From NCBI GenBank assembly GCA_017983955.1, contig JAGOAJ010000010.1, forward strand, positions 1-64,000: DNA of 64,000 nucleotides. Reading direction: 5' to 3'. This stretch comes from Burkholderiaceae bacterium. Lineage in GTDB: Bacteria; Pseudomonadota; Gammaproteobacteria; Burkholderiales; Burkholderiaceae_B. This document shows, one piece after another, positions 1 through 64,000 of the stretch; position 1 is the first letter of the stretch; each line of letters begins with the position of its first letter. The notes under the pieces were generated by a model. The model did not search any database, was not told where the DNA came from, and saw only the letters and a program-made list of their open reading frames with translations. Position numbers and translations under genes: made by a program.

Positions 1-54
1 AAGCCCTGTTTTTGAAAACAGAATGCCCACCCGAACTGGATCATGATTAGCCAT
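1..54 (-). CDS. AmiC-like amide-binding protein, N-terminal fragment (runs off the window)
   Basis: Eighteen codons are visible on the minus strand, starting at the ATG at 54 and running off the left edge. A good ribosome binding site (AGGAG) lies just upstream on that strand. The visible residues, MANHDPVRVGILFSKTGL, resemble the N-terminus of AmiC, the periplasmic-binding-fold sensor of the Pseudomonas amidase operon, and of the related UrtA-type binding proteins; they carry no signal peptide, which favours a cytoplasmic sensor over a second transport protein. It lies 90 bases after urtE on the same strand, so it probably belongs to the urt transcript. Only the first strand and loop are visible, so the AmiC call is an inference from 18 residues and from context. 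Confidence 0.55.
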   Translation of the reverse strand, partial: MANHDPVRVGILFSKTGL

Positions 55-144
55 AATACGTTGTCTCCTACTGGTAATCATTCCTTCCTGACAGGCGCGA
101 GACTGATACCAACCGTTCAGGTATGGGCCCAGCCCCTTAACACC

Positions 145-834
145 CTACACCGTCAAGAAAGCGCGTATATCTTCAAGATCAGCATCGCCTTTCTTTTTCT
201 CGTTGACGATTTCACCACGATCGATCACCAGGAAACGGTCTGCCACTTCGATAGCAAAGCTAAGCACCTGTTCTGACACAATAATTGCCAACTTGCGCTC
301 TTGGCGTAATGCCACCAAAGTACGTGCCAGCTCCTTAATAATTGATGGTTGTATTCCCTCTGTGGGCTCATCCAAGATAAGGACTTTTGGATTTGACACC
401 AGTGCCCTGGCAATAGCCAGCATTTGCTGCTGTCCTCCTGAAAGATTGCCTCCTTTGCGATGCTCCATTTCCTTTAGTACAGGGAAGTACTTATGTATGT
501 AATCAGGTATTTCGCGGGACTGTGTCGTTTCAAGGCCGGTAAGAATGTTTTCCCGTACTGTGAGCAAGGGAAAGATCATGCGTCCCTGAGGAACAAAGGC
601 TAAACCGCGGGCAACTCGCTCATAGCTGGGTTTATCCTGGATTTCGTGTTCTTCAAGCGTCAGCGTGCCACTGCGCAGAGGCAGCATGCCAATAATGGAC
701 TTCAGCAGAGTGGTTTTACCCATCCCATTGCGCCCCATGATAGCCACCGCTTCATTATTGCCTAAGCTTAAAGACACATCGCGGACGATGTGGCTCTGCC
801 CGTAATACACATTCAATTGACTGGCTTTCAGCAT
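145..834 (-). CDS. urtE: Urea/short-chain amide ABC transporter ATP-binding protein UrtE
   Basis: A 229-residue LivF-type ATPase. Walker A (GRNGMGKT) is at about residues 34-41, the signature LSGGQQQ near 132, and Walker B ending LILDEPTEG follows. The TEGIQPS stretch after Walker B is typical of UrtE rather than general LivF proteins. A strong Shine-Dalgarno (AAGGAGG, five bases before the ATG at 834) fixes the start. It is the last of five transporter genes and would couple ATP hydrolysis in the cytoplasm to uptake through UrtB/UrtC. The exact substrate (urea versus formamide or acetamide) cannot be read from this subunit. Confidence 0.88.
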   Translation of the reverse strand: MLKASQLNVYYGQSHIVRDVSLSLGNNEAVAIMGRNGMGKTTLLKSIIGMLPLRSGTLTLEEHEIQDKPSYERVARGLAFVPQGRMIFPLLTVRENILTGLETTQSREIPDYIHKYFPVLKEMEHRKGGNLSGGQQQMLAIARALVSNPKVLILDEPTEGIQPSIIKELARTLVALRQERKLAIIVSEQVLSFAIEVADRFLVIDRGEIVNEKKKGDADLEDIRAFLTV

Positions 835-843
835 ATCGCCTCC

Positions 844-1644
844 TTAGGCGCCAAGATAGACCTCGATAACACGTGCATTATTCTGCACGTCGGCCAGGCT
901 GCCCGAGCAAAGTACAGACCCCTGATGCATAACCGTCACAGTACGGGCAATACTTCTCACAAACTCCATGTCATGCTCAATCAGTACTATGGATTTTCCC
1001 GGGGCAATTGCCATTAACAACTGAGCCGTTTGCTCACGCTCACGAGGGCTCATACCGGCCACAGGCTCATCCAGCAACAACAGTTCAGGGTCCTGAATAA
1101 GTAACATGCCAATTTCAAGCCACTGCTTCTGGCCGTGACTTAATTGACCAGCTTTGGTATCTAGTGATTTATCTAAAAAAACCTGAGTCGCGATGGCCAG
1201 CACCCTATCCATCACTTCGGAGTCACGACGAAAAAACAAGGACCCGAAGACCCCGCGCCCTTTGGGTATTGAAATTTCGAAGTTTTCCAGTACTGTCAGA
1301 TCCTCATAGGTTGACGGAGTCTGAAACTTTCGCGCAACTCCGGCACGAACAATTTGGTGCTCTGCTAGTCGCACAAGATCATGATTTCGGAATCTGACGT
1401 GACCGCTACTAGGTCTGGTTTTCCCGCAAAGCACATCCAGAAATGTGGTTTTCCCAGCGCCGTTAGGACCAATGATCACCCGTAGCTCATTCTTGGCGAT
1501 AGTTAAACTTAAATCATTGAGCGCTTTAAAGCCATCAAACGCGACGGTAAGAGCGTCTATTTGTAGTATGTTCGTTTCCATAGTGTGTGCCTGCCCTAAG
1601 GTCAGTTGAATATCTCGGTGATCCGAAAATATTGCTGTAGTCAT
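844..1644 (-). CDS. urtD: Urea/short-chain amide ABC transporter ATP-binding protein UrtD
   Basis: A LivG-type ATPase of 266 residues. Walker A GPNGAGKT is at about 59-66, the signature is the variant LSHGQKQ typical of UrtD, and Walker B is LLLLDEPVAGM. The ATG at 1644 overlaps the urtC stop by four bases (ATGA), implying translational coupling; a second in-frame ATG 21 codons on (METNILQ) is where family alignments usually begin, so the first 21 residues may be an extension or untranslated. It partners UrtE as the second ATPase of the importer. Confidence 0.88.
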   Translation of the reverse strand: MTTAIFSDHRDIQLTLGQAHTMETNILQIDALTVAFDGFKALNDLSLTIAKNELRVIIGPNGAGKTTFLDVLCGKTRPSSGHVRFRNHDLVRLAEHQIVRAGVARKFQTPSTYEDLTVLENFEISIPKGRGVFGSLFFRRDSEVMDRVLAIATQVFLDKSLDTKAGQLSHGQKQWLEIGMLLIQDPELLLLDEPVAGMSPREREQTAQLLMAIAPGKSIVLIEHDMEFVRSIARTVTVMHQGSVLCSGSLADVQNNARVIEVYLGA

Positions 1645-2690
1645 TTTGCATACCCCCTATTCCCAATGCGTGTAAACATTCTGCTAAAGGCATCCGCCAG
1701 TCCATTGGGAAGTATCATGACCACAGCAATGAACAAAGCGCCTAGAAAGAACAGCCAGCTTTCCGGGAAATACTCAGAAAAATAGGAACGTGCAAAACCC
1801 ACTAACAGGGCGCCCACGATCGCGCCAGGCACAGACAAGCGGCCACCAACAGCGGCATAGATCACCATTTCCACCGACGACATAACACCTACCACGGAAG
1901 GAGCAATCAAGCCCACTTGCACGGTATAAAATGCCCCACCTATAGACGCAAATACCGCGGCCACCATAAATACAAATGCCTTGATCATTGCCGTGTCGTA
2001 ACCTGAGAAACGAACTCGATCTTCACGATCTCTGATAGCAATCAATACCTTACCCAGGCGTGTGCGTATCATCAGGCTGGCTATCGCGGCCACGCCAAAC
2101 AACAATACCAGTTGGATAAAGTACAGCGTAGTGACTGACTCATCGCTAAGAATGTCGTGGCCCAGCAGGGTGCTGAAATCGGTAATTCCATTGGAACCGC
2201 CTGTTTCCCCCTGCTGTCCGATAATCAGCACAGACAACGTCAGCGCCAGCGACAGGGTGACAATGGCAAAATAAACACCACTGACCCGCTTACGAAAAAT
2301 GGCATACGCAAAACCGAAAGCCAGCACGGCGGGGATGACAATGATAGACAGCAAAGTTACAGTAAAACTACTGTATGGCCGCCACCATAAAGGTAGGGCG
2401 TCAACACTGCTCCAGACCATAAAATCAGGTAGATCTGGGGCTGAAGCCTCCAGCTTCAGGAACATGGCCATCAGATAGCCACCTATCCCAAAAAATACGC
2501 CCTGCCCCAAACTAAGAATGCCGCCATAACCCCAGGTCAGAACAATACCGACCGCCACAAAACCCAATGCCAGATATTTGCTAACGATATTTAAACGGTA
2601 GGCATCGAACCAAAGCGGAAAAACCACCACCAACACAACAGCTAGCAGCGCATAGGCCCATATCGAAATTTTCATTGAGCGGTTATTCAT
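1641..2690 (-). CDS. urtC: Urea/short-chain amide ABC transporter permease UrtC
   Basis: A LivM-type inner-membrane permease of 349 residues with about ten hydrophobic segments, beginning with one at residues 8-28. Family landmarks are visible: a GYGGILSLGQGVFFGIGGYLMA stretch near residue 55 (the LivM/UrtC motif) and a C-terminal ILPNGLADA segment. It overlaps urtD by four bases and begins four bases after the urtB stop, so it is clearly part of the same transcript. Length fits UrtC (about 350-360). Confidence 0.9.
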   Translation of the reverse strand: MNNRSMKISIWAYALLAVVLVVVFPLWFDAYRLNIVSKYLALGFVAVGIVLTWGYGGILSLGQGVFFGIGGYLMAMFLKLEASAPDLPDFMVWSSVDALPLWWRPYSSFTVTLLSIIVIPAVLAFGFAYAIFRKRVSGVYFAIVTLSLALTLSVLIIGQQGETGGSNGITDFSTLLGHDILSDESVTTLYFIQLVLLFGVAAIASLMIRTRLGKVLIAIRDREDRVRFSGYDTAMIKAFVFMVAAVFASIGGAFYTVQVGLIAPSVVGVMSSVEMVIYAAVGGRLSVPGAIVGALLVGFARSYFSEYFPESWLFFLGALFIAVVMILPNGLADAFSRMFTRIGNRGYAK

Positions 2691-2694
2691 ATGA

Positions 2695-3597
2695 TTACTC
2701 CCTGACTTTCGATGAAAACAGCCCTTGAGGCCGGAAATACAAGGTGATAATGACGCATAGCAATATCGTCACTTTCGCCGCTGTACCACTCATCAGATAC
2801 TCAAGCGTGGTCTGCGACTGTGCAATCGTGAAAGCAGATAGCGCCGTACCCAGCAGGCTTTGCACACCGCCAAACACCACAACAATGAATGAATCCACTA
2901 TATAAAGCTGACCGGTACCTGGGTTGGTTGATCCCAGCATAGTGAAGACGCTACCCGCAATGCCGGCCAATCCAGAACCCAAGGCAAATGTCAGCGCGTC
3001 CACACGGTTGGTATTAATCCCGACTGCTGCACTCATGGCACGATTTTGGGTTACCGCCCGCACCTTAAGTCCCCAGCGGCTTTTATAAAGTAGGAAATAA
3101 ACACCTATGGCGACCATGATGGTCAGCCCAATAATAAATATGCGGTTCAAGGGTAGTTGTATGCTTGCCGTCGGTTCCCAGGCGCCACTTAGCCAAGACG
3201 CCAGGGGCACGCTAACTTCCTGAGACCCAAAGAAGGTGCGATAGCACTGCTGGAGTAGTAGGCTCAATCCCCAAGTAGCAAGCAGGGTGTCCAGAGGACG
3301 GTTATAAAACCAACGTATAAAACTACGCTCTAGCAAATACCCAAAAGCAAACGTCACAGCAAAAGCCGCAAAAATAGCCACAAATAAGTAGATACCCATT
3401 AGCGACGGAAGGAATTTTTGGAAAAACAAGGCAACCATATAGGTGACATAGGCACCTAACGCCATGAGTTCGCCATGAGCCATATTAATAACGCCCATCA
3501 GGCCGAACACTATGGCCAACCCCAGGGACATCAACAACAAGATAGTGAACAAGCTAAGCCCGCTAAAGACCTGCATTACAACAATATCTGGATTCAC
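2695..3597 (-). CDS. urtB: Urea/short-chain amide ABC transporter permease UrtB
   Basis: A LivH-type permease of 300 residues with the characteristic GLMGVINMAHGELMALGAYVTY segment near residue 33 and about eight membrane helices. The protein is the short form: long UrtB proteins of cyanobacteria and many proteobacteria carry an extra N-terminal region, which is absent. The stretch VTQNRAMSAAVGINTNRVD matches the cytoplasmic loop that contacts the ATPases. It lies 122 bases after urtA, a larger spacer than between the other urt genes, which is usual where the binding protein is made in excess. Confidence 0.88.
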   Translation of the reverse strand: MNPDIVVMQVFSGLSLFTILLLMSLGLAIVFGLMGVINMAHGELMALGAYVTYMVALFFQKFLPSLMGIYLFVAIFAAFAVTFAFGYLLERSFIRWFYNRPLDTLLATWGLSLLLQQCYRTFFGSQEVSVPLASWLSGAWEPTASIQLPLNRIFIIGLTIMVAIGVYFLLYKSRWGLKVRAVTQNRAMSAAVGINTNRVDALTFALGSGLAGIAGSVFTMLGSTNPGTGQLYIVDSFIVVVFGGVQSLLGTALSAFTIAQSQTTLEYLMSGTAAKVTILLCVIITLYFRPQGLFSSKVRE

Positions 3598-3664
3598 CCC
3601 TATCTCCTCTACACACGCTTTTTACACAGCTTGGCTTAGCCCAGTAAGATGGTGCGCATTGTTA

Positions 3665-3688
3665 TCCGGCGACCATGCGGCCACCGGA
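3665..3688 (-). other. Possible hairpin in the urtA-urtB spacer
   Basis: Arms TCCGG and CCGGA flank a 14-base loop that can form a few further pairs (GGC/GCC). No T-run follows on the minus strand. In binding-protein operons such structures often protect the 3' end of the binding-protein message. The stem is short, so this is weakly supported. Confidence 0.3.
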
Positions 3689-3719
3689 CATCCTGTTCAT
3701 TAAAAGAGAGCTGCTGTAA

Positions 3720-4913
3720 TTAGAGCTTGGGGAACGGTACGGGCTGTACCAAATCAGGCGTTTCGTATTCGATATCAAACTGCCCATCTTCACGTGCCCT
3801 GCCTACCCGGACCTTCTTCCACACGTGGTGGTTTTCCATATCGAAACGCACAGTACCTTCGGGGGCATCAATACTTAGCCCCGCACTGGCGGCCATCACG
3901 TCCGCGGGCTCAAACGAGCCTGCTTTTTCAACTGCATTTTTCCAAAGATATACCGAGTTATATGCACACTGCATGGGGTCGCCCACGACTCTGTCCTGGC
4001 CGTATTTGTCCTTGAAGGCTTTTACAAAACGGGCATTTTCAGGGCTATCCAGTGATTGAAAATAACCCATGCAGGCGTGATAACCAACAGCGTTTTCCTT
4101 GCCTATGCCTTCCACTTCGTTCTCCGAAACCACGGTGGACAACAAGGTGATTTTTGTGCCATCCAGACCCGCCGCCCTAAGCTGCTTATAGAAAGCCACG
4201 TTACTTCCACCCACCACGGTGCTGTAGATGCAATCCGGTTTGGCTTCTTTGATTTTATTGATAATGGAGGAAAACTCGGTGTGACCCAAAGGGGCGTACT
4301 CTTCGCCTAACACCGTGCCACCCAGGCTTTGAATAACCGGCTTGGCAATTTTGTTGCAGGTAACCGGGTAGATATAGTTTGAACCTACCAGGAAGAACTT
4401 CTTACCCCGTTCGCGTGCCATCCAGGTAATAGCGGCAACCACCGACTGCGTTGCTTCCTGAGACGTGTACAAACAATGTTTATCCTGCTCTTGGCCTTCA
4501 AAATAGGTGGGGTAATACAAAAGGCTTTTAGCTTGGTTGATGGCAGGAAGCACCGCTTTGCGGTGGGCTGATGAGTAGCAACCAATGATGGCAACGACTT
4601 TATCCCTGCGTAACAGCACTTTGGCCTTCTCGGCAAAAATTGGGCTTTCGCTGCCACCATCTTCAAGGTAGGGAATAATTTGTCGCCCCAACACCCCACC
4701 AGCGGCGTTGATCTCTTCAATAGCCATCTTTTCAGCATCTATCTGTGCTACTTCTGCAATGGCAAAGGTTCCGGTTAAGGAATGCAGCAAACCCAGCCTC
4801 ACCTTATCGGCTGTCACCCCTGCTGGTTGCGCCCTTACCAGTCCGGGAAAAGTACTGATTGCAGCAAACGCTCCACTGGTTTGAAGAAATCGGCGTCGTG
4901 ATACCTGTGTCAT
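3720..4913 (-). CDS. urtA: Urea/short-chain amide ABC transporter substrate-binding protein UrtA
   Basis: A 397-residue type I periplasmic binding protein. It begins with a twin-arginine signal (SRRRFLQ at residues 5-11, then a hydrophobic stretch ending near AQPAG), so it is probably exported folded by Tat. The body shows UrtA/FmdD landmarks: VRLGLLHSLTGTFAI, IGCYSSAHRKAVLPA, LLYYPTYFEGQEQ, GSNYIYP and IDAPEGTVRFD near the end. These last motifs are shared with AmiC, which fits recognition of urea or small amides. The start at 4913 has AAGGAG nine bases upstream. A leader of about 280 bases with an intrinsic terminator precedes it. Confidence 0.9.
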   Translation of the reverse strand: MTQVSRRRFLQTSGAFAAISTFPGLVRAQPAGVTADKVRLGLLHSLTGTFAIAEVAQIDAEKMAIEEINAAGGVLGRQIIPYLEDGGSESPIFAEKAKVLLRRDKVVAIIGCYSSAHRKAVLPAINQAKSLLYYPTYFEGQEQDKHCLYTSQEATQSVVAAITWMARERGKKFFLVGSNYIYPVTCNKIAKPVIQSLGGTVLGEEYAPLGHTEFSSIINKIKEAKPDCIYSTVVGGSNVAFYKQLRAAGLDGTKITLLSTVVSENEVEGIGKENAVGYHACMGYFQSLDSPENARFVKAFKDKYGQDRVVGDPMQCAYNSVYLWKNAVEKAGSFEPADVMAASAGLSIDAPEGTVRFDMENHHVWKKVRVGRAREDGQFDIEYETPDLVQPVPFPKL

Positions 4914-5049
4914 AGTTATGTCTCCTTAGGATTTATATTTTTGATCTACAGCCATTTACTTCCTAGCTTGTGGCACACGCAGCTCCATCCCCACCACATG
5001 CACACACGCCGCCGCCCTTCTTTCAGCCTTGTAAAAGCAAAAAACAAAA

Positions 5050-5086
5050 AAGCCCCACCAAGACGGATAAGGTCCTGGTGGGGCTT
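5050..5086 (-). terminator. Strong intrinsic terminator in the leader of urtA (possible attenuator)
   Basis: Arms AAGCCCCACCA (5050-5060) and TGGTGGGGCTT (5076-5086) pair perfectly over 11 bases; inside the loop GAC/GTC (5062-5064, 5072-5074) can extend the stem across one mismatch. Both sides carry A/T runs, so it could terminate in either direction; on the minus strand it is followed by TTTTTTG and a further T-run. It may simply end the ubiX-DUF486 transcript, but it also lies downstream of a good minus-strand promoter (5197-5225) and 137 bases before urtA, which is the geometry of an attenuator. Confidence 0.85.
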
Positions 5087-5196
5087 TTTTGCCCTGCACC
5101 TAGCTGGCAGCATTGACAGCGGATGCGTAATGGTTTGACTGGTATTACAAAAACTGGCGCGAAATACGGGCGTTTAACCACGATTCGGCGTAAGTC

Positions 5197-5225
5197 AATA
5201 TACTAATGCGTCTTATCTTTGTCAA
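5197..5225 (-). promoter_or_regulatory. Sigma-70-type promoter reading towards urtA
   Basis: On the minus strand a perfect -35 TTGACA (5225-5220) is followed after exactly 17 bases by TATATT (5202-5197, five of six consensus positions). Transcription would begin near 5190, giving a leader of roughly 275 bases that contains the terminator at 5050-5086 before the urtA start. It lies just downstream of the stop of the DUF486 gene. No equally good promoter is visible between the terminator and urtA. Confidence 0.6.
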
Positions 5226-5273
5226 TAGTGGTTAGTGCTGCTGTAAAAAATTTTCACAGCAACAGTCTGTCTG

Positions 5274-5615
5274 TTAAAACGGCGAGCGGAACACGAAAAA
5301 GGCACCTAATGCAATCAAGCCAAAACCAATCCCATGGTTAATAGTCAGATTCTCTTTTAAAAAGAAAACTGAAAAACCAGCAAATATTATCAATGTAATC
5401 ACCTCTTGCATGGTTTTTAGTTCGGCAGCGCTATAAACAGCATGCCCAATACGATTGGCAGGAACGGCCAAGCAGTACTCTAGCAGCGCGATAGACCAAC
5501 TAATTAAGACCACCTTAAGCAAGGGGCTGCTGGGATAGCGCAGATGCCCATACCATGCGAAGGTCATAAATACGTTAGACAAAACCAGCAACACTATGGG
5601 AAGAAATTTCTGCAT
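5274..5615 (-). CDS. DMT-like membrane protein, DUF486 family
   Basis: A 113-residue integral membrane protein with four hydrophobic segments (about 3-20, 33-50, 68-88 and 92-110). The sequence from FMTFAWYGHLRY through EYCLAVPANRIGH to LKENLTINHGIGFGLIALGAFFVF matches the DUF486 (COG3169) family, which is distantly related to small drug/metabolite transporters. Function is unknown. GAGG precedes the ATG at 5615 at a usable distance. It lies 49 bases after ubiX on the same strand. Confidence 0.85.
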   Translation of the reverse strand: MQKFLPIVLLVLSNVFMTFAWYGHLRYPSSPLLKVVLISWSIALLEYCLAVPANRIGHAVYSAAELKTMQEVITLIIFAGFSVFFLKENLTINHGIGFGLIALGAFFVFRSPF

Positions 5616-5664
5616 GTTTCCTCTGTCCTAACTGATAAATAGAGTGCGCTGAAGCTGCGCTCGG

Positions 5665-6264
5665 CTAATCCGTATCCTTCCAGCGCTTAACCAATCCAGC
5701 TTCCAGGTCAAACAAATCCAGCGCCCTACCCACGGTATGGTCCACCAGCTCGTCTATCGTTTTAGGCATGGGATAAAACGCGGGTACGGGCGGCATAATG
5801 ATGGCGCCCATTTCGGTGGCAGCCACCATATTGCGGCAATGGCCCAGATGCAAAGGGGTTTCACGCACCATCAGTACCAGGCGGCGGCGCTCTTTCAGGG
5901 TCACATCGGCAGCCCGCGACACCAGGGTGCTACACACGCCGGTCGCGATTTCAGCCAAGGTTTTGACCGAACAAGGCGCGACTATCATGCCGTGGGCACG
6001 AAACGATCCGCTGGATATGGATGCCGCCACGTCATCATTCGCATGCACATGGTCTGCCAAGGCGTTGACGTCGGCCACTTTCATATCGCTTTCGTAGGCT
6101 AAGGCCACCATGGCGGAACGCGACATGACCAAGTGCGTTTCCATATCCAGTTGGCGTAAAGCCTGCAGCATGCGTATGGCGTAAATATGACCCGACGCCC
6201 CCGTCACAGCAACGATCATGCGTTTTTTTGGAGCATTACGGGATGTAATAACGTCTTGGGACAA
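5665..6264 (-). CDS. ubiX: UbiX-type flavin prenyltransferase
   Basis: A 199-residue flavoprotein of the UbiX/Pad1 family, which prenylates FMN to make the cofactor of UbiD-type decarboxylases. Landmarks: the FMN-binding loop MIVAVTGASGHIYAIRML at about 16-33, IVAPCSVKTLAEIATGV in the middle, MVRETPLHLGHCRNM and IMPPVPAFYPMPKTIDELVDHTVGRALDLF near the end. The chosen start is a TTG at 6264, five bases after GAGG; an internal ATG at 6219 would begin right at the nucleotide-binding strand and lacks a ribosome site. No ubiD gene is visible in the window, so whether it serves ubiquinone synthesis or an aromatic-acid decarboxylase is open. Confidence 0.85.
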   Translation of the reverse strand: MSQDVITSRNAPKKRMIVAVTGASGHIYAIRMLQALRQLDMETHLVMSRSAMVALAYESDMKVADVNALADHVHANDDVAASISSGSFRAHGMIVAPCSVKTLAEIATGVCSTLVSRAADVTLKERRRLVLMVRETPLHLGHCRNMVAATEMGAIIMPPVPAFYPMPKTIDELVDHTVGRALDLFDLEAGLVKRWKDTD

Positions 6265-6413
6265 AATAACCTCGGTGGTAAATGATTAAGCGATAACAAT
6301 ACACTAATGTCTGCTAATTAACCGTCACAAATGTCTAAAGTCAGAGCGTGGATACTAAGGGGGCAGAATCACGTAAAATGGAGATTGTCTCTAATTGTTA
6401 GCAGCAGTGCGGC

Positions 6414-7706
6414 ATGGCCGCCTTTATATTGGCTAGTGCTATGTTGAAATACATCCTGATTGTTTTATACGCCCTGATCCCACTGGCCAACCTGAATAGC
6501 GCCGATGCGCCCAGCGCGCTATTTTATGCCTGCTTGATTGTCGCTTTGGCTATGCTGTCCACCCAGCGCTTTGCCGGGGCGGGCGCGCTATCCACACGTT
6601 ATCAGCCATTAATTATCAGCTACAGCATTCTACTTCTGGCAGTAACGCTATCGTCTTTGGCCTATGGTCACTGGGCTGGAACCAATGGGGAAGGGGCATT
6701 ACGCTTTTTCCTGGGGCTGTGGCTGTTGCTGCTGGCCTTACCCCAGATAGACCGGAAGTTATTGCAACAATCCGTCTGGGGCGTATACGTGGCGGGGCTA
6801 GTGTCTACTGTGCTGGTGTTCAAGCTAACTTGGCCCACATTTGTACGGCCAGACACCCCCTTTCATAACGCGGTCACCTATGGGAACTTCATGCTGATAC
6901 TTAGCATGATCAGTGTGTTTTCCATTAACTGGCCTTTAACATCTTGGCCACGTACTGAGCGAATTTTCAAACTTCTAACTAGCGCGATTATTTTTGGCGG
7001 CTTTATGCTGACGCAAACGCGATCAGGCTGGGTGGCCATGCCCCTGTTTATTTTGTTGGGGGTGATCCTATTTTCACGCTCCCGCCACTTAGGACGCCTA
7101 CTAGCCTGTACGCTGATAGGTTTAGTAGTGGCCGCAGGCGTATTTGCGTCAAGCGATGCCTTGCGTGACCGCACCGCAATGGCATACAAAGAAATCGCTG
7201 AATGCCGTGGTGAAGGCAGCACCAGCCTTACTTCAGTCTGTGTCCGCTTGCAGTTATGGCGCGCTTCTATCGATATGTTCAAACAACACCCTTGGGTAGG
7301 CATAGGGGATGGTAGTCGTTTCCCTGACGTGCTAAAGACGGAGTCTTACCCCAAAGGGCTAGTGTCCGAATTTGTGATTACTGAATACTTTGGCGAACCC
7401 CATAATGATCTGCTGTTTGCGCTGGCGGCATTTGGCCTGCCAGGAGCATTGGGACTATTGCTAATTTACTTGGCGCCAGTCTGGTATTTTGCCAGGCGGC
7501 TAGGCCCAGGACGCAGTCCCGAAGCACGCGCTGCGGCGGCGATGGGCATAGCGTTTTGTCTGGGCTTCGCCATATTCGGCATTACCGAACTAATGTTCAG
7601 ACGTATGCACACCATAGGGTTCTACGTCATGTTTGTGGCGTTATTTATGACGCTCTCCGACCCTGAAAATGATTGCACAACTCAAAACAACAAGGCGATA
7701 TCTTAA
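6414..7706 (+). CDS. O-antigen ligase family protein (Wzy_C domain)
   Basis: A 430-residue polytopic membrane protein with about ten to twelve helices and one large periplasmic loop, the WaaL/Wzy_C fold. The loop region contains LWRASIDMFKQHPWVGIGDG followed by EPHNDLLFALAAFGLPGALG; the HND motif and the downstream glycine-rich helix are typical of O-antigen ligases that move a lipid-linked glycan onto lipid A-core. It overlaps the next gene by one base (TAATG), so the two are coupled. Members of this superfamily also act as polymerases or protein glycosyltransferases, so the acceptor is not certain. Confidence 0.75.
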   Translation: MAAFILASAMLKYILIVLYALIPLANLNSADAPSALFYACLIVALAMLSTQRFAGAGALSTRYQPLIISYSILLLAVTLSSLAYGHWAGTNGEGALRFFLGLWLLLLALPQIDRKLLQQSVWGVYVAGLVSTVLVFKLTWPTFVRPDTPFHNAVTYGNFMLILSMISVFSINWPLTSWPRTERIFKLLTSAIIFGGFMLTQTRSGWVAMPLFILLGVILFSRSRHLGRLLACTLIGLVVAAGVFASSDALRDRTAMAYKEIAECRGEGSTSLTSVCVRLQLWRASIDMFKQHPWVGIGDGSRFPDVLKTESYPKGLVSEFVITEYFGEPHNDLLFALAAFGLPGALGLLLIYLAPVWYFARRLGPGRSPEARAAAAMGIAFCLGFAIFGITELMFRRMHTIGFYVMFVALFMTLSDPENDCTTQNNKAIS

Positions 7707-8638
7707 TGTCTGATAGTGTGGTTTTTCTTCGCAGCATGCAGTATTTTGGTGATCAGTTGGCAGCCTATCCTTTGCTGTACCAACTAAAACAATGTCGCCC
7801 GGACCACAAAATTCGGGTCGTGGCTCATGATCCGGTCCAGGCCTATTACGCCGATTTACCCTGGGTGGACGAATTTATCCAGGCAGATCGCTTTATCGAC
7901 AAGTATCGCGCCATTACAAAAAAGACCAATCTGGTCATGGCTTTGCATCACTCCAGTGAAAAATACGGGGCACTGGCCTTGCTGCGCTGGCCTGCATTAC
8001 GCTTGGGCTTCAAGAACCAACGTGTCACGGACTTTGTCTGGAATCATTCCTGGCCTAAAGACATGGATGAATACATAGGCCTGGCCAACTTGAACCTGCT
8101 ACGCAGGACTTACGACTTTGCGCCTGAAGTAGCGGCGCGTGGTTGCATGGCCGCTATCGCGGCTGGCGCCCAGGCATCCACGTCAACTGCTGACGTCGTG
8201 ATGATGCCAGGCGGTGGTGCAGGGCAATTCAAGCGATGGGGCGTGCGCAACTATGTGGCGCTGGCTGATCAGCTGAAAACAGTCTTGGGTCAGGACGCTA
8301 GCTTCTGTTTTATTCTGGGGCCTGCCGAAGTCGAGGAAACAGCCTATTTGCAAAGCCTGGCACGGCCGGATTTTCAGTTGCTGATCTCGCAACCGATTGC
8401 AGATATTGCCTATGTGGCCTTACACAGCCGCCTGATTGTGGCCAATGACTGCGGCCCGTCGCATCTAGCGCAAAATACCTGCAGGCCTTATGTAGGATTA
8501 TTCAATGAACCTAACCTGGAATGGTTCTGGAGCCGTGACAATTCGGCCTCGGTAACCCCTACCAATGGCACAACCGACATCCAGTCCATCAGCATCGCTC
8601 AGGTTTTTTCTGCCTGCCAAAAGGTCTTAGCCGTCTAG
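7706..8638 (+). CDS. Glycosyltransferase family 9 (heptosyltransferase-like)
   Basis: A protein of 310 residues when started at the ATG at 7706, whose first base is the last base of the preceding gene's stop codon. An upstream in-frame TTG at 7673 lies inside the ligase gene and is less likely. The N-terminal half has VFLRSMQYFGDQLAAYPLLYQLK, the C-terminal half MPGGGAGQFKRWGVRNYVALADQL, FCFILGPAEVEE, and VANDCGPSHLAQ, the GT-B nucleotide-sugar pocket seen in GT9 heptosyltransferases. Probably adds a sugar to lipopolysaccharide core in the cytoplasm, together with the neighbouring ligase. Donor and acceptor are unknown. Confidence 0.8.
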   Translation: MSDSVVFLRSMQYFGDQLAAYPLLYQLKQCRPDHKIRVVAHDPVQAYYADLPWVDEFIQADRFIDKYRAITKKTNLVMALHHSSEKYGALALLRWPALRLGFKNQRVTDFVWNHSWPKDMDEYIGLANLNLLRRTYDFAPEVAARGCMAAIAAGAQASTSTADVVMMPGGGAGQFKRWGVRNYVALADQLKTVLGQDASFCFILGPAEVEETAYLQSLARPDFQLLISQPIADIAYVALHSRLIVANDCGPSHLAQNTCRPYVGLFNEPNLEWFWSRDNSASVTPTNGTTDIQSISIAQVFSACQKVLAV

Positions 8639-8715
8639 GGATATACCCTTAATACTAAAACCAAGGCAGATACGGACCGGTGCCACTAGCCCCGGTTTCA
8701 GCGGCCCTCCAGCTT

Positions 8716-8732
8716 CATTCCCTTAAGGAATG
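8716..8732. repeat. Short inverted repeat upstream of the RraA-type gene
   Basis: Arms CATTCC and GGAATG surround a five-base loop. It sits in the 187-base gap between the glycosyltransferase and the aldolase gene. It could be an operator or be chance. An in-frame ATG at 8730 falls in its right arm but AAGG is only one base away from that ATG, so I do not use it as a start. Confidence 0.25.
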
Positions 8733-8825
8733 ACAAACCGTCAATATTATTCTCTTTTAACATCAGTGAAAAAATCTGAGTATGGATCCCCTGTTGACAA
8801 CGCGAGCAAGGATTTACTTAGCATC

Positions 8826-9500
8826 ATGGCGCCCCCTCTTTCCGGTAATCGAATTTATCCACCGTCACCTGTTGCGGACTCCAGCATCCTGGCCGCACTA
8901 GCTGGCATAGTGACCCCTCATCTTAGTGACAACCTGGGCCGACGCGAAGGCATACAAGGTTTGCATCGATTTAATCGCACCGGCAAGCTGGTAGGCACTG
9001 CGTTGACGGTCAGAACCCGTCCCGGCGATAACTTGATGATCTATCAAGCCATGCTGCAAGTACAACCTGGTCATGTGCTGGTCATAGACGCAGGTGGTGA
9101 TTTAAGCAATGCCGTCATCGGCGAGATCATGAAACGCTACTTGCAGCTGCATGGCTGTGTGGGCATCGTGGTTGATGGCGCGATTCGGGATGTAGCGGCG
9201 TTCGAAAACGACCAATTCCCTTGTTATGCGCGTGGTCAAACCCACCGTGGCCCCTATAAGGATGGCCCAGGCGAAGTGAACGTTCCCGTCAGCATAGGCG
9301 GTCAAGTGGTGCAGCCAGGCGACCTGATCGTTGGTGATGAAGATGGCTTGGTCAGCTTCCACCCAGATCAAGCCCCCGCCTTGATTGAAGCAGCACTGGC
9401 CCATGCGGCCAAGGAAGAGCGCATCATGGCCGAAATCGCCACAGGCGTGAAAGAACAAAGCTGGATGCAGGCTGCATTTGCTGCCAAAGGCATGCTATGA
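8826..9500 (+). CDS. RraA-family protein, probable 4-hydroxy-4-methyl-2-oxoglutarate aldolase
   Basis: With the ATG at 8826 this is 224 residues, the normal length for the family; an ORF extension to 8730 adds 32 unconserved residues. The aldolase signature is present: a glycine-rich GDLSNAVIGEIMKRY stretch and DGAIRDVAAF, supplying the Arg-Asp pair that distinguishes HMG/CHA aldolases from the RraA RNase E inhibitor. These class II aldolases use a divalent metal to split 4-hydroxy-4-methyl-2-oxoglutarate into two pyruvates, or 4-carboxy-4-hydroxy-2-oxoadipate into pyruvate and oxaloacetate. The gene overlaps an aminotransferase gene by four bases (ATGA) and precedes an amino-acid importer, suggesting its substrate comes from an imported amino acid. 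Confidence 0.75.
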   Translation: MAPPLSGNRIYPPSPVADSSILAALAGIVTPHLSDNLGRREGIQGLHRFNRTGKLVGTALTVRTRPGDNLMIYQAMLQVQPGHVLVIDAGGDLSNAVIGEIMKRYLQLHGCVGIVVDGAIRDVAAFENDQFPCYARGQTHRGPYKDGPGEVNVPVSIGGQVVQPGDLIVGDEDGLVSFHPDQAPALIEAALAHAAKEERIMAEIATGVKEQSWMQAAFAAKGML

Positions 9501-10714
9501 GCGCCGCCGTGATGTATCCGATGGCCACCCGCATGGCAGCCATCAAGCCGTCGCCCAGCATGGCGGCCAAAATCCGTGTTGACCAGTTACGCGCTGAAGG
9601 CCACGACATTGTGGACTTCACAGTGGGCGAGCCGGACATGGACACGCCTACGCATATAGGCCAGGCTGGCATCAACGCCATACAGGAAGGTCAAACTCGC
9701 TATACGGGATCCGCCGGAACCCGCCCTTTGCTGCAAGCAATACAGCAAAAATTTCTGGGCGAAAACCAGTTGCGCTACGAGCTGGATCAGTTGGTAGTGG
9801 GCACCGGCGCCAAACAGTTGATTTTTACTGCACTGGCTGCGACGGTGAACGCTGGCGACGAAGTTATTATTCCAGCGCCCTACTGGGTGTCCTACCCTGA
9901 CATGGTGATGTTGAACGATGGCAAGCCTGTCATTGTCACCTGCACCGAAGAGCAGGGTTTCAAGCTGACGCCCGAAGCGCTGGAACAGGCTATTACGCCA
10001 CGCACCAAATGGTTGCTGCTGAATACGCCGTCCAATCCAACTGGCGCCATGTACTCGCGTGACGAACTACAGGCCTTGATCGCTGTGCTGCATCGTCACC
10101 CCCAGGTCTGGGTATTGACCGACGAAATCTACGAACATATTGCCTACGGCACAACGCCATTCGTGTCCATGGCAGCCTTGGACGCCGACATCTTGGCCAG
10201 AACGCTGACCGTCAACGGTGTGTCCAAAGCCTATGCCATGACAGGCTGGCGTCTGGGTTATGCTGGTGGACCCAAGGCGCTGGTCAAGGCCATAGTGACG
10301 CTGATTTCACAAAGCACCAGTTGCGTCAGCGCCATCAGCCAGGCGGCCGCCACGACCGCCCTTACCGCGGATCAGCGTTGTGTAACTGATGCCTCCGCCG
10401 TATTCAAAAGCCGCCGCGATGTCATTGTGGCCCAGCTAAATGCAATAGATGGTTTGCATTGCCCCACGCCCGATGGCGCTTTTTATGTGTTTCCATCGGT
10501 GCACGGCCTGATCGGCAAGACCACGCCGCAGGGCGCCACCCTGGAGACCGACCTGGATGTGACGCTGTACTTGCTTAATGAAGCCAAGGTCGCCCTTATG
10601 GATGGCAGCTCGTATGGTTTGCCAGGCTACCTGCGCATGAGCTTTGCTACATCGCTGGACCAGATACAAGAAGGCTGCCGCCGTATCGCCCAGGCCTGCG
10701 CCGCACTGAACTAA
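9497..10714 (+). CDS. Class I PLP-dependent aminotransferase (aspartate aminotransferase-like)
   Basis: A 405-residue fold-type I aminotransferase. Visible: DFTVGEPDMDTP near residue 40, the Tyr-Thr-Gly-Ser-Ala-Gly stretch before residue 80, NTPSNPTGAMY (N binds PLP), TDEIYEHIAY (D and Y contact PLP), and NGVSKAYAMTGWRLGY, where K forms the Schiff base. The C-terminal arginine that binds the alpha-carboxylate is in GYLRMSFAT. It belongs to the aspartate aminotransferase I-gamma group, which includes enzymes for aspartate, aromatic acids and prephenate, so specificity is not determined. Coupling to the RraA-type aldolase suggests a 4-substituted glutamate as substrate. Confidence 0.85.
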   Translation: MSAAVMYPMATRMAAIKPSPSMAAKIRVDQLRAEGHDIVDFTVGEPDMDTPTHIGQAGINAIQEGQTRYTGSAGTRPLLQAIQQKFLGENQLRYELDQLVVGTGAKQLIFTALAATVNAGDEVIIPAPYWVSYPDMVMLNDGKPVIVTCTEEQGFKLTPEALEQAITPRTKWLLLNTPSNPTGAMYSRDELQALIAVLHRHPQVWVLTDEIYEHIAYGTTPFVSMAALDADILARTLTVNGVSKAYAMTGWRLGYAGGPKALVKAIVTLISQSTSCVSAISQAAATTALTADQRCVTDASAVFKSRRDVIVAQLNAIDGLHCPTPDGAFYVFPSVHGLIGKTTPQGATLETDLDVTLYLLNEAKVALMDGSSYGLPGYLRMSFATSLDQIQEGCRRIAQACAALN

Positions 10715-10730
10715 GGCTGTATTAACACTG

Positions 10731-10762
10731 CATCATGGGCACACGCCCATGATGTCATTTTT
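10731..10762 (+). terminator. Intrinsic terminator-like hairpin before the amino-acid importer
   Basis: A perfect ten-base stem, CATCATGGGC (10731-10740) and GCCCATGATG (10745-10754), with a four-base loop, is followed by TCATTTTT. It lies between the aminotransferase stop and the binding-protein gene and may end or partly attenuate transcription, separating the enzyme genes from the highly expressed importer. Confidence 0.65.
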
Positions 10763-10779
10763 ACCTCAAGGAGACTGCA

Positions 10780-11607
10780 ATGAAAAAAACACTACTGGCC
10801 ATATGCGCCACAGTAGGTCTAGGCTTGGGCATCACTGCCACCGCACAGGCCGACACTCTGAAAAACATCAAGGAAAGGGGCTCGTTTATTTGCGGCACCA
10901 TGGGTACTGCCGAGCCCTTCAGCTTCCAAGATCCTAAAACTCGTGCTGTCGTAGGCTACGAAGTCGATATGTGCCAAGCCATGGCAGACAGCCTGGGCGT
11001 GCCCCTGGACCTGAAACTGATCGCTGTTGAAGCGCGTATCCCCGAGCTGATCGCCGGTCGCGTCGACCTGGTTGCCGCCAACTTGGGCTGGAGCCCAGAA
11101 CGTGCCAAACAAATTGATTACTCCTTCCAACACTTCGTCAGCGACCAGAAGGTGCTGGCACGCGTGTCCGACAAGGCCGTCAACTCGACTGCTGATCTGG
11201 AAGGCAAGCGGGTCAGTGCCGTCAGGGGTTCGTCCTCGGAACAAGGCGCCTTGAAATACATTCCCAAAGTAGACGCCTTGACTTTTGCAGACCCCAGCGG
11301 TGCTTTCCTTGCCCTGCAGCAAGGCAAGGTCAGCGGCTTCGTTGCCTCTGAAATGATGCTGGTCAAGCTGGTCGGGCAAGCCGCCAACAGCGCCGAGCCT
11401 GCCAAAATCCTGGAGCCTGCTTTGTTTGTTGAGCCTTGGGGCATGGGCATACGCAAGGGCGACACCGCTTTCCAAAACCACGTCAATGGCGTGCTGACGA
11501 AGTTGGACGAATCTGGCAAGGCCAACGAGATGTTCGTTAAATGGTTTGGTCCAGGCACCCCGTTCAACATGACACGCAGCTTCAAAATTGAAGAGATCCG
11601 CGGCTAA
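10780..11607 (+). CDS. Amino-acid ABC transporter substrate-binding protein (SBP family 3)
   Basis: A 275-residue periplasmic binding protein with a Sec signal peptide (MKKTLLAICATVGLGLGITATAQA is the signal region, cleavage after about residue 24). The mature part begins DTLKNIKERGSFICGTMGTAEPFSF and contains GYEVDMCQAMADSLGV and VAANLGWSPERAKQIDYS, features of the polar amino-acid binding family. AAGGAG stands eight bases before the ATG. The next three genes are two permeases and an ATPase, forming a complete importer. The ligand is unknown; an acidic or 4-substituted glutamate-like amino acid would fit the upstream enzymes. Confidence 0.9.
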   Translation: MKKTLLAICATVGLGLGITATAQADTLKNIKERGSFICGTMGTAEPFSFQDPKTRAVVGYEVDMCQAMADSLGVPLDLKLIAVEARIPELIAGRVDLVAANLGWSPERAKQIDYSFQHFVSDQKVLARVSDKAVNSTADLEGKRVSAVRGSSSEQGALKYIPKVDALTFADPSGAFLALQQGKVSGFVASEMMLVKLVGQAANSAEPAKILEPALFVEPWGMGIRKGDTAFQNHVNGVLTKLDESGKANEMFVKWFGPGTPFNMTRSFKIEEIRG

Positions 11608-11641
11608 TTAACGCTGCTATCGCTTTCGGAACTAGACGCAC

Positions 11642-12343
11642 ATGGAATACGTTTTCGACTTTTCTGCCATCTTTCATGGCCCATACCCCATGATGCTGGT
11701 ACGTGGCTTACTGACCACGCTGGCACTGACCATACTGGCTTGGTTATTGGGGTTTTCGGCGGGCATTACGCTGGCGATTATTCGTATGACGGGGTCGCGT
11801 CTGGCTAACGGAGCGATTGCTCTGTTCGTTGCCTTTCACCGTAACGTTCCCATGGTGGTTCACATTCTGTTCTGGTATTTTGGGGTCCCGGAGATACTGC
11901 CGCGCCCCGTTACAGACTGGTTGAACTACCATGGCAGCGAATTCTTTTTTGCCATGGTCGCTATCGGCTTGGTCACGTCTGCTTATGTATGCGAAGACCT
12001 GCGTAGCGCCGTGCGCTCTATACCATCCGGGCAGGCAGAAGCCTCGCGTGCGTTGGGTATGAATTACCTGACCACCATGCGCAAAGTTATATTGCCCCAG
12101 GCTTTCCGTATTGCCATACCGCCGCTGATGAACCAGACGCTGTTGCTGTTCAAAAACACCAGTTTGGCGATGGTGATAGGTGTCGCCGAACTGACGGCGT
12201 CAGGGCGCGCCATAGAAAACATTACTTTTCTTACCTTCGAGGCTTACGCCCTGGTCACTGTGCTGTACCTGGCGATCTCGTTTCTGCTGATGTGGGGCGG
12301 CAGCGTGCTGGCACGCCGCTATAGTATTACTGGAGCCCGATAG
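11642..12343 (+). CDS. Amino-acid ABC transporter permease
   Basis: A 233-residue HisM/GlnP-type inner-membrane permease with about five helices. The EAA motif that docks on the ATPase is visible as [30 protein letters not shown]. It starts 34 bases after the binding-protein gene and is followed two bases later by a second permease. The two probably form a heterodimeric channel. Confidence 0.9.
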   Translation: MEYVFDFSAIFHGPYPMMLVRGLLTTLALTILAWLLGFSAGITLAIIRMTGSRLANGAIALFVAFHRNVPMVVHILFWYFGVPEILPRPVTDWLNYHGSEFFFAMVAIGLVTSAYVCEDLRSAVRSIPSGQAEASRALGMNYLTTMRKVILPQAFRIAIPPLMNQTLLLFKNTSLAMVIGVAELTASGRAIENITFLTFEAYALVTVLYLAISFLLMWGGSVLARRYSITGAR

Positions 12344-12345
12344 TC

Positions 12346-13053
12346 ATGTGGGAAATTCTTCAAGACAATGCCCTGCTATTGCTGGTCGGGCAATACCCCC
12401 ACGGGCAGATGGGTGGCTTGGTCGCCACGCTGGGACTAGCTGCGCTAAGCCTGGTTCTGGCGCTGCCTTGCGGCATATTACTGGCTGTGGGTCGTGTTAG
12501 CCCCTACCGTATTTTTAGATGGCCGGCATCAGCCGTCGTCTATATCGTGCGTGGCTTGCCGCTGCTAATGTTTATCTTCTGGGCTTACTTTTTCGTCCCT
12601 ATCATCATAGGTCGCCCAGTGGCCGGCATTACCACCATGTTGGTCGCCCTGGTAATCTATGAAAGCGCCTATTTGGCGGAAATTATCCGGGCGGGAATAG
12701 AAGCACTGCCGGCAGGGCAGCGGGAAGCCGCGCGCGCCTTGGGCATGCCCTATATGAAAACCATGCGCAAGGTGATTTTGCCGCAGGCACTGTTCAATAT
12801 GCTACCCAGCATGCTTAGCCAGTTTATTTCCACCGTCAAGGAAACGTCATTGGCCTATGTGATCGGTGTGCAAGAACTGACCTATGCCGCCAACCAGATT
12901 AACAGCGTGCTGCTGACCCAGCCCCTGCAGGTGTTTGCATTGCTGGCCCTGACCTACTTTGTACTTAACCTGGGACTCACCGCCCTGGTCAAACTGGTAG
13001 AAAACCGCATCGTGCGCAAACGGCGCGGCCCACTTATAACGGTAACCCCATGA
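12346..13053 (+). CDS. Amino-acid ABC transporter permease
   Basis: A 235-residue permease paralogous to the preceding gene, with the EAA motif [30 protein letters not shown]. It has about five membrane helices and ends in a basic tail (RIVRKRRG). Its stop overlaps the start of the ATPase gene by four bases (ATGA), so the two are translationally coupled. Confidence 0.9.
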
Positions 13054-13775
13054 TTGAATTTTCTCACGTTAACAAGCATTACGGCGACTATCACGCTCTG
13101 GTTGATATCAACGCCCAGGTCAAAGAAGGCGAAGTCGTTGTTGTGTGTGGCCCATCGGGTTCGGGGAAATCCACCCTGATACGCACCATCAACCGTTTGG
13201 AGCCCATACAAAGCGGCACCATCAGCGTGGCTGGTCAGGACATTTATGCGCCATCGCGCAAAGTGGACGATCTGCGTAGCCATATCGGTTTTGTGTTCCA
13301 GCAATTCAATCTGTTCCCACACCTAAGCGTGATCGAAAACCTGATGCTGGCGCCAGTGCAACTTAAACGCGCCAGCAAGGCCGAAGCCAGGGCTCGCGGC
13401 ATCGCCCTGCTGGAGCGTGTCGGCATGGCCCACAAAGTCGATGCCTACCCCTTGAACCTGTCAGGCGGTCAGCAACAACGCGTGGCAATAGCCCGTGCCT
13501 TGGCCATGGAGCCACCGGTTATGCTGTTTGACGAGCCGACCAGTTCGTTGGACCCGGAAATGGTCGGCGAGGTCCTGCAAGTCATGAAGCTGCTGGCGAA
13601 AGACGGCATGACCATGATATGTGTCACCCACGAAATGGGCTTCGCCCGCGAAGTCGCCAACACCGTCTGGTTTATGGACGCGGGCAGCATCATCGAAACC
13701 AATACGCCAGACAACTTCTTTAACCATCCCCAAAGTCCACGCGCCCAAAAATTCTTAGCGGAAATTCGACACTAG
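13050..13775 (+). CDS. Amino-acid ABC transporter ATP-binding protein (GlnQ/HisP type)
   Basis: A 241-residue ATPase. Walker A GPSGSGKS is at 34-41, followed by the family-specific [14 protein letters not shown]; the signature is [15 protein letters not shown], and Walker B is [14 protein letters not shown], with the switch histidine in [11 protein letters not shown]. It completes the importer 10780-13775. A LysR gene follows on the same strand. Confidence 0.92.
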
Positions 13776-13856
13776 AGCAACCGTCCACTTTGTCGGAATA
13801 GACCCAGAACGAACGCCAGCGGTATGATAAGCACCTGCTTTCAAGGTATTCCACGC

Positions 13857-14774
13857 ATGCTGACGTTCAAACAAATTGAGGCCCTATACTGGGCCGTCAA
13901 ACTGGGCACATTTTCCGCTGCGGCTGAAAAGCTGCATACCAGCCAGTCCGCCATCACCAAACGCATACAAGAGCTAGAGACCAGCTTTAGCGTCACGCTG
14001 TTCGACCGGTCTGGGCATAGGGCGGTATTGACTAGCAAAGGCCACGAAGTATTTACCCTGGCCGAAAAAATGCTGTCGCACCGCGACCAACTGCTGAACC
14101 GCCTGGAAAGCCATCATGGCCTGACTGGGCTGTTTCGGTTTGGCATTACGGAAATCACCGCCATGACTTGGTTGCCGTCGTTGATACGGCAGCTGCGCAC
14201 CCGCTACCCACACCTTGAGCTGGAACCCCAGATCGACATGGCCGTCAACCTGCACCGCCAGTTGCAAAATGGCCAAATCGACATGGTATTTTCCAATCAG
14301 GCCGTACCCAGCTCTGATCTGTCGGCCATCCGTCTGGGGTCTATCGATTTGCCGTGGATGGGCAGCCCTGAACACATCGATTTGACCAAGGTGTATACCG
14401 TCGCTCAAATCGCCGATATGCCATTAATTCGGCAATCCCGTGATTCTGGATTGAATCGGGTCTATGACGACTGGCTGGCACCTTACGTGCCGCAAAGCAA
14501 TCTTTTTACCATTAACAGCTTGCTGGCCATGGCTGGCATGGCGGCTGCGGGTTTTGGCATTTGCTGCCTGCCCCACGAGTATTTTTCCTACATGATACGC
14601 AATGGACAACTGGGCATATTGCGCACTGATACCCCAGCCTCAATCTCCCCGTATTACGCCCTGTTCCGGCGCGAAGCCGATTCTTCCCTGTATCAGTCCA
14701 TCGCAGAACTGGCCGCCAACTGTTGTGACTTCTCCAATCCAGCCCAATCAGTAAGACGCAGTCAATTAATCTAG
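13857..14774 (+). CDS. LysR-family transcriptional regulator
   Basis: A 305-residue LysR regulator from the ATG at 13857. The winged helix is at the N-terminus (MLTFKQIEALYWAVKLGTFSAAAEKL then TSQSAITKRIQELE as the recognition region), followed by a two-lobe effector domain starting near GLFRFGITEITAMTWLP. An ORF extension to an ATG at 13824 adds eleven residues but has no ribosome site, whereas AAGG precedes 13857. Position between two importer operons on the same strand means it could regulate either the upstream amino-acid locus or the downstream branched-chain-type locus. Confidence 0.85.
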   Translation: MLTFKQIEALYWAVKLGTFSAAAEKLHTSQSAITKRIQELETSFSVTLFDRSGHRAVLTSKGHEVFTLAEKMLSHRDQLLNRLESHHGLTGLFRFGITEITAMTWLPSLIRQLRTRYPHLELEPQIDMAVNLHRQLQNGQIDMVFSNQAVPSSDLSAIRLGSIDLPWMGSPEHIDLTKVYTVAQIADMPLIRQSRDSGLNRVYDDWLAPYVPQSNLFTINSLLAMAGMAAAGFGICCLPHEYFSYMIRNGQLGILRTDTPASISPYYALFRREADSSLYQSIAELAANCCDFSNPAQSVRRSQLI

Positions 14775-14803
14775 ACAAGCTCTTCAAATTCCTTTATTGT
14801 TCG

Positions 14804-14816
14804 GATGTAATACATC
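14804..14816. promoter_or_regulatory. Small palindrome before the branched-chain-type operon (candidate operator)
   Basis: GATGT-AAT-ACATC is a perfect inverted repeat 42 bases before the binding-protein start. It is a plausible site for the LysR protein just upstream or for the GntR-family regulator encoded at 22120, but no consensus is matched closely enough to assign it. Confidence 0.3.
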
Positions 14817-14857
14817 TATTGTCCGTACATAAGCATATAACCAAAGGAGAGCATCAG

Positions 14858-16015
14858 ATGAATAAGAGACTATGGAGCCTGGTGGCAACAGCAAGTTTGC
14901 TGATAGGCGCAGCGGCTCAAGCCGAAACATTGAAAATAGGCGTGGTCGGCGGGATGACGGGACCAGGTGCACCCTGGGGCTTGGCTATCGATGGCGGTGT
15001 GCGCGTTGCCGCACAGGAAATCAATGACAAGGGTGGTCTGGAAGTAGACGGTAAAAAGTACCAGGTCGAAGTAATTACCTATGACGATCACTACAAAGCT
15101 TCTGATGCAGTTACCGCCACCAATCGCCTGATAGACCAGGACGAGGTCAAATTTGTGATTGGCCCCATAGGCTCGGCCTCGGTGATGGCCATGAAGCCGA
15201 TTACCGAACGCAATAAAATCATCATGCTGTCCAATAGCTATTCCACAGAAGCGCTGGATGCCAACACCCGCTATATGTTCCGGATACTACCCACCACCAA
15301 TGAGTACAACCGTCAACTGATAGGCTGGTTAAAAGAGAACCATCCCAAACTGAATCGCCTGGCCATTATTTCGCCCAACGATGCCACGGGCTGGAGTACC
15401 CAGAAGACCCAGCAGGCTGCCTATACCGCAGCAGGTTACGACATTGCTGAAGCCAAGTTTTTCGAACGCTCGCAAAATGACTTCCGTACGATACTTACCA
15501 GCATATTGGCGAAAAATGTCGACTTCATTGAGCTGGATACTGTTCCGCCAGGCCCGGCTGGCATCGTGATTAGGCAGGCCCGGGAAATGGGCTACAAAGG
15601 CCTGTTCACGAAGTTCGGTGGCAATAACGTGGCTGAAACGGTGAAGTCTGCCGGCGCGGAAAATGCCGAGGGCACCCTGGTGTACTTGTCGGCAGATCCT
15701 GGCAGCGAGGCCTATAAGAAGCTGACTACAGCCTATGCAAAATTTCAGTCCAACAACATGGACGACTTTGCTTTCTATTTTTACGATGCCACCAACCTGC
15801 TATTCAAAGCGATTGCCCAGGCCGGCACGGTTAGCGACACCGATGCCATACTGGCGAAAATCGAAGCTATGCCATCGTATGACGGCATACAAGGCAACAT
15901 CGTGTGGGGTGGTAAAGACACCTACGGAGTCAATCACCAGATAGCCACCCCTGCATACCTGGGCGTTATAGAAAACGGCCATAGCAAGGTCATCAAAAAG
16001 TTTGACGCGCGTTAA
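14858..16015 (+). CDS. Branched-chain-type ABC transporter substrate-binding protein (LivK-like)
   Basis: A 385-residue type I binding protein starting at the ATG at 14858, which has AAAGGAG nine bases upstream; the longer reading frame from a TTG at 14819 has no ribosome site. A Sec signal peptide ends near AAAQA (residue 22). The mature part opens ETLKIGVVGGMTGPGAPWG and has VEVITYDDHYKASDAVTATNRLI. Such proteins bind amino acids but also aromatic and aliphatic acids. Because the operon continues into acyl-CoA ligase and crotonase genes, I infer a carboxylic-acid ligand. Confidence 0.88.
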   Translation: MNKRLWSLVATASLLIGAAAQAETLKIGVVGGMTGPGAPWGLAIDGGVRVAAQEINDKGGLEVDGKKYQVEVITYDDHYKASDAVTATNRLIDQDEVKFVIGPIGSASVMAMKPITERNKIIMLSNSYSTEALDANTRYMFRILPTTNEYNRQLIGWLKENHPKLNRLAIISPNDATGWSTQKTQQAAYTAAGYDIAEAKFFERSQNDFRTILTSILAKNVDFIELDTVPPGPAGIVIRQAREMGYKGLFTKFGGNNVAETVKSAGAENAEGTLVYLSADPGSEAYKKLTTAYAKFQSNNMDDFAFYFYDATNLLFKAIAQAGTVSDTDAILAKIEAMPSYDGIQGNIVWGGKDTYGVNHQIATPAYLGVIENGHSKVIKKFDAR

Positions 16016-16032
16016 TCCTCGCGATCTTGTAC

Positions 16033-16064
16033 TGGCGTTGCTACTGCTCAGCTAAGCAACGCCA
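16033..16064 (+). other. Hairpin between binding protein and permease genes
   Basis: TGGCGTTGCT (16033-16042) and AGCAACGCCA (16055-16064) form a perfect ten-base stem with a twelve-base loop. There is no T-run after it, so it is not a classical terminator; it more probably stabilises the binding-protein message against 3' exonucleases or causes partial termination, giving more binding protein than permease. Confidence 0.6.
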
Positions 16065-16090
16065 CCACCTTATCTGTCCGGCTGCTTTCT

Positions 16091-16948
16091 ATGCAAATTG
16101 CAACGCAAATTGTCATCATTGCCTTGATGTCCACCTTTGTGTATGCCCTGGTCGCCCTGGGCTTTACGCTGGTATTCGGCATACTGCGCATTGTTAACTT
16201 CGCCCACGGCGAATTCTATATGCTGGGCGCCTACGCCATGTATGTGCTGTATGGCGTCATGGGTTGGAATTACCTGGTTTCTATCCTGGCTGGGGCCCTG
16301 ATCGTGGGTTGTATAGGCTTGGTGGTGGAACGCACCTTGTTCCGGCGCTTTGCTGGCGACGAAATGGGCGGCATGATTATGTCGCTGGCGCTGGCAATCA
16401 CTATACAAGCGGCCATATCGCTGATTTTCTCGGTCGATGAGCACTCTGTGCCCCGCCCTGTCGAGGGCTCGTTTCAGATAGGCAGCGCCTTTTTTGCCAA
16501 AGACCAACTACTTATTGTTGGCATCACGCTGATTGCGCTGGCGGGCTTTTATATTCTGATAGAACGCACCCGCCTGGGTGTAGCTATACGCGCTGTCGCC
16601 CAGGACCGAGAGGTTGCACGACTGCAAGGGGTCAGCTCATGGAAAATCATGATGTTCACCTTCGGCCTAAGCTGCACGCTGGCAGGACTGGCTGGCGCAT
16701 TGATGGCTCCGGTCTACACCATACATCCCTATATGGGCGAAGCGGTGGTGGTCAAAGCCTTCATTATTGTGGTGTTAGGCGGACTGGGTAGTTTGCCAGG
16801 AGCCTTGGTGGCTGCCCTGATCTTGAGTTTTGCCGAAGCAATTGCAGCAACCTTCTACAACGCAACATTAGCGACCATGATTTCGTTTCTTATAGTGATG
16901 GCCGTACTGCTGGTTAAGCCATCAGGCCTGATGGGGCGTTCCACATGA
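16091..16948 (+). CDS. Branched-chain-type ABC transporter permease (LivH-like)
   Basis: A 285-residue permease with about eight membrane helices. The LivH landmark FGILRIVNFAHGEFYMLGAYAMY begins near residue 31, and the EAA-like loop is RAVAQDREVARLQGVSSWKIM. The stop overlaps the next permease start by four bases. It forms the channel with the LivM-like partner. Confidence 0.9.
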   Translation: MQIATQIVIIALMSTFVYALVALGFTLVFGILRIVNFAHGEFYMLGAYAMYVLYGVMGWNYLVSILAGALIVGCIGLVVERTLFRRFAGDEMGGMIMSLALAITIQAAISLIFSVDEHSVPRPVEGSFQIGSAFFAKDQLLIVGITLIALAGFYILIERTRLGVAIRAVAQDREVARLQGVSSWKIMMFTFGLSCTLAGLAGALMAPVYTIHPYMGEAVVVKAFIIVVLGGLGSLPGALVAALILSFAEAIAATFYNATLATMISFLIVMAVLLVKPSGLMGRST

Positions 16949-17925
16949 AGACTACACAGCATCTATCCCCCTCCAGCCCCTGGGGTCGTGTGGCCATTAG
17001 CATTATCGTCGTGGCACTGCTGGCCCTATGGCCCTTGCTAGCAGGTGAACCGCGATTTATCTTGCACGTCGCTATCATGGTGACCATTTACGCCGCGCTG
17101 GCCATGAGCATGAACATCATGCTGCGCATAGGTCAGCTGTCTTTGGCGCATGGCGCTCTGTTTGGGGTTGGCGCCTACACATCAGCCATACTGACACGCG
17201 ACTATGGCTGGTCGTTTATGGCTGGATTCCTGGCGGCGGGCGCGGTTACAGCACTGGTGGCATTCATTACCGGCCCGGTATTCACCCGGCTCAAAGGGGT
17301 ACATTTCGCTTTGCTGACCTTCGCCCTGGGTGAAGCGATTGTCTTGTGCTTCATTGAATTCCACGAACTTTTTGGCGGTAACAATGGTTTTGGGCAAATT
17401 CCACACGCCAGCCTAGGCGGGCTCTTGCCTGACACCCGCTACGGCAGCTATTTGTTAACCCTAAGCTTTGCGGTCCTGGTGTACTTCCTACTGCAGGCTT
17501 TATACCGGCGTGAATGGGGTCTGGTAGCCGATGCCTTGCAAAAAAACGAAGCCCTGGTCACCGCCAACGGCCTGGAAGTACTGCGTTTCAGGGTGGCATT
17601 TTTCGCCCTTAGCGCCGGTATTGCCGGCTGTGCAGGCAGCTTGTTTGCGCATTACCAGGGCTATATATCGCCAGACGCCTTTGGCTTCTGGACTGCGGTC
17701 AACGTCATTATTATGAATGTCCTGGGCGGCATAGGTGCGCTATTGGGTGTGGTGATAGCGGCGGCGATTCTTATCCCCTTGCCCGAGCTGCTGCGTGACT
17801 TGCAGCAATACCAGCGCCTGCTCTATGGCGCAACCCTGATCGCCCTGTTGCTATTTATGCCACAAGGACTGAACGGTGTATTCCAGCGCATAAGCAAGGC
17901 CTTCAACCCAGGAAAAAACCCATGA
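16945..17925 (+). CDS. Branched-chain-type ABC transporter permease (LivM-like)
   Basis: A 326-residue permease with about nine helices and the LivM landmark RIGQLSLAHGALFGVGAYTSA near residue 56. The cytoplasmic loop DALQKNEALVTANGLEVLRFR takes the position of the usual ATPase-contact loop. Both ends overlap neighbours by four bases, so it is tightly coupled to LivH- and LivG-like genes. Confidence 0.9.
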   Translation: MKTTQHLSPSSPWGRVAISIIVVALLALWPLLAGEPRFILHVAIMVTIYAALAMSMNIMLRIGQLSLAHGALFGVGAYTSAILTRDYGWSFMAGFLAAGAVTALVAFITGPVFTRLKGVHFALLTFALGEAIVLCFIEFHELFGGNNGFGQIPHASLGGLLPDTRYGSYLLTLSFAVLVYFLLQALYRREWGLVADALQKNEALVTANGLEVLRFRVAFFALSAGIAGCAGSLFAHYQGYISPDAFGFWTAVNVIIMNVLGGIGALLGVVIAAAILIPLPELLRDLQQYQRLLYGATLIALLLFMPQGLNGVFQRISKAFNPGKNP

Positions 17926-18692
17926 CCACCATGCTACAGATAACGGGTTTGTCGCGTTCATTTGGCGGCATACGGGCCGTGGACAATGTCAACTTTGAAA
18001 CAAAAAAGGGGGCTATTACCGGCATTATCGGCCCCAACGGCGCGGGCAAGACCACCTTATTTAACGTGATTTCTGGCACCCTAAAAGCAGGCGCAGGCGA
18101 AGTCAGCCTGGATGGCAAACGCATTACGCAGATGTCGGCCGCAGCCGTAGCCCGTCAGGGCCTGGTACGAACGTTTCAAATGACCACGGTATTTCCAGGC
18201 TGCAGCGTCTACCAAAATTTGTACCGCGCCGCCCTGTTCCGTACTTTCCCAACGCCGGCCTCGTTGCTTAATCCCATGCGGGTTTTTTCTGGCCGGAAAG
18301 CGGCGGCAGCCGCAGCCCATCATGCCCTGGAGCTGATAGACATGGCCGACCTATCCGACAGCGATGCGGGTTCGTTGGCCTATGGTTTGCAGAAAACCCT
18401 GGGGGTGGGCATGGCCTTGGCTACCCAGCCACGCATGCTGCTTATGGATGAACCAGCGGCTGGCTTGAACCCTAGCGAAAAAGAAACCATGAGCGCGCTG
18501 ATCGCCAAGATACATGCCTCTGGCGTAGATATCGTGTTGGTCGAGCACGACATGAAGATGGTCATGAAACTGTGTGAGCAAATCATCGTGCTGGTCAATG
18601 GCACCCAATTAGCCGCGGGCCCTGCCGCCGATATACGCAACAATCCGGCCGTGATAGACGCCTACCTTGGAGCTGACCTGGACCATGCTTGA
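17922..18692 (+). CDS. Branched-chain-type ABC transporter ATP-binding protein (LivG-like)
   Basis: A 256-residue ATPase with Walker A GPNGAGKT at 37-44 and Walker B MLLMDEPAAGLNP. The signature motif is unusual: LAYGLQKTLGV instead of the common LSYGQQRRLEI. That variant is tolerated in some LivG-type subunits but is worth noting. The next gene begins inside its last codons. Confidence 0.88.
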   Translation: MTTMLQITGLSRSFGGIRAVDNVNFETKKGAITGIIGPNGAGKTTLFNVISGTLKAGAGEVSLDGKRITQMSAAAVARQGLVRTFQMTTVFPGCSVYQNLYRAALFRTFPTPASLLNPMRVFSGRKAAAAAAHHALELIDMADLSDSDAGSLAYGLQKTLGVGMALATQPRMLLMDEPAAGLNPSEKETMSALIAKIHASGVDIVLVEHDMKMVMKLCEQIIVLVNGTQLAAGPAADIRNNPAVIDAYLGADLDHA

Positions 18693-19395
18693 CATACAAA
18701 ACATCTCGGTCAGTTACGGCCCATTGGCGGCTTTGCAAGGAATTAGTTTTTCAGTGCAAACCGGCACAGTATGCGCAGTGGTCGGTTCGAACGGCGCAGG
18801 AAAGTCCACCCTGATGAAAGCGATCAGCGGCCTGATGCCACTGACCACAGGGCGCCTGCTACTCGAAGGCCAGGATATCGCTGCCCTATCGCCCGAGCGC
18901 CGCGTCGCCCTGGGTATAGCGTTATCCCCCGAAGGCCGGCGCCTATTCCCGGAACTGACCGTCTATGAAAACCTGCTGATGGGTGCATACACCCGCCATG
19001 ACAAGGCGGGCATACGCTCTGATCTGGAACAAATATATGACTACTTCCCACGCCTGAAAGAACGCGAGTCCAGCCAGGGCAGGCATCTGTCCGGCGGCGA
19101 ACAGCAAATGTGTGCCATCGGTCGCGCACTAATGTCGCGGCCGCGGCTGTTATTACTGGATGAGCCTTCGCTAGGACTGGCCCCGGCTGTCACGCTGGAA
19201 GTCGCCAAAGCCATACGGCAAATCAGCCAAAACGGGACCACCATCCTGCTGGTTGAGCAAAACGTCCGGTTGGCTTTGAAGATCTCGTCCACTGGCGTGG
19301 TGCTGGAAACCGGTCAGCTGGTGGCGACAGGCAGCAGCCACGATCTTTTGAACAACCCCGATGTCGCCAAAGCCTATCTTGGCCATGACGCATAA
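18685..19395 (+). CDS. Branched-chain-type ABC transporter ATP-binding protein (LivF-like)
   Basis: A 236-residue ATPase from the ATG at 18685, which overlaps the LivG-like stop by eight bases; a TTG six codons earlier is not needed. Walker A GSNGAGKS is at 34-41, signature LSGGEQQM, Walker B LLLLDEPSLGLAP. It completes a five-component importer whose genes run into the catabolic genes 12 bases downstream. Confidence 0.9.
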   Translation: MLDIQNISVSYGPLAALQGISFSVQTGTVCAVVGSNGAGKSTLMKAISGLMPLTTGRLLLEGQDIAALSPERRVALGIALSPEGRRLFPELTVYENLLMGAYTRHDKAGIRSDLEQIYDYFPRLKERESSQGRHLSGGEQQMCAIGRALMSRPRLLLLDEPSLGLAPAVTLEVAKAIRQISQNGTTILLVEQNVRLALKISSTGVVLETGQLVATGSSHDLLNNPDVAKAYLGHDA

Positions 19396-19407
19396 CGTGA
19401 TGTAAAG

Positions 19408-20931
19408 ATGCCTAATATTTATCAAACTGCCATGTTCAATGCCGAACGCCATCCCGACAAAGTCGCGTTGGCCGATGACGTGCGTTCTTTAAGCTTTGGC
19501 GAACTCTGCCAACGTGCGCGCGGGCTAGCCGCTTATCTAAGCAGTCTGGGCGTGGGGCGTGGCGATCGTATCGCACTACTACTGGACAACTCCATAGACT
19601 ATTTGGCGCTGCTGCACGCCAGCGCCGTTAGCGGCTTTTGCGTGGTTCCAGTCAATACACGCTACAACGTGTCTGAACTGCTGTTTTTGCTGGAAGACTG
19701 CGCTCCTAAGGTGGTGCTGTACGAACCTCAATACGCTGCCATGGCCACCCAGGCGCAAGCTCGCCTAGCTCCTGGCCACCCCATGCAGTGGCTAGACAGC
19801 CTGCCTGACGACCTGCCGGACACCCAGATCATGGGGCCAGCGCAATGGCGCTCTGGTAGCGTGGACGACAATGATGTCGCGCTGATTATGTACACCTCGG
19901 GGACCACATCCAGCCCCAAAGGGGCTATGTTGACTCATGGCAACCTGGCCTGGAACGCCATCAACTACATGATGGAACTGGGGATTAACGAAGGCTGTAA
20001 ATCATTGCTGGCCACGCCCCTATTCCATATCGGAGGCTTTGGCGTAATCAATGGCCCCATACTGTATGCCGGCGGCAGCCTGCATATCTTGCCGCGCTTC
20101 GACACTGCAACAGTCATTGAAGCCTTGATCACGACCAACCCCACCCATGTGTTCCTGCTGTCGGCCATGTGGGTAGGCCTGACCGACAACCCTGATTTTG
20201 CCAAGTTACGTCTGCCATTGGTTTCCTATGTGCAAACCGCGGCGGCACCCTTGGGTGAATGGCGGCAAAAACTAATACAGCAAGTATTCCCCAATGCCGA
20301 GTTCGGTTGGGGCTTTGGGATGACGGAAACCTGCGTCACCACCATCAAAAACCGCTATACCCACGAGATCGAGCAACGCCCAGGTTCCATAGGCTATTTC
20401 TGGCGACACATCAGCTATAAGCTGGTGGGTGAAGATGGCCAGGAACTAGAAGATAAGTTGGCCCCTGGCGAGCTGCACATCAAAGGCCCCACGGTGTTCA
20501 AAGGCTATTGGCAACAGCCCGAATTAACCGCCCAAGTCCTAAGCCAGGATGGCTGGTTGTGCACCGGTGACATCATACGGCTGGACAAGGACGGCTTCGC
20601 CTACTTTATGGGCCGCAGCAAAGACATGGTCAAAACCGGCGGGGAGAACGTTGCCGCCATAGAGGTAGAAAACTGCCTGGCCAGCCACCCCGATATCCGC
20701 GAAGCGGCCGTATTTGGCCTACCCCACGAGTACTGGGGGGAAGAACTGGTAGCGGCCGTGGTCGCCGCGACTGGCAAGCACCCTGACGCCGACACGCTAA
20801 GGGCCTATTGCCGTCAGCACCTATCTGGCTTCAAAGTGCCCAAAAGAATTTTTATCGTTAGCTCCCTGCCGCAGTCTTCGTCAGGCAAGGTGCAAAAATT
20901 TCGACTTAAACAGGATTACCTTGCCTTATGA
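19408..20931 (+). CDS. Class I acyl-CoA ligase (AMP-forming)
   Basis: A 507-residue ANL-superfamily ligase. The P-loop-like motif MYTSGTTSSPKGAMLTH is near residue 160, the A5 motif is GWGFGMTETC, the hinge region reads GWLCTGDIIRLDKDG, and the catalytic lysine is in SSSGKVQKFRLKQ at the C-terminus. It activates an acid to its AMP ester and then CoA thioester in the cytoplasm. Family placement is nearest to fatty-acid/aryl-acid CoA ligases; the actual acid cannot be read. It starts 12 bases after the transporter ATPase and overlaps the next gene by four bases, so it probably activates what the importer brings in. Confidence 0.85.
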   Translation: MPNIYQTAMFNAERHPDKVALADDVRSLSFGELCQRARGLAAYLSSLGVGRGDRIALLLDNSIDYLALLHASAVSGFCVVPVNTRYNVSELLFLLEDCAPKVVLYEPQYAAMATQAQARLAPGHPMQWLDSLPDDLPDTQIMGPAQWRSGSVDDNDVALIMYTSGTTSSPKGAMLTHGNLAWNAINYMMELGINEGCKSLLATPLFHIGGFGVINGPILYAGGSLHILPRFDTATVIEALITTNPTHVFLLSAMWVGLTDNPDFAKLRLPLVSYVQTAAAPLGEWRQKLIQQVFPNAEFGWGFGMTETCVTTIKNRYTHEIEQRPGSIGYFWRHISYKLVGEDGQELEDKLAPGELHIKGPTVFKGYWQQPELTAQVLSQDGWLCTGDIIRLDKDGFAYFMGRSKDMVKTGGENVAAIEVENCLASHPDIREAAVFGLPHEYWGEELVAAVVAATGKHPDADTLRAYCRQHLSGFKVPKRIFIVSSLPQSSSGKVQKFRLKQDYLAL

Positions 20932-21308
20932 CACCGCAAAATCCTTCTTCTGCATTTTTTGACGCCAAGTACCTGGCGCACCTGGCGCAGTCCGCCAGTA
21001 ACGACGCCTTTGTGAAGCAACATAGCGTGCTGGCGGACTTCACTGTGGGCTTTCGCGATACTGACAGCAATGTCACGGCCTGGATACGCGTGCAGGAAGA
21101 TCAGATCAGCGCAGGCCTGACAGACATGCCTAGCGCGTTTTGCTTTGAAGGTAGTAGCGCAAGCTTTGATCTGCTAAAAAACGGCACGCCGTTTAACCGC
21201 CTGGTGCGACAACACCGCCTGACGGTTACGGGCAACCTACGGCACTGTGTACAAAACTGGCTATTGATATATGCCATCACCCGTCTTACCGCCACGCCGG
21301 AGCACTGA
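20928..21308 (+). CDS. Small protein of unknown function, possibly SCP2-like
   Basis: A 126-residue soluble protein with no signal peptide or membrane segment. It overlaps the ligase stop by four bases and ends one base before the hydrolase start. The arrangement of two amphipathic regions and the ending HRLTVTGNLRHCVQNWLLIYAI are reminiscent of SCP2 sterol-carrier-like proteins, which bind acyl chains or acyl-CoA, but the similarity is too weak for a firm call. Its position implies a role with an acyl-CoA intermediate. Confidence 0.55.
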   Translation: MTPQNPSSAFFDAKYLAHLAQSASNDAFVKQHSVLADFTVGFRDTDSNVTAWIRVQEDQISAGLTDMPSAFCFEGSSASFDLLKNGTPFNRLVRQHRLTVTGNLRHCVQNWLLIYAITRLTATPEH

Positions 21309-21309
21309 T

Positions 21310-22110
21310 ATGCCTTACATCACAACCGCTGGCGGCATACGCGCCAGCTACGAGCAAGCAGGCACAGGACCTGCCCTGATGATGGTGCACGGCGCCAGTC
21401 AGGACACCTTGTCTTGGCAACATAATATTGACTACTTCGCAAAGCACTATACGGTCTATGCGCTGGATTTGCCCGGTCATGGGAAAAGTGGTCTGCCCCC
21501 CACCGGGCCACACACCAAGACCGTGGATAACGCGACCTATGTCCTGGAGGTGATACAGGCCTTGGGCCTACACCAACCCGTACTGATGGGCCACTCCATG
21601 GGCGGGGGCATCGTTGCCCAAGTCGCTGTCATGGCCAGCGATATCGTTAAAGGCCTGGTTCTGGTGGATGGCGCCTCTGTTAATGTGGTCCAGTCCTCTG
21701 GGTACAATCCCTCGATACTTGAAATGGCACGTATTAACCCTGGTGATTGGTTTGAAGTGACCTTTCGCACCCTGATGGGCAGCACCACTGACCCCGACCG
21801 CGCCGAAGAAATCGTTATGGATGCGCGGCGTTGCATACCCGCTGTGGCCTTCGCGGATATCTGTGCCTTCGGAGGCAACCGGATGGAAACCATATTGGAT
21901 GACATAGTCTGCCCAGTGGTCATTACCGAAGGCAGCGAAGACTGGTCGGTGCCACCCGCTTCAGCCCAGGAAGTCGCGCGACTCTTGCGTGCACGCCAGA
22001 TACCGGTAGAGTATCTGGAATGGGCTGGTGTAGGCCATTTTCCACAAAGCGAATACCCGGAGGGGTTTAACAACGACACCTTGGCAGCCATGCGGCGCCT
22101 GAATCTGTAA
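21310..22110 (+). CDS. Alpha/beta hydrolase
   Basis: A 266-residue hydrolase from the ATG at 21310. Visible: the oxyanion-hole motif MMVHGASQDTLSWQ, the turn YALDLPGHGKSGLPP, the nucleophile elbow GHSMGGG with the catalytic serine, VVITEGSEDWSVPP supplying the acidic residue, and GVGHFPQSE with the catalytic histidine. Cytoplasmic. In a CoA-dependent pathway it could hydrolyse an ester, an enol-lactone, a ring-cleavage product or a thioester. Confidence 0.85.
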   Translation: MPYITTAGGIRASYEQAGTGPALMMVHGASQDTLSWQHNIDYFAKHYTVYALDLPGHGKSGLPPTGPHTKTVDNATYVLEVIQALGLHQPVLMGHSMGGGIVAQVAVMASDIVKGLVLVDGASVNVVQSSGYNPSILEMARINPGDWFEVTFRTLMGSTTDPDRAEEIVMDARRCIPAVAFADICAFGGNRMETILDDIVCPVVITEGSEDWSVPPASAQEVARLLRARQIPVEYLEWAGVGHFPQSEYPEGFNNDTLAAMRRLNL

Positions 22111-22119
22111 GCGAGCACT

Positions 22120-22893
22120 ATGTCCGACAATAAAAAAAATACGATAAGCCCAGGCAAACCCACGCTGTATCAAAAGCTGGCCGACCAGTTGATTGAAATG
22201 ATCAAAAGCGAGCATTATCCTGTGGGCACCAATCTGCCCACGGAAATGGAGCTATGCGTCACCTTCGGCGTTAGCCGCCATACGGTGCGCGACGCGATCC
22301 GCCGCCTGGATGAACTGGGCCTGGTCGAACGCCGCCGTCGGGCAGGCACTACCGTGATACGCCAACACCCCGAACCAAAATTCGGCTTGGCACTAGAGAC
22401 CACCGATCAGTTGCAACGCTATTTGGAGTTCACTGACCTGCGTGTCTCCAAAGTGGTGGGCACTCTGAAAAAACAACCGCCGGAAACCGCCCTGGATGGC
22501 GAAGCCAGTCACTGGCTGAAAGTAGAAACCTACCGCAGCGTACCAGGCACCAAACGGGCCATTTCCTGGACGGATATCTATCTGCGCCAGGAATACCAGC
22601 ACATCGTTGACATGATAGGCAAACAGCCCGGAGGGGTTTATCCCTTGCTGGAGGCGCATTGCAATGAAGTCGTGGACGTCATAGAAATGGAAATATCGGC
22701 GGCCACCTTCCCCGCCCATGTTGCCCGCTCATTGGGTTATTTAGAAACCGACCCAGCCTTGTTGATGATACGCCGCTTCATCAATCCCGCCGGCAAAACG
22801 CTGGAAGTGGCCGTTAGTTATTACCCCCCTTATGAATTCCGCTATGTCGCCCGATTGGCGCGGGGCAACGGCGGGCACCAAACTCGAAACTGA
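22120..22893 (+). CDS. GntR-family regulator (HutC subfamily, UTRA domain)
   Basis: A 257-residue regulator. The winged helix spans about 12-75 (YQKLADQLIEMIKSEHYPVG, LPTEMELCVTFGVSRHTVRDAIRRL as the helix-turn-helix). The rest fits a UTRA ligand-binding domain, with SWTDIYLRQEY and DPALLMIRRF typical of the HutC group. Lying within the operon and nine bases after the hydrolase gene, it probably controls the transporter-ligase operon, with a small acid or CoA ester as effector. Confidence 0.85.
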   Translation: MSDNKKNTISPGKPTLYQKLADQLIEMIKSEHYPVGTNLPTEMELCVTFGVSRHTVRDAIRRLDELGLVERRRRAGTTVIRQHPEPKFGLALETTDQLQRYLEFTDLRVSKVVGTLKKQPPETALDGEASHWLKVETYRSVPGTKRAISWTDIYLRQEYQHIVDMIGKQPGGVYPLLEAHCNEVVDVIEMEISAATFPAHVARSLGYLETDPALLMIRRFINPAGKTLEVAVSYYPPYEFRYVARLARGNGGHQTRN

Positions 22894-22912
22894 TATCCGA
22901 CTGGAAAACATC

Positions 22913-23704
22913 ATGAAGCATCAATACGGCAACAGCGTTACTTTAAGCATCGAAGGCCAACATGCCTTGGTACGGTTTGATCGTGGGGTTAACCGTAACG
23001 CCCTGGACCAAGACACCATACTGGCCCTGACCCAGGTAGCCCGTGACCTGGCAGACTCCCTACATATACAAACCGTGGTCTTGACTGGCGCTGCGGATAT
23101 TTTTTCCGCCGGCATCGATCTGAAAGATCCAGCCAAATGGAATGAAGGCGAGCAGGGCTTGCTGGAACGTCGTGACGTGGCCCAACGCGGGGCGCGCTTA
23201 TGTCGTGCCTGGGAAGAGCTGCCCCAATTGACCATAGCGGCGATTGAAGGCTTGGCGGTTGGCGGTTCGGCGGCCCTGACGCTGGCCTGCGACTGGCGCG
23301 TAGCGGCGACGGACGCCGCCTTTTACCTGCCCGAAGCCAAGGTAGGACTCAATATGGGCTGGGGTGCCATCCCCCGCTTGACTGCCATCGTGGGCGCGGC
23401 CCGTTGCAAACGCGCCATACTGCTGGCTGAAAAGCTGACCATGCCACTGGCCGAAGAATGGGGCTTGGTAGATGCTACTGCTGAACCAGGCCAGGCCGTA
23501 GAAGCCGCCATGGCACTGGCCAGGCGCGCGGGCGCAACCCCAAGCGCTTTGCTGCGTATGACCAAGGAAGCGGTGAATGCATCCGCCACAGCACTACAGC
23601 GCATGAGCATCTATATGGACGCCGATCAAGCACTAGTGTGCCGCGACAGCAATGAAGGGCAACAGGCCCGGGCTACCATGCTAGGCGGGCAACCCACCGC
23701 CTAA
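22913..23704 (+). CDS. Enoyl-CoA hydratase/isomerase (crotonase) family protein
   Basis: A 263-residue crotonase from the ATG at 22913. The first oxyanion-hole segment is DIFSAGIDLKDP, the second is EGLAVGGSAALTLACDWRVA, and the catalytic region FYLPEAKVGLNMGWGAIPRL carries one of the acidic residues of true hydratases (Glu in PEAKVG). It probably hydrates or isomerises the CoA thioester produced by the ligase. It closes the operon; the convergent rmuC gene ends only six bases downstream. Confidence 0.85.
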   Translation: MKHQYGNSVTLSIEGQHALVRFDRGVNRNALDQDTILALTQVARDLADSLHIQTVVLTGAADIFSAGIDLKDPAKWNEGEQGLLERRDVAQRGARLCRAWEELPQLTIAAIEGLAVGGSAALTLACDWRVAATDAAFYLPEAKVGLNMGWGAIPRLTAIVGAARCKRAILLAEKLTMPLAEEWGLVDATAEPGQAVEAAMALARRAGATPSALLRMTKEAVNASATALQRMSIYMDADQALVCRDSNEGQQARATMLGGQPTA

Positions 23705-23710
23705 AAACAG

Positions 23711-25135
23711 TTAGCCTGACGACAGCAGGTCGTCGTCAATATCCCGCGACACCAGTTCCAGCCTTTCGCTTTCAAAGTCGGCATGCAGGGGTTCGATGTC
23801 AGGCAAGGCTTTATTCGCCTTGGCTGACAGGTCGCCAAACCTGACTACCTTGCCATACAGACCTTGCTGGCCCGCCACGGCTTTGACGGTGTCGTTGTAA
23901 TGGCGACTGACGGTATCCAGGGTGCCGCCCAGACGCTTTAGGCGCTCGGCCACCAGCGCCACCTGATTGAAGATTTCGCCAGCCCGCGCGCTAAGTTCAT
24001 GGGTTTGTTCATTGCTGCGCGCCACCATCCATAGGTTGGCGACAGTTTTCAGGATAGGCATCAAGGTGGTGTGCGACACCAGGATGACGTTGCGCTGATA
24101 GCCATAATTAAAGATGTCCTGATTGTGCTTCATGGCTTCAATGTAGGCGGGCTCTATGGGCATGAACATCAGGACAAAGCTGGGGCTGCGCATGCCGATC
24201 AGATTGCTGTAGTCTTTTTTGCTCAGGTCGTCAATGTGATTACGGACGGCTTTGACGTGGGCGTCCAGGGCGATCTGGATTTCGCCATCCGTGGCTGCAG
24301 CAATGGCACGATCGTAATCCACCAGTGATACCTTGCTGTCTATCACGATATGTTTCTGATCCGGCAGTTTGACGATGAAGTCGGGCTGCCGGCGGTTGCC
24401 CTCTTGGTCCTTGAAGGCGGGCTGGGCTTGGTAGTGATCATCTGGCATCAAACCAGCCAATTGCAGGGTGCGTTCCAGCTGAACTTCACCCCAGTTACCG
24501 GTGGTTTTTTTGTCGCCTTTCAGGGCGCTGGCCAGTGAATTGGCTTCGGCACTGATTTTCAAGCCCATGTCCATGACATGCTTGATTTCCATGGCCAGTG
24601 ACACATTACCGCGCAGGGTTTCGTCGTGGACCTGGTTGACGCGCTGCTGAAAGCCATTGATTTGATCGCGCAAGGGCTTAAGCAAGGCGTCCAAAGATGT
24701 CTGGCTGCTATTCGCCAGGCTTTTGCCTTTTTCTTCCAGAATCTGGTTCGCCAAATTCTGGAACTCCAGCTTTAATTGAAGCTTGGACTGTTCAAAGTTA
24801 GACTTTATTTCCTGCAAACCCAACAGCTTTTCTTCGTAGGTGGCTTGCTGGCTGGCCGCTGCGCTTTCCAGCCGGGAAATATGTACATTCAGGGCTTGGA
24901 TCTGGGCCTCGCGGCCATCCAGTTGGTCGCGGGCTTCGTCCAGGCGTTCGTGCAAATTGTGTACGTTGGCGTTGCTGCCGGCCAGTTCGCGGTCCAGCTG
25001 GGCCAAGCTGGTATCCAGGGCAGCCGCTTGCGTGCGGGCACGCCTATACGCGGGCCTATGTAGCAGCCACCCAACCAACAAGCCCAGCGCCAAAGCTGCC
25101 GCCACCCATACCCAGACCATGTCCACAGGCATCAT
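23711..25135 (-). CDS. rmuC: DNA recombination protein RmuC
   Basis: A 474-residue RmuC protein. A membrane anchor occupies about residues 7-25 (VWVAAALALGLLVGWLLH), a long coiled coil runs to about 130, and the conserved nuclease-like domain includes NWGEVQLERTLQLAGL, QPDFIVKLPDQKHIVIDSKVSL and MFMPIEPAYIEA. RmuC limits inversions at short inverted repeats, and its domain resembles restriction-endonuclease folds. Oddly for a housekeeping gene, its ATG overlaps the stop of an ABC permease gene by four bases. Confidence 0.92.
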   Translation of the reverse strand: MMPVDMVWVWVAAALALGLLVGWLLHRPAYRRARTQAAALDTSLAQLDRELAGSNANVHNLHERLDEARDQLDGREAQIQALNVHISRLESAAASQQATYEEKLLGLQEIKSNFEQSKLQLKLEFQNLANQILEEKGKSLANSSQTSLDALLKPLRDQINGFQQRVNQVHDETLRGNVSLAMEIKHVMDMGLKISAEANSLASALKGDKKTTGNWGEVQLERTLQLAGLMPDDHYQAQPAFKDQEGNRRQPDFIVKLPDQKHIVIDSKVSLVDYDRAIAAATDGEIQIALDAHVKAVRNHIDDLSKKDYSNLIGMRSPSFVLMFMPIEPAYIEAMKHNQDIFNYGYQRNVILVSHTTLMPILKTVANLWMVARSNEQTHELSARAGEIFNQVALVAERLKRLGGTLDTVSRHYNDTVKAVAGQQGLYGKVVRFGDLSAKANKALPDIEPLHADFESERLELVSRDIDDDLLSSG

Positions 25136-26001
25136 TGCTCCCGAAACTCGGCCGACCAGTGCAACAGGCGGCGTTCCAGCAACGTTACGCTGTAGACCAG
25201 GGCTATCCCCACTAGGGACAACAAGGTGACAGAGGCAAACATATCGGTGGCATTAAGCGTAGCCAAGGCGGTAATCATTAAATATCCCATGCCGGTAGTA
25301 GAGCCCACAAATTCGGCCAGCACCACCCCTATCAGGGCAAAGCTGATGGCATTGGGCAAAGCGGCGAAGGTCCAGGCAGCGGCGGTGGGTACTCGCACCC
25401 GCCATAGGATTTGACGCGGCGTGCCCCCCAGGGTGCGACAAAACTCCAGCAGTTCGCGCTCTACGCTACGCCCGCCCTTATAGGTGTTGAAAAACACCAG
25501 AAAGAACACCACAAACCACGATGTCACCACCTTGGACATCATACCCAGCCCAAAGAACATGGTGATCAGGGGCACGAAGGCAATGCGCGGCATGGAATTG
25601 AACGCGACGATAAAGGGATTAAAAATATCCGCTAGCAGGCGGCTGCGACTAAGCGCCATACCCACAATGAAACCGCTGCCTACCCCTACTGCCAAGCCCA
25701 GAAATGTGGCCTGCAAGGTCAGCCACAAATGCGGCCACACGGAGTCAGGCCCAGGCTGCATCCATTCCCATAGGCGCACGCCTATACGAGAAGGTTGGCT
25801 AATGAAAAAGGGGTCAAACACGGTATGTTCTACAAACCACGGGATACGGGTCAATACTTCCCAGGCGCCCAGGATCACGGCCAGTATGGCGATTTGCCAA
25901 AGGCTGATGCGTAAACGTCGGCGCAGCGCCACCGCGCGTAGCTGCGCCAGTCGGCGGGCTTGGTCGGTTGGTGTTTCTACAGGTAAGGGATGCATGGACA
26001 T
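25132..26001 (-). CDS. NitT/TauT-type ABC transporter permease
   Basis: A 289-residue permease with six helices. The EAA loop is ELLEFCRTLGGTPRQILWRVRVPTAAAWTF, and an unusually long N-terminal cytoplasmic stretch of about 40 residues precedes the first helix. Its ATG shares one base with the ATPase stop (TAATG). Families of this kind import nitrate, sulfonates, riboflavin or pyrimidine precursors. Confidence 0.88.
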   Translation of the reverse strand: MSMHPLPVETPTDQARRLAQLRAVALRRRLRISLWQIAILAVILGAWEVLTRIPWFVEHTVFDPFFISQPSRIGVRLWEWMQPGPDSVWPHLWLTLQATFLGLAVGVGSGFIVGMALSRSRLLADIFNPFIVAFNSMPRIAFVPLITMFFGLGMMSKVVTSWFVVFFLVFFNTYKGGRSVERELLEFCRTLGGTPRQILWRVRVPTAAAWTFAALPNAISFALIGVVLAEFVGSTTGMGYLMITALATLNATDMFASVTLLSLVGIALVYSVTLLERRLLHWSAEFREQ

Positions 26002-26771
26002 TAGGCCGCCGCGCGAAACTGCTGGCCCAGGACGCTCCAGATGCTTTGGAAATGCGTCAGGAATTCAGGGGTTTCGCGTAGGGAAAAGACATCCCGTGGG
26101 TGGGGAATATTAATTCGTTCTTCCAGCAATACCGTGCTGGGCGGCGACGACAACACAAAGACCCTATCGGACAGGGTGATGGCTTCGTCCAAGTCATGAG
26201 TCACCATGACCACGGTCTGCCCCAGCTTGCGCCAGATCTCCATCAATTCACGATGCAAATGGGTTTTGGTATGGGTGTCCAAAGCGCCAAAGGGTTCATC
26301 CAGCAATAAGATACGTGGTTCTACCGCCAGGCTCATCAGCAAGGCGACGCGTCTGCGCATGCCGCCAGACAACTGATGCGGATAAGCATTTTCAAAGCCG
26401 GTCAGATGGCCTAGTTCCAACAGTTCTGTGACTTTTTTTCTGATCTGATTTTCTGGCATGTTGCGAAACTTCAGCCCCAGAGCCACATTTTTATAAACGG
26501 TGTACCAGGGCAGCAAGGTGTCTTTCTGAAAAATATAGCCCAACGACGGGTGCAGTTGCCCCTGAATGGGCTGGCCATCCACCTTGATGATGCCCGATGT
26601 GGGTGCTAAAAAGCCCGCCATCATGTTTAACAGCGTGCTTTTCCCACAGCCCGAAGGCCCGACGATGGAAACGAATTCACCTTGGGCAATGCGCATGGAG
26701 ACATTACCTATCGCCCAGGTGGTGGCTTGATCGCTTTGGTAGGCCTTGGAAATGTCCTGCAGTTCAATCAC
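26001..26771 (-). CDS. NitT/TauT-type ABC transporter ATP-binding protein
   Basis: I take the GTG at 26771, whose first base is the last base of the preceding TAG stop (TAGTG); this gives 256 residues, while the longer frame from 26816 adds 15 unconserved residues inside the previous gene. Walker A GPSGCGKS is at 38-45, signature LSGGMRRRVALLMSL, Walker B ILLLDEPFGALD, then VTHDLDEA. The MRRRV signature is typical of TauB/SsuB-like subunits. Confidence 0.88.
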   Translation of the reverse strand: MIELQDISKAYQSDQATTWAIGNVSMRIAQGEFVSIVGPSGCGKSTLLNMMAGFLAPTSGIIKVDGQPIQGQLHPSLGYIFQKDTLLPWYTVYKNVALGLKFRNMPENQIRKKVTELLELGHLTGFENAYPHQLSGGMRRRVALLMSLAVEPRILLLDEPFGALDTHTKTHLHRELMEIWRKLGQTVVMVTHDLDEAITLSDRVFVLSSPPSTVLLEERINIPHPRDVFSLRETPEFLTHFQSIWSVLGQQFRAAA

Positions 26772-27841
26772 TACGCTAGCCCCCGGGCGCGGCGCACAAA
26801 CGACATATCCACACACTTCGCATAAGGCACGGTCTGCATCTGTTCATTCGTGAACTGGCGACCATTGCCCATGATGCCAGCCATGCGCTGATAAGCATCT
26901 TCAGTAATGATGTTGTCGTTTAACCAGACGTTTTCCTTGTAAAGGGTGATGGCTTCCAGCACCGACGGCCTGGGCAAAGCGGCTAGGTAGCTTTGGTAGA
27001 CCACGTCTGTAATCGCATCCGGCGTGTTGGCATTAATGTAGTCCTGGGCATGGACCATGCCATTCACAAAGGCCTGCACCACTTCTGGGCGCTTTTCTAT
27101 GGTGTCGCGCAACACATAAGCGGCAATGCCGGGAACATCGCCCTTCATGTATTCATTCCAGACGTCGTTTTGTATGCCATTAAATATAGGCACGCCCCAG
27201 CCTTCAGCAACGGCTTGTTCCATCATGGAAGCCGTCGCCATACTGGCCGCCACGGAACCGGTTTTCAATGCTGCCAGCATGGTCGACAAATCGCCTAGTG
27301 GTCGAATATCGACCTTACCGGCGATGCCTGCCTGCTCCATTAGATAGATGGCCATCAACGCAGTTACCGAGCCAGGCTGGGTAGCGCCCACCTTTTGTCC
27401 GGCCAGGTCCTTCAAGGACCGAAATTTGCCGCTGTCATAGTCTTTTTTTCTGACGATCACGTTAGCGTAAGTCATGCGACGGTCAAAGCCGTAGATCAAC
27501 ACCGCGTCCTTCCCGGCTATGGTCAAGGCAGGCGCGGCCGTAGCCGCGGTGGCGCCAAACAGGATTTGCCCGGCAGCCAGCAACTGGCTGGTACGCGGAC
27601 CGCTTTGAGTATTTAGATAACTGACATCCAGCCCGGTGTCCTGAAAGTAGCCTTGCTTAAGGGCCACATAACCAGCGGTAAAGATGGGGTCTATGCTGCC
27701 CTGGCCATACACCGCCTTGCCCAGCGACGCTTTTTCTTGAGCCAAAACGGCGCCTGCACCCAGAAGTTGCAGGCCAGTCGCCGCAGTGGCGGTCATCAGT
27801 AGCTTACGGCGCGATGCCGACAGGGGAGGTATATTTATCAT
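26771..27841 (-). CDS. NitT/TauT-type ABC transporter substrate-binding protein (NMT1-like)
   Basis: A 356-residue binding protein with an N-terminal SRRKLLM then a hydrophobic stretch ending AVLAQ, which could be a Tat or lipoprotein-free Sec signal. The mature part has YVALKQGYFQDTGLDVSYL and the NMT1/THI5-like GATAATAAPALTIAGKD. Ligands of this family range from sulfonates and pyrimidine precursors to aromatic acids. The aldehyde dehydrogenase and SDR genes directly upstream suggest a ligand that is metabolised through an alcohol and aldehyde. Confidence 0.85.
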   Translation of the reverse strand: MINIPPLSASRRKLLMTATAATGLQLLGAGAVLAQEKASLGKAVYGQGSIDPIFTAGYVALKQGYFQDTGLDVSYLNTQSGPRTSQLLAAGQILFGATAATAAPALTIAGKDAVLIYGFDRRMTYANVIVRKKDYDSGKFRSLKDLAGQKVGATQPGSVTALMAIYLMEQAGIAGKVDIRPLGDLSTMLAALKTGSVAASMATASMMEQAVAEGWGVPIFNGIQNDVWNEYMKGDVPGIAAYVLRDTIEKRPEVVQAFVNGMVHAQDYINANTPDAITDVVYQSYLAALPRPSVLEAITLYKENVWLNDNIITEDAYQRMAGIMGNGRQFTNEQMQTVPYAKCVDMSFVRRARGLA

Positions 27842-27867
27842 GGTTATTAGTAGCCAGGGTTAGTCAG

Positions 27868-28626
27868 TTAAACGCAGCGTCCGCCGTCAACTTCCAGGCA
27901 GGCTCCAGTAATAAAGGCAGCTTCGTCAGAGGCCAGGTACAAGCAAGCATTGGCGATATCCTGTGGCGTGGAAAACCGCCCCAAAGGAATACTGGCAGTA
28001 AATTTTGCCCGATTTTCAGGGGTGTCTGGCACGCCCATAAAGTCACCCAGCAGGCCCGTAGCACCCACCACCGGATTCACACAATTGACACGGATGTTGT
28101 CAGGGCCCAGTTCCGCCGCCATGGATTTGCTGGTGGTTACCACCGCGCCCTTGGTACCGTTATACCAGGTCAGCCCTGGCCGTGGCCGTATCGCGGCTGT
28201 GGACGCGATATTCACAAACACGCCACCGTTCTGGGTACGAAAATACGGCACAAAGGTGTGGGCGCTTAGGAAGATACTTTTTACATTGATGGCATAAATG
28301 CGATCGAACTCGGCCTCGTCCACTTCCAGCATGGGGCGATTACGGTGAGTAGCACCGGCGTTATTGACCACAATATGCACGGCCCCGAAGCGGGCCAGGG
28401 TTTGCGCCAACAAATTATCCATGCTGGCGGCATTGGCGACATCGGTCTTAACAAAAATGGCCTGGCCGCCTGCGGCTGTAATCGCGGTTGCCACGGCCTG
28501 GCCGCTATCGGCATTAATGTCAGCCACCACGATGCGCGCACCCTCGCGCGCGAATCTTAGGGCGATGCCTTCGCCAAATCCCGACCCTGCTCCGGTGACG
28601 ATGGCAACTTTTTCTTGTAAACGCAT
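27868..28626 (-). CDS. SDR-family oxidoreductase
   Basis: A 252-residue classical short-chain dehydrogenase. The cofactor site is VTGAGSGFGEGIALRF at about 10-25, with an acidic residue in VVADIN that favours NAD over NADP; NNAGATHRN follows; the catalytic set is the serine in NIASTAAIR and Tyr and Lys of YNGTK; the C-terminus ITGACLEVDGGRCV is typical. It sits 35 bases after the aldehyde dehydrogenase gene and 26 before the transporter genes. Confidence 0.88.
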   Translation of the reverse strand: MRLQEKVAIVTGAGSGFGEGIALRFAREGARIVVADINADSGQAVATAITAAGGQAIFVKTDVANAASMDNLLAQTLARFGAVHIVVNNAGATHRNRPMLEVDEAEFDRIYAINVKSIFLSAHTFVPYFRTQNGGVFVNIASTAAIRPRPGLTWYNGTKGAVVTTSKSMAAELGPDNIRVNCVNPVVGATGLLGDFMGVPDTPENRAKFTASIPLGRFSTPQDIANACLYLASDEAAFITGACLEVDGGRCV

Positions 28627-28661
28627 AGTGTTATCCGAAAAGATTAAAAATCAGCAGGCAT

Positions 28662-30143
28662 TTAGCCATGACGCAAAGCAACTGTTTTCAGCACGGTAAA
28701 GCCCAGCAAGGCGTCAAAGCCTTTTTCACGACCGTGACCGCTGGACTTGACCCCGCCAAAAGGCAGTTCCACGCCGCCGCCCGCACCGTAATTATTCACG
28801 AACACCTGACCGCAACGCAACTTGCGCGCCATGCGTAATTGACGACCGCCATCGCGGGTCCAGACGCCAGCCACCAGCCCGTATTCCGTGTCATTCGCCA
28901 GTCGCAGCGCGTCGGCCTCGTCGGTAAACGGCATCGCCACCAGCACAGGGCCAAAAATTTCTTCCTGAGTCAGGCTGCTTTCGTGAGGCACATCGCGCAG
29001 CAGCACGGCTTCCTGGTACAGGCCAGCGGGGTCGGCTTCGGGGACTATCTGCCCACGCGCCAGCACCTGTAGCCCTTGTTCATCGGCCTGGGCCAACATG
29101 CTGCGCACGCGTTCGTATTGCTTTTGCGTGACCAAAGGCCCCATGTCCAGATTCATCTCCGGTGGTCCGGCGCGCAAAGCGCTAAACAGCACGGCCAAGC
29201 GTTCCAGCACGGTTTCGTAGATACTTTGTTGAATCAATAACCGACTGCCTGCCGAACACGTTTGCCCACAGTTCTGGGCGATAGCATTGACGATGACCGG
29301 CAAAGCGGCATCCAGGTCGGCATCCTCGAACACAATTTGCGGGGATTTTCCGCCCAGCTCCAGCACCGTAGGACAATGACGGCGTGCGGCCGCTTCGGCA
29401 ACCCGTTGGCCAGTAACGGTAGAGCCCGTAAACGAAATGTGGCTGATGCCAGGGTGTTCTGTCAGGCTAGCGCCAGCTTCGTGACCGAAGCCAGTCACCA
29501 CATTGACAACACCGGCAGGAAAGCCCACATCCGCTGCCAATTGCGCCAGGAATAAGGCGGACAAGCTGGCGTCCTCGGCAGGTTTGATAACGCAAGCATT
29601 GCCCGCCGCCAAGGACGCGCCCACGCTACGCCCAAAAATTTGCATGGGGTAATTCCAAGGAATCACATGGCCTGTTACGCCATGCGGCTCGCGCAAGGTC
29701 ATCACGGTATAGCCGGTATCGTAAGGCAGGGTCTGGCCATGCAGTTTGTCGCAGGCACCAGCGTAATACTCAAAGTAGCGTGCCAAGGCGATGGCATCGG
29801 CACGCGCAGTCTTGTGCGATTTGCCCGTATCGCGCGATTCCAGCTGTGCGATTTCCTCGGTGTGTTCCAGTACGGCTATCCCCAGCTTGGCCAGCAGGCG
29901 GCCACGCTCGCGCGCGCAGGTGGCTCCCCAAGGCCCTTCAAAGTTATCCCCCAGGGCAGCGTGCGCCGCCTGAACGGCCAGATCGATATCCACGCTATCG
30001 CCACGGGCGATGTGGGCAAATACCTGACCGTTGCTGGGATCCAGCACAGGTATGCTAAGCCCGCCATGGGCGACTACGTGCTGGTTATTAATAAAATGAT
30101 GCGGCGTCATGACCGTCTTGCTACGTGCTGCTGTGGTGTCCAT
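28662..30143 (-). CDS. Aldehyde dehydrogenase family protein
   Basis: A 493-residue NAD(P)-dependent aldehyde dehydrogenase. Visible: the cofactor loop FTGSTVTGQRVAEAA, the catalytic glutamate in LELGGKSPQIVFEDADLD, the catalytic cysteine in QNCGQTCSAGSRLL, and the C-terminal LPFGGVKSSGHGREKG. It is closest in style to betaine-aldehyde or gamma-aminobutyraldehyde dehydrogenases. The ATG at 30143 lacks a clear ribosome site; an ATG at 30110 (MTPHHF) is an alternative. First gene of the SDR-transporter cluster, 67 bases after treY. Confidence 0.88.
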   Translation of the reverse strand: MDTTAARSKTVMTPHHFINNQHVVAHGGLSIPVLDPSNGQVFAHIARGDSVDIDLAVQAAHAALGDNFEGPWGATCARERGRLLAKLGIAVLEHTEEIAQLESRDTGKSHKTARADAIALARYFEYYAGACDKLHGQTLPYDTGYTVMTLREPHGVTGHVIPWNYPMQIFGRSVGASLAAGNACVIKPAEDASLSALFLAQLAADVGFPAGVVNVVTGFGHEAGASLTEHPGISHISFTGSTVTGQRVAEAAARRHCPTVLELGGKSPQIVFEDADLDAALPVIVNAIAQNCGQTCSAGSRLLIQQSIYETVLERLAVLFSALRAGPPEMNLDMGPLVTQKQYERVRSMLAQADEQGLQVLARGQIVPEADPAGLYQEAVLLRDVPHESSLTQEEIFGPVLVAMPFTDEADALRLANDTEYGLVAGVWTRDGGRQLRMARKLRCGQVFVNNYGAGGGVELPFGGVKSSGHGREKGFDALLGFTVLKTVALRHG

Positions 30144-30210
30144 GGTGCTATAAATCCAGAGTCAAAAACATCCCCCAATGTAATGCGTTTTTGCCGAATC
30201 AGAAAGTGGA

Positions 30211-32835
30211 TTAAAACGGTGTTACCTGCACTACCGCCACAGGGAAGTGCTTCAAGACCGCAGCCACTGGCAAATGGCCATCCGGCGCAAGCAGCGTATC
30301 GCCCGTTAACACATGGCGCAGACTATGGCTGGCCTGGGCCGCAGGCAAAACCACATGGGTATCGCCCCAGAACCCCGATGCAAAACCAGGCTGGCTGGTA
30401 ACCCCATCGGTAGCCAAACCTGCCGCGCAGCAGTGTGGCACTACGACGACGACAGCGTGGTCACGCCAGACGCGTATAAAAGCCAGCACATGGTCTTTTC
30501 TCTGGCCCAACACGTGCAAAGGTTGATAACTGCCATACCTAAACACCTGGGGTAGTCGCAGCCGCAATTGCAAGCATTGGGCAATGACGGCCTGCTTGAC
30601 ATGACCATTGCGCCAACCCGCCAGCAGCGTAGCGATATCCTGATCCATATGCTGCAATCGTTGCAAGGCGGCCAGTCTGGACACGAAATCCACAGGCTGT
30701 CGATTATCAGGATCAACCAGACTGAAATCCCAGAACTCGCAACCCTGATACAGATCAGGCACGCCAGGCATCGTCAAACGCAGCACGGTTTGGGCCAGGC
30801 TATTGACCACGCCAGCCGGGGCGATTTGCTCGACCAAACACGCCAGCTCACGCACCATATCAGGCGTGTCGCCGCACAACAAACCCATGACCAAGTCCGC
30901 GCTCTGCTGCTCGTAAACCAGATTAGGCCGCAGCCAGCCGGAATGCTGCTTGGCTTCGCGCAAGGCCTTGGTTTGCCATTGCACCAGGCGTAGGGCATAG
31001 GCGTTCAAGCCCTGGCTATCACCGGACTGCAGCGTAGGCGGCCAGGCACCTACCAGGGTTTGCAGCAGCATATAGCGCTCGGCGGTCTGCCTGGCGTCGC
31101 ACGCCGGCGTATCCGCAGCGCAATGGTCCAACCAGCGTTGACTAAAAGGGACCCATACATCGGTCACTTCACTTAGCACAGCCAAGCGCGCGCGCAAATC
31201 TTCGCCGCGCTTGTGGTCATGAGTCGCCGTAGCCAACAAGGACAGCGGCGCATGGCTGGCTCGCCATTGACCGCGTTGGTGTAAAGCATCTGTTGGCAAG
31301 GAAAATACGTCAGGGCAAGAGCCGACTTCGTTGCGCGACAGCAAACGCCCGTAGCGGTAAAAGACAGTGTCCTCCAGTGACTTGGCGGCCAAGGGTGGGG
31401 TTAGCTGTTGAAAGCGTTGCAAGGCGATTGAATAACTGCCCAACCAGATACTCAACGCAGTCAATGCTTCCAGCCCGGCCTGGTCACCCGACGCCGTCAG
31501 GGCTGTGCGCGCCGCCGCATGGGCCTGAGAATAGTGCCTATCAGTCCCATCACGCCTTTCCTGGGCTACATAGGTTCTATAAATGGGAAACGCAATAAGC
31601 AATTCACCCAGCGCCCGCCCCAGGGCGGCATCGCTTACATCACGCATGTCTGGACTATGCTGAGCTAAGGTCGTCAAACGCAGCAACAGGGCGTTGCGAT
31701 CCGCCATAAAGTGACGATGTAATATCAGCCAACGCGCTTCCTTGATGTAGTCGGCAACAGGTCGCGCATCCTTAGCCAGACTGGCCCAATGCTGGCTTAA
31801 GGCGCCAGCACCCTGTGGGCAGTGCAGCCAAGCGCCGACCTGATCCATAAAGTCATAGCCCGTGGTGCCGGCCACCTGCCAACGTTCATCCAGCACCTCG
31901 TCCGTAGCCAGTATTTTCTCGACGATCAGCCAGGGCTGTCCATCGCGTAGCGACCCTGGGCGTAGATCATGGCACTGGCTAAGCGCGGCATACAGTTGTC
32001 GGCAATAAGTCAGCGGCCACGCCAGGCCATCCACATGGTCAATACGTAAACCATCTATGACACCTTGGGCATACAACCGTAAGCTGAGTTGATGCACTGC
32101 ATCAAACACCGGTTGGTATTCCACCCTGACGCCTATCAAGTCATTGATCTGAAAGAAACGACGCCAGTTAATCATGTCGGCGGCACAACGCCACCAGGCC
32201 AACCTATAGTGCTGTCGCTCCAGCAATTGGTGCAAATGCTGGCGCCCCAGTGCAGTAGCGTGGTCATAATGGCTGGCCATATAGATGGCATCGCCGACTT
32301 GCAATGGCAGACTAGCCGCCGCCAGCGGATAAGGCACGCCATCAGCCACAACACGGTAACCGCCGTCACAGGCCTGCAAAGAAATACGCCCGCTGGCCAA
32401 CATCAGCGGATACGGTTGGTCCAGAAAAGGCGCCAGCACCTTGCCCTGCAATCCGGCAACAGGGCTATCCCAATCGATATCCAGCCAGTCGGCATAGTCG
32501 CTGGCGCGCCCCCTGGACAGCACATCCCACCACCAGCGGTTACCCTGGTGGGTTGCCATGTGGTTGGGAACTATATCCAGCAACAGCCCCATCCCGTTCG
32601 CACGTACGCCATCCGCCAAACGCGTCAACGCTGCTATACCGCCCAGTTCAGGATTGACCTGGCTATGGTCAATGACGTCGTAGCCATGAGTAGATCCTGG
32701 CCGGGCAGTGCTGATGGGTGACAAATACAAATGGCTAACGCCCAGACTAGCGTAATACGGTACTTGAGCCAGTGCATCATCCAAGGTAAAGCCTGCATGC
32801 AATTGCAAGCGGACGGTAGCCCGCGGCGCTGTCAT
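30211..32835 (-). CDS. treY: Malto-oligosyltrehalose synthase TreY
   Basis: An 874-residue GH13 enzyme from the ATG at 32835, which overlaps the malQ stop by four bases (ATGA); an ORF extension of 32 residues lies inside malQ. It converts the reducing-end alpha-1,4 bond of a maltodextrin to an alpha,alpha-1,1 bond. Family features: RLQLHAGFTLDDALAQVPYYASLGVSHLYLSPI at the start, NHMATHQGNRWWWDVL, the nucleophile in LRIDHVDGLAWPL, the acid in IVEKIL, and THDHKRGEDLRARLAVLSE. It is the last gene of the alpha-glucan operon and works with TreZ. Confidence 0.93.
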   Translation of the reverse strand: MTAPRATVRLQLHAGFTLDDALAQVPYYASLGVSHLYLSPISTARPGSTHGYDVIDHSQVNPELGGIAALTRLADGVRANGMGLLLDIVPNHMATHQGNRWWWDVLSRGRASDYADWLDIDWDSPVAGLQGKVLAPFLDQPYPLMLASGRISLQACDGGYRVVADGVPYPLAAASLPLQVGDAIYMASHYDHATALGRQHLHQLLERQHYRLAWWRCAADMINWRRFFQINDLIGVRVEYQPVFDAVHQLSLRLYAQGVIDGLRIDHVDGLAWPLTYCRQLYAALSQCHDLRPGSLRDGQPWLIVEKILATDEVLDERWQVAGTTGYDFMDQVGAWLHCPQGAGALSQHWASLAKDARPVADYIKEARWLILHRHFMADRNALLLRLTTLAQHSPDMRDVSDAALGRALGELLIAFPIYRTYVAQERRDGTDRHYSQAHAAARTALTASGDQAGLEALTALSIWLGSYSIALQRFQQLTPPLAAKSLEDTVFYRYGRLLSRNEVGSCPDVFSLPTDALHQRGQWRASHAPLSLLATATHDHKRGEDLRARLAVLSEVTDVWVPFSQRWLDHCAADTPACDARQTAERYMLLQTLVGAWPPTLQSGDSQGLNAYALRLVQWQTKALREAKQHSGWLRPNLVYEQQSADLVMGLLCGDTPDMVRELACLVEQIAPAGVVNSLAQTVLRLTMPGVPDLYQGCEFWDFSLVDPDNRQPVDFVSRLAALQRLQHMDQDIATLLAGWRNGHVKQAVIAQCLQLRLRLPQVFRYGSYQPLHVLGQRKDHVLAFIRVWRDHAVVVVVPHCCAAGLATDGVTSQPGFASGFWGDTHVVLPAAQASHSLRHVLTGDTLLAPDGHLPVAAVLKHFPVAVVQVTPF

Positions 32836-34757
32836 ACCTGATGCCGCGCCTGGACGATAGCCTTTACGCTGGCTTTCAGGCGCGCGCTTGCACCCAATTC
32901 CTGCACCGTCAACGGCAGACGCTGACGCCAATTAGGATGTATGCCGCCCGTGGGCAAGGGACCAGGCAGATTAGGCTGCTCCAACACCCCCAACACATCC
33001 TCCATAGAGAACAATGCGAGTGGCACCGGCGTGCGGGCAACAAACGCCAGGACAGCATCTAAAGGAACCATACTCTGATCGCTGTCACCTTGCTTTTCCA
33101 GGCTACTGTCTTCACGCGCCATAGTCTGCCGTAGCAGCACCTTATCCAGACCGCGTGTAGCGGTTTCTTCTTGGGCGGCCATGCCAGCCAGCAAACCTTG
33201 TTGTTCGCGCCAGTACAGATCACGACCTTGCCACCAGCCAGTAATCGTTGGCAAGTCATGCGTGGATGGCATGGCTACCGTCTGTGGCGACCACTGCGCC
33301 GACGGGGTAAAGTCGCTGGCCGATACACTGCCACTGCTGGGCAAGGCCGCTGGGCTGCGCTCGAACCACAGCACACTGGTGCCCAATATGCCTGCCTGTT
33401 CCAGACGGGCGTTAAAGCCTTCGGGCACCGTACCCAGGTTTTCGCCTATCACCAGGGCTTGATGTTCCCTAGCCACTTGGGCAATGACACCCAACATATC
33501 GGCCAGCGGGTAACGCAAATAAACGCCTTGAGCGGCGGTTGCGCCATCGGGCACCAACCACAAGCGACTCATACCCAGGATGTGATCAATACGCACCCCG
33601 CCCGCATAACGCAAGGCAGCATGCAAGGTTTCAGCAAAAGCCTGATAGCCATCCTGCCCCAAGGCCAAAGGCGAGAATGCCGTCAAGCCCCAGTTCTGCC
33701 CCAGCGGTTGAAAGGCATCGGGTGGCGCGCCCACAGCCACCCCCGCCAACATCTGACCCTGTCGGCTCCAGGCATGACTGCCACGCGGGTCTGTGCCTAT
33801 CGCCAGGTCAGTGATCAGGCCTATCTCCATGCCTGCATCACGCGCCACTTGCTGGGCATGACACATATTTTTGTCTGCCAGCCATTGCAGGAAACTGTAA
33901 AACAGCACCTCGTCCTGATGGCTAGCTTCCCATGCCTGCACAGCCACTCCGCGTGGGTCATGGTACTGGACGGGCCAGTCCTGCCAGCCGCAGGCTGTGC
34001 CCAGCGTGGGCGCCAGTATGGCATGCAAGGCTTCGTAACACGCGTGATCCCGCAAGGCGATGCCGCCCTGTTGACGAAAAGCCCGAAAGTCATCGGCCTG
34101 CGCCGCGCTGGCCTGTTGCTGAAAGCCACTGAATAGTTGCTTCAACACACGCAAACGCTGGGGCAAAATTTCAGGCCAGTCCACCGTACCCACTGGGTTA
34201 AGCTGTGCCTCATCAATACCACAGGCCGCCATTGCCGCCGCCACCTTAGGCTTACCAACCACCTGTGCAGGATCTATGTAAGCCGTATTCAGAAACAAGC
34301 GACTGGAAGGTGAGTACGGGCTGTAACGGGCAGGATCGGCGCTAAACATGGCGTGTATCGGGCTTAGGCCCAGGGCGCTGGCGCCTAGGCGAGCAGCCAC
34401 GCCCGCAAGGGCAGCCACCGCCCCATATTCGCCAGGCGCAGCGCCGTCATGGGTGCGCAAACTGTAGACCTGTGCCATCAGGCCCCAGGGGCGCACCACC
34501 ATGGGACCGGTCAATTCATTCAAGGTCAGGCATTGAGGCACATCCCCACTAACCTGCAAGGGTTGCACACCTGACTGTGCCGCCAACCGCTGCAGACTGG
34601 ATGCAGTCTGTTGATCCGTGGCGCAGGGCAAGCCCAGTGCGTTGAGCATGTAGCGCAAGGTGTCTTCCGACACCTGATGTTGCTGGTGGTACACGTCCTC
34701 CCAGACAGGCAACAAGCCTGCAGCCAACGCCAATTGCGTCAGTGGAGCATCAGCCAT
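32832..34757 (-). CDS. malQ: 4-alpha-glucanotransferase (amylomaltase) MalQ
   Basis: A 641-residue GH77 enzyme that transfers maltodextrin segments and releases glucose. Nucleophile in GGVRIDHILGMSRLWLVPDG, acid/base in VIGENLGTVPEG, and the third carboxylate in STHDLPTITGWWQG. The N-terminal region of about 130 residues before GLMAQVYSLR is the usual extra module of proteobacterial MalQ. It overlaps treZ by eight bases and treY by four. It would recycle short dextrins left by GlgX and TreY/TreZ. Confidence 0.93.
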   Translation of the reverse strand: MADAPLTQLALAAGLLPVWEDVYHQQHQVSEDTLRYMLNALGLPCATDQQTASSLQRLAAQSGVQPLQVSGDVPQCLTLNELTGPMVVRPWGLMAQVYSLRTHDGAAPGEYGAVAALAGVAARLGASALGLSPIHAMFSADPARYSPYSPSSRLFLNTAYIDPAQVVGKPKVAAAMAACGIDEAQLNPVGTVDWPEILPQRLRVLKQLFSGFQQQASAAQADDFRAFRQQGGIALRDHACYEALHAILAPTLGTACGWQDWPVQYHDPRGVAVQAWEASHQDEVLFYSFLQWLADKNMCHAQQVARDAGMEIGLITDLAIGTDPRGSHAWSRQGQMLAGVAVGAPPDAFQPLGQNWGLTAFSPLALGQDGYQAFAETLHAALRYAGGVRIDHILGMSRLWLVPDGATAAQGVYLRYPLADMLGVIAQVAREHQALVIGENLGTVPEGFNARLEQAGILGTSVLWFERSPAALPSSGSVSASDFTPSAQWSPQTVAMPSTHDLPTITGWWQGRDLYWREQQGLLAGMAAQEETATRGLDKVLLRQTMAREDSSLEKQGDSDQSMVPLDAVLAFVARTPVPLALFSMEDVLGVLEQPNLPGPLPTGGIHPNWRQRLPLTVQELGASARLKASVKAIVQARHQV

Positions 34758-36603
34758 AATGCACCGCCCCCTCTGTCAGGGTGACGCAGGTGCAAGCTGC
34801 AGGCAAATACTGGCCGTCGACTATGCCCTGCCCCTGTCTTTGTCCATACGTCTGGCTGTCCAGTATCAGATGTTCGCCCGCTTCCCGGCCATGATCAGCC
34901 AGATCAACAGCAGTTGCCGCTAAATTACAATAAATACTTAGCAGCTTGCCATTGCCCAAACGCCAGCGCACCACCACCGCCTCTGGGCCTACCGCATAGG
35001 AAGATACATTGTAGACACTTTCCAGATGAGGCCTTATCCATAGCTGCCGTAAATGCAGCAAATGGGCATACCACGCACGCCACTCTAGCTGATCCTCGGA
35101 GTCCGGGTCATGCACAGGCACGGAGTTCAGCCAAGTCTGTTTGCTATTGGGATCAGGAATGCGTTTGCGCGCAGCAGGGTCAGAGAACCCGGGGAAATCC
35201 GCAAATTCCTGGCGACGCCCCTGCCGCACGGCCTGTATCAGCTTGGCACTCTTGAAGCTGGTGAAATACTGGAAAGGCGTCGTCAGGCCATACTCTTCAC
35301 CCATGAACAGCAACGGTATTTGCGGTGTCAGCAACTGCAAGGCGATGGCGGCGCGCAGACGCGCAGGCTGATCCGCGCACAGGGCCGTCAGACGCTCACC
35401 CAAAGGTCGATTACCTATCTGATCATGATTTTGCAGAAAAAACACAAAGCCATCGGGACGGATAGGTGTATCCGACCCATCCATGCTGTCACCATGGCGG
35501 ATCAAGCCCTGAGACAGGGCCTGCGCCAGCTTGGTCGCAGGCTCATCGGCATAAGCACGGTAGTAGCCATTGCGCTCGCCAGTCAGTAGATGGTGCAGCA
35601 CATGATGGATATCATCATTCCATAACGCGTCAAAGCCCGAGGTCAATAAATCAGTGCGATTTTCCAGGTCTTCCAGAACCAAATGAATATGACGGGCGGG
35701 CTCTAGTTCGCGGCGTACGTACCGCGCCATCTCGGTCAGCCACGTCATATCTGAAATAGTCTGAATGGCGTCCAGGCGCAAGCCGTCAAAACGATAATCG
35801 CGCAGCCAGTACAAGGCATTTTCAGCAAAAAACGCACGAACCTGGGGACGTCGAAAGTCGATGGCTGGCCCCCATGGCGTTTGCTGATCGGCACGAAAAA
35901 ACTCGGGGGCACAAGTAGAAAAAGGACTGCCTTCAGGCCCAAAATGGTTGTAGACCACATCAAGAAACACCATTATGCCCATGCCATGGGCGGTGTCTAT
36001 TAACAGCCTCAAATCATCTGGCGTGCCATAGCTGCAATCGGGTGCATAAGGAAACGCACCGTCATAGCCCCAATTGCGCTCGCCGGGAAAGTCGGCGATA
36101 GGCATCAGCTCTATGGCGGTGATCCCCAGATCCGCTAGATTCGCCAAGCGCTCTTGCACGCCCCGAAACCCGCCTGCCAAGCCCACATGAATTTCATAGA
36201 GAACGACATCCGCCCAAGGGCGGCCGAGCCAGTCAGCATTGAGCCACTCATAGCTACGGGTATCAACCACCACGCTCTCGTCATCGACATCGCCAAACTG
36301 TAGCCGCGAGGCAGGGTCAGGAATGCGCAGTCCTGGTGCCAGTTCGTAGTAATAACGCGCCCCGACAGGACAAGGGAGACGCAATTCATGGAAGCCATCC
36401 AGGCACGCGATCATAGGAATAGGGACCCCACCGTCTATGACTAGCGCCACATGCTCTATTCCTGGTGCCCATACTCGAAATCTGACGGTGCCATCACCTT
36501 GCGGTACCGCACCGAACATGTAATCCGCTTGTCTGGCCGTTTTCGCTGTAGCCCCGCCACGCAGGCGGTGGCGGCCAAACTGCCTAGCACCATGAGCCGT
36601 CAT
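34750..36603 (-). CDS. treZ: Malto-oligosyltrehalose trehalohydrolase TreZ
   Basis: A 617-residue GH13 enzyme that releases trehalose from the TreY product. An N-terminal beta domain begins at YMFGAVPQGDGTVRFRVWAPG (about residue 28), then the barrel with the nucleophile in FDGLRLDAIQTI, the acid in LVLEDLENR and the transition-state residue in FLQNHDQIGNR. AGGAG stands eight bases before the ATG at 36603, so the leading 27 residues are probably translated. It starts two bases after glgX and overlaps malQ by eight. Confidence 0.93.
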   Translation of the reverse strand: MTAHGARQFGRHRLRGGATAKTARQADYMFGAVPQGDGTVRFRVWAPGIEHVALVIDGGVPIPMIACLDGFHELRLPCPVGARYYYELAPGLRIPDPASRLQFGDVDDESVVVDTRSYEWLNADWLGRPWADVVLYEIHVGLAGGFRGVQERLANLADLGITAIELMPIADFPGERNWGYDGAFPYAPDCSYGTPDDLRLLIDTAHGMGIMVFLDVVYNHFGPEGSPFSTCAPEFFRADQQTPWGPAIDFRRPQVRAFFAENALYWLRDYRFDGLRLDAIQTISDMTWLTEMARYVRRELEPARHIHLVLEDLENRTDLLTSGFDALWNDDIHHVLHHLLTGERNGYYRAYADEPATKLAQALSQGLIRHGDSMDGSDTPIRPDGFVFFLQNHDQIGNRPLGERLTALCADQPARLRAAIALQLLTPQIPLLFMGEEYGLTTPFQYFTSFKSAKLIQAVRQGRRQEFADFPGFSDPAARKRIPDPNSKQTWLNSVPVHDPDSEDQLEWRAWYAHLLHLRQLWIRPHLESVYNVSSYAVGPEAVVVRWRLGNGKLLSIYCNLAATAVDLADHGREAGEHLILDSQTYGQRQGQGIVDGQYLPAACTCVTLTEGAVHYG

Positions 36604-36605
36604 CG

Positions 36606-38723
36606 TTATGCTCCTACCTTGCCAACGTTACCCAGCAGCAAAATGACGCTGTGGGCGTCCACCGCATGAGTCGCGCTGGTCACTAGACTATCTTGCGTTT
36701 TAGGCCTGGCACTATTCAGACGGCAGGTCCAGCGCAGCACTGGCTCGCCTGGCAGATCAAAATCAATTTCCTGGTCGCTGGCATTCATCAACAGCAGAGA
36801 CACTTCAATCTGGCCATCAGGCAGGCTGCAAGCGCGGCGCAGGCCCAGCACCCTGCCCTCGGGGTAGTCCCAGGCATCCTGGCTCATGGGAATGCCATCC
36901 ATGTCATACCAGACGACATGGGCTATGCCGGGTGCCACCTCGCGTGCACCGCCATCAAAGCGCAAGCTATGTAAAGACGGGTATCTACGTCGCAACGCCG
37001 TCAGCTGTGCGACGTATTCTGTCAGGCTGCGGCCCGCCACGGACGCCGCCTGGGACCAATCCAGCCAGGATATGGCATTGTCCTGGCAATAGGCGTTGTT
37101 GTTGCCCTGCTGGCTATGGCCAAACTCATCACCGGCCAACAGCATGGGGGTACCATCAGACAGCATTACGGTAGCCAGCATGGCGCGCAATACATTGGCC
37201 CGCAAGTCTACGATGCCGACGTCTTCGACCGGCCCTTCGTGGCCCCAGTTATGGCTGAAATTTTCACCTTGACCGTCGGCATTATCGTCGCCGTTGGCCT
37301 CGTTGTGCCGGTTGTCATAGCTGACCACGTCTTGTGCGGTCAGGCCATCGTGGGACGCCAGGTAATGTATGGACGCCCAGGGCCGGCGATGCCGCCTGTC
37401 GAATAGGTCGGCAGACGCCATCAAGCGCCCAGCCAATTCGCCGCGCATACCTGCTTCACCGCCCCAGAATCGACGTATGGCATCCCGAAACTTGTCATTC
37501 CACTCGGCAAATACCGGCGGATGGTTGCCTAGTTGATAGCCGTCGGGCCCAAGATCCCAAGGTTCTGAAATTAGCTTAAGGCGGGACAGTACCGGATCTT
37601 GCAAGATGGCATCGAAAAAGCCCGAGCCAGGGTCAAAACCATCACCTTCGCGCCCCAGGGTTACGCCCAGATCAAATCGAAATCCATCTATTTGGTAGCT
37701 GGTCGCCCAATAACGCAGGGAGTCCATGACCATTTGCAGGACACGCGGATGCGACAGGTTAAGGGTATTGCCGCAACCGGTATCGTTGATGTAGTAACGC
37801 TCTTGCCCCGGAATCAAGCGATAGTAGCTGGCATTGTCCAGCCCCCGAAAGGCTAGGGTAGGCCCTAGCTCATTGCCTTCAGCGGTATGGTTGTAGACCA
37901 CATCCAGTATCACTTCTATGCCAGCGGCATGCAATCGCCGTATGGCCACGCGCAGCCTATCCGTGCTGCCTTGGTGCAAATAGGATGGCTCGGGGGCGAA
38001 GTAAGCCAGCGTGTTGTAGCCCCAGTAGTTACGCAGACCGCGCTGTACCAGAAAGTGATCATCCAATGCGGCGTGTACTGGTAATAGCTCAATGGCTGTC
38101 ACGCCTAAGGTCAGTAAATGATCAATAAAGCGCGGATCGCCCAACGCATCGCACTTACCGCGCAACTCCATATGCAAGTCCTCGCGCAACATGGACACGC
38201 CCCGTAAGTGCGCCTCGTAGATCACGGTTTTTGACCATGGCGTACGGGGTGCCGCTTGGGCTCCCCACTCAAAGCTATCAGCCGTCACCACAGCTTTGGG
38301 TATCAAGGCCGCTGTGTCGCGCCTGTCAAAGCTTAGGTCGGCTTTGGCGTGCTGAACACGGTAACCAAACAAGGCTTCAGACCAGCGCATGCTGCCGGTC
38401 AACTTACGCGCGTAAGGGTCCAGCAACAGATTATTGGGATTAAAGCGGTGACCACGCAGGGGATCATAGGGACCGTAGGCTCGGTAGCCGTACACCAAAC
38501 CAGGACTGGCATCCGGCAAATAGCCGTGCCAAACCTCGTCCGTACATTCCGGCAACGCCAGCCGCCTGACTTCCTTGCGCCCGCGTTCGTCAAATAGGCA
38601 TAGCTCTATTTTGCTGGCGTTGGCCGAGAAGACCGCAAAGTTCACCCCCAGGCCATCGCTGGTCGCCCCCAAGGGATAAGGTTGACCGGCCAGTAAAGCA
38701 TCGGCGGATGGGACAGCGCTCAC
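36606..38723 (-). CDS. glgX: Glycogen debranching enzyme GlgX
   Basis: A 705-residue GH13 isoamylase-type enzyme. Features: a CBM48 N-terminal domain ([20 protein letters not shown]), nucleophile in [15 protein letters not shown], acid in [16 protein letters not shown], and [16 protein letters not shown]. It starts with GTG, whose GTGA overlaps the glgB stop by four bases. It trims alpha-1,6 branches, giving linear dextrins for TreY and MalQ. Confidence 0.93.
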
Positions 38724-40609
38724 GATAAGTCGCCTTCAGGAATCAAGATCAGCGTCGCCAGCGGCGGCAAGGTCAGGGTCAAAGACTGCGCCTGACCGTG
38801 GGCTCCTTTTGTTGTGGTGCTAGTCATGCCCATATTTCCCAGGTTAGTCCCGCCATATCTCACGGCATCGGTATTCAAAACCTCCCGCCATGATCCGGCC
38901 ACGGGAACCCCGACTTCCCAGCCACTGCGCGGCACAGGGGTCATATTGACCACAACCAGAGCAAGTTGCGTGCCGTGACGCCGCACGAAAGCAAAAACGC
39001 TGTGCATAGGGTCATCAGCGATCACCCACTGAAAGCCTGACGGGTCAAAGTCGTTGGCGTGCAAGGCCGGCGTACGGCGATACAAGTGGTTGAGATCCTT
39101 CACCAAGGTCTGCATGCCCACATGCCAAGGATCAACCAAGGCGTCCCAGTTCAGTTGCGCGTCATGGTCCCATTCCATGCTTTGCGCAATTTCACCGCCC
39201 ATAAACAGTAATTTATTGCCGGGATGGCACCACATAAAGCCATAATAAGCACGCAAATTGGCAAATTTTTGCCAGCGATCACCTGGCATCTTCTCCAACA
39301 AAGCCTGCTTGCCATGCACCACTTCGTCATGCGATAGGGGCAAGACAAAGCGTTCCGAATAGGCATAAATCATGGAGAATGTCAGATCGTTGTGGTGGTA
39401 ACGCCTATGTATGGGATCGTGCTGCATATAGCGCAAACTGTCATGCATCCAGCCCATATTCCATTTGTAGTTGAAGCCTAAACCGCCTTCCTGCGTAGGC
39501 GCAGTTACCCCAGGCCAGGCGGTGGATTCCTCGGCAATGGTGATTGCGCCCGGGCAACGTTCGGCCACCAATTGGTTAAGCTGTCGGAAAAAAGAAATGG
39601 CCTCCAGGTTTTCACGACCGCCATAACGATTGGGCGTCCATTGACCCGGCTCACGGCTATAGTCCAAATACAACATGGACGCCACCGCATCAACGCGCAA
39701 ACCGTCCACGTGGTAACGCTCTAACCATTCCAGCGCGCTGGCCAGCAGGAAGTTACGCACTTCATTGCGTCCCATGTTGTAGATCATGGTGTCCCAATCC
39801 GGGTGCCAGCCCTGTTGTGGATCGGCATGTTCATACAGCGCCGTGCCATCAAAATAGGCCAGCCCATGCGGGTCTGATGGAAAATGCGCAGGTACCCAGT
39901 CCAGTATCAGCCCCAATCCAGCCTGATGGCAAGCATCCACAAAGCCGGCAAATTCGGCAGGCGTCCCATAGCGGGCAGTAGGTGCAAACATCCCCAGTGG
40001 CTGATACCCCCAGGAACCGCCAAAGGGGTGTTCGTTAATAGGCAGTAGCTCGATATGGGTAAAGCCCATGTCCAAGGCGTAAGCGATCAGGCGAGGCCCC
40101 ACCGACCGCCAGACGCTACCTTGCTCGTCCGTATGCCTCCAAGAGGCCAGATGTACCTCGTACACCGAGATGGCGGCGCCAGGCTGCTGGCGCTGATCGC
40201 GTAGCGCCATCCAATGTTGGTCTGTCCACACAAAAGGCGTGCTATCTGGCACCACCGATGCCGTCGCTGGCGCAAGCTCAGTCTGGCGCGCTAAGGGATC
40301 CGCTTTCCAAGGCAGGCGAGCACCATTACCGGCACGTATATCGTATTTATACAGGTCGCCAGCGACCACGCCAGGGATGAAAATCTCCCAAGCCCCACAT
40401 TCGACCCGTAAGCGCATCCGATGTGTATCAGAGGACCAGTGATTAAAGCTGCCAACCACCGACACCTGGCTAGCATTCGGCGCCCATACGGCAAAACGCA
40501 CGCCCGGCTGCCCATCCAGCGTTAACAGGTGGGCGCCCAGGCAATCGGCCAACTGCCAATGACGCCCCTGGGCGATTAAATACACATCCAGTTCACCCAA
40601 CAGATTCAT
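38720..40609 (-). CDS. glgB: 1,4-alpha-glucan branching enzyme GlgB
   Basis: A 629-residue GH13 branching enzyme. It lacks the first (N1) module of the 730-residue enterobacterial form and starts near the CBM48 domain ([21 protein letters not shown]). Catalytic residues: nucleophile in [19 protein letters not shown], acid in [12 protein letters not shown], and [13 protein letters not shown]. Its ATGA overlaps the treS stop. In GlgE-type systems GlgB branches the polymer built from maltose-1-phosphate. Confidence 0.94.
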
Positions 40610-43600
40610 GGCGTTCCCTTGACATTTAAGGGTTTTCCGTCACCCAGCAGACGGCGGCTGACCCGCACCAGCCCTGCCAACGGTATCCGTATCCAATCAT
40701 GCCGGTGCCCAGCCTCGTAGCACACCTCGTAGGCAGCTTTTTCCAACAGGGCCAAGTCCAGCATAACGGTATTCACCCCCTTGCCATCGGTGTACGCATC
40801 CAGAAAAGCGTGACTGGCGCTTAGGCAAAAATGATCCAGCAGTGCCTGCCTATGCTGCTGTAACGATGCGCCTGCCGCCACAGGCAACACTCCGGCTGGC
40901 GGGGACGTTTCGGTGCTACCAGTCAGCGCACCGGTATCTGGTGCTGCGGCAATATGCGCGCTGGCGTAATCAAACGACCGCAAGACACCCGCTACATCAC
41001 GCCAGGCCGTGCTTTTGGCGCGTCGCTCTTGCATGGCGCGGTTGGGCTCCCCCTCGAAATCAATTAAATAAACATCACCTTGAGCAACCAGCACCTGCCC
41101 CAAATGAAAGTCGCCATGGATACGAGTCACAGCCGCGCCTACGCAATCGGGTGCGGCGGCATCCAGCACAGCAATCAGAGCTTGCTGATGGTCATGCAGC
41201 CACTGCAGGTCGGTGTATGCGAGTTCAGGCAATGATTGGATGCTATCGGCTGCTTGTAGCGCATCAGCCAACATGCGGCGTATTGCACTTACCCACTGCC
41301 CAGCCCAAGCAGCATCGGCCAGTTGAGGCTGAAACGCCAATTCTGTGGTGGGCTGCCCCAATACCTGGTGCAACTGTGCCAGCCTGCGACCTATGGTTGC
41401 CGCCACGGCGTTGTAGCCTAATAGATCCTCTTCGTAATCGTCTGCGCTTTCCTCGGTTAAGGCCGCACTTTCAAGTATGCGCTCCAAGTAATCCAGCGTC
41501 CATGTCCAGGCATCCCCCTGATTAGCCACGTTCTTATGCAAGATGCCTAAGGTTCGTGGTGTGCCATTCGCATCAACACGAATAAGTTCGCCCAGCAAAG
41601 GAACCGAGTTCGCATAACCGGCCTGGGTCAGATAGCGATTCATTTCCGCTTCGGAATGTACGCCAGGCAAGGTTTTTCTGATCAGTTTCAAGACGGCGAT
41701 ATCGCCATACATCAGCGTACTGTTGGACTGCTCACCATGAAACCAGTCTATGACCGTATCGCCAGGGAAAACTATGTCTTGTAATGCGGGTTCGCCCTGA
41801 AAGCACAGCATGCCGCGCCCCTGCTCAGTTTGCAGCAGTATTTGGCGCTGAACGCGGATATTGTCCAGCAATGCCCAGGCAAACTCAGACACCAAAAAGG
41901 CGTCTGTCATCAGCCCTAGGTCGGACCCTCGGCGTACCCTGGCCATAGCGTATTGCGCTGGTTGGCCAGTAATCGCCTCGCCCCAGACCAGTGCCAGCGG
42001 CAGAAAGTACGTATCGCCATGATCTTCAGCGCCAACCTGAACTTCGGCCAGAAATAAATCCGTCTCGCCCGGCAGTGCTTCCACATAATTTATACGGACT
42101 GCCTCCATGACGGGGCCGCCAACAAACCAGCGCTGACGCCTAAGATACACAGGCAAGACCTCGTCACAGAAGGCGCGACGTGAACGCTCCAGCATCTGAT
42201 AGGCATTACGTTTGCGCAATACCAATGTGATGAAATCTGGCATTTGCTCGGGTGCCGCCACGTGCCAGGTCGGTGGCGCAGCAGTAGTACTTAGGTCGAA
42301 CCAGTAAAAACCATAAGGCGGCAAGCTCAGTAAATAAGGTGTTTCCCCCACAGTTGGAAAGGGCGTGCCGCCCAACAGTTCAACAGGCACAGCGCCCGCC
42401 ATAAAGGACAGGTCCAGCTCCACCGGTTGGGACGCATTGGACAAATTGGCTACGCACAGCAGGCTTATGCCCTGGTATTCACGCAGATAGGCCAGTATCT
42501 TGCGATTGCCGGGAAATAAAAATCGCAAGCTGCCGCGCCCAAACGCCTGTGTCGTCTGACGCTTGGCCAGCATGCGTCGAGTCCAATTCAACAATGAATG
42601 CGGGTCGCGCTGCTGGGCCTCGACGTTGACGGCTTCATAGCCATACAAAGGCCCCATCAATACCGGCAAAGGTAAGCGTTCTGGGTCGGCTCGGGAAAAG
42701 CCGCCATTACGATCCGGGCTCCACTGCATAGGGGTACGTACGCCATCGCGATCCCCCAGATGGATGTTGTCGCCCATACCCAGTTCGTCACCGTAATACA
42801 GTACCGGCGTGCCCGGCATGGACAACAGCAAACTATTCATCAGCTCTATGCGACGCCTGTCCCGCTCCAGCAAGGGCGCCAGCCTGCGCCGTATCCCCAG
42901 ATTGATACGCGCCAGTCGATCCGCTGCGTAGACATCCCATAAATAGTCGCGCTCGCTGCTGGTCACCATTTCCAGGGTTAACTCGTCATGATTGCGCAGA
43001 AATACCGCCCATTGGCAGCTGTCCGGTATCTCGGGTGTTTGCTGCATGATGTCGGTAATGGGAAAGCGATCAGCACGCGCTATGGCCATGTACATGCGGG
43101 GCATTAGCGGAAAATGGAATGACATATGACATTCGTCGCCGGTTCCAAAGTACTCCTGGGCGTCTTCAGGCCACTGATTGGCCTCGGCCAGCAGCACGCG
43201 ATCCGAGTATTTCTTATCCAAGGCAGCGCGTATCTTGCGCAGCACCTCATGGGTCTCGGGCAAATTTTCGTTATTTGTCCCTTCACGTTCAACCAGATAA
43301 GGCACCGCGTCCAACCGTAAGCCATCTACCCCCATATCCAGCCAGTAATACATCACGTTGATGATTTCTTTCAGCACCCGCGGATTGTCATAGTTCAGGT
43401 CGGGTTGATGCGCATAGAAGCGATGCCAGAAATACGCATTGGCGACTGGATCCCAGGTCCAGTTGGACTTTTCAGTGTCGCAAAATATGATGCGAGTGTC
43501 GGCATAGGCCTGATCAGTGTCTGACCACACATAATAATCACGGGCCGCCGAGCCAGGCTTGGCCTTTCTGGCCTTTTGAAACCAATGGTGCTGATCCGAC

Positions 43601-43959
43601 GTATGGTTGACCACCAATTCGATAATCACGCGCAAGCCACGCTCGTGCGCAGCGCGAATGAACTGACGCACATCGGCCAAACTACCGTAATCCGGATGGA
43701 CGCCACGGTAGTCGGCAATGTCATAGCCATCGTCACGCCGTGGAGATGGATAAAAGGGTAGCAGCCAGACCGTATTAACACCCAGGCTGGCGATGTAGTC
43801 CAAGCGCGCAATCAGTCCCTGGAAGTCGCCTACGCCATCATTGTTAGCGTCAAAAAACGACTTCACATGCAACTGATAAATGACGGCGTCCTTGTACCAG
43901 AGCGGATCGGCATCCACTACGTTCACAGGTGCTGGGGTCGTGCTTATACGTTTTTCCAT
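40606..43959 (-). CDS. treS: Trehalose synthase/maltokinase fusion protein (TreS-Pep2)
   Basis: A 1117-residue fusion. The first 550 residues are TreS (GH13), interconverting trehalose and maltose: [19 protein letters not shown], nucleophile near residue 217 in [10 protein letters not shown], acid in [12 protein letters not shown] and [13 protein letters not shown]. From about 600 on is a maltokinase with an aminoglycoside-phosphotransferase-like core: [12 protein letters not shown] (catalytic Asp) and [19 protein letters not shown] (metal-binding Asp). Together they turn trehalose into maltose-1-phosphate for GlgE. The ATG lies inside the end of glgE (16-base overlap) with AGGA upstream. Confidence 0.94.
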
Positions 43960-46946
43960 GGCTGTCCTGTGTAATCAGGCCCAGGCTCCAAACGCCATAT
44001 GGCGAAAGGCCGTTCGGGGGGCAGCTGTATATAAAAATCGGGGCGTTCCAGAGCGAAGACTTGATCGTCGTATAACTGACGTAGCGTGGGCCGCCCGCCT
44101 GGCCGCAGCTTAAACAACCAGAACGGGAAGTGCAGCCACCCCGACTCCTGGCCATGCGGATTCAAGGACACGGCGACCAACACCATGCTGTCGCCGGCCT
44201 CGCTGGATTTAGAAAAAAACAAAATCTGATCGTTGTCGGCCTGATGAAAACGCAGTCCAAGATGCGATTGCAAGGCGGGATTTTCACGCCTGATCTGATT
44301 AAGACGAGTAATTTCTGCAATGATGTTGCCTGGTCGCGTCATATCCCAGGCACGCAGTTGGTATTTTTCCGAGTCCGCATATTCCTCGCGGCCCGGCAAG
44401 GCCCGGGACTCGCATAGCTCGAAGCCGTTGTACATGCCCCATAAGCCAGACAAGGTCGTAGCCAGCGCCGCGCGTATCAGAAATCCTGCTCGCCCCGACT
44501 GCTGCAGAAAATACGGATTAATGTCCGGGGTATTCACAAAAAAATGTGGGCGAAAGAAATCAGCCACAGGTGGCGTATTCAATTCAGTCAGATAATCGGT
44601 TAATTCCTGCTTGGTGTTGCGCCAAATGAAATAGGTATAAGACTGTGAAAACCCTGCCTTGGCCAGGCGGTACATCATCTTGGGGCGTGTAAAGGCTTCG
44701 GACAGAAACACGGTATCGGGGTAGCGTTGCCTGACTTCGGCTAGCATCCACTCCCAGAATGGCAAGGGCTTGGTGTGTGGGTTGTCCACCCTGAATATCC
44801 TGACCCCCTGCGCGGCCCAAAACAACACAATATCGCGCAAAGCCACCCATAGCGCGGCACGCTGACCTTGATCAGCCCCGGGACTGTAGAAGTCTGGATT
44901 GACGATATCCTCGTAGCGCTTGGGCGGGTTCTCGGCCACCCGCAGAGAACCATCAGCGCGCCAATCAAACCATGCCGGATGTTGGGCCAGCCAAGGGTGA
45001 TCGGGCGAACACTGGATTGCAAAATCCAGGGCAATTTCCATATCATGGGCATGCGCGGCGCGGACCAAATGCAGAAAATCAACCAAGGTCCCCAGCTCGG
45101 GGTGTATGGCGTCATGACCGCCCTGCCACGAACCTATCGCATAAGGGCTGCCAGGATCGTCGGCTTGCGCCTGCAAGGCGTTATTACGCCCTTTGCGGTG
45201 CTGTAGCCCTATAGGATGTATGGGCGGAAAATACAACACGTCAAACCCCATGGCGCGCACAGCGGGCAGGCGCTGCTCGACATCCCGAAAGCTACCGTGC
45301 TGCCCTGGCGTTGGACTTTGCGAGCGCGGGAACATTTCATACCAACTGCCAAACTGCGCTTCACGCCGCTCTACCAACAAGGGATAAAGGCGTGTTGACT
45401 GAGTAACGAATCGGCGCTCTCCAGGCCCGCCCAGGGTCTTGGCTTCCAGCTGCTCCAGGGCAATGTCCTGCCCCGCCTCAGTCTTCTTGCGTATGACCTC
45501 TTGATGGCTGCTCCAGACATCAAGCCAGGCACGTACGGTATAACAATAAAGACCTGGTTCAGCCGCATAAAATACGCCCTGCCAGCGATCATTGTCCACG
45601 TGCTGCATGGGGACACTGCTCCAATTGTCATCCGCCACCGGCTTGTATAAAACTTCCGCGTCTATCTGGTCGTGTCCGTCCATGTACACATCTGCCTGTA
45701 CGTAAATAGCCTGGCCACGAATACGTTTAATGGGGAAACGGCCACCATCAACGACGGGACTGATATGTTCAATAGCTATACGCCCCGCTTGCAATGCAGA
45801 CTCGGCGGCCTGGGTACCAGGATCCGCGGACGCGACGGGCAGCGCAATGCTGGCATTGGTCTTTAGGGCCAACACCCTACACGCTGCCGCAGACAAGTCT
45901 GCCCTCCACCTATTGTCATTCGGCCACACCAAACGATAGCGACCAGGCAAACGTTGCTCGATGGTGTGCATATCCACGGCGACAGGGTGAGCATCATCGG
46001 GATTAATCAACAAGACTTGTCCAGGGGTTGACGCCGACTCCTTCCTTAACAATGCAGTGACACTAGCCCATGGCCCCGACAATAGGCTTAGCCTGATCGC
46101 TCCATCACCTTCTAATGACATTGTGCTGGTGAGCTCTTGCAGGGCTAACCTTCCAACGATTCTGGCCAGCTCTAAGGGAACCACTGTATGCCTGGCTATA
46201 AAGCAGGCAATCTGCAGGTCACGCCGCAACGCAGCAGTCCCCTGAGTAGGCGCAGATGGCGTCCAGGCCACATCCAAATCGGCCACGGGCGCAATCACTG
46301 GCGCCACGTGTAGTAGACGTTGCTGCTCTTGCACCAACCACTGGGCACGCCTATCCCACCAGGGCAAGGATGAAAACACCCCATCAAACCCCACACCCTG
46401 CAAATCGGCCATTTGCTGAGCTGTCAGGCCTGGCGTCCAGGCCAGAAACCAGGGGTAGTGATGCTGACCAGGCTGTGACTGCCCACGCACTCGCAGCAAC
46501 AGCTCACGCCAATCTCGGGCAGACAAGGCCGCCAAGCCAGTGCAACGAAAACCTTGGGCCCCGGCCTGAGTCCAGCGCGCCAAGCGCTTGGCCCAAAACG
46601 GCATCCAGGCTGTCCGTACACTGCCGCCAGGATCCACCTCTAAATCCATTAGCAGGCTTAAATGTCGCTGTTGGGTATCCTGCGCCATGCAGGACAAAAC
46701 CTGCGGCATCGCCGCCGTGCCAAACCATAGGGGGTTAGCCATGTCCTCGGGGTCGCCAGCGTCCTCGTCATCGGATGCTGGCCGTTTATCCAAGCCTGGC
46801 GAGCGCGTCAACGCTGGCGTCAGTAGTGCATCAAACCCAAGGTCCGCCGCCTCTTGGCACACCTCGCCCCAGCGGCGTTGCCACCCGACTGGCCCCGCTG
46901 CAAAATGCGCACTGGGTATACGGCACACTCGTTGTAGTTCAAACAA
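43944..46946 (-). CDS. glgE: Alpha-1,4-glucan:maltose-1-phosphate maltosyltransferase GlgE, long form
   Basis: A 1000-residue GH13 enzyme adding maltose from maltose-1-phosphate to glucan chains. The canonical part begins near residue 400 (GRFPIKRIRGQAIYVQADVYMDGHD); the nucleophile is D721 in FRVDNPHTK and the acid E750 in FLSEAFTRP. The roughly 390 residues before it are extra compared with the actinobacterial enzyme and contain degenerate GH13-like stretches (DLGFDALLTP, LLMDLEVDP, AQGFRCTGLAAL), suggesting a second, inactive barrel. The start is TTG at 46946, six bases after GGAG and overlapping glgA by eight bases. Confidence 0.9.
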   Translation of the reverse strand: MFELQRVCRIPSAHFAAGPVGWQRRWGEVCQEAADLGFDALLTPALTRSPGLDKRPASDDEDAGDPEDMANPLWFGTAAMPQVLSCMAQDTQQRHLSLLMDLEVDPGGSVRTAWMPFWAKRLARWTQAGAQGFRCTGLAALSARDWRELLLRVRGQSQPGQHHYPWFLAWTPGLTAQQMADLQGVGFDGVFSSLPWWDRRAQWLVQEQQRLLHVAPVIAPVADLDVAWTPSAPTQGTAALRRDLQIACFIARHTVVPLELARIVGRLALQELTSTMSLEGDGAIRLSLLSGPWASVTALLRKESASTPGQVLLINPDDAHPVAVDMHTIEQRLPGRYRLVWPNDNRWRADLSAAACRVLALKTNASIALPVASADPGTQAAESALQAGRIAIEHISPVVDGGRFPIKRIRGQAIYVQADVYMDGHDQIDAEVLYKPVADDNWSSVPMQHVDNDRWQGVFYAAEPGLYCYTVRAWLDVWSSHQEVIRKKTEAGQDIALEQLEAKTLGGPGERRFVTQSTRLYPLLVERREAQFGSWYEMFPRSQSPTPGQHGSFRDVEQRLPAVRAMGFDVLYFPPIHPIGLQHRKGRNNALQAQADDPGSPYAIGSWQGGHDAIHPELGTLVDFLHLVRAAHAHDMEIALDFAIQCSPDHPWLAQHPAWFDWRADGSLRVAENPPKRYEDIVNPDFYSPGADQGQRAALWVALRDIVLFWAAQGVRIFRVDNPHTKPLPFWEWMLAEVRQRYPDTVFLSEAFTRPKMMYRLAKAGFSQSYTYFIWRNTKQELTDYLTELNTPPVADFFRPHFFVNTPDINPYFLQQSGRAGFLIRAALATTLSGLWGMYNGFELCESRALPGREEYADSEKYQLRAWDMTRPGNIIAEITRLNQIRRENPALQSHLGLRFHQADNDQILFFSKSSEAGDSMVLVAVSLNPHGQESGWLHFPFWLFKLRPGGRPTLRQLYDDQVFALERPDFYIQLPPERPFAIWRLEPGPDYTGQPWKNV

Positions 46947-48594
46947 GCGATGCTCCTCGCGTCGGCCTCACGACGGCAAGCGCAGTGCGGTTGGGCGCGG
47001 CAACTGGCACCAACGCCAAGGACGTCGCGCCACGCACACGTGTCGCTATCGCCCCCATACGATTTACGTCCCGACGCGCCAGACCCAAGCGCCCCACTTC
47101 AGTACTTGTTTCAACCAGTGGATTACTGGCGGCGGTGGCGCATAAGTCGTGATAGCAACGGACATAAAGCGGGGCGACATGTGACCAGCCAAAATCTGCA
47201 GACATGCCATTACGTTGCATTAGCTGCCACAACGCAGGCAAGGCCTTAAGCGCAATGGCACGGTCTATTGCCGCGCTCATGTCAGCCGGCGCATCGCCAG
47301 AAAACAGCAAGCCAGTCGCGAAGCTCATGTCCGCATTAGGATCATCCCAGCCCGGATCGATGATGGTATCCACCATGCCGCCCACCCGTGAACAAATAGG
47401 TACGGTGCCATAGCGCATGGCATACAGCGGGGTCAGACCAAAGGGTTCGAAACGGCTACCATGCAATAAAACGTCAGCACCCGCGTGCAACTGGTGGGCC
47501 TGCGCCTCGTTATAGCCTATGTGTACTGCGCAACGCCCCGGGTAGCGGCTGGCCACCTCATGCAGCCCCGCCTCTATTTGCTTGTCGCCCTTCCCCAAGA
47601 TAGCCACTTGCACCTTGGGATGATCGTCCAGCACCATAGGTAGTACCTGGACCACCACATCGGCCATTTTTTGCGAGGTCAGTCTACTTCCCATAGCCAG
47701 CAGCATCGTTTGAGCATCCTGCTGCAGACCAAAACTGGCTTGTAAGCTACGTTTGCACTTGGCTTTATTGGCCATTTTGTCTACCGAATACCGATACTTG
47801 TGCAGGTGGCTGTCTTTTGCTGGATTCCAGGTCGCCATGTCTATGCCATTAGGAATAGCAATCAAATCGGCCCCTTTGTCTGCCAGCACCCCTTCCAGGC
47901 CGCAGCCAAATTGAGGCGTTAAAATCTCGCGTGCGTAGTGACGGCTGACCACGGTTACCTTATTGGCCAGTTGTATGCCCGCTTTCAGAAAATTCAGCTG
48001 CCCCCAGAACTCCAGGCACTGCGATGTGCAATAGGCAGGCGTTATACCCAAGGCATCGGCCATGCTCATGGGATAAACCCCTTGAAAAGCCACGTTATGC
48101 AAGGTCAGTACCGTCTTTACATCGACTACGCCTAGCTGATGCATGTACAGCGAGGTCAAGGCGGTATGCCAATCATGGCTATGTACAACATCAGGACGTG
48201 ACACGCCGGGTAAACCTTGTGCCACCCGTGCAGCCGCCTGCGACAAGGCAGCGAAGCGAATAGCGTTATCGGCGTAATCTACGCCCTGCTCATCGGCATA
48301 CACGCCATGGCGCTGATACAGCGTGGCATGTTCAAGCAATAACACCGGCACCCCCAGTGTTTTACATCTGCCCGACAACACGGTGGCAGACCCACCTGGT
48401 AAATCATTAAGCTTGGCTACCGCTTTCAGGCCAGATACCTGTCTGCCCGCATCAGGGTAAGCAGGCAACATCAAGGTAACGTGCGATCCGGCCGCTGCAA
48501 TGGCCGCTGCCATGCCGCTTACAGCATCACCCAAGCCGCCAGTCTTAGCCATAGGGAATGCTTCGGACGCCACCACAAGGATATTTAATGACAC
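46939..48594 (-). CDS. glgA: Glycogen synthase GlgA (GT5)
   Basis: A GT-B glycosyltransferase, 551 residues from the GTG at 48594. GGAG lies seven bases before this GTG but only one base before the ATG at 48600, so GTG is preferred. Features: ADP-glucose site KTGGLGDAVSGM, HSHDWHTALT, and GSRFEPFGLTPLYAMRYGTVP with the catalytic glutamate. The last 60 residues extend beyond the usual E. coli length and look poorly conserved. It extends glucan from ADP-glucose, but no glgC is visible here. A sigma-54 promoter stands about 40 bases upstream. First gene of the operon down to treY. Confidence 0.9.
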   Translation of the reverse strand: MSLNILVVASEAFPMAKTGGLGDAVSGMAAAIAAAGSHVTLMLPAYPDAGRQVSGLKAVAKLNDLPGGSATVLSGRCKTLGVPVLLLEHATLYQRHGVYADEQGVDYADNAIRFAALSQAAARVAQGLPGVSRPDVVHSHDWHTALTSLYMHQLGVVDVKTVLTLHNVAFQGVYPMSMADALGITPAYCTSQCLEFWGQLNFLKAGIQLANKVTVVSRHYAREILTPQFGCGLEGVLADKGADLIAIPNGIDMATWNPAKDSHLHKYRYSVDKMANKAKCKRSLQASFGLQQDAQTMLLAMGSRLTSQKMADVVVQVLPMVLDDHPKVQVAILGKGDKQIEAGLHEVASRYPGRCAVHIGYNEAQAHQLHAGADVLLHGSRFEPFGLTPLYAMRYGTVPICSRVGGMVDTIIDPGWDDPNADMSFATGLLFSGDAPADMSAAIDRAIALKALPALWQLMQRNGMSADFGWSHVAPLYVRCYHDLCATAASNPLVETSTEVGRLGLARRDVNRMGAIATRVRGATSLALVPVAAPNRTALAVVRPTRGASLV

Positions 48595-48631
48595 TACCAT
48601 TCTCCAATGTGAAAGTTTTACTTCACACCAG

Positions 48632-48647
48632 AGCAATAAGCGTGCCG
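48632..48647 (-). promoter_or_regulatory. Sigma-54 promoter for the glgA-treY operon
   Basis: On the minus strand CGGCACGCTTATTGCT (48647 to 48632) matches the -24/-12 consensus TGGCACGNNNNTTGCW with a single mismatch at the first base; GG and GC are separated by exactly ten bases. Transcription would start near 48621, leaving a leader of about 27 bases containing the GGAG used by the GTG at 48594. It lies just past the stop of the response-regulator gene. Confidence 0.85.
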
Positions 48648-48649
48648 CA

Positions 48650-50005
48650 CTACAGGTGGGCCGTCGCGTCCGTTTTGTGTGTGGGGCGCTCATCAAGCAT
48701 TTCGTATTCTTCCAACCGGTTATATAAGGTCTTCAGACTAATGCCCAACATTTCCGCTGCAGTCTTCTTCACGCCACCGCATTGCTTCAGGGTTGCCAGT
48801 ATCAACTGCCGATTGGCATCGGCCAAGGGCACACCTATGGGTACGGAAATTTCCATGTCCGCTGGTCCCATACTATGCAGATCAAAGGAATTGAAATCGC
48901 CAGTCACGACGTTGTCACTTAATATATAGCTGCGGTAGACAAAATTGCGCAGTTCGCGCACATTGCCTGGCCAAGCATAGTTCAACATGGCGGTCAGCAC
49001 CTCGGGACAAAATACCTTGCTAGTCTCGTATTCCTGATTCAATTGATCTAGAAAATACTGCGCTAGTTCGCAGATATCATCTTCGCGTTCGCGCAGGGGC
49101 GGCAGTTCCAACGGAAAGACACTAAGACGGTGATACAAATCTTCGCGTAAAGTGCCATTACTAACGGCCTGCTCTGGGTTACGGTTGGTGGCAGCCACCA
49201 CCCGTACATTGGCCACAATTTCTTCGTGTGATCCAACCCGCATAAAGCGTCCAGTTTCCAGCACCCGTAACAAACGCACCTGTAGTTCCATGGACATTTC
49301 GGTAATTTCGTCCAAGAATAGAGTACCGCCACGGGCCCGCTCAAAGTAACCTTTATGCTGACGATCGGCCCCCGTAAAACTGCCCTTTTCGTGACCGAAA
49401 AGCTCGCTTTCTATCAGGTTGGGCGAAATAGCGCCGCAGTTCACGGGTATAAAAGGTTCACTATGGCGCGGACTGCATAAATGCAGGGCTTCGGCGGCCA
49501 GCTCTTTACCGGTACCGCTTTCACCAACCAGCAAAACCGTAGCCCTGGTGGGCGCAACCTTCTCTAGGTGGGCGCATAGCAACTGTATGGCACGAGACTT
49601 GCCTATCAATTTGGCAAAGCAGTCTTTAGCACCAGTAACAGGAGGATTAGCCCGCAAACAGTTCAATGCGCTTAGAACCCCATGCAAACGTCGCAAGCTA
49701 ATAGGTTTGACTAGGTAGTCGACCGCGCCACAACGCAACGCTTCAATGGCGCTATCCACGCTGGAGTAGCCTGTCATGAATACAACCTGCGCACCTGGCA
49801 AAGCTAACTCTTTCCAGAACTCGATCCCATCGCCATCGGGTAATTGCATGTCCATCAGGACAACGTCCGGCTTCTGGCGTTCGATTTGAATCCGTGCCTG
49901 CCGGATGTCCGCCGCTATGGCGACGGTATACCCATGTTCAGTGGCGATGTCAGCGATCAGTTCTGCAATCTCCGGTTCGTCGTCGGTAATTAACAGATGT
50001 GGCAT
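48650..50005 (-). CDS. NtrC-type sigma-54-dependent response regulator
   Basis: A 451-residue three-domain activator. Receiver domain: acidic pocket at D8/D9, phosphoacceptor D52 in VVLMDMQLP, switch threonine in FMTGYSS and lysine in YLVKPIS. AAA+ domain from about 140: Walker A GESGTGKE, loop 1 GSFTGA (a serine variant of GAFTGA), Walker B GGTLFLDEI, and WPGNVREL. Fis-type helix-turn-helix at the C-terminus ends LGISLKTLYNRLEEYE. Its stop is three bases before the sigma-54 promoter of glgA, so it is the obvious activator. No histidine kinase gene is present in the window. Confidence 0.93.
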   Translation of the reverse strand: MPHLLITDDEPEIAELIADIATEHGYTVAIAADIRQARIQIERQKPDVVLMDMQLPDGDGIEFWKELALPGAQVVFMTGYSSVDSAIEALRCGAVDYLVKPISLRRLHGVLSALNCLRANPPVTGAKDCFAKLIGKSRAIQLLCAHLEKVAPTRATVLLVGESGTGKELAAEALHLCSPRHSEPFIPVNCGAISPNLIESELFGHEKGSFTGADRQHKGYFERARGGTLFLDEITEMSMELQVRLLRVLETGRFMRVGSHEEIVANVRVVAATNRNPEQAVSNGTLREDLYHRLSVFPLELPPLREREDDICELAQYFLDQLNQEYETSKVFCPEVLTAMLNYAWPGNVRELRNFVYRSYILSDNVVTGDFNSFDLHSMGPADMEISVPIGVPLADANRQLILATLKQCGGVKKTAAEMLGISLKTLYNRLEEYEMLDERPTHKTDATAHL

Positions 50006-50136
50006 ACATGGCCTTTTTAAAAGGTATGAATTTGATCGTACGTGCTTTACTGGGGATCAGGTGTAAGCGTATGCGTTAACTGCAACGATATTCCACATTT
50101 AAATACAACTCCGATCAAACGCCGTAGACTTTGCAC

Positions 50137-51093
50137 ATGTTTGCAGCCACAGAGTCCTTGGGGATCTCCCCGGCTGCCATCATGCTGGGTCGCGCGATTG
50201 CCAAGGCAGCACCTACGCAAGCCAATGTGCTTATTGTGGGGGAAAGCGGTACAGGCAAAGAGTTGGTTGCGCGTGCCATCCATGATCGCAGCCTGCGTAA
50301 CCAGGCGCCTTTTGTCGCCATCAATTGTGGCGCCATCTCGCCGTCCCTGGTCGAAAGTGCATTATTCGGTCACGAAAAAGGCAGCTTTACGGGTGCCAGC
50401 GCCACGACCGCGGGCTGCTTTGAGCAGGCCGATGGCGGCACGTTATTCCTGGATGAAGTCACCGAGATGCCGCTGAAAATGCAAGTACAGTTGCTGCGCA
50501 TTTTGGAGTCTGGTCGTTACCATCGGGTGGGTGGGACTAGCATGCGCGAAGTCCATGTACGAGTGGTAGCCGCCACCAATCGTAACCCCCTGGAAGCCGT
50601 CGCAGGCGGCCTGTTCCGCTCCGACTTATTTTATCGCCTGGCGGTCTTCTCGCTAAGGGTGCCGTCTTTGCGCGAACGCACCAGCGACATCGCCTATTTA
50701 GCGCAACGCTTTCTGGACGAACTGAACACCCAAGAAGGCACCCATAAAACTTATGCCCACGATACCTTCCAGCTACTAGACCAATACCCTTGGCCTGGCA
50801 ATGTGCGTGAGCTGAAAAACACCATAATTCGTGCTTTTATATTGGCTGATGATGTCATCGAAATACAGCCCCCCAGAACCAGCCAATGCCATCAGTCTGT
50901 CAAGCACAATGACCATCTGAAAATCACCATTGGTACGCCGCTGACGGTTGCACAGCACAACCTGATCACAGCGACACTGGAGCACTACAGCGGTGATCAA
51001 CGTCGCGCCGCCCTGGCACTAGGGATCAGTCTGAAAACGCTGTACAGCCGCTTGGGAAAAGCCCAAAAAAACAGCCCACCAAACTTACCGTGA
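50137..51093 (+). CDS. Sigma-54 activator lacking a regulatory domain (AAA+ plus Fis-type HTH)
   Basis: A protein of 318 residues from the ATG at 50137, divergent from the response-regulator gene. It begins almost directly with the AAA+ domain (LGRAIAKAAPTQANVLIVGESGTGKE), with GSFTGA, GGTLFLDEVTEM and PWPGNVRELKN, then a C-terminal helix-turn-helix ending LGISLKTLYSRLGKAQ. There is no receiver, GAF or PAS domain, as in PspF or HrpS. Those proteins are controlled by a partner or by their level. The recognition region is nearly identical to that of the neighbouring regulator, so the two may bind the same sites. The start is uncertain (no clear ribosome site; TTG at 50131 also possible). Confidence 0.88.
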   Translation: MFAATESLGISPAAIMLGRAIAKAAPTQANVLIVGESGTGKELVARAIHDRSLRNQAPFVAINCGAISPSLVESALFGHEKGSFTGASATTAGCFEQADGGTLFLDEVTEMPLKMQVQLLRILESGRYHRVGGTSMREVHVRVVAATNRNPLEAVAGGLFRSDLFYRLAVFSLRVPSLRERTSDIAYLAQRFLDELNTQEGTHKTYAHDTFQLLDQYPWPGNVRELKNTIIRAFILADDVIEIQPPRTSQCHQSVKHNDHLKITIGTPLTVAQHNLITATLEHYSGDQRRAALALGISLKTLYSRLGKAQKNSPPNLP

Positions 51094-51156
51094 TATCCAC
51101 ACACTGATGGGTATCTTTCTTACACAGCATCGGTAAATTCTGACCTTCGTTGCTGC

Positions 51157-51182
51157 TGGGCAATCAGCAATTGCGATGCCCA
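51157..51182. promoter_or_regulatory. Inverted repeat, candidate enhancer site upstream of rpoN
   Basis: TGGGCA and TGCCCA are arms of a 26-base dyad that also contains the palindrome GCAATTGC. It lies about 115-155 bases before the sigma-54 promoter at 51299, the usual distance for an activator-binding site of this class. No second copy was found, so it remains a candidate. Confidence 0.35.
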
Positions 51183-51298
51183 AAGCATTGTCCATATCCA
51201 GTCACATACTTTTTGCCTGACATAACGGCACGCTGACGCCCTTGCTCAGACACTTCAAGACATACCTAGATATCTAAGACTCATGTTGTTACCTGACT

Positions 51299-51313
51299 TG
51301 GCACGAGGATTGC
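51299..51313 (+). promoter_or_regulatory. Sigma-54 promoter in front of rpoN
   Basis: TGGCACGAGGATTGC matches every conserved position of TGGCACGNNNNTTGC, with GG and GC separated by ten bases. It is in a 280-base gene-free stretch and points to rpoN; the start site would be near 51325, about 50 bases before the GTG. This implies that the sigma factor activates its own gene. Confidence 0.88.
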
Positions 51314-51373
51314 GTGTTTAGCGAATAGGTCGGCGAATAAAGTCGCTATCCATAAACATGCAAGGAATTCCTC

Positions 51374-52819
51374 GTGGCACAACAACTGACTTATGAACTG
51401 CGTACCCGCCAGACCACCATACTGACGCCCAGACTGCAACACTCCGTCAAGCTGCTACAGATGTCGACGCTGGACTTTAATCGTGAGGTGGCTGACGCCA
51501 TTGCCAACAACCCTTTTCTGGAAACGACAGAGGAGACTAGCAACGACACGGCCATGCCCGACCAGGAGCCACTACCGGTAACAACAGATACGCCACCAGA
51601 GCCTGGGGACAGCGTCCCGGAAGCGGAAGTCAGCGATGCCTATGTGGATCCGCCATCCAGCTACTCCGGGGACTATCCCACCCCGCGCAAAACTGACGCC
51701 CCCGAAAGCGACGTCGGACAATGGGCACGTAGCAGCAATGATCTGCACGATATTTTGCGCCACGACCTGTGCGGCTATCACCTCAATGAGCGGGAACAGT
51801 ATCTGGTCGAATACATCATAGAAGCCCTGGATGATGACGGCTACCTACGCACCCCGTTTGACGAACTGGCGCCCCAAGATCAATTCAACCCTCGCGTGCA
51901 ACCGGAGGAATGGCATACTGCCCTGAAATTGGTGCAGCAACTTAGCACGCCAGGCCTGGCAGCGCGTGACTTGGCTGAATGCCTGAATCTGCAATTGCAC
52001 GCCTTGCCCGACCAAGAGGTCGGTAAAGCAATCGCCCTGGACATTCTGCAACGGGGTATGGACAGACTGGCGCGCTGCGACTACACCGGACTTGCCCGCC
52101 AACTGAATTACACCGAAGAAGAAATTCACGCTGCCTGCTGCCTGCTGCGCACCCTGAATCCACGCCCGGGGGCACGGTACAAATCGCTGGACCCATCCTG
52201 CTACGTTATCCCCGATGTGGTGGTGCGTAAAGTCGGTAAATTATGGGTAGCCACTTCCAACCACGAGGCGGTACCACAAGCGCGCCTGAACACGGTTTAT
52301 GCTCAGCTATTTCGTCAAGCACGTAGTCAAGATAGAGCGCCTATGTCACAAGCCTTGCAAGAGGCGCGTTGGCTGATGCGTAGCCTGGAACAACGCACGA
52401 CGACCATACAGCTCGTCGCCCAAGCCATAGTGGCGCGACAGCAAACATTTTTCGATTATGGAGAGATTGCGCTTAGGCCGATGATGCTTAGCGAAATTGC
52501 CGACGAACTGGGCATGCATGAATCCACCATCTCGCGGGCCACCAGCAATAAATACCTGGCCTCGCCACGCGGAATTTTTGAATTCAAGCTGTTTTTCTCG
52601 CGCGAGCTGACTACCCGTACAGGCGGCACGTGTTCGGCCGTATCGGTACGGGCCAGGATACAAGAGCTGATCACTGCAGAAAACCCCAAGCAACCACTGT
52701 CTGATGTCGTGCTAACCAGCAAATTAGCTCTGGAGGGCATCATCGTTGCGCGCCGTACCGTATCAAAATACCGTACCCAGATCAATCAACCCCCTGCCGA
52801 AATGCGTAGGGCGCCTTAG
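51374..52819 (+). CDS. rpoN: RNA polymerase sigma-54 factor RpoN
   Basis: A 481-residue sigma-54 protein starting with GTG, with AAGGAA seven bases before it. Region I (LTPRLQHSVKLLQMSTLDFNREVADAIANNPFLE) is intact, region II is acidic and proline-rich (about 50-115), and region III has the helix-turn-helix ELGMHESTISRATSNKYLASPRGIFEFK and the RpoN box ARRTVSKYR. The usual chromosomal neighbours of rpoN (lptB, hpf, ptsN) are missing; instead two sigma-54 activators and a sigma-54 promoter are adjacent, suggesting a dedicated extra copy. Confidence 0.94.
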   Translation: MAQQLTYELRTRQTTILTPRLQHSVKLLQMSTLDFNREVADAIANNPFLETTEETSNDTAMPDQEPLPVTTDTPPEPGDSVPEAEVSDAYVDPPSSYSGDYPTPRKTDAPESDVGQWARSSNDLHDILRHDLCGYHLNEREQYLVEYIIEALDDDGYLRTPFDELAPQDQFNPRVQPEEWHTALKLVQQLSTPGLAARDLAECLNLQLHALPDQEVGKAIALDILQRGMDRLARCDYTGLARQLNYTEEEIHAACCLLRTLNPRPGARYKSLDPSCYVIPDVVVRKVGKLWVATSNHEAVPQARLNTVYAQLFRQARSQDRAPMSQALQEARWLMRSLEQRTTTIQLVAQAIVARQQTFFDYGEIALRPMMLSEIADELGMHESTISRATSNKYLASPRGIFEFKLFFSRELTTRTGGTCSAVSVRARIQELITAENPKQPLSDVVLTSKLALEGIIVARRTVSKYRTQINQPPAEMRRAP

Positions 52820-52834
52820 GTCCATGGCCTAGTC

Positions 52835-52849
52835 AGGCACAGCGCTTGC
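52835..52849 (+). promoter_or_regulatory. Sigma-54 promoter in front of the UDP-glucose-dehydrogenase-like gene
   Basis: AGGCACAGCGCTTGC has the invariant GG and GC at the correct ten-base spacing and the CAC and TT of the consensus, differing at positions 1 and 7. It is in the 64-base gap after rpoN; the start would be near 52861, 23 bases before the ATG, leaving room for the AGGAG at 52873. Confidence 0.72.
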
Positions 52850-52883
52850 CGATACTAGCTGAAGACGGTATTAGGAGCACCAC

Positions 52884-54320
52884 ATGAACATTGCTATTGT
52901 CGGCACAGGCCACCTTGGTCTGGTCGTAGGCGCATGCCTAGCGTCCAATGGTAACCATGTCTGTTGCATTGATCATAATATCGAAAAAACGCAGAATCTT
53001 AATGCTGGCCATCTACCCTTTCACGAGCCCGGTCTGACCGATCTCGTGTCTGAAGGTAGACAACAAGGCTTGCTGTGCTTCACCCATGACCTGGCCGCAG
53101 GCATTAAAAATGCAGAGCTGATTTTTCTGGCAATAGGCGTACCGGCTACCGATTATGGACGCGCTAATCTGAACGGCCTTTTAAGTTGCGCCAAGCAGCT
53201 AAGCCCTTTGCTACAAGAAGGGGCCATAGTCGTTATTGCCTCCACCGTACCGCCTGGCACTTGCGAGCTGCTGCATACCCTATTAAATAAAGCCAGACCT
53301 GCCCAACAGGCAGGCGCTATACATGTCGCAGCCAACCCGCAGTTTCTGTCGGCAGGGCATGCTATTACAGATTTTCAGCGACCTACCCGTGTGGTGATAG
53401 GCAGCCCGGACACACATGTACAACAGGTGTTGGAAACACTGTATGAACCCTGCTCCGCCACGGGCGCGCCTGTTCTAGTGATGGACACGCGTACAGCGGA
53501 GTTTGCGAAATATGCGTGCAGCGCCATGCTGGCAACACGTATCACCATGATGAATGAATTGGCCAGTATGGCTGGACAGATGCAGGCCAGTGTCGCAGCT
53601 ATGCGCCAAGTGATCGACCTGGAACCTGGCCTGCGCACGCCGCATCCCCAGCCCAGCGCCGGGTATGGCGGCCCCCATCTGCCAGCAGACTTGCTGGCGC
53701 TGATAAAAACCGCCCAGGATGTGGATGAGCCCGCCTACCTATTGCGCAGCGTAGAACGCGCTAACCATAGACAAGGTCGGCTGCTGTTCGAAGCCATACT
53801 CCAGCATTTTTCCCATGTATTGCGGGGACGTCGCCTGGCAGTGTGGGGGCTGTCCTATGCACCAGGCACCGATGATGTTCGCCAAGCACCCAGCATACGC
53901 CTGATTACTCAACTATTAGAGGCGGGTGCGCGTGTCCAGGCCTATGACCCTGTCGCATCTGACCAGGCCCAGCAAGCAATTGCCAATCATCGTCTGGCCT
54001 TTGCACCAACAGCCTATGCCGCTTGTGCTGGCGCGGACGCCCTAGTCGTGATGACCGCAGGCGAAGAATTTCGTCACCCTGACTTCGCCATGCTGGCCAA
54101 GCTACTAAACACCGCTGCTGTGTTTGACGCCAGCACCTTATATGACACTGACACTGTAAATCACCATGGCCTACAGCATTATCCACTATGGCAAAAACGA
54201 CAACCTGTGCTACAACAACCCTTTAATCGGGTAAATTATCCTAATAATCAAATAGCCGACCCGGCCTTCAATAACCGGGAAATTATCCCATGTAGCCCGT
54301 CCAGACACGATCAGCCGTAG
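52884..54320 (+). CDS. UDP-glucose 6-dehydrogenase-like protein, catalytically degenerate
   Basis: A 478-residue member of the UDP-glucose/GDP-mannose dehydrogenase family, with an N-terminal NAD fold (MNIAIVGTGHLGLVVGACLA), the STVPPGT loop and a C-terminal UDP-binding domain (WGLSYAPGTDDVRQAPSI). The active site is altered: the family motif GYGGSCFPKD reads GYGGPHLPAD, so the catalytic cysteine is His265 and the lysine is Ala268; NPEFLREG reads NPQFLSAG, removing two glutamates; and KYAANA reads KYACSA. Oxidation of UDP-glucose therefore seems unlikely. A non-catalytic nucleotide-sugar sensor or a new specificity is possible. AGGAG precedes the ATG. Confidence 0.85.
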   Translation: MNIAIVGTGHLGLVVGACLASNGNHVCCIDHNIEKTQNLNAGHLPFHEPGLTDLVSEGRQQGLLCFTHDLAAGIKNAELIFLAIGVPATDYGRANLNGLLSCAKQLSPLLQEGAIVVIASTVPPGTCELLHTLLNKARPAQQAGAIHVAANPQFLSAGHAITDFQRPTRVVIGSPDTHVQQVLETLYEPCSATGAPVLVMDTRTAEFAKYACSAMLATRITMMNELASMAGQMQASVAAMRQVIDLEPGLRTPHPQPSAGYGGPHLPADLLALIKTAQDVDEPAYLLRSVERANHRQGRLLFEAILQHFSHVLRGRRLAVWGLSYAPGTDDVRQAPSIRLITQLLEAGARVQAYDPVASDQAQQAIANHRLAFAPTAYAACAGADALVVMTAGEEFRHPDFAMLAKLLNTAAVFDASTLYDTDTVNHHGLQHYPLWQKRQPVLQQPFNRVNYPNNQIADPAFNNREIIPCSPSRHDQP

Positions 54321-54408
54321 CAGCAAGCCACATCGCATGATGCCTGGACGCCTGGGATGCTTCCCCCTGATGCATCAAGCTAATTTGCTTGCACGGAGAA
54401 TAACGAAT

Positions 54409-55260
54409 ATGACAACGAATAACACCAGCACGGTTACCTTCCACGATGGTCGTAGCGCGCCCCAACTAGGGCTGGGCGTCTGGCAAATTGAGGATGATCA
54501 GGTCACCAGCGTAGTACGCACAGCTCTAGAACTGGGCTACCGCTCTATAGACACCGCCGCCGTTTACGCCAATGAAACAGGCGTAGGGCTGGGCATACGG
54601 GAATCCGGAATTCCCCGCGAAGAAATCTTCCTGACAACCAAACTTTGGAACGATAGGCACGGTCACGCAGCCAGCAAAGTGGCTTTCGAAGAAAGCCTGG
54701 AAAAACTGGGCGTGGATTACATCGATTTATATCTTATCCACTGGCCAGTACCAAAAAATGACCTTTATGTAGAGGCTTGGGAAACGCTGATCCAGTTACG
54801 TGATGAAGGCCTGATCAAGTCCATAGGCGTATCTAATTTTAAAATCAACCACTTGCAGAAACTGCTGGATAAAACGGGTGTACTTCCGGTAGTCAATCAG
54901 ATAGAACTTAACCCCACCTTCCAGCAAGACGCCCTGCGCCTGTTCCATACCGAACAAGAGATCATTACCGCCGCCTGGAGCCCTCTGGGTCGAGGCCGCC
55001 TATGGGACGATGCTGTGCTGACCTCTATTGCCCACAAGCACCAGCGTTCTATCGCCCAAGTCGTTTTACGCTGGCACATACAACTGGGCAATATGGTGCT
55101 GACCAAATCAGTCACGCCATCCCGGCTTCAAGAAAATAGCCTGGTGTTCGATTTCATGTTGGATGCCGATGATATGGCCGCGATCGCCACCCTGGACAAC
55201 CCCGATGGCCGGCAAGGCCCAGATCCCGAATTGTTTCGCATGCCCAAGGAAACTATCTAA
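54409..55260 (+). CDS. Aldo/keto reductase
   Basis: A 283-residue AKR from the ATG at 54409, with GGAG ten bases upstream; the reading frame extends to 54337 without a ribosome site. The catalytic tetrad is visible: Asp and Tyr in DTAAVYANE, Lys in LTTKLWND and His in YLIHWPVP. NADPH contact is suggested by VLTKSVTPSRLQEN. It resembles 2,5-diketo-D-gluconate reductase-type enzymes. It follows the dehydrogenase-like gene by 88 bases and may share its sigma-54 transcript. It overlaps the convergent livM-like gene by eight bases. Confidence 0.87.
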   Translation: MTTNNTSTVTFHDGRSAPQLGLGVWQIEDDQVTSVVRTALELGYRSIDTAAVYANETGVGLGIRESGIPREEIFLTTKLWNDRHGHAASKVAFEESLEKLGVDYIDLYLIHWPVPKNDLYVEAWETLIQLRDEGLIKSIGVSNFKINHLQKLLDKTGVLPVVNQIELNPTFQQDALRLFHTEQEIITAAWSPLGRGRLWDDAVLTSIAHKHQRSIAQVVLRWHIQLGNMVLTKSVTPSRLQENSLVFDFMLDADDMAAIATLDNPDGRQGPDPELFRMPKETI

Positions 55261-56188
55261 GCAAGCCCATCAAGCCGCCGCGGCCAAACAAGGCCACGAC
55301 GATCAACAGCACGCCCAGGCCCAGCATCCAGTACTCCGGGCTGGCGTCGGCTAACCAGCTATGCACGGTCATATAAGCGATGGCCCCTATCAGGCCGCCG
55401 TAAAGGCGGCCTGTGCCACCCAGCACCAAAATAATCAGCACCTCGGCCGAGCGGTGAAAGCTTAGCGACTCTATACCCACGAATTGTGTGGTCTGTGCCA
55501 GCAAGGCACCTGCCACGCCGGCAATCGCGGCAGATATGCAATACGCCATGCGCAAACGTCTATCCACTGGCGCGCCTAGTGCCTGCATACGCACACGGTT
55601 CTGGTGTATGCCACGCAAGGAAACGCCGAATGGCGATTGCACGATGCGACGAGTCACCAAAAACGCGACCAGCACCACGCCATAGGCATAGACAAAGCCG
55701 GTACGTCCATACAGGTCGAACTCGAAGCGGCCCAGCACATCCGCCATTTCTATGCCATGCAAGCCATCGCTGCCCCCGGTAATTCCAGAGTATTGGACGG
55801 CCAGCTCACCCAGCAACACGCAAACAGCAATCGTAATCATCAAACGCGTCAGGTCGGCTCCACGAACCACCAGCCAACTAAGCAAATAACCCAACACCGC
55901 GCAAACCACCAAGGCCGCCAGCACGCCTGAAAATGGCTCGGCCCAGCCATGCACCGCCAACCAACCTGCCGTATACGCGCCTGCGCCAAAAAAGGCAGCG
56001 TGGCCCACCGTCAGTATCCCCGCATAGCCCAACGCCAAGTCCAGCGATACGGCGAACAAGCCCACAATCAACATCTGGGTTAACAAAGGCAGTTTTTGTG
56101 GCAAGAAAAAATAGCACGAAGCCAGCGCCAGCCAAAAAACCACTTCCGCCAAGGTGGTACTCGCTGTGCCTAGCCTGGTCTTTTTCAT
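55253..56188 (-). CDS. Branched-chain-type ABC transporter permease (LivM-like)
   Basis: A 311-residue permease with about nine helices and the landmark GYAGILTVGHAAFFGAGAYTAG near residue 52. The ATPase-contact loop is LRGIHQNRVRMQALGAPVDRR. It overlaps the LivH-like gene by four bases. Its stop lies inside the end of the convergent aldo/keto reductase gene, so no ATPase gene can follow it. Confidence 0.88.
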   Translation of the reverse strand: MKKTRLGTASTTLAEVVFWLALASCYFFLPQKLPLLTQMLIVGLFAVSLDLALGYAGILTVGHAAFFGAGAYTAGWLAVHGWAEPFSGVLAALVVCAVLGYLLSWLVVRGADLTRLMITIAVCVLLGELAVQYSGITGGSDGLHGIEMADVLGRFEFDLYGRTGFVYAYGVVLVAFLVTRRIVQSPFGVSLRGIHQNRVRMQALGAPVDRRLRMAYCISAAIAGVAGALLAQTTQFVGIESLSFHRSAEVLIILVLGGTGRLYGGLIGAIAYMTVHSWLADASPEYWMLGLGVLLIVVALFGRGGLMGLLR

Positions 56189-57045
56189 GCTTGCCCCTTG
56201 CGCGAAATCAGGCCGTTAGGACGCAGTAACAAAACCAGCACCATGAAGATGTACACGAGAAAAGCACCCATCTCGGGGAAGTAATACTTGCCCGTCATGT
56301 CGATAACACCGATTAGCAAGGCCGCAACAAAGGGCCCCACCAGCGTGCCTGCCCCACCTACCGCGACCACCATCAGAAAGTAAATCATGTACTTCAGGGC
56401 AAAGGCCGGCTCCATGCCCAGCAGCTCCAGGCTAAGTGCCCCACCCAAGCCTGCCAGTCCGCATCCCAGCGCAAAGGTCAGGAAAAAAAGCCGCTGTACA
56501 TTAATGCCCATGCCATTGGCAGCCCTGGCATTATCCACTGCCGCCCTGACCCTGGCGCCGTAAGACGTTCTGGATAAGCCCAGCAACAGCAGCACCATAA
56601 CGGCCAGGCCACTAAAGACCAATAAGGAGCGATAGCGTCCTAGACCTATCCCCATGAACTGATACTGTCCCTGCAGCCAAGCAGGCAAGGTAAACATCTG
56701 TATGGACGGTCCAAACAGCCAGCTTGCCACGGCGGTCGCAACAAATACCACGCCTATGGACAGCAATACCTGAGCCAGTGGATGGTCGCCGTATAAATGT
56801 CGAAACAACAGGACTTCCAGTAGCCCGCCGACCACAGCCGCCGCAACGAATGCGCAAACCAGAGCCATCACAAACCCTAAGCCCCAGCTATTCATGGCAA
56901 CCAGCGCCGCATAGCCGCCTATCATGGCAAAAACACCATGGGCCAGGTTGACGAAACTCATCAAACCCAAGGTAATGGACAGGCCTACGCTCATTAAAAA
57001 CAGCAGCATGCCATAGGCAATACCATCAAAGATCACCGTGGCCAT
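56185..57045 (-). CDS. Branched-chain-type ABC transporter permease (LivH-like)
   Basis: A 286-residue permease with eight helices; the LivH landmark GLMSFVNLAHGVFAMIGGYAAL is near residue 27 and the contact loop is RAAVDNARAANGMGINVQRL. It lies 75 bases after the binding-protein gene. It pairs with the LivM-like permease to form the channel. Confidence 0.88.
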   Translation of the reverse strand: MATVIFDGIAYGMLLFLMSVGLSITLGLMSFVNLAHGVFAMIGGYAALVAMNSWGLGFVMALVCAFVAAAVVGGLLEVLLFRHLYGDHPLAQVLLSIGVVFVATAVASWLFGPSIQMFTLPAWLQGQYQFMGIGLGRYRSLLVFSGLAVMVLLLLGLSRTSYGARVRAAVDNARAANGMGINVQRLFFLTFALGCGLAGLGGALSLELLGMEPAFALKYMIYFLMVVAVGGAGTLVGPFVAALLIGVIDMTGKYYFPEMGAFLVYIFMVLVLLLRPNGLISRKGQA

Positions 57046-57120
57046 AAAGCACGCCGCGGTTTTTCGTCCATGACAGCAAGCTGCTGATGTTCAGTGTGTT
57101 TCACGGATCTGTACGTCTGT

Positions 57121-58314
57121 TTACTTGGTGGACAACGCCGGATCTTGCACCTGATCAAACTGGTCAAACTCCACATTCACCAGCTTGCCAGCCACCTTTT
57201 CCACACGGCGTATATACACAGTCTGCACAATATCGCGCGTATCGGCAGCGATACGAATTGGACCACGCGGACTATCCAGTTCCAGCCCCTTCAACGCAGC
57301 CATGATGGCGTCAGCAGTCATATCGCCACTGGTCTTTTGCATGGCGGCATCCAGCGCCGCCAGCGCGTCATAGGCGGCCACAGAGAAATAACTGGGCCGC
57401 ATACTGGTACCGAACTCGGTTTCGAAATCTTGCACGAATTTTTTATTTTTAGCCGACGGATGCGCATAGGAGTAATGGTGACTGGTCACCAGTCCCAGCG
57501 CCACGTCGCCGGTGGCTTCCAGATAGCTGTCATCTGTGGCTTCGCCCGTGGCGTACAAGGTGATTCCCGCCTTATCCAGGCCGCGTTCCTGCCACGCCTT
57601 CATAAAGGCAGGCGGCATGACCCCTGATGGGAAAAAGATAAAAGCAGCATCAGGGCGCGCATCCTTGATGCGTTGCACATAGGCAGAAAAGTCTGGATTG
57701 CTCATGGGGATGCGAACCTGGTCCATGATCTGCCCGCCGCCTTTGGTGAAGGCATCTTTAAAAGCCACCTCGGCATCCAGTCCAGGCCCATAATTGGCCA
57801 CCACGGTGTAGGCGTTTTTTACGCCGTTTTTTAGCATCCACAGCGCCATGGGTGCTGACACCTGCTGCACAGTAAACGCCACGCGGGCCATATAGGGCGA
57901 ACTGGCAGGTATGCCCGACGAGGCCGCGTTCATGATAATCGTGGGTATTTTCCCCTTGGTCACTACCGGCGCGACGGCATAGGCATTGGGACTGAAGTCC
58001 AGCCCAGTCAGAAAGTTGACCTTATCATTAACGATCAATTCCTGAGCATAGCGTTTGGCCATATCTGGCGCCGCCCCTGCTGTGTCTTTGCGTATCAGTT
58101 GAACTTCGCGTCCACCCAACCGACCACCGTGTTCGTTAAGGTACAGCGCCATGCCCGCATCAAACTGCCTGCCATAGTCTGCATAAGGTCCTGACCAACT
58201 GGCAATCACGCCAATACGTATGGGGTCCTGTTGGTCGGCAGCCTGCACAGGCGCAACAGCCACTAATCCGGTAAGTGCCAGGGCGGCTATCGCAACAAAC
58301 TTTTGTGTCTTCAT
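57121..58314 (-). CDS. Branched-chain-type ABC transporter substrate-binding protein
   Basis: A 397-residue type I binding protein from the ATG at 58314. A Sec signal peptide ends at about PVQA (residue 23). The mature part begins ADQQDPIRIGVIASWSGPYADYGRQFDAGM and has GREVQLIRKDTAG and LTGLDFSPNAYA. An ORF extension of 38 residues runs into the MFS gene and is rejected. The ligand is unknown. No ATPase gene is present in this operon. Confidence 0.88.
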   Translation of the reverse strand: MKTQKFVAIAALALTGLVAVAPVQAADQQDPIRIGVIASWSGPYADYGRQFDAGMALYLNEHGGRLGGREVQLIRKDTAGAAPDMAKRYAQELIVNDKVNFLTGLDFSPNAYAVAPVVTKGKIPTIIMNAASSGIPASSPYMARVAFTVQQVSAPMALWMLKNGVKNAYTVVANYGPGLDAEVAFKDAFTKGGGQIMDQVRIPMSNPDFSAYVQRIKDARPDAAFIFFPSGVMPPAFMKAWQERGLDKAGITLYATGEATDDSYLEATGDVALGLVTSHHYSYAHPSAKNKKFVQDFETEFGTSMRPSYFSVAAYDALAALDAAMQKTSGDMTADAIMAALKGLELDSPRGPIRIAADTRDIVQTVYIRRVEKVAGKLVNVEFDQFDQVQDPALSTK

Positions 58315-58364
58315 AGGAAGGATATGTCCTGTATGGAGAAGCGCCGCTGTGGCACGTTCCTGTT

Positions 58365-59780
58365 TTAGAGCTGCGCCAAGGCCCGACGTGCCCCACCGCT
58401 TAAACATGCGGCCAAGGCCGGCGCGCAAGCAAATACCACGAACAGCGCGACGGCGGCGTACTGTGCGCCCTCCAGCCCGCCTGGCCGAGTAAACCCAGCT
58501 GCATTAGTGACCATGCCCGCAACGCTGGCGCCCAAGGCCATGGCATATAGCTGTAACGTAGTAATGGCGGCCGACGCTACGTTTTCCTGGCCCACAGGCG
58601 CGCTTTTGAAGATACGCGTCAGCAAGTGCGGCCAGCATAGCCCTACCCCAAGTCCCACCCCGATCAAGGGCAGGGTCAGCCACCAATCGCTACCACCCAA
58701 GGTCAAGGCCGTCATAGGCATCAGCACCGCCAGCAACGCGGTAGACAGGGCGGAAATCAACGGCCCCACCATAATCAAGCGATTAGCCACGGCTTCAGAA
58801 CGGCTGGAACTGATAAATGATCCCGTAGTCCAGCCAGCCGATAGCAAGGCCATCCAGTAACCGGCAATTAGCGGTGACTTGTTATGTATTACCTGCAGGA
58901 AGTAAGGAATGAATACTTCCGTGGTCACACCAGCGCTAAGCAGAAAAACACAGGCATACAAACTGCCCAAAGCGGTTTTCATAGAATACGAACCGGTAGG
59001 CATAATGCGGGCAGTAGCACGGTTATCCGCACGGGCAATCAACACCGTCAGCAACAAGCCGCCCACCACGCCCGCCAGGTTCCAGCTCCATAGGTCAGAC
59101 ACGCTGCCCACAGACACCACCATTACCGACAAAATCAGCAAGAATATTTTGCCCAAAGGCGCTTTAACCGGCTGGCTGCCACGGCCAGTGGTTTTAGCGG
59201 CTAACTGGGTATGCACCAGCCAGGCCAACACCGCCGCCAGCGGCAGGACGGCCCAGAAGGCCATGCGCCAGTGACCTGTTTGGGCAAAGATGCCGCCTAT
59301 CGCCGGACCAGCCAGCGTCGCGATGCCCCACATGCTGGATACCAGCACCATGGCGCGCGGCCATAAGCGTTCTTCAAACACCAGGCGTACCGACGAATAG
59401 CTTAGACCCAGCAACAAGCCACCACCCAAGCCTTGGGCAGTACGCCCTACCAGCAACCACGGCATGCTGGGCGCCAGGGCGCAACCTGCGGTTCCCACGA
59501 CGAACATGGCGATAGCCAGCAGAAAGGCTTTTTGCGTACCCACCACATCCATGGCTTTGGGCGACAGGGCCGACCCCAATATGGACGCCGCCACAAACAA
59601 GGTAGTGTTCCAAGCGTAGTATTCCAGCCCGCCTATGTCTTTGACCACCGAAGGCAATATGGTGGTGACGATGTAAACATTGACCGCGTGCAGCGCCACG
59701 CCACCGGCCAACGCCAAGGAACGTAGCCCGTTCTTACCTGACAGCAGTTCTGACCACGAACCTGATTGTCTTGTGCTCAT
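58365..59780 (-). CDS. Major facilitator superfamily transporter
   Basis: A 471-residue MFS protein from the ATG at 59780, with about 13-14 hydrophobic segments. Motif A-like stretches are weak (SPKAMDVVGTQKAF), while VGRTAQGLGGGLLLGLSYSSVRLVF and IATLAGPAIGGIFAQTGHWRMAFW match the 14-helix drug-exporter (DHA2) group. It probably exports a small molecule by proton antiport; the substrate is unknown. It lies 13 bases after slyX and 50 before the binding-protein gene, so the three may be cotranscribed. Confidence 0.83.
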   Translation of the reverse strand: MSTRQSGSWSELLSGKNGLRSLALAGGVALHAVNVYIVTTILPSVVKDIGGLEYYAWNTTLFVAASILGSALSPKAMDVVGTQKAFLLAIAMFVVGTAGCALAPSMPWLLVGRTAQGLGGGLLLGLSYSSVRLVFEERLWPRAMVLVSSMWGIATLAGPAIGGIFAQTGHWRMAFWAVLPLAAVLAWLVHTQLAAKTTGRGSQPVKAPLGKIFLLILSVMVVSVGSVSDLWSWNLAGVVGGLLLTVLIARADNRATARIMPTGSYSMKTALGSLYACVFLLSAGVTTEVFIPYFLQVIHNKSPLIAGYWMALLSAGWTTGSFISSSRSEAVANRLIMVGPLISALSTALLAVLMPMTALTLGGSDWWLTLPLIGVGLGVGLCWPHLLTRIFKSAPVGQENVASAAITTLQLYAMALGASVAGMVTNAAGFTRPGGLEGAQYAAVALFVVFACAPALAACLSGGARRALAQL

Positions 59781-59793
59781 AAATTCAACGTCA

Positions 59794-60000
59794 TCAATAG
59801 TGCGGCGGCCTTTCTTGCGTATAGGCATCGGCGCCACCGTCTGCGTCCCCTGCCCCCATGCGCTTTGCCAAAGACGCGCAGGTGGCGCGCAATTCATCTA
59901 TCTGTTTCTGCTGTCTGTAAATGATGTCGCTGAGCTCCTGTGTCAGATCTTCCTGAGCCAGAACCTTCAGTTCAATATCCACCAAACGCTTTTCTGTCAT
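59794..60000 (-). CDS. slyX: SlyX family protein
   Basis: A 68-residue protein from the ATG at 60000. It begins with a coiled-coil-like helix (MTEKRLVDIELKVLAQEDLT then QELSDIIYRQQKQIDEL) and ends with PPHY, the conserved C-terminus of SlyX. Function is unknown. An upstream in-frame start at 60030 would add ten residues not seen in the family. Confidence 0.85.
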   Translation of the reverse strand: MTEKRLVDIELKVLAQEDLTQELSDIIYRQQKQIDELRATCASLAKRMGAGDADGGADAYTQERPPHY

Positions 60001-60297
60001 TGCTAAATGTTCCGTCGCCGCAAAAAACACTAGTTTAGTCGGTCATCGTGCTGCCCGACCCTGCTTGCCGCCATCCTGGTCCTGTCCCGTGCTGAATACC
60101 ACACTATGCTAAATAATTGCCCTGATGGAAAACCCTTGTGATATCATAGTCTTGCTAAATGATGAAAAATGCGCTAGTACCTGATGGTAGGGCTAACCAA
60201 TTCCCACCATTACCTATTCCCACGACCTTTTAACCGAATCACTACGGTATCAAGAAGCCTATGGGCATTTATTTACTGATTTTCAAGGAGTACACAC
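60001..60297. other. Intergenic region between slyX and infA
   Basis: 297 bases with no convincing open reading frame, divergent between slyX and infA, so it should contain promoters for both. An AT-rich stretch around 60110-60170 is the most likely place, but no -35/-10 pair with good spacing is clear. AAGGAG is at 60285-60290 for infA. Confidence 0.5.
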
Positions 60298-60558
60298 ATG
60301 GCTAAAGAAGAGCTGATCGAAATGGGCGGACTAGTTACAGAAGTTCTACCCGACTCTCGCTTTCGCGTCACCCTGGACAACGGCCACCCCGTCGTCGCCT
60401 ACACCGGCGGAAAAATGCGCAAGCACCATATCCGTATCTTGGCTGGCGACAAAGTCTCCCTGGAAATGTCGCCCTACGACCTTAGTAAGGGCCGTATTAC
60501 ATTTCGCCATATTGCTGGCCGTCCGCCAGCGGGTCCACGTACCCAGCGCCGCCGCTAA
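60298..60558 (+). CDS. infA: Translation initiation factor IF-1 (stand-alone copy)
   Basis: An 86-residue IF-1: S1/OB fold with [41 protein letters not shown] and [21 protein letters not shown]. It is about 14 residues longer than E. coli IF-1, with a basic, proline-rich tail ([13 protein letters not shown]). Many Burkholderiales carry a ribosomal-operon infA and a second, separate copy; the lack of ribosomal-protein neighbours and the tail suggest this is the second. Ribosome site AAGGAG is at proper distance. Confidence 0.93.
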
Positions 60559-60656
60559 GCATTGCGAACGCGGGTGTCCCAGTGGTGCATCCGTTTTCTC
60601 ACCGGCAAACCATTACAATCGGGCAAGTTCACTACTGCCTGTAAGGCATGCTTTTG

Positions 60657-62267
60657 ATGCGCACTCCGCCTATGCCCTACCCGCCCACACTACCTGACAA
60701 CGCTGATGCTATCAGTATGCCTGCCGAACTGACAGACATGCCACAGTGGTCGGAATTCGCTGACGCTGCCAAATCAGCCAGCATACAGACTCATGCCCTG
60801 CGCGTAATCAACGCTGCTGGCATCGCCCTGGATATCAGCGGCCAAGTCACCTCGCCACGCCTAATCAAAACCACCGCCGCATTGCTGCAAGCACGCCACC
60901 TGGATCAGGCCCGAACCTGTTTACTTGATGGTGAAATCAGCAATCTGACCGAAGGCCGCGCCGCTTGGCATTCTGCCCTGCGTGCCCCCGCCCCCGCCGA
61001 AGAAATCGCCTTTGAGCGCGAACGCATGAATGCCTTTGTACGACAGGCGGATGCCGAACGACGCTGGCGCAATATCATTCATATTGGCATAGGCGGCAGC
61101 GACTGGGGCGTGCGGCTATCCGTCAGCGCCTTCGGCTATGCCGGTGCCTGGCGCCAAGTACATTTCGTGGCCAATATTGACGGCCACGCCATGCAAGGCT
61201 GCCTGGCTGGCCTGGACCCTCACGATACCTTGGTAGTGCTGGCATCCAAGTCGTTTTCGACCGCTGAAACCCTGCAAAATGGCCAGCGTGCCATGGAGTG
61301 GTTGTTGGCCTCTGGTGTTAAAAATCCCTATAGCCAGGTCGTCGCCATTACCGCCAAACCCCAACTGGCTCGAAACTGGGGCATTCCTGACAGCAATATT
61401 TTTAAACTATGGGATTGGGTAGGCGGCCGCTTTTCACTATGGTCTGCCGTTAACCTGACGACGGCGCTGGCAATTAGCGCCGATATCGTCGCCGGCATGC
61501 AAGCTGGCGCCGCCGCCATGGACACCCACTTCAGTACAGCGCCCATCGCCGAAAACGCCCCCGTGCAGATGGCCGTAGCTGGGGTCATCAACCGTAGCCT
61601 GCTGGGCTATGGTTCACTAAATATTGCTCCCTATGATTTCCGGTTGGCCAATCTGGTGCCATATATCCAGCAACTGGAAATGGAGTCTTTGGGGAAATCA
61701 GTCAATCTGGCGGGCAACCCAGTCGGCGTACCTACCGGCCCCGCCGTCTGGGGCATGCCGGGCACGGACGCCCAGCACACATTTTTTCAATGGTTGCACC
61801 AAGGCAGCGATGGCGCGCCCGTTGACTTCATCGTCTGCCAGCACCCCGACCATAATTGGGCAAACCACCATCAACGCCTGCTGGCCAACTGTCTGGCGCA
61901 GCGCGAAGCGCTGCTAAAAGGAAAGTCCTACGACACTGCTCTACAGGAAAACCTGCAAGCAGGCATGGCCTTGCCCCAAGCACAATGGCTGGCCAAACAC
62001 CGCATGCACGCGGGCGGGCGGCCATCTAATTTGTTGGTGCTGTCACGCCTGTCGCCCTACACTCTGGGCGCCTTGCTGGCCCTGTATGAACACAAGGTCT
62101 TCGTCCAGGGACTGATCTGGGGCATCAACCCCTTTGACCAGTGGGGCGTGGAATACGGCAAGGTCCTGGCCAAGGGCATACTGAAAGCGATGTCCGGTGG
62201 TGACGCCAGTAGCGACAGCCACGATGCATCTACGTCGCACTGGATAACGCAGTTTTCCCCAAAATAA
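60657..62267 (+). CDS. pgi: Glucose-6-phosphate isomerase
   Basis: A protein of 536 residues from the ATG at 60657 (AAGG ten bases upstream; ATGs at 60648 and 60672 are alternatives). It interconverts glucose-6-phosphate and fructose-6-phosphate. Sugar-phosphate site GIGGSDWGVRL and SKSFSTAETL, the histidine in FFQWLHQGS and the lysine in GVEYGKVLAKGI are present. At the position of the usual catalytic glutamate (WGEPGTNGQH in many species) the sequence reads WGMPGTDAQH, with Met367. It overlaps the convergent GMC gene by 38 bases. Confidence 0.9.
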   Translation: MRTPPMPYPPTLPDNADAISMPAELTDMPQWSEFADAAKSASIQTHALRVINAAGIALDISGQVTSPRLIKTTAALLQARHLDQARTCLLDGEISNLTEGRAAWHSALRAPAPAEEIAFERERMNAFVRQADAERRWRNIIHIGIGGSDWGVRLSVSAFGYAGAWRQVHFVANIDGHAMQGCLAGLDPHDTLVVLASKSFSTAETLQNGQRAMEWLLASGVKNPYSQVVAITAKPQLARNWGIPDSNIFKLWDWVGGRFSLWSAVNLTTALAISADIVAGMQAGAAAMDTHFSTAPIAENAPVQMAVAGVINRSLLGYGSLNIAPYDFRLANLVPYIQQLEMESLGKSVNLAGNPVGVPTGPAVWGMPGTDAQHTFFQWLHQGSDGAPVDFIVCQHPDHNWANHHQRLLANCLAQREALLKGKSYDTALQENLQAGMALPQAQWLAKHRMHAGGRPSNLLVLSRLSPYTLGALLALYEHKVFVQGLIWGINPFDQWGVEYGKVLAKGILKAMSGGDASSDSHDASTSHWITQFSPK

Positions 62268-63840
62268 GGTCAGCGGCTTTTTCAGCAATCATCATGACCG
62301 CTGCCTGGGTGTTACCTGACACCATAGACGGCATCACCGATGCGTCTACAACACGCAGGCCTTGTAAGCCTTTAACCAGCAAATCGGGGGCAACGACGGC
62401 GTTAGCATCTGCACCCATGCGGCAGGTTCCAATCGGATGATAAATAGTCTGGCCATTATTACGTGCAAAATCCAACCACGCCTGTTGCGTAGTTATGGAT
62501 TTACCCGGACTCAATTCGCTATCTACAAATGGACGCAAGGCGGGCTGGCCCACAATACGCCGCGCAATTTTCATGCCCTCGATCAGGCTATCCTGATCTT
62601 CGCTTGCCGCCAGCACATTAGGCCTGATCAGCGGCGCATCCAGCGGGTTGCCTGAACGTATATGGATGCTGCCTGTAGACTGCGGGCGCAGTTGTGTGAC
62701 CCCTATCGTCATACCGGGCTGGGTATCCAGCTTACGTTCTGCGGCATTGGCATAACTCGCGTGCACAAAGAAATACTGAATATCCGGTGTGGCTAATTCG
62801 TGGCGTGTTTTTACAAAGCCAAAGTTCAAGCCTGTGCCTAAGGTAAGTATGCCGGTGCGCTTCAGGTAATACTGTGCCACCTCGCGTCCCAAGCGCCAGC
62901 CTTGACTCATTTCGTTCAGGGTCACTGTGTTCTTGACCCGCCAGTTCATGCGTGTCGCAAAGTGATCTATGTAATTGGAGCCAACTGCAGGCAAAGCATG
63001 CTGAACCTTAAGGCCTGCAGCTTGAATGGTGGCGGGGTCACCTATGCCGGACAGTTCTAGTATTTGCGGTGTTTGTATCGTTCCTGCGGCCAATATGACT
63101 TCGGCGCGCGCCTTGATGCTGATGGTTTGCTGGCCCTGACGATACACCACGCCCGTGCAACGCTTATTGTCCAACAACAGGTGCTGCACATGCGCGCCGG
63201 TTCTGACAGTTAGGTTAGAGCGATGACGTGCAGGTGTTAAATACCCATCTACCACGCTCCAGCGACGCCCGGCCTTCTGTGACACCTGATAGTAGCCAAA
63301 GCCTTCTTGATCGTCCTGGTTGTAATCCGCGTTCAACACCTGCCCGTCTTCTTGCGCAGCGGCTAAAAAAGCGCTGGACACAGGAAAGCGTTCTTTGACC
63401 TCTTCAATATGCATAGGACCATTAGTGCCGCGCCCTAGGCCACCTGGTGCGTAATTTTCTAGCTTTTCAAAATAAGGCTTGATGTCATCATAGCCCCAGC
63501 CGGTCGCCCCTTCGTCCTGCGCCCAGCGATCGAAATCTTGGGGCTGTCCACGCACATAGATCATTCCGTTGATCAAGGTAGATCCGCCTAAGCCTTTACC
63601 CCGGGGTATGGAAATAGTCCGGCCATGCACGTTATCTTCCGGCTCGGTTGCAAAGCGCCAGTTAAAACGTGGATGCGTCAACAACTTGCTAAAGCCGGCA
63701 GGAATAGGCACCCAAAACCCTTTACCGTCGCCACCAGCCTCTAGTAACAGCACGGTGTGTTCACCAGAAGCCGTTAGCCGGTTTGCCAAAATACACCCTG
63801 CGGTACCTCCACCCACAATAATGTAGTCAAAGGTGTCCAT
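62230..63840 (-). CDS. GMC-family FAD-dependent oxidoreductase (choline dehydrogenase-like)
   Basis: A 536-residue flavoprotein. FAD site DYIIVGGGTAGCILANRL at the N-terminus, the GMC signature in RGKGLGGSTLINGMIYVRG, the catalytic histidine in IYHPIGTCRMG and the C-terminal VVDASVMPSMVSGNTQAAVMM. It oxidises an alcohol, passing electrons to oxygen or quinone; members act on choline, long-chain or aromatic alcohols. It starts two bases after the shikimate-dehydrogenase-like gene, whose end carries AAGGA, so the pair is coupled. Confidence 0.88.
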   Translation of the reverse strand: MDTFDYIIVGGGTAGCILANRLTASGEHTVLLLEAGGDGKGFWVPIPAGFSKLLTHPRFNWRFATEPEDNVHGRTISIPRGKGLGGSTLINGMIYVRGQPQDFDRWAQDEGATGWGYDDIKPYFEKLENYAPGGLGRGTNGPMHIEEVKERFPVSSAFLAAAQEDGQVLNADYNQDDQEGFGYYQVSQKAGRRWSVVDGYLTPARHRSNLTVRTGAHVQHLLLDNKRCTGVVYRQGQQTISIKARAEVILAAGTIQTPQILELSGIGDPATIQAAGLKVQHALPAVGSNYIDHFATRMNWRVKNTVTLNEMSQGWRLGREVAQYYLKRTGILTLGTGLNFGFVKTRHELATPDIQYFFVHASYANAAERKLDTQPGMTIGVTQLRPQSTGSIHIRSGNPLDAPLIRPNVLAASEDQDSLIEGMKIARRIVGQPALRPFVDSELSPGKSITTQQAWLDFARNNGQTIYHPIGTCRMGADANAVVAPDLLVKGLQGLRVVDASVMPSMVSGNTQAAVMMIAEKAADLILGKTALSSAT

Positions 63841-63842
63841 GA

Positions 63843-64000
63843 TTATTGGTCCTTACCCATCATGAACTGGGCCATCAGGCGTATTTGCTGGTCCAGCATA
63901 TGCCGCCCGTAATGCACGACACAGCCTTTTTCTTGTGCGGCCAACAATAACGGCGTCTGCTCGGGCTTCATGATGATTTCAGCCACCACCATGCTGGGCT
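63843..64000 (-). CDS. Shikimate dehydrogenase family protein, C-terminal part (runs off the window)
   Basis: The last 51 codons are visible on the minus strand, ending with TAA at 63843-63845. The residues VVAEIIMKPEQTPLLLAAQ then GRHMLDQQIRLMAQFM match the C-terminal region of AroE/YdiB-type dehydrogenases, especially the stand-alone forms found in catabolic clusters of Burkholderiales. The coupled GMC oxidoreductase suggests a quinate- or shikimate-like catabolic role rather than the biosynthetic aroE, but the N-terminal part is outside the window. Confidence 0.7.
   Translation of the reverse strand, partial: PSMVVAEIIMKPEQTPLLLAAQEKGCVVHYGRHMLDQQIRLMAQFMMGKDQ

Follow-up and report, generated by a model that had tools for sequence, protein, structure and literature searches.

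The window, a 64,000-bp stretch of one Burkholderiaceae contig, carries a second sigma-54 gene (rpoN2) that adjoins genes for an NtrC-type response regulator (RR), a sigma-54 activator without a receiver domain (EBP) and an eight-gene glucan/trehalose operon. The reading we favor, with a probability of roughly 0.6, is a two-tier sigma-54 relay, in which RR/EBP, together with sigma-54, turn on expression of rpoN2, whose product then serves a regulon of stress, envelope and storage genes. Our case is built on gene content, linkage, co-occurrence, the conservation of promoter sites and of an upstream dyad, and the absence of RpoS. The module is probably a stress-response control unit in some members of a family that lacks RpoS.

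Genes and proteins of the rpoN2 neighborhood

The reading frames are as described in a first-pass annotation, whose inventory of an RR, an EBP, rpoN2, the operon and three -24/-12 sites (before glgA, rpoN2 and a UGDH-like gene) was confirmed by open reading frames, domains and a motif scan (Table 1). RpoN2 has matches to PF00309, PF04963 and PF04552 over the cut-off in addition to its RpoN box, and is distinct from the other rpoN of this genome, which lies on contig C5. One residue of the box is serine in 38 of 40 RpoN2 proteins, versus alanine in the single RpoN1 compared. RR and EBP both exceed the cut-offs for PF00158 and PF02954, as expected of bacterial enhancer-binding proteins, and both carry the GSFTGA variant of the activator loop, which is found in 44 of 53 module activators; two other activators of the same genome that cluster with them (L083, L084) have GAFTGA. 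As read from the sequence, the receiver domain of RR keeps D8, D9, D52, T78 and K100. No kinase linked to RR was recognized. The operon encodes a GlgE-type glucan pathway, identified by glgE (whose product has an N-terminal extension of about 385 residues), treS-maltokinase and a branching enzyme, the last (glgB) assigned by homology and gene order only.

Table 1. Positions of genes, sigma-54 sites and the upstream dyad in the window
Feature	Position	Strand	Remarks
glg/tre operon	30211-48600	-	Eight genes, tightly packed or overlapping
treY	30211..32931	-	ORF; named from sequence; homologues near RR in some relatives
malQ	32832..34757	-	ORF; named from sequence
treZ	34750..36603	-	TIGR02402 over cut-off; homologue at same place in 20/20 loci
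glgX	36606..38723	-	Named from sequence and order; homologue at same place in 20/20 loci
glgB	38720..40609	-	Named from sequence and order; homologue at same place in 20/20 loci
treS-maltokinase fusion	40606..43959	-	TIGR02456 and TIGR02457 over cut-off
glgE, maltosyltransferase	43944..46946	-	Pfam GlgE_dom_N_S at residues 388-504; GLGE_C
glgA	46939..48600	-	First gene of operon; start ATG 48600 or GTG 48594
glgA sigma-54 site, CGGCACGCTTATTGCT	48632-48647	-	Non-T class; inside 49-bp gap before glgA
RR, NtrC-type response regulator	48650..50005	-	REC-AAA+-Fis
EBP, sigma-54 activator	50137..51093	+	AAA+-Fis, without REC
Conserved dyad containing TTCTTACACAGCATCGGTAAATT	51114..51142, core 51120-51136	+	Candidate rpoN2 enhancer
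rpoN2 sigma-54 site, TGGCACGAGGATTGCG	51299-51314	+	T class; 60 bp before rpoN2
rpoN2, second sigma-54 factor	51374..52819	+	AID, CBD, DBD; RpoN box ARRTVSKYR
UGDH-like gene sigma-54 site, AGGCACAGCGCTTGCC	52835-52850	+	Non-T class; 33-34 bp before gene
UGDH-like gene, UDP-glucose/NDP-sugar dehydrogenase	52884..54320	+	TIGR03026 over cut-off

Conserved sigma-54 sites and an upstream dyad

Motif matches alone are little proof: in the window, TGGCAC-N5-TTGC is matched 20 times if up to one mismatch is allowed; if up to two are allowed, it is matched 131 times, versus 114 +/- 10 by chance. Conservation is what decides. We compared 40 rpoN2 cases, namely the window and 39 of 40 fetched loci (L063 was left out), and a site scoring at least 13 lay upstream of rpoN2 in 33 of them versus 3.4% of random stretches. 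Across these loci we counted 62 exact sigma-54 sites, while genome-wide rates predict 4.1 (an approximately 15-fold excess) and a backwards control gave 2. For glgA, sites were found in 7 of 9 loci and then in 8 of 20 further loci (15 of 29 in total). The linkage of a second sigma factor to activators and targets was borne out in relatives, and the expected conservation of promoters held largely; it failed at glgA in 12 of the 20 further loci, L162-L164 among them, where a strong site is absent. Support for the UGDH site is weaker, with scores of 13.3 in the window, 10.8 in L050 and 16.7 in L054.

Other linked genes differed considerably. BON genes were preceded by a sigma-54 site in six of seven cases, while comparison genes from the same loci, with names assigned from sequence, almost never were (asparaginase 0/15, TRAP 0/17, pseudouridine synthase 0/20, Kbl 0/10, Tdh 1/10). 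In the stress-type families linked to rpoN2, it is mostly a minority of members that reach a score of 13 (DUF883 1/10, c21 2/7, PRC 2/7 and 0/3, DJ-1 2/5, EgtD-like 1/6, PLD-type 0/7 and 0/4, SDR 0/6, c49 0/3, c15 3/8, c38 2/4, Ysc84 2/3, BON lipoprotein 1/3), and several others match more weakly. None of the 53 RR/EBP genes has a sigma-54 site upstream. The full positive loop that had been proposed, running through the activators, is rejected on this count; feedback could therefore run through rpoN2 only.

A second conserved element is a dyad, TTAC-N7/9-GTAA, present in 31 of 40 rpoN2 upstream regions versus 1.85% of 4,000 random stretches, and at all seven divergent BON promoters. Elsewhere it was rare (glgA 2/9, c5 2/13 and DUF883 1/10 regions) or absent (RR/EBP 0/53, c15 0/8, c21 0/7, asparaginase 0/15). 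A palindrome search of 43 upstream regions scored above shuffles (for example, 53.9 versus 25-30 at width 16). The top hits, however, were weak and mixed and lacked positional order, and we rejected an enhancer common to all targets; rpoN2 and the divergent BON genes were the only targets at which a shared enhancer was found.

Promoter classes, predicted targets and distribution

The base before GGCAC is T in 23 of 26 rpoN2 sites versus 2 of 51 sites at other linked targets, in a comparison whose gene classes were picked after sight of earlier data. We computed class statistics for the 88 of 268 genomes that were typed, a set that leaves out most other genera and, from groups g2 and g8, the incomplete genomes G028, G034, G091 and G092. 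In group g8, genomes with rpoN2 (n=6) have a net 19.5 non-T sites each versus 2.1 in those without it (n=7; P=0.0017); the corresponding numbers for T sites are 8.2 and 5.6 (P=0.07). In other words, non-T sites are near background without rpoN2 in g8, as they are in G026, and T sites persist there. A strict dependence of non-T sites on rpoN2 is nevertheless rejected, because there are exceptions. Specifically, in g2 the net count is 0 and 2 in two genomes with rpoN2 (G004, G029) and 1 in one without (G026); in g34 the genome lacking rpoN2 has 13, more than the mean of 9.0 in those possessing it; and genomes without rpoN2 retain 8.6 in g3 (n=9) and 6.7 in g4 (n=10), with some also kept in G207. 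The window's own genome is a further exception: four of its nine predicted targets have T-class sites, and the class split is thus not absolute there.

In that genome we found 17 sigma-54 sites, versus 4 for the motif read backwards. Nine lie upstream of genes for BON, PRC, DUF883, hemerythrin, EEP, glgA and three undefined proteins; the L121 and L127 proteins have no Pfam match. Calling such targets stress genes rests on their protein families and our own judgment. The predicted targets are dispersed over the genome, and the rpoN2 promoter belongs to the ordinary TGGCAC class and is presumably read by the other RpoN too; for both reasons the module is not the self-contained one of the first-pass annotation. 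Nor is it a private glucan circuit: the operon, which it was said to govern, seems to be a component of a wider stress and envelope set.

Within the family, rpoN2 (at least 390 bits) is present in 113 of 268 genomes. Among the 27 of these 268 genomes that were tested for it, an RR ortholog (at least 500 bits) occurs in all 8 with rpoN2 and in none of the 19 without, which is only suggestive of a dedicated RpoN/bEBP pair; the two genes share one fetched locus in 29 of 40 cases. GlgE (E-value 1e-60 or better) was found in 95 of the 113 genomes with rpoN2 versus 4 of the 155 without (Fisher 3e-48, with phylogeny not corrected for), and in 40 of the 95 it lies within 40 kb of rpoN2. RpoS exceeded the cut-off in none of the 268 family genomes and in 40 of 86 genomes from other families of the same order; 155 of the 268 lack both RpoS and rpoN2. 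None of those 86 genomes has an RpoN2 match reaching 480 bits, the best (G304) scoring 420.8. In the available portions of papers that deal with RpoS for Bordetella or the Alcaligenaceae, PMC2194791 included, we found no statement on the present family.

The proposed relay, its alternatives and its precedents

We infer the signal, the assignment of activators to sites and of sigma-54 factors to promoters, and the physiological role. A signal would lead to phosphorylation of RR; RR, EBP or both would bind the conserved dyad and activate the T-class promoter of rpoN2, with the housekeeping RpoN1 as the probable sigma factor. The same activators, of GSFTGA type, would then open RpoN2 holoenzyme for transcription of the operon from glgA to treY, of the gene for the NDP-sugar dehydrogenase and of scattered envelope and stress-type genes (BON, PRC-barrel, DUF883/ElaB, hemerythrin, CsbD, Ysc84 and others), mostly from promoters with A, C or G in place of T before GGCAC. 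The predicted output is storage glucan, trehalose and envelope hardening, resembling a general stress response in a family without RpoS. RpoN2 is a sigma-54 and not an RpoS-family protein, though it may work like a general stress sigma factor. We offer only tentatively the fuller proposal that, in part of this RpoS-less family, a second sigma-54, together with two activators and a non-T promoter class of its own, has taken the role of a general stress sigma factor; the response would be a cascade from one sigma-54 to another, with storage of the GlgE type and trehalose as its core output.

A general stress regulon under sigma-54 would stand out as unusual: sigma-54 promoters stay silent until an ATP-driven activator acts on them, and the stress response would for that reason be tightly off without a signal. 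It is often not clear by what means bacteria without RpoS, SigB or EcfG mount a general stress response, and this family gives a concrete candidate, with named genes, a promoter class, a candidate enhancer and natural losses to compare.

RpoN2 could instead be a redundant spare, with RpoN1 reading all promoters and specificity coming from RR/EBP alone. Both site classes fit the general sigma-54 consensus, non-T sites are kept in genomes without rpoN2 (g3, g4, G207) and scarce in two that have it (G004, G029), and in the accessible part of one study the two RpoNs of Bradyrhizobium did not differ in their in vitro binding of most promoters tested (PMC13207237). The drop of non-T sites to near background where rpoN2 is missing in g8 and G026, with T sites persisting, the co-occurrence of RR with rpoN2 and the lineage-specific RpoN box residue argue the other way, and we judge the spare unlikely. 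It also seems quite unlikely that the module is mainly an envelope or exopolysaccharide controller, with the glucan and trehalose genes feeding surface polysaccharide. Such a role fits the NDP-sugar dehydrogenase gene of the window and, in several genera, a series of genes next to rpoN2 for a glycosyltransferase, a heptosyltransferase and a carbamoyltransferase (the last in nine loci), headed by a BON gene that has a sigma-54 site, and it agrees with the idea of sigma-54 as a controller of the bacterial exterior (Francke et al. 2011, PMC3162934, as far as available); the hemerythrin, CsbD and DUF883 targets, however, look cytoplasmic or related to membrane stress. Finally, the 20 near-matches in the window might suggest that its three sites are chance matches and the linkage accidental. 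Conservation of sites, dyad and linkage contradicts this for rpoN2 and glgA, where we rejected it; the UGDH site is the least supported, and for the three together a chance origin is highly improbable.

The relay has partial precedents, described here from the available portions of the sources. In Borrelia, an enhancer-binding regulator (Rrp2) and sigma-54 make a second sigma factor that runs an effector regulon, as we propose, but that factor is RpoS (PMC2940757, PMC4014564); here it would be a second sigma-54 with effector genes linked to it. RpoNp of Bradyrhizobium DOA9 is likewise a second RpoN tied to stress adaptation, with a predicted motif shift from TGG to CGG, but its gene is on a megaplasmid of an alphaproteobacterium and either RpoN could bind most of the promoters tested in vitro (PMC13207237). 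In a Pseudomonas fluorescens rpoN mutant, glgA, glgX, glgB, glgE, malQ, treZ, treY and treS are lower (PMC8202526). This finding removes the novelty first claimed for regulation of GlgE-type metabolism by sigma-54; the available part of that source makes no mention of a linked rpoN or of a second sigma factor. Among the matches listed for a second rpoN with stress, Achromobacter, CsbD/BON, or glgE with rpoN, the module itself is undescribed. BP2158 of Bordetella pertussis, a sigma-54 activator of the same family, has a near-perfect sigma-54 site at its own gene (PMC11722255), unlike the RR and EBP genes of the module. In Cereibacter (Rhodobacter) sphaeroides there are several RpoNs, and those that have been studied each work with a dedicated activator and gene set (for example, RpoN3-AprX); RpoN1 and RpoN2 of this species discriminate promoters by the -11 base (PMC11999139). 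Those pairs serve Nif, flagella and CtrA control, whereas here RR, EBP and rpoN2 are linked, the genes are of stress and storage type, and the base in question is the one before GGCAC. Duplicated sigma factors might divide promoters by that one base and one RpoN box residue.

Gene layout and conserved sigma-54 sites

The first-pass annotation had proposed a self-contained sigma-54 module governing storage glucan and trehalose. Its gene list and sigma-54 sites were correct when we re-examined them by open reading frames, domain scans and a site search; we now read the locus as a probable two-tier sigma-54 relay. An NtrC-type response regulator (RR) lies upstream of the glgA operon; after it come, in divergent orientation, the genes for a receiver-less sigma-54 activator (EBP), a second RpoN (rpoN2), an NDP-sugar dehydrogenase and an aldo-keto reductase. 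As read from its sequence, the RR receiver retains the acidic pocket and phosphorylation site; no adjoining histidine kinase was recognised. The genome assembly, in 62 contigs and 94% complete, carries a single further rpoN, encoding RpoN1 (contig C5), three other full sigma-54 activators (C47, C52 and C27), and three more weak activator-domain matches within longer frames.

Features of the window and of one related locus
Feature	Position	Strand	Remark
Glucan/trehalose genes	glgA (start 48600 or 48594) to treY (end 30211)	minus	eight genes, tightly packed
GlgE	43944-46946	minus	~385-residue N-terminal extension ahead of the GlgE N/S domain, matched in several relatives at about 30-42% identity
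Exact sigma-54 consensus TGGCACGAGACTTGC	49588-49602	plus	antisense within the RR gene, no start nearby; possibly chance
Dyad core	51120-51136		~165-180 bp upstream of the -24 element of the rpoN2 site
c46 ABC-transporter protein	L065:6189-8840		within the rpoN2 locus L065

Motif matches alone are weak evidence: when up to two mismatches are allowed, the window holds 131 where 114 are expected. Conservation across genomes provides strong evidence for the predicted sigma-54 promoters. We sampled 40 rpoN2 loci of 12-20 kb each, from 40 of the 113 genomes with rpoN2; they contain 62 exact GGCACR-N4-TTGCW sites, compared with 4.1 expected from whole-genome rates in the same genomes and two matches to a backwards control pattern. 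Sites scoring at least 13 and at most 300 bp upstream of a gene, a test passed by 3.4% of random stretches, precede rpoN2 in 33 of 40 cases (the window and 39 loci, L063 left out), glgA in 7/9 of the rpoN2-locus set, c5 (glycosyltransferase-like, situated between glgA and RR) in 10/13 and a BON-domain gene in 6/7. For comparison genes, whose names we assigned, the counts were 0/15 for asparaginase, 0/17 for TRAP transporter, 0/20 for pseudouridine synthase, 0/10 for Kbl and 1/10 for Tdh, and no such site was found upstream of RR or EBP in the rpoN2 loci (0/53). Among rpoN2-linked stress-type families the frequency varied: c15 3/8, c38 2/4, Ysc84 2/3, DJ-1 2/5, PRC 2/7 and 0/3, c21 2/7, DUF883 1/10, EgtD-like 1/6 and BON lipoprotein 1/3, with none before PLD-type (0/7 and 0/4), SDR (0/6) or c49 (0/3) genes. 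The order glgA-glgE-treS-glgB-glgX-treZ is identical in all 20 further glgE loci. In 8 of these glgA is preceded by a strong site and in L179 by a weaker one, while the other 11 show no site by the same pattern.

Two promoter classes and a candidate relay

The base just before GGCAC largely separates rpoN2 from the other linked genes: it is T in 23/26 rpoN2 sites versus 2/51 other targets (Fisher, 3e-14), with gene classes chosen after an earlier look at the sites. In genome group g8, the six genomes with rpoN2 have 19.5 net non-T sites per genome and the seven without it 2.1 (P = 0.0017); the corresponding T-site counts, 8.2 and 5.6, are nearly alike (P = 0.07). Similarly, non-T sites in group g2 average 14.6 across 40 genomes with rpoN2 versus 1 in G026, which lacks it but retains T sites (10 versus 12.9). 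Several observations run counter to this split, however: G004 and G029 in g2 carry rpoN2 yet have only 0 and 2 non-T sites, G207 in g34 exceeds its rpoN2-bearing kin, groups g3 and g4 have 8.6 and 6.7 non-T sites without rpoN2, and four of nine targets in the window's genome are T class. In the RpoN box, 38/40 RpoN2 proteins have Ser versus Ala in the RpoN1 of the window's genome, the only RpoN1 compared. The loop of the module's activators reads GSFTGA in 44/53 and GAFTGA in six, with three lacking a match.

Upstream of rpoN2, a TTAC-N7/9-GTAA dyad occurs in 31/40 regions, most commonly as CACTTCTTACA-N5/6-CGGTAATTT; 1.85% of 4000 random 350-bp stretches match it. In the window its spacing from the -24 element is a usual enhancer distance. 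The dyad is common to rpoN2 and the divergent BON promoter (BON 7/7), rare elsewhere (2/9 glgA, 2/13 c5, 1/10 DUF883), and absent from RR/EBP (0/53) and asparaginase (0/15) upstream regions. We regard it as a candidate enhancer; a search of other targets for a shared enhancer gave nothing trustworthy.

We infer every step of the mechanism. RR, probably once phosphorylated, and/or EBP would bind the dyad, and rpoN2 would be turned on from its T-class promoter, most simply by RpoN1. RpoN2, powered by the same activators, would then open non-T promoters of the glucan/trehalose operon, stress genes and envelope genes. Feedback would be possible only if RpoN2 reads its own promoter too.

Predicted targets

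The window's genome has 17 exact sites versus 4 for the backwards pattern. Nine stand ahead of glgA and of genes for a BON lipoprotein, a PRC-barrel protein, a DUF883 (ElaB/YqjD-type) protein, a hemerythrin, a member of the EEP family and three undefined proteins, of which one is secreted, small and of low complexity, another is secreted and the third is a membrane protein (Pfam scan covering five of the nine); by our reading the other eight lie within or near unrelated genes. In G007, a second complete genome, 30 of 35 sites were examined. T-start sites precede glnA, a nirB-like gene, rtcB (these three named by us from sequence) and rpoN2; those with A, C or G as first base lie before genes for a CsbD protein (domain scan), small acidic proteins and further products. 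In both classes, several sites fall inside genes or before genes without an assigned name.

In other genera the neighbourhood of rpoN2 encodes DUF883, DJ-1/PfpI, PLD-type, Ysc84, PRC and BON proteins and includes a run of carbamoyltransferase/heptosyltransferase genes with a BON gene at its head. This run (glycosyltransferase, SDR, heptosyltransferase, carbamoyltransferase) adjoins rpoN2 in loci L041-L044, L050, L054, L061, L065 and L071; in most of them the gene at its head is a BON gene preceded by a sigma-54 site. G204, G205 and G113 encode an ABC-transporter protein of cluster c46 in their rpoN2 loci (L065, L050 and L076). The one scanned, from L065, is fused to a receiver domain and to an ATPase domain of histidine-kinase type (E 4e-5, under the cut-off), and this fusion is a possible sensor of the module.

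Distribution, RpoS and known systems

Counted from the match list, rpoN2 (at least 390 bits) is present in 113 of 268 genomes of the family; those of its relatives that carry a name belong to Alcaligenaceae, for example to Pollutimonas, Candidimonas, Parapusillimonas and Pusillimonas. Among genomes tested, an RR ortholog occurs in 8/8 with rpoN2 versus 0/19 without, the latter including losses in G026 and in G128, of the window's own genus. GlgE is found in 95/113 genomes with rpoN2 versus 4/155 without (G084, G171 and the fragmented assemblies G132 and G235), counts that ignore phylogeny. GlgE and rpoN2 are no more than 40 kb apart in 40/95 and on separate contigs in 34/95. By our count, RR shares the fetched locus with rpoN2 in 29/40, and glucan/trehalose genes adjoin RR in 13/40. 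In L172-L174 and L071 the RR-EBP pair is near glgA, and rpoN2 is ~18 kb from glgE across the glycan gene run.

The family appears to lack RpoS, since matches to the RpoS model pass the cut-off in 0/268 genomes (the listed best matches being long, RpoD-sized frames) versus 40/86 in other families of the order. As 155/268 genomes lack both RpoS and rpoN2, the module does not replace RpoS throughout the family.

Related systems have been described. In Cereibacter sphaeroides, multiple RpoN copies have activators of their own and differ in their promoters (PMC11999139); Bradyrhizobium has a second RpoN, linked to stress, whose motif shifts from TGG to CGG (PMC13207237), and Borrelia a cascade from enhancer-binding regulator through sigma-54 to a second sigma factor (PMC2940757, PMC4014564); in Pseudomonas fluorescens the same glg/tre genes depend on RpoN (PMC8202526). 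No published description of an RR-EBP-rpoN2 module was found among the matches listed. What would be new here is the predicted linked sigma-54 relay, widespread in a family apparently without RpoS.

Two genomes deserve separate mention. G128, 99% complete, represents a natural absence within the window's genus: rpoN2, the RR ortholog and GlgE all gave no match in it. G082 (contigs C40 and C64) has two orthologs of the module's RR on one contig, and its rpoN2 match, spanning residues 96-480 only, lies on a different contig from these orthologs.
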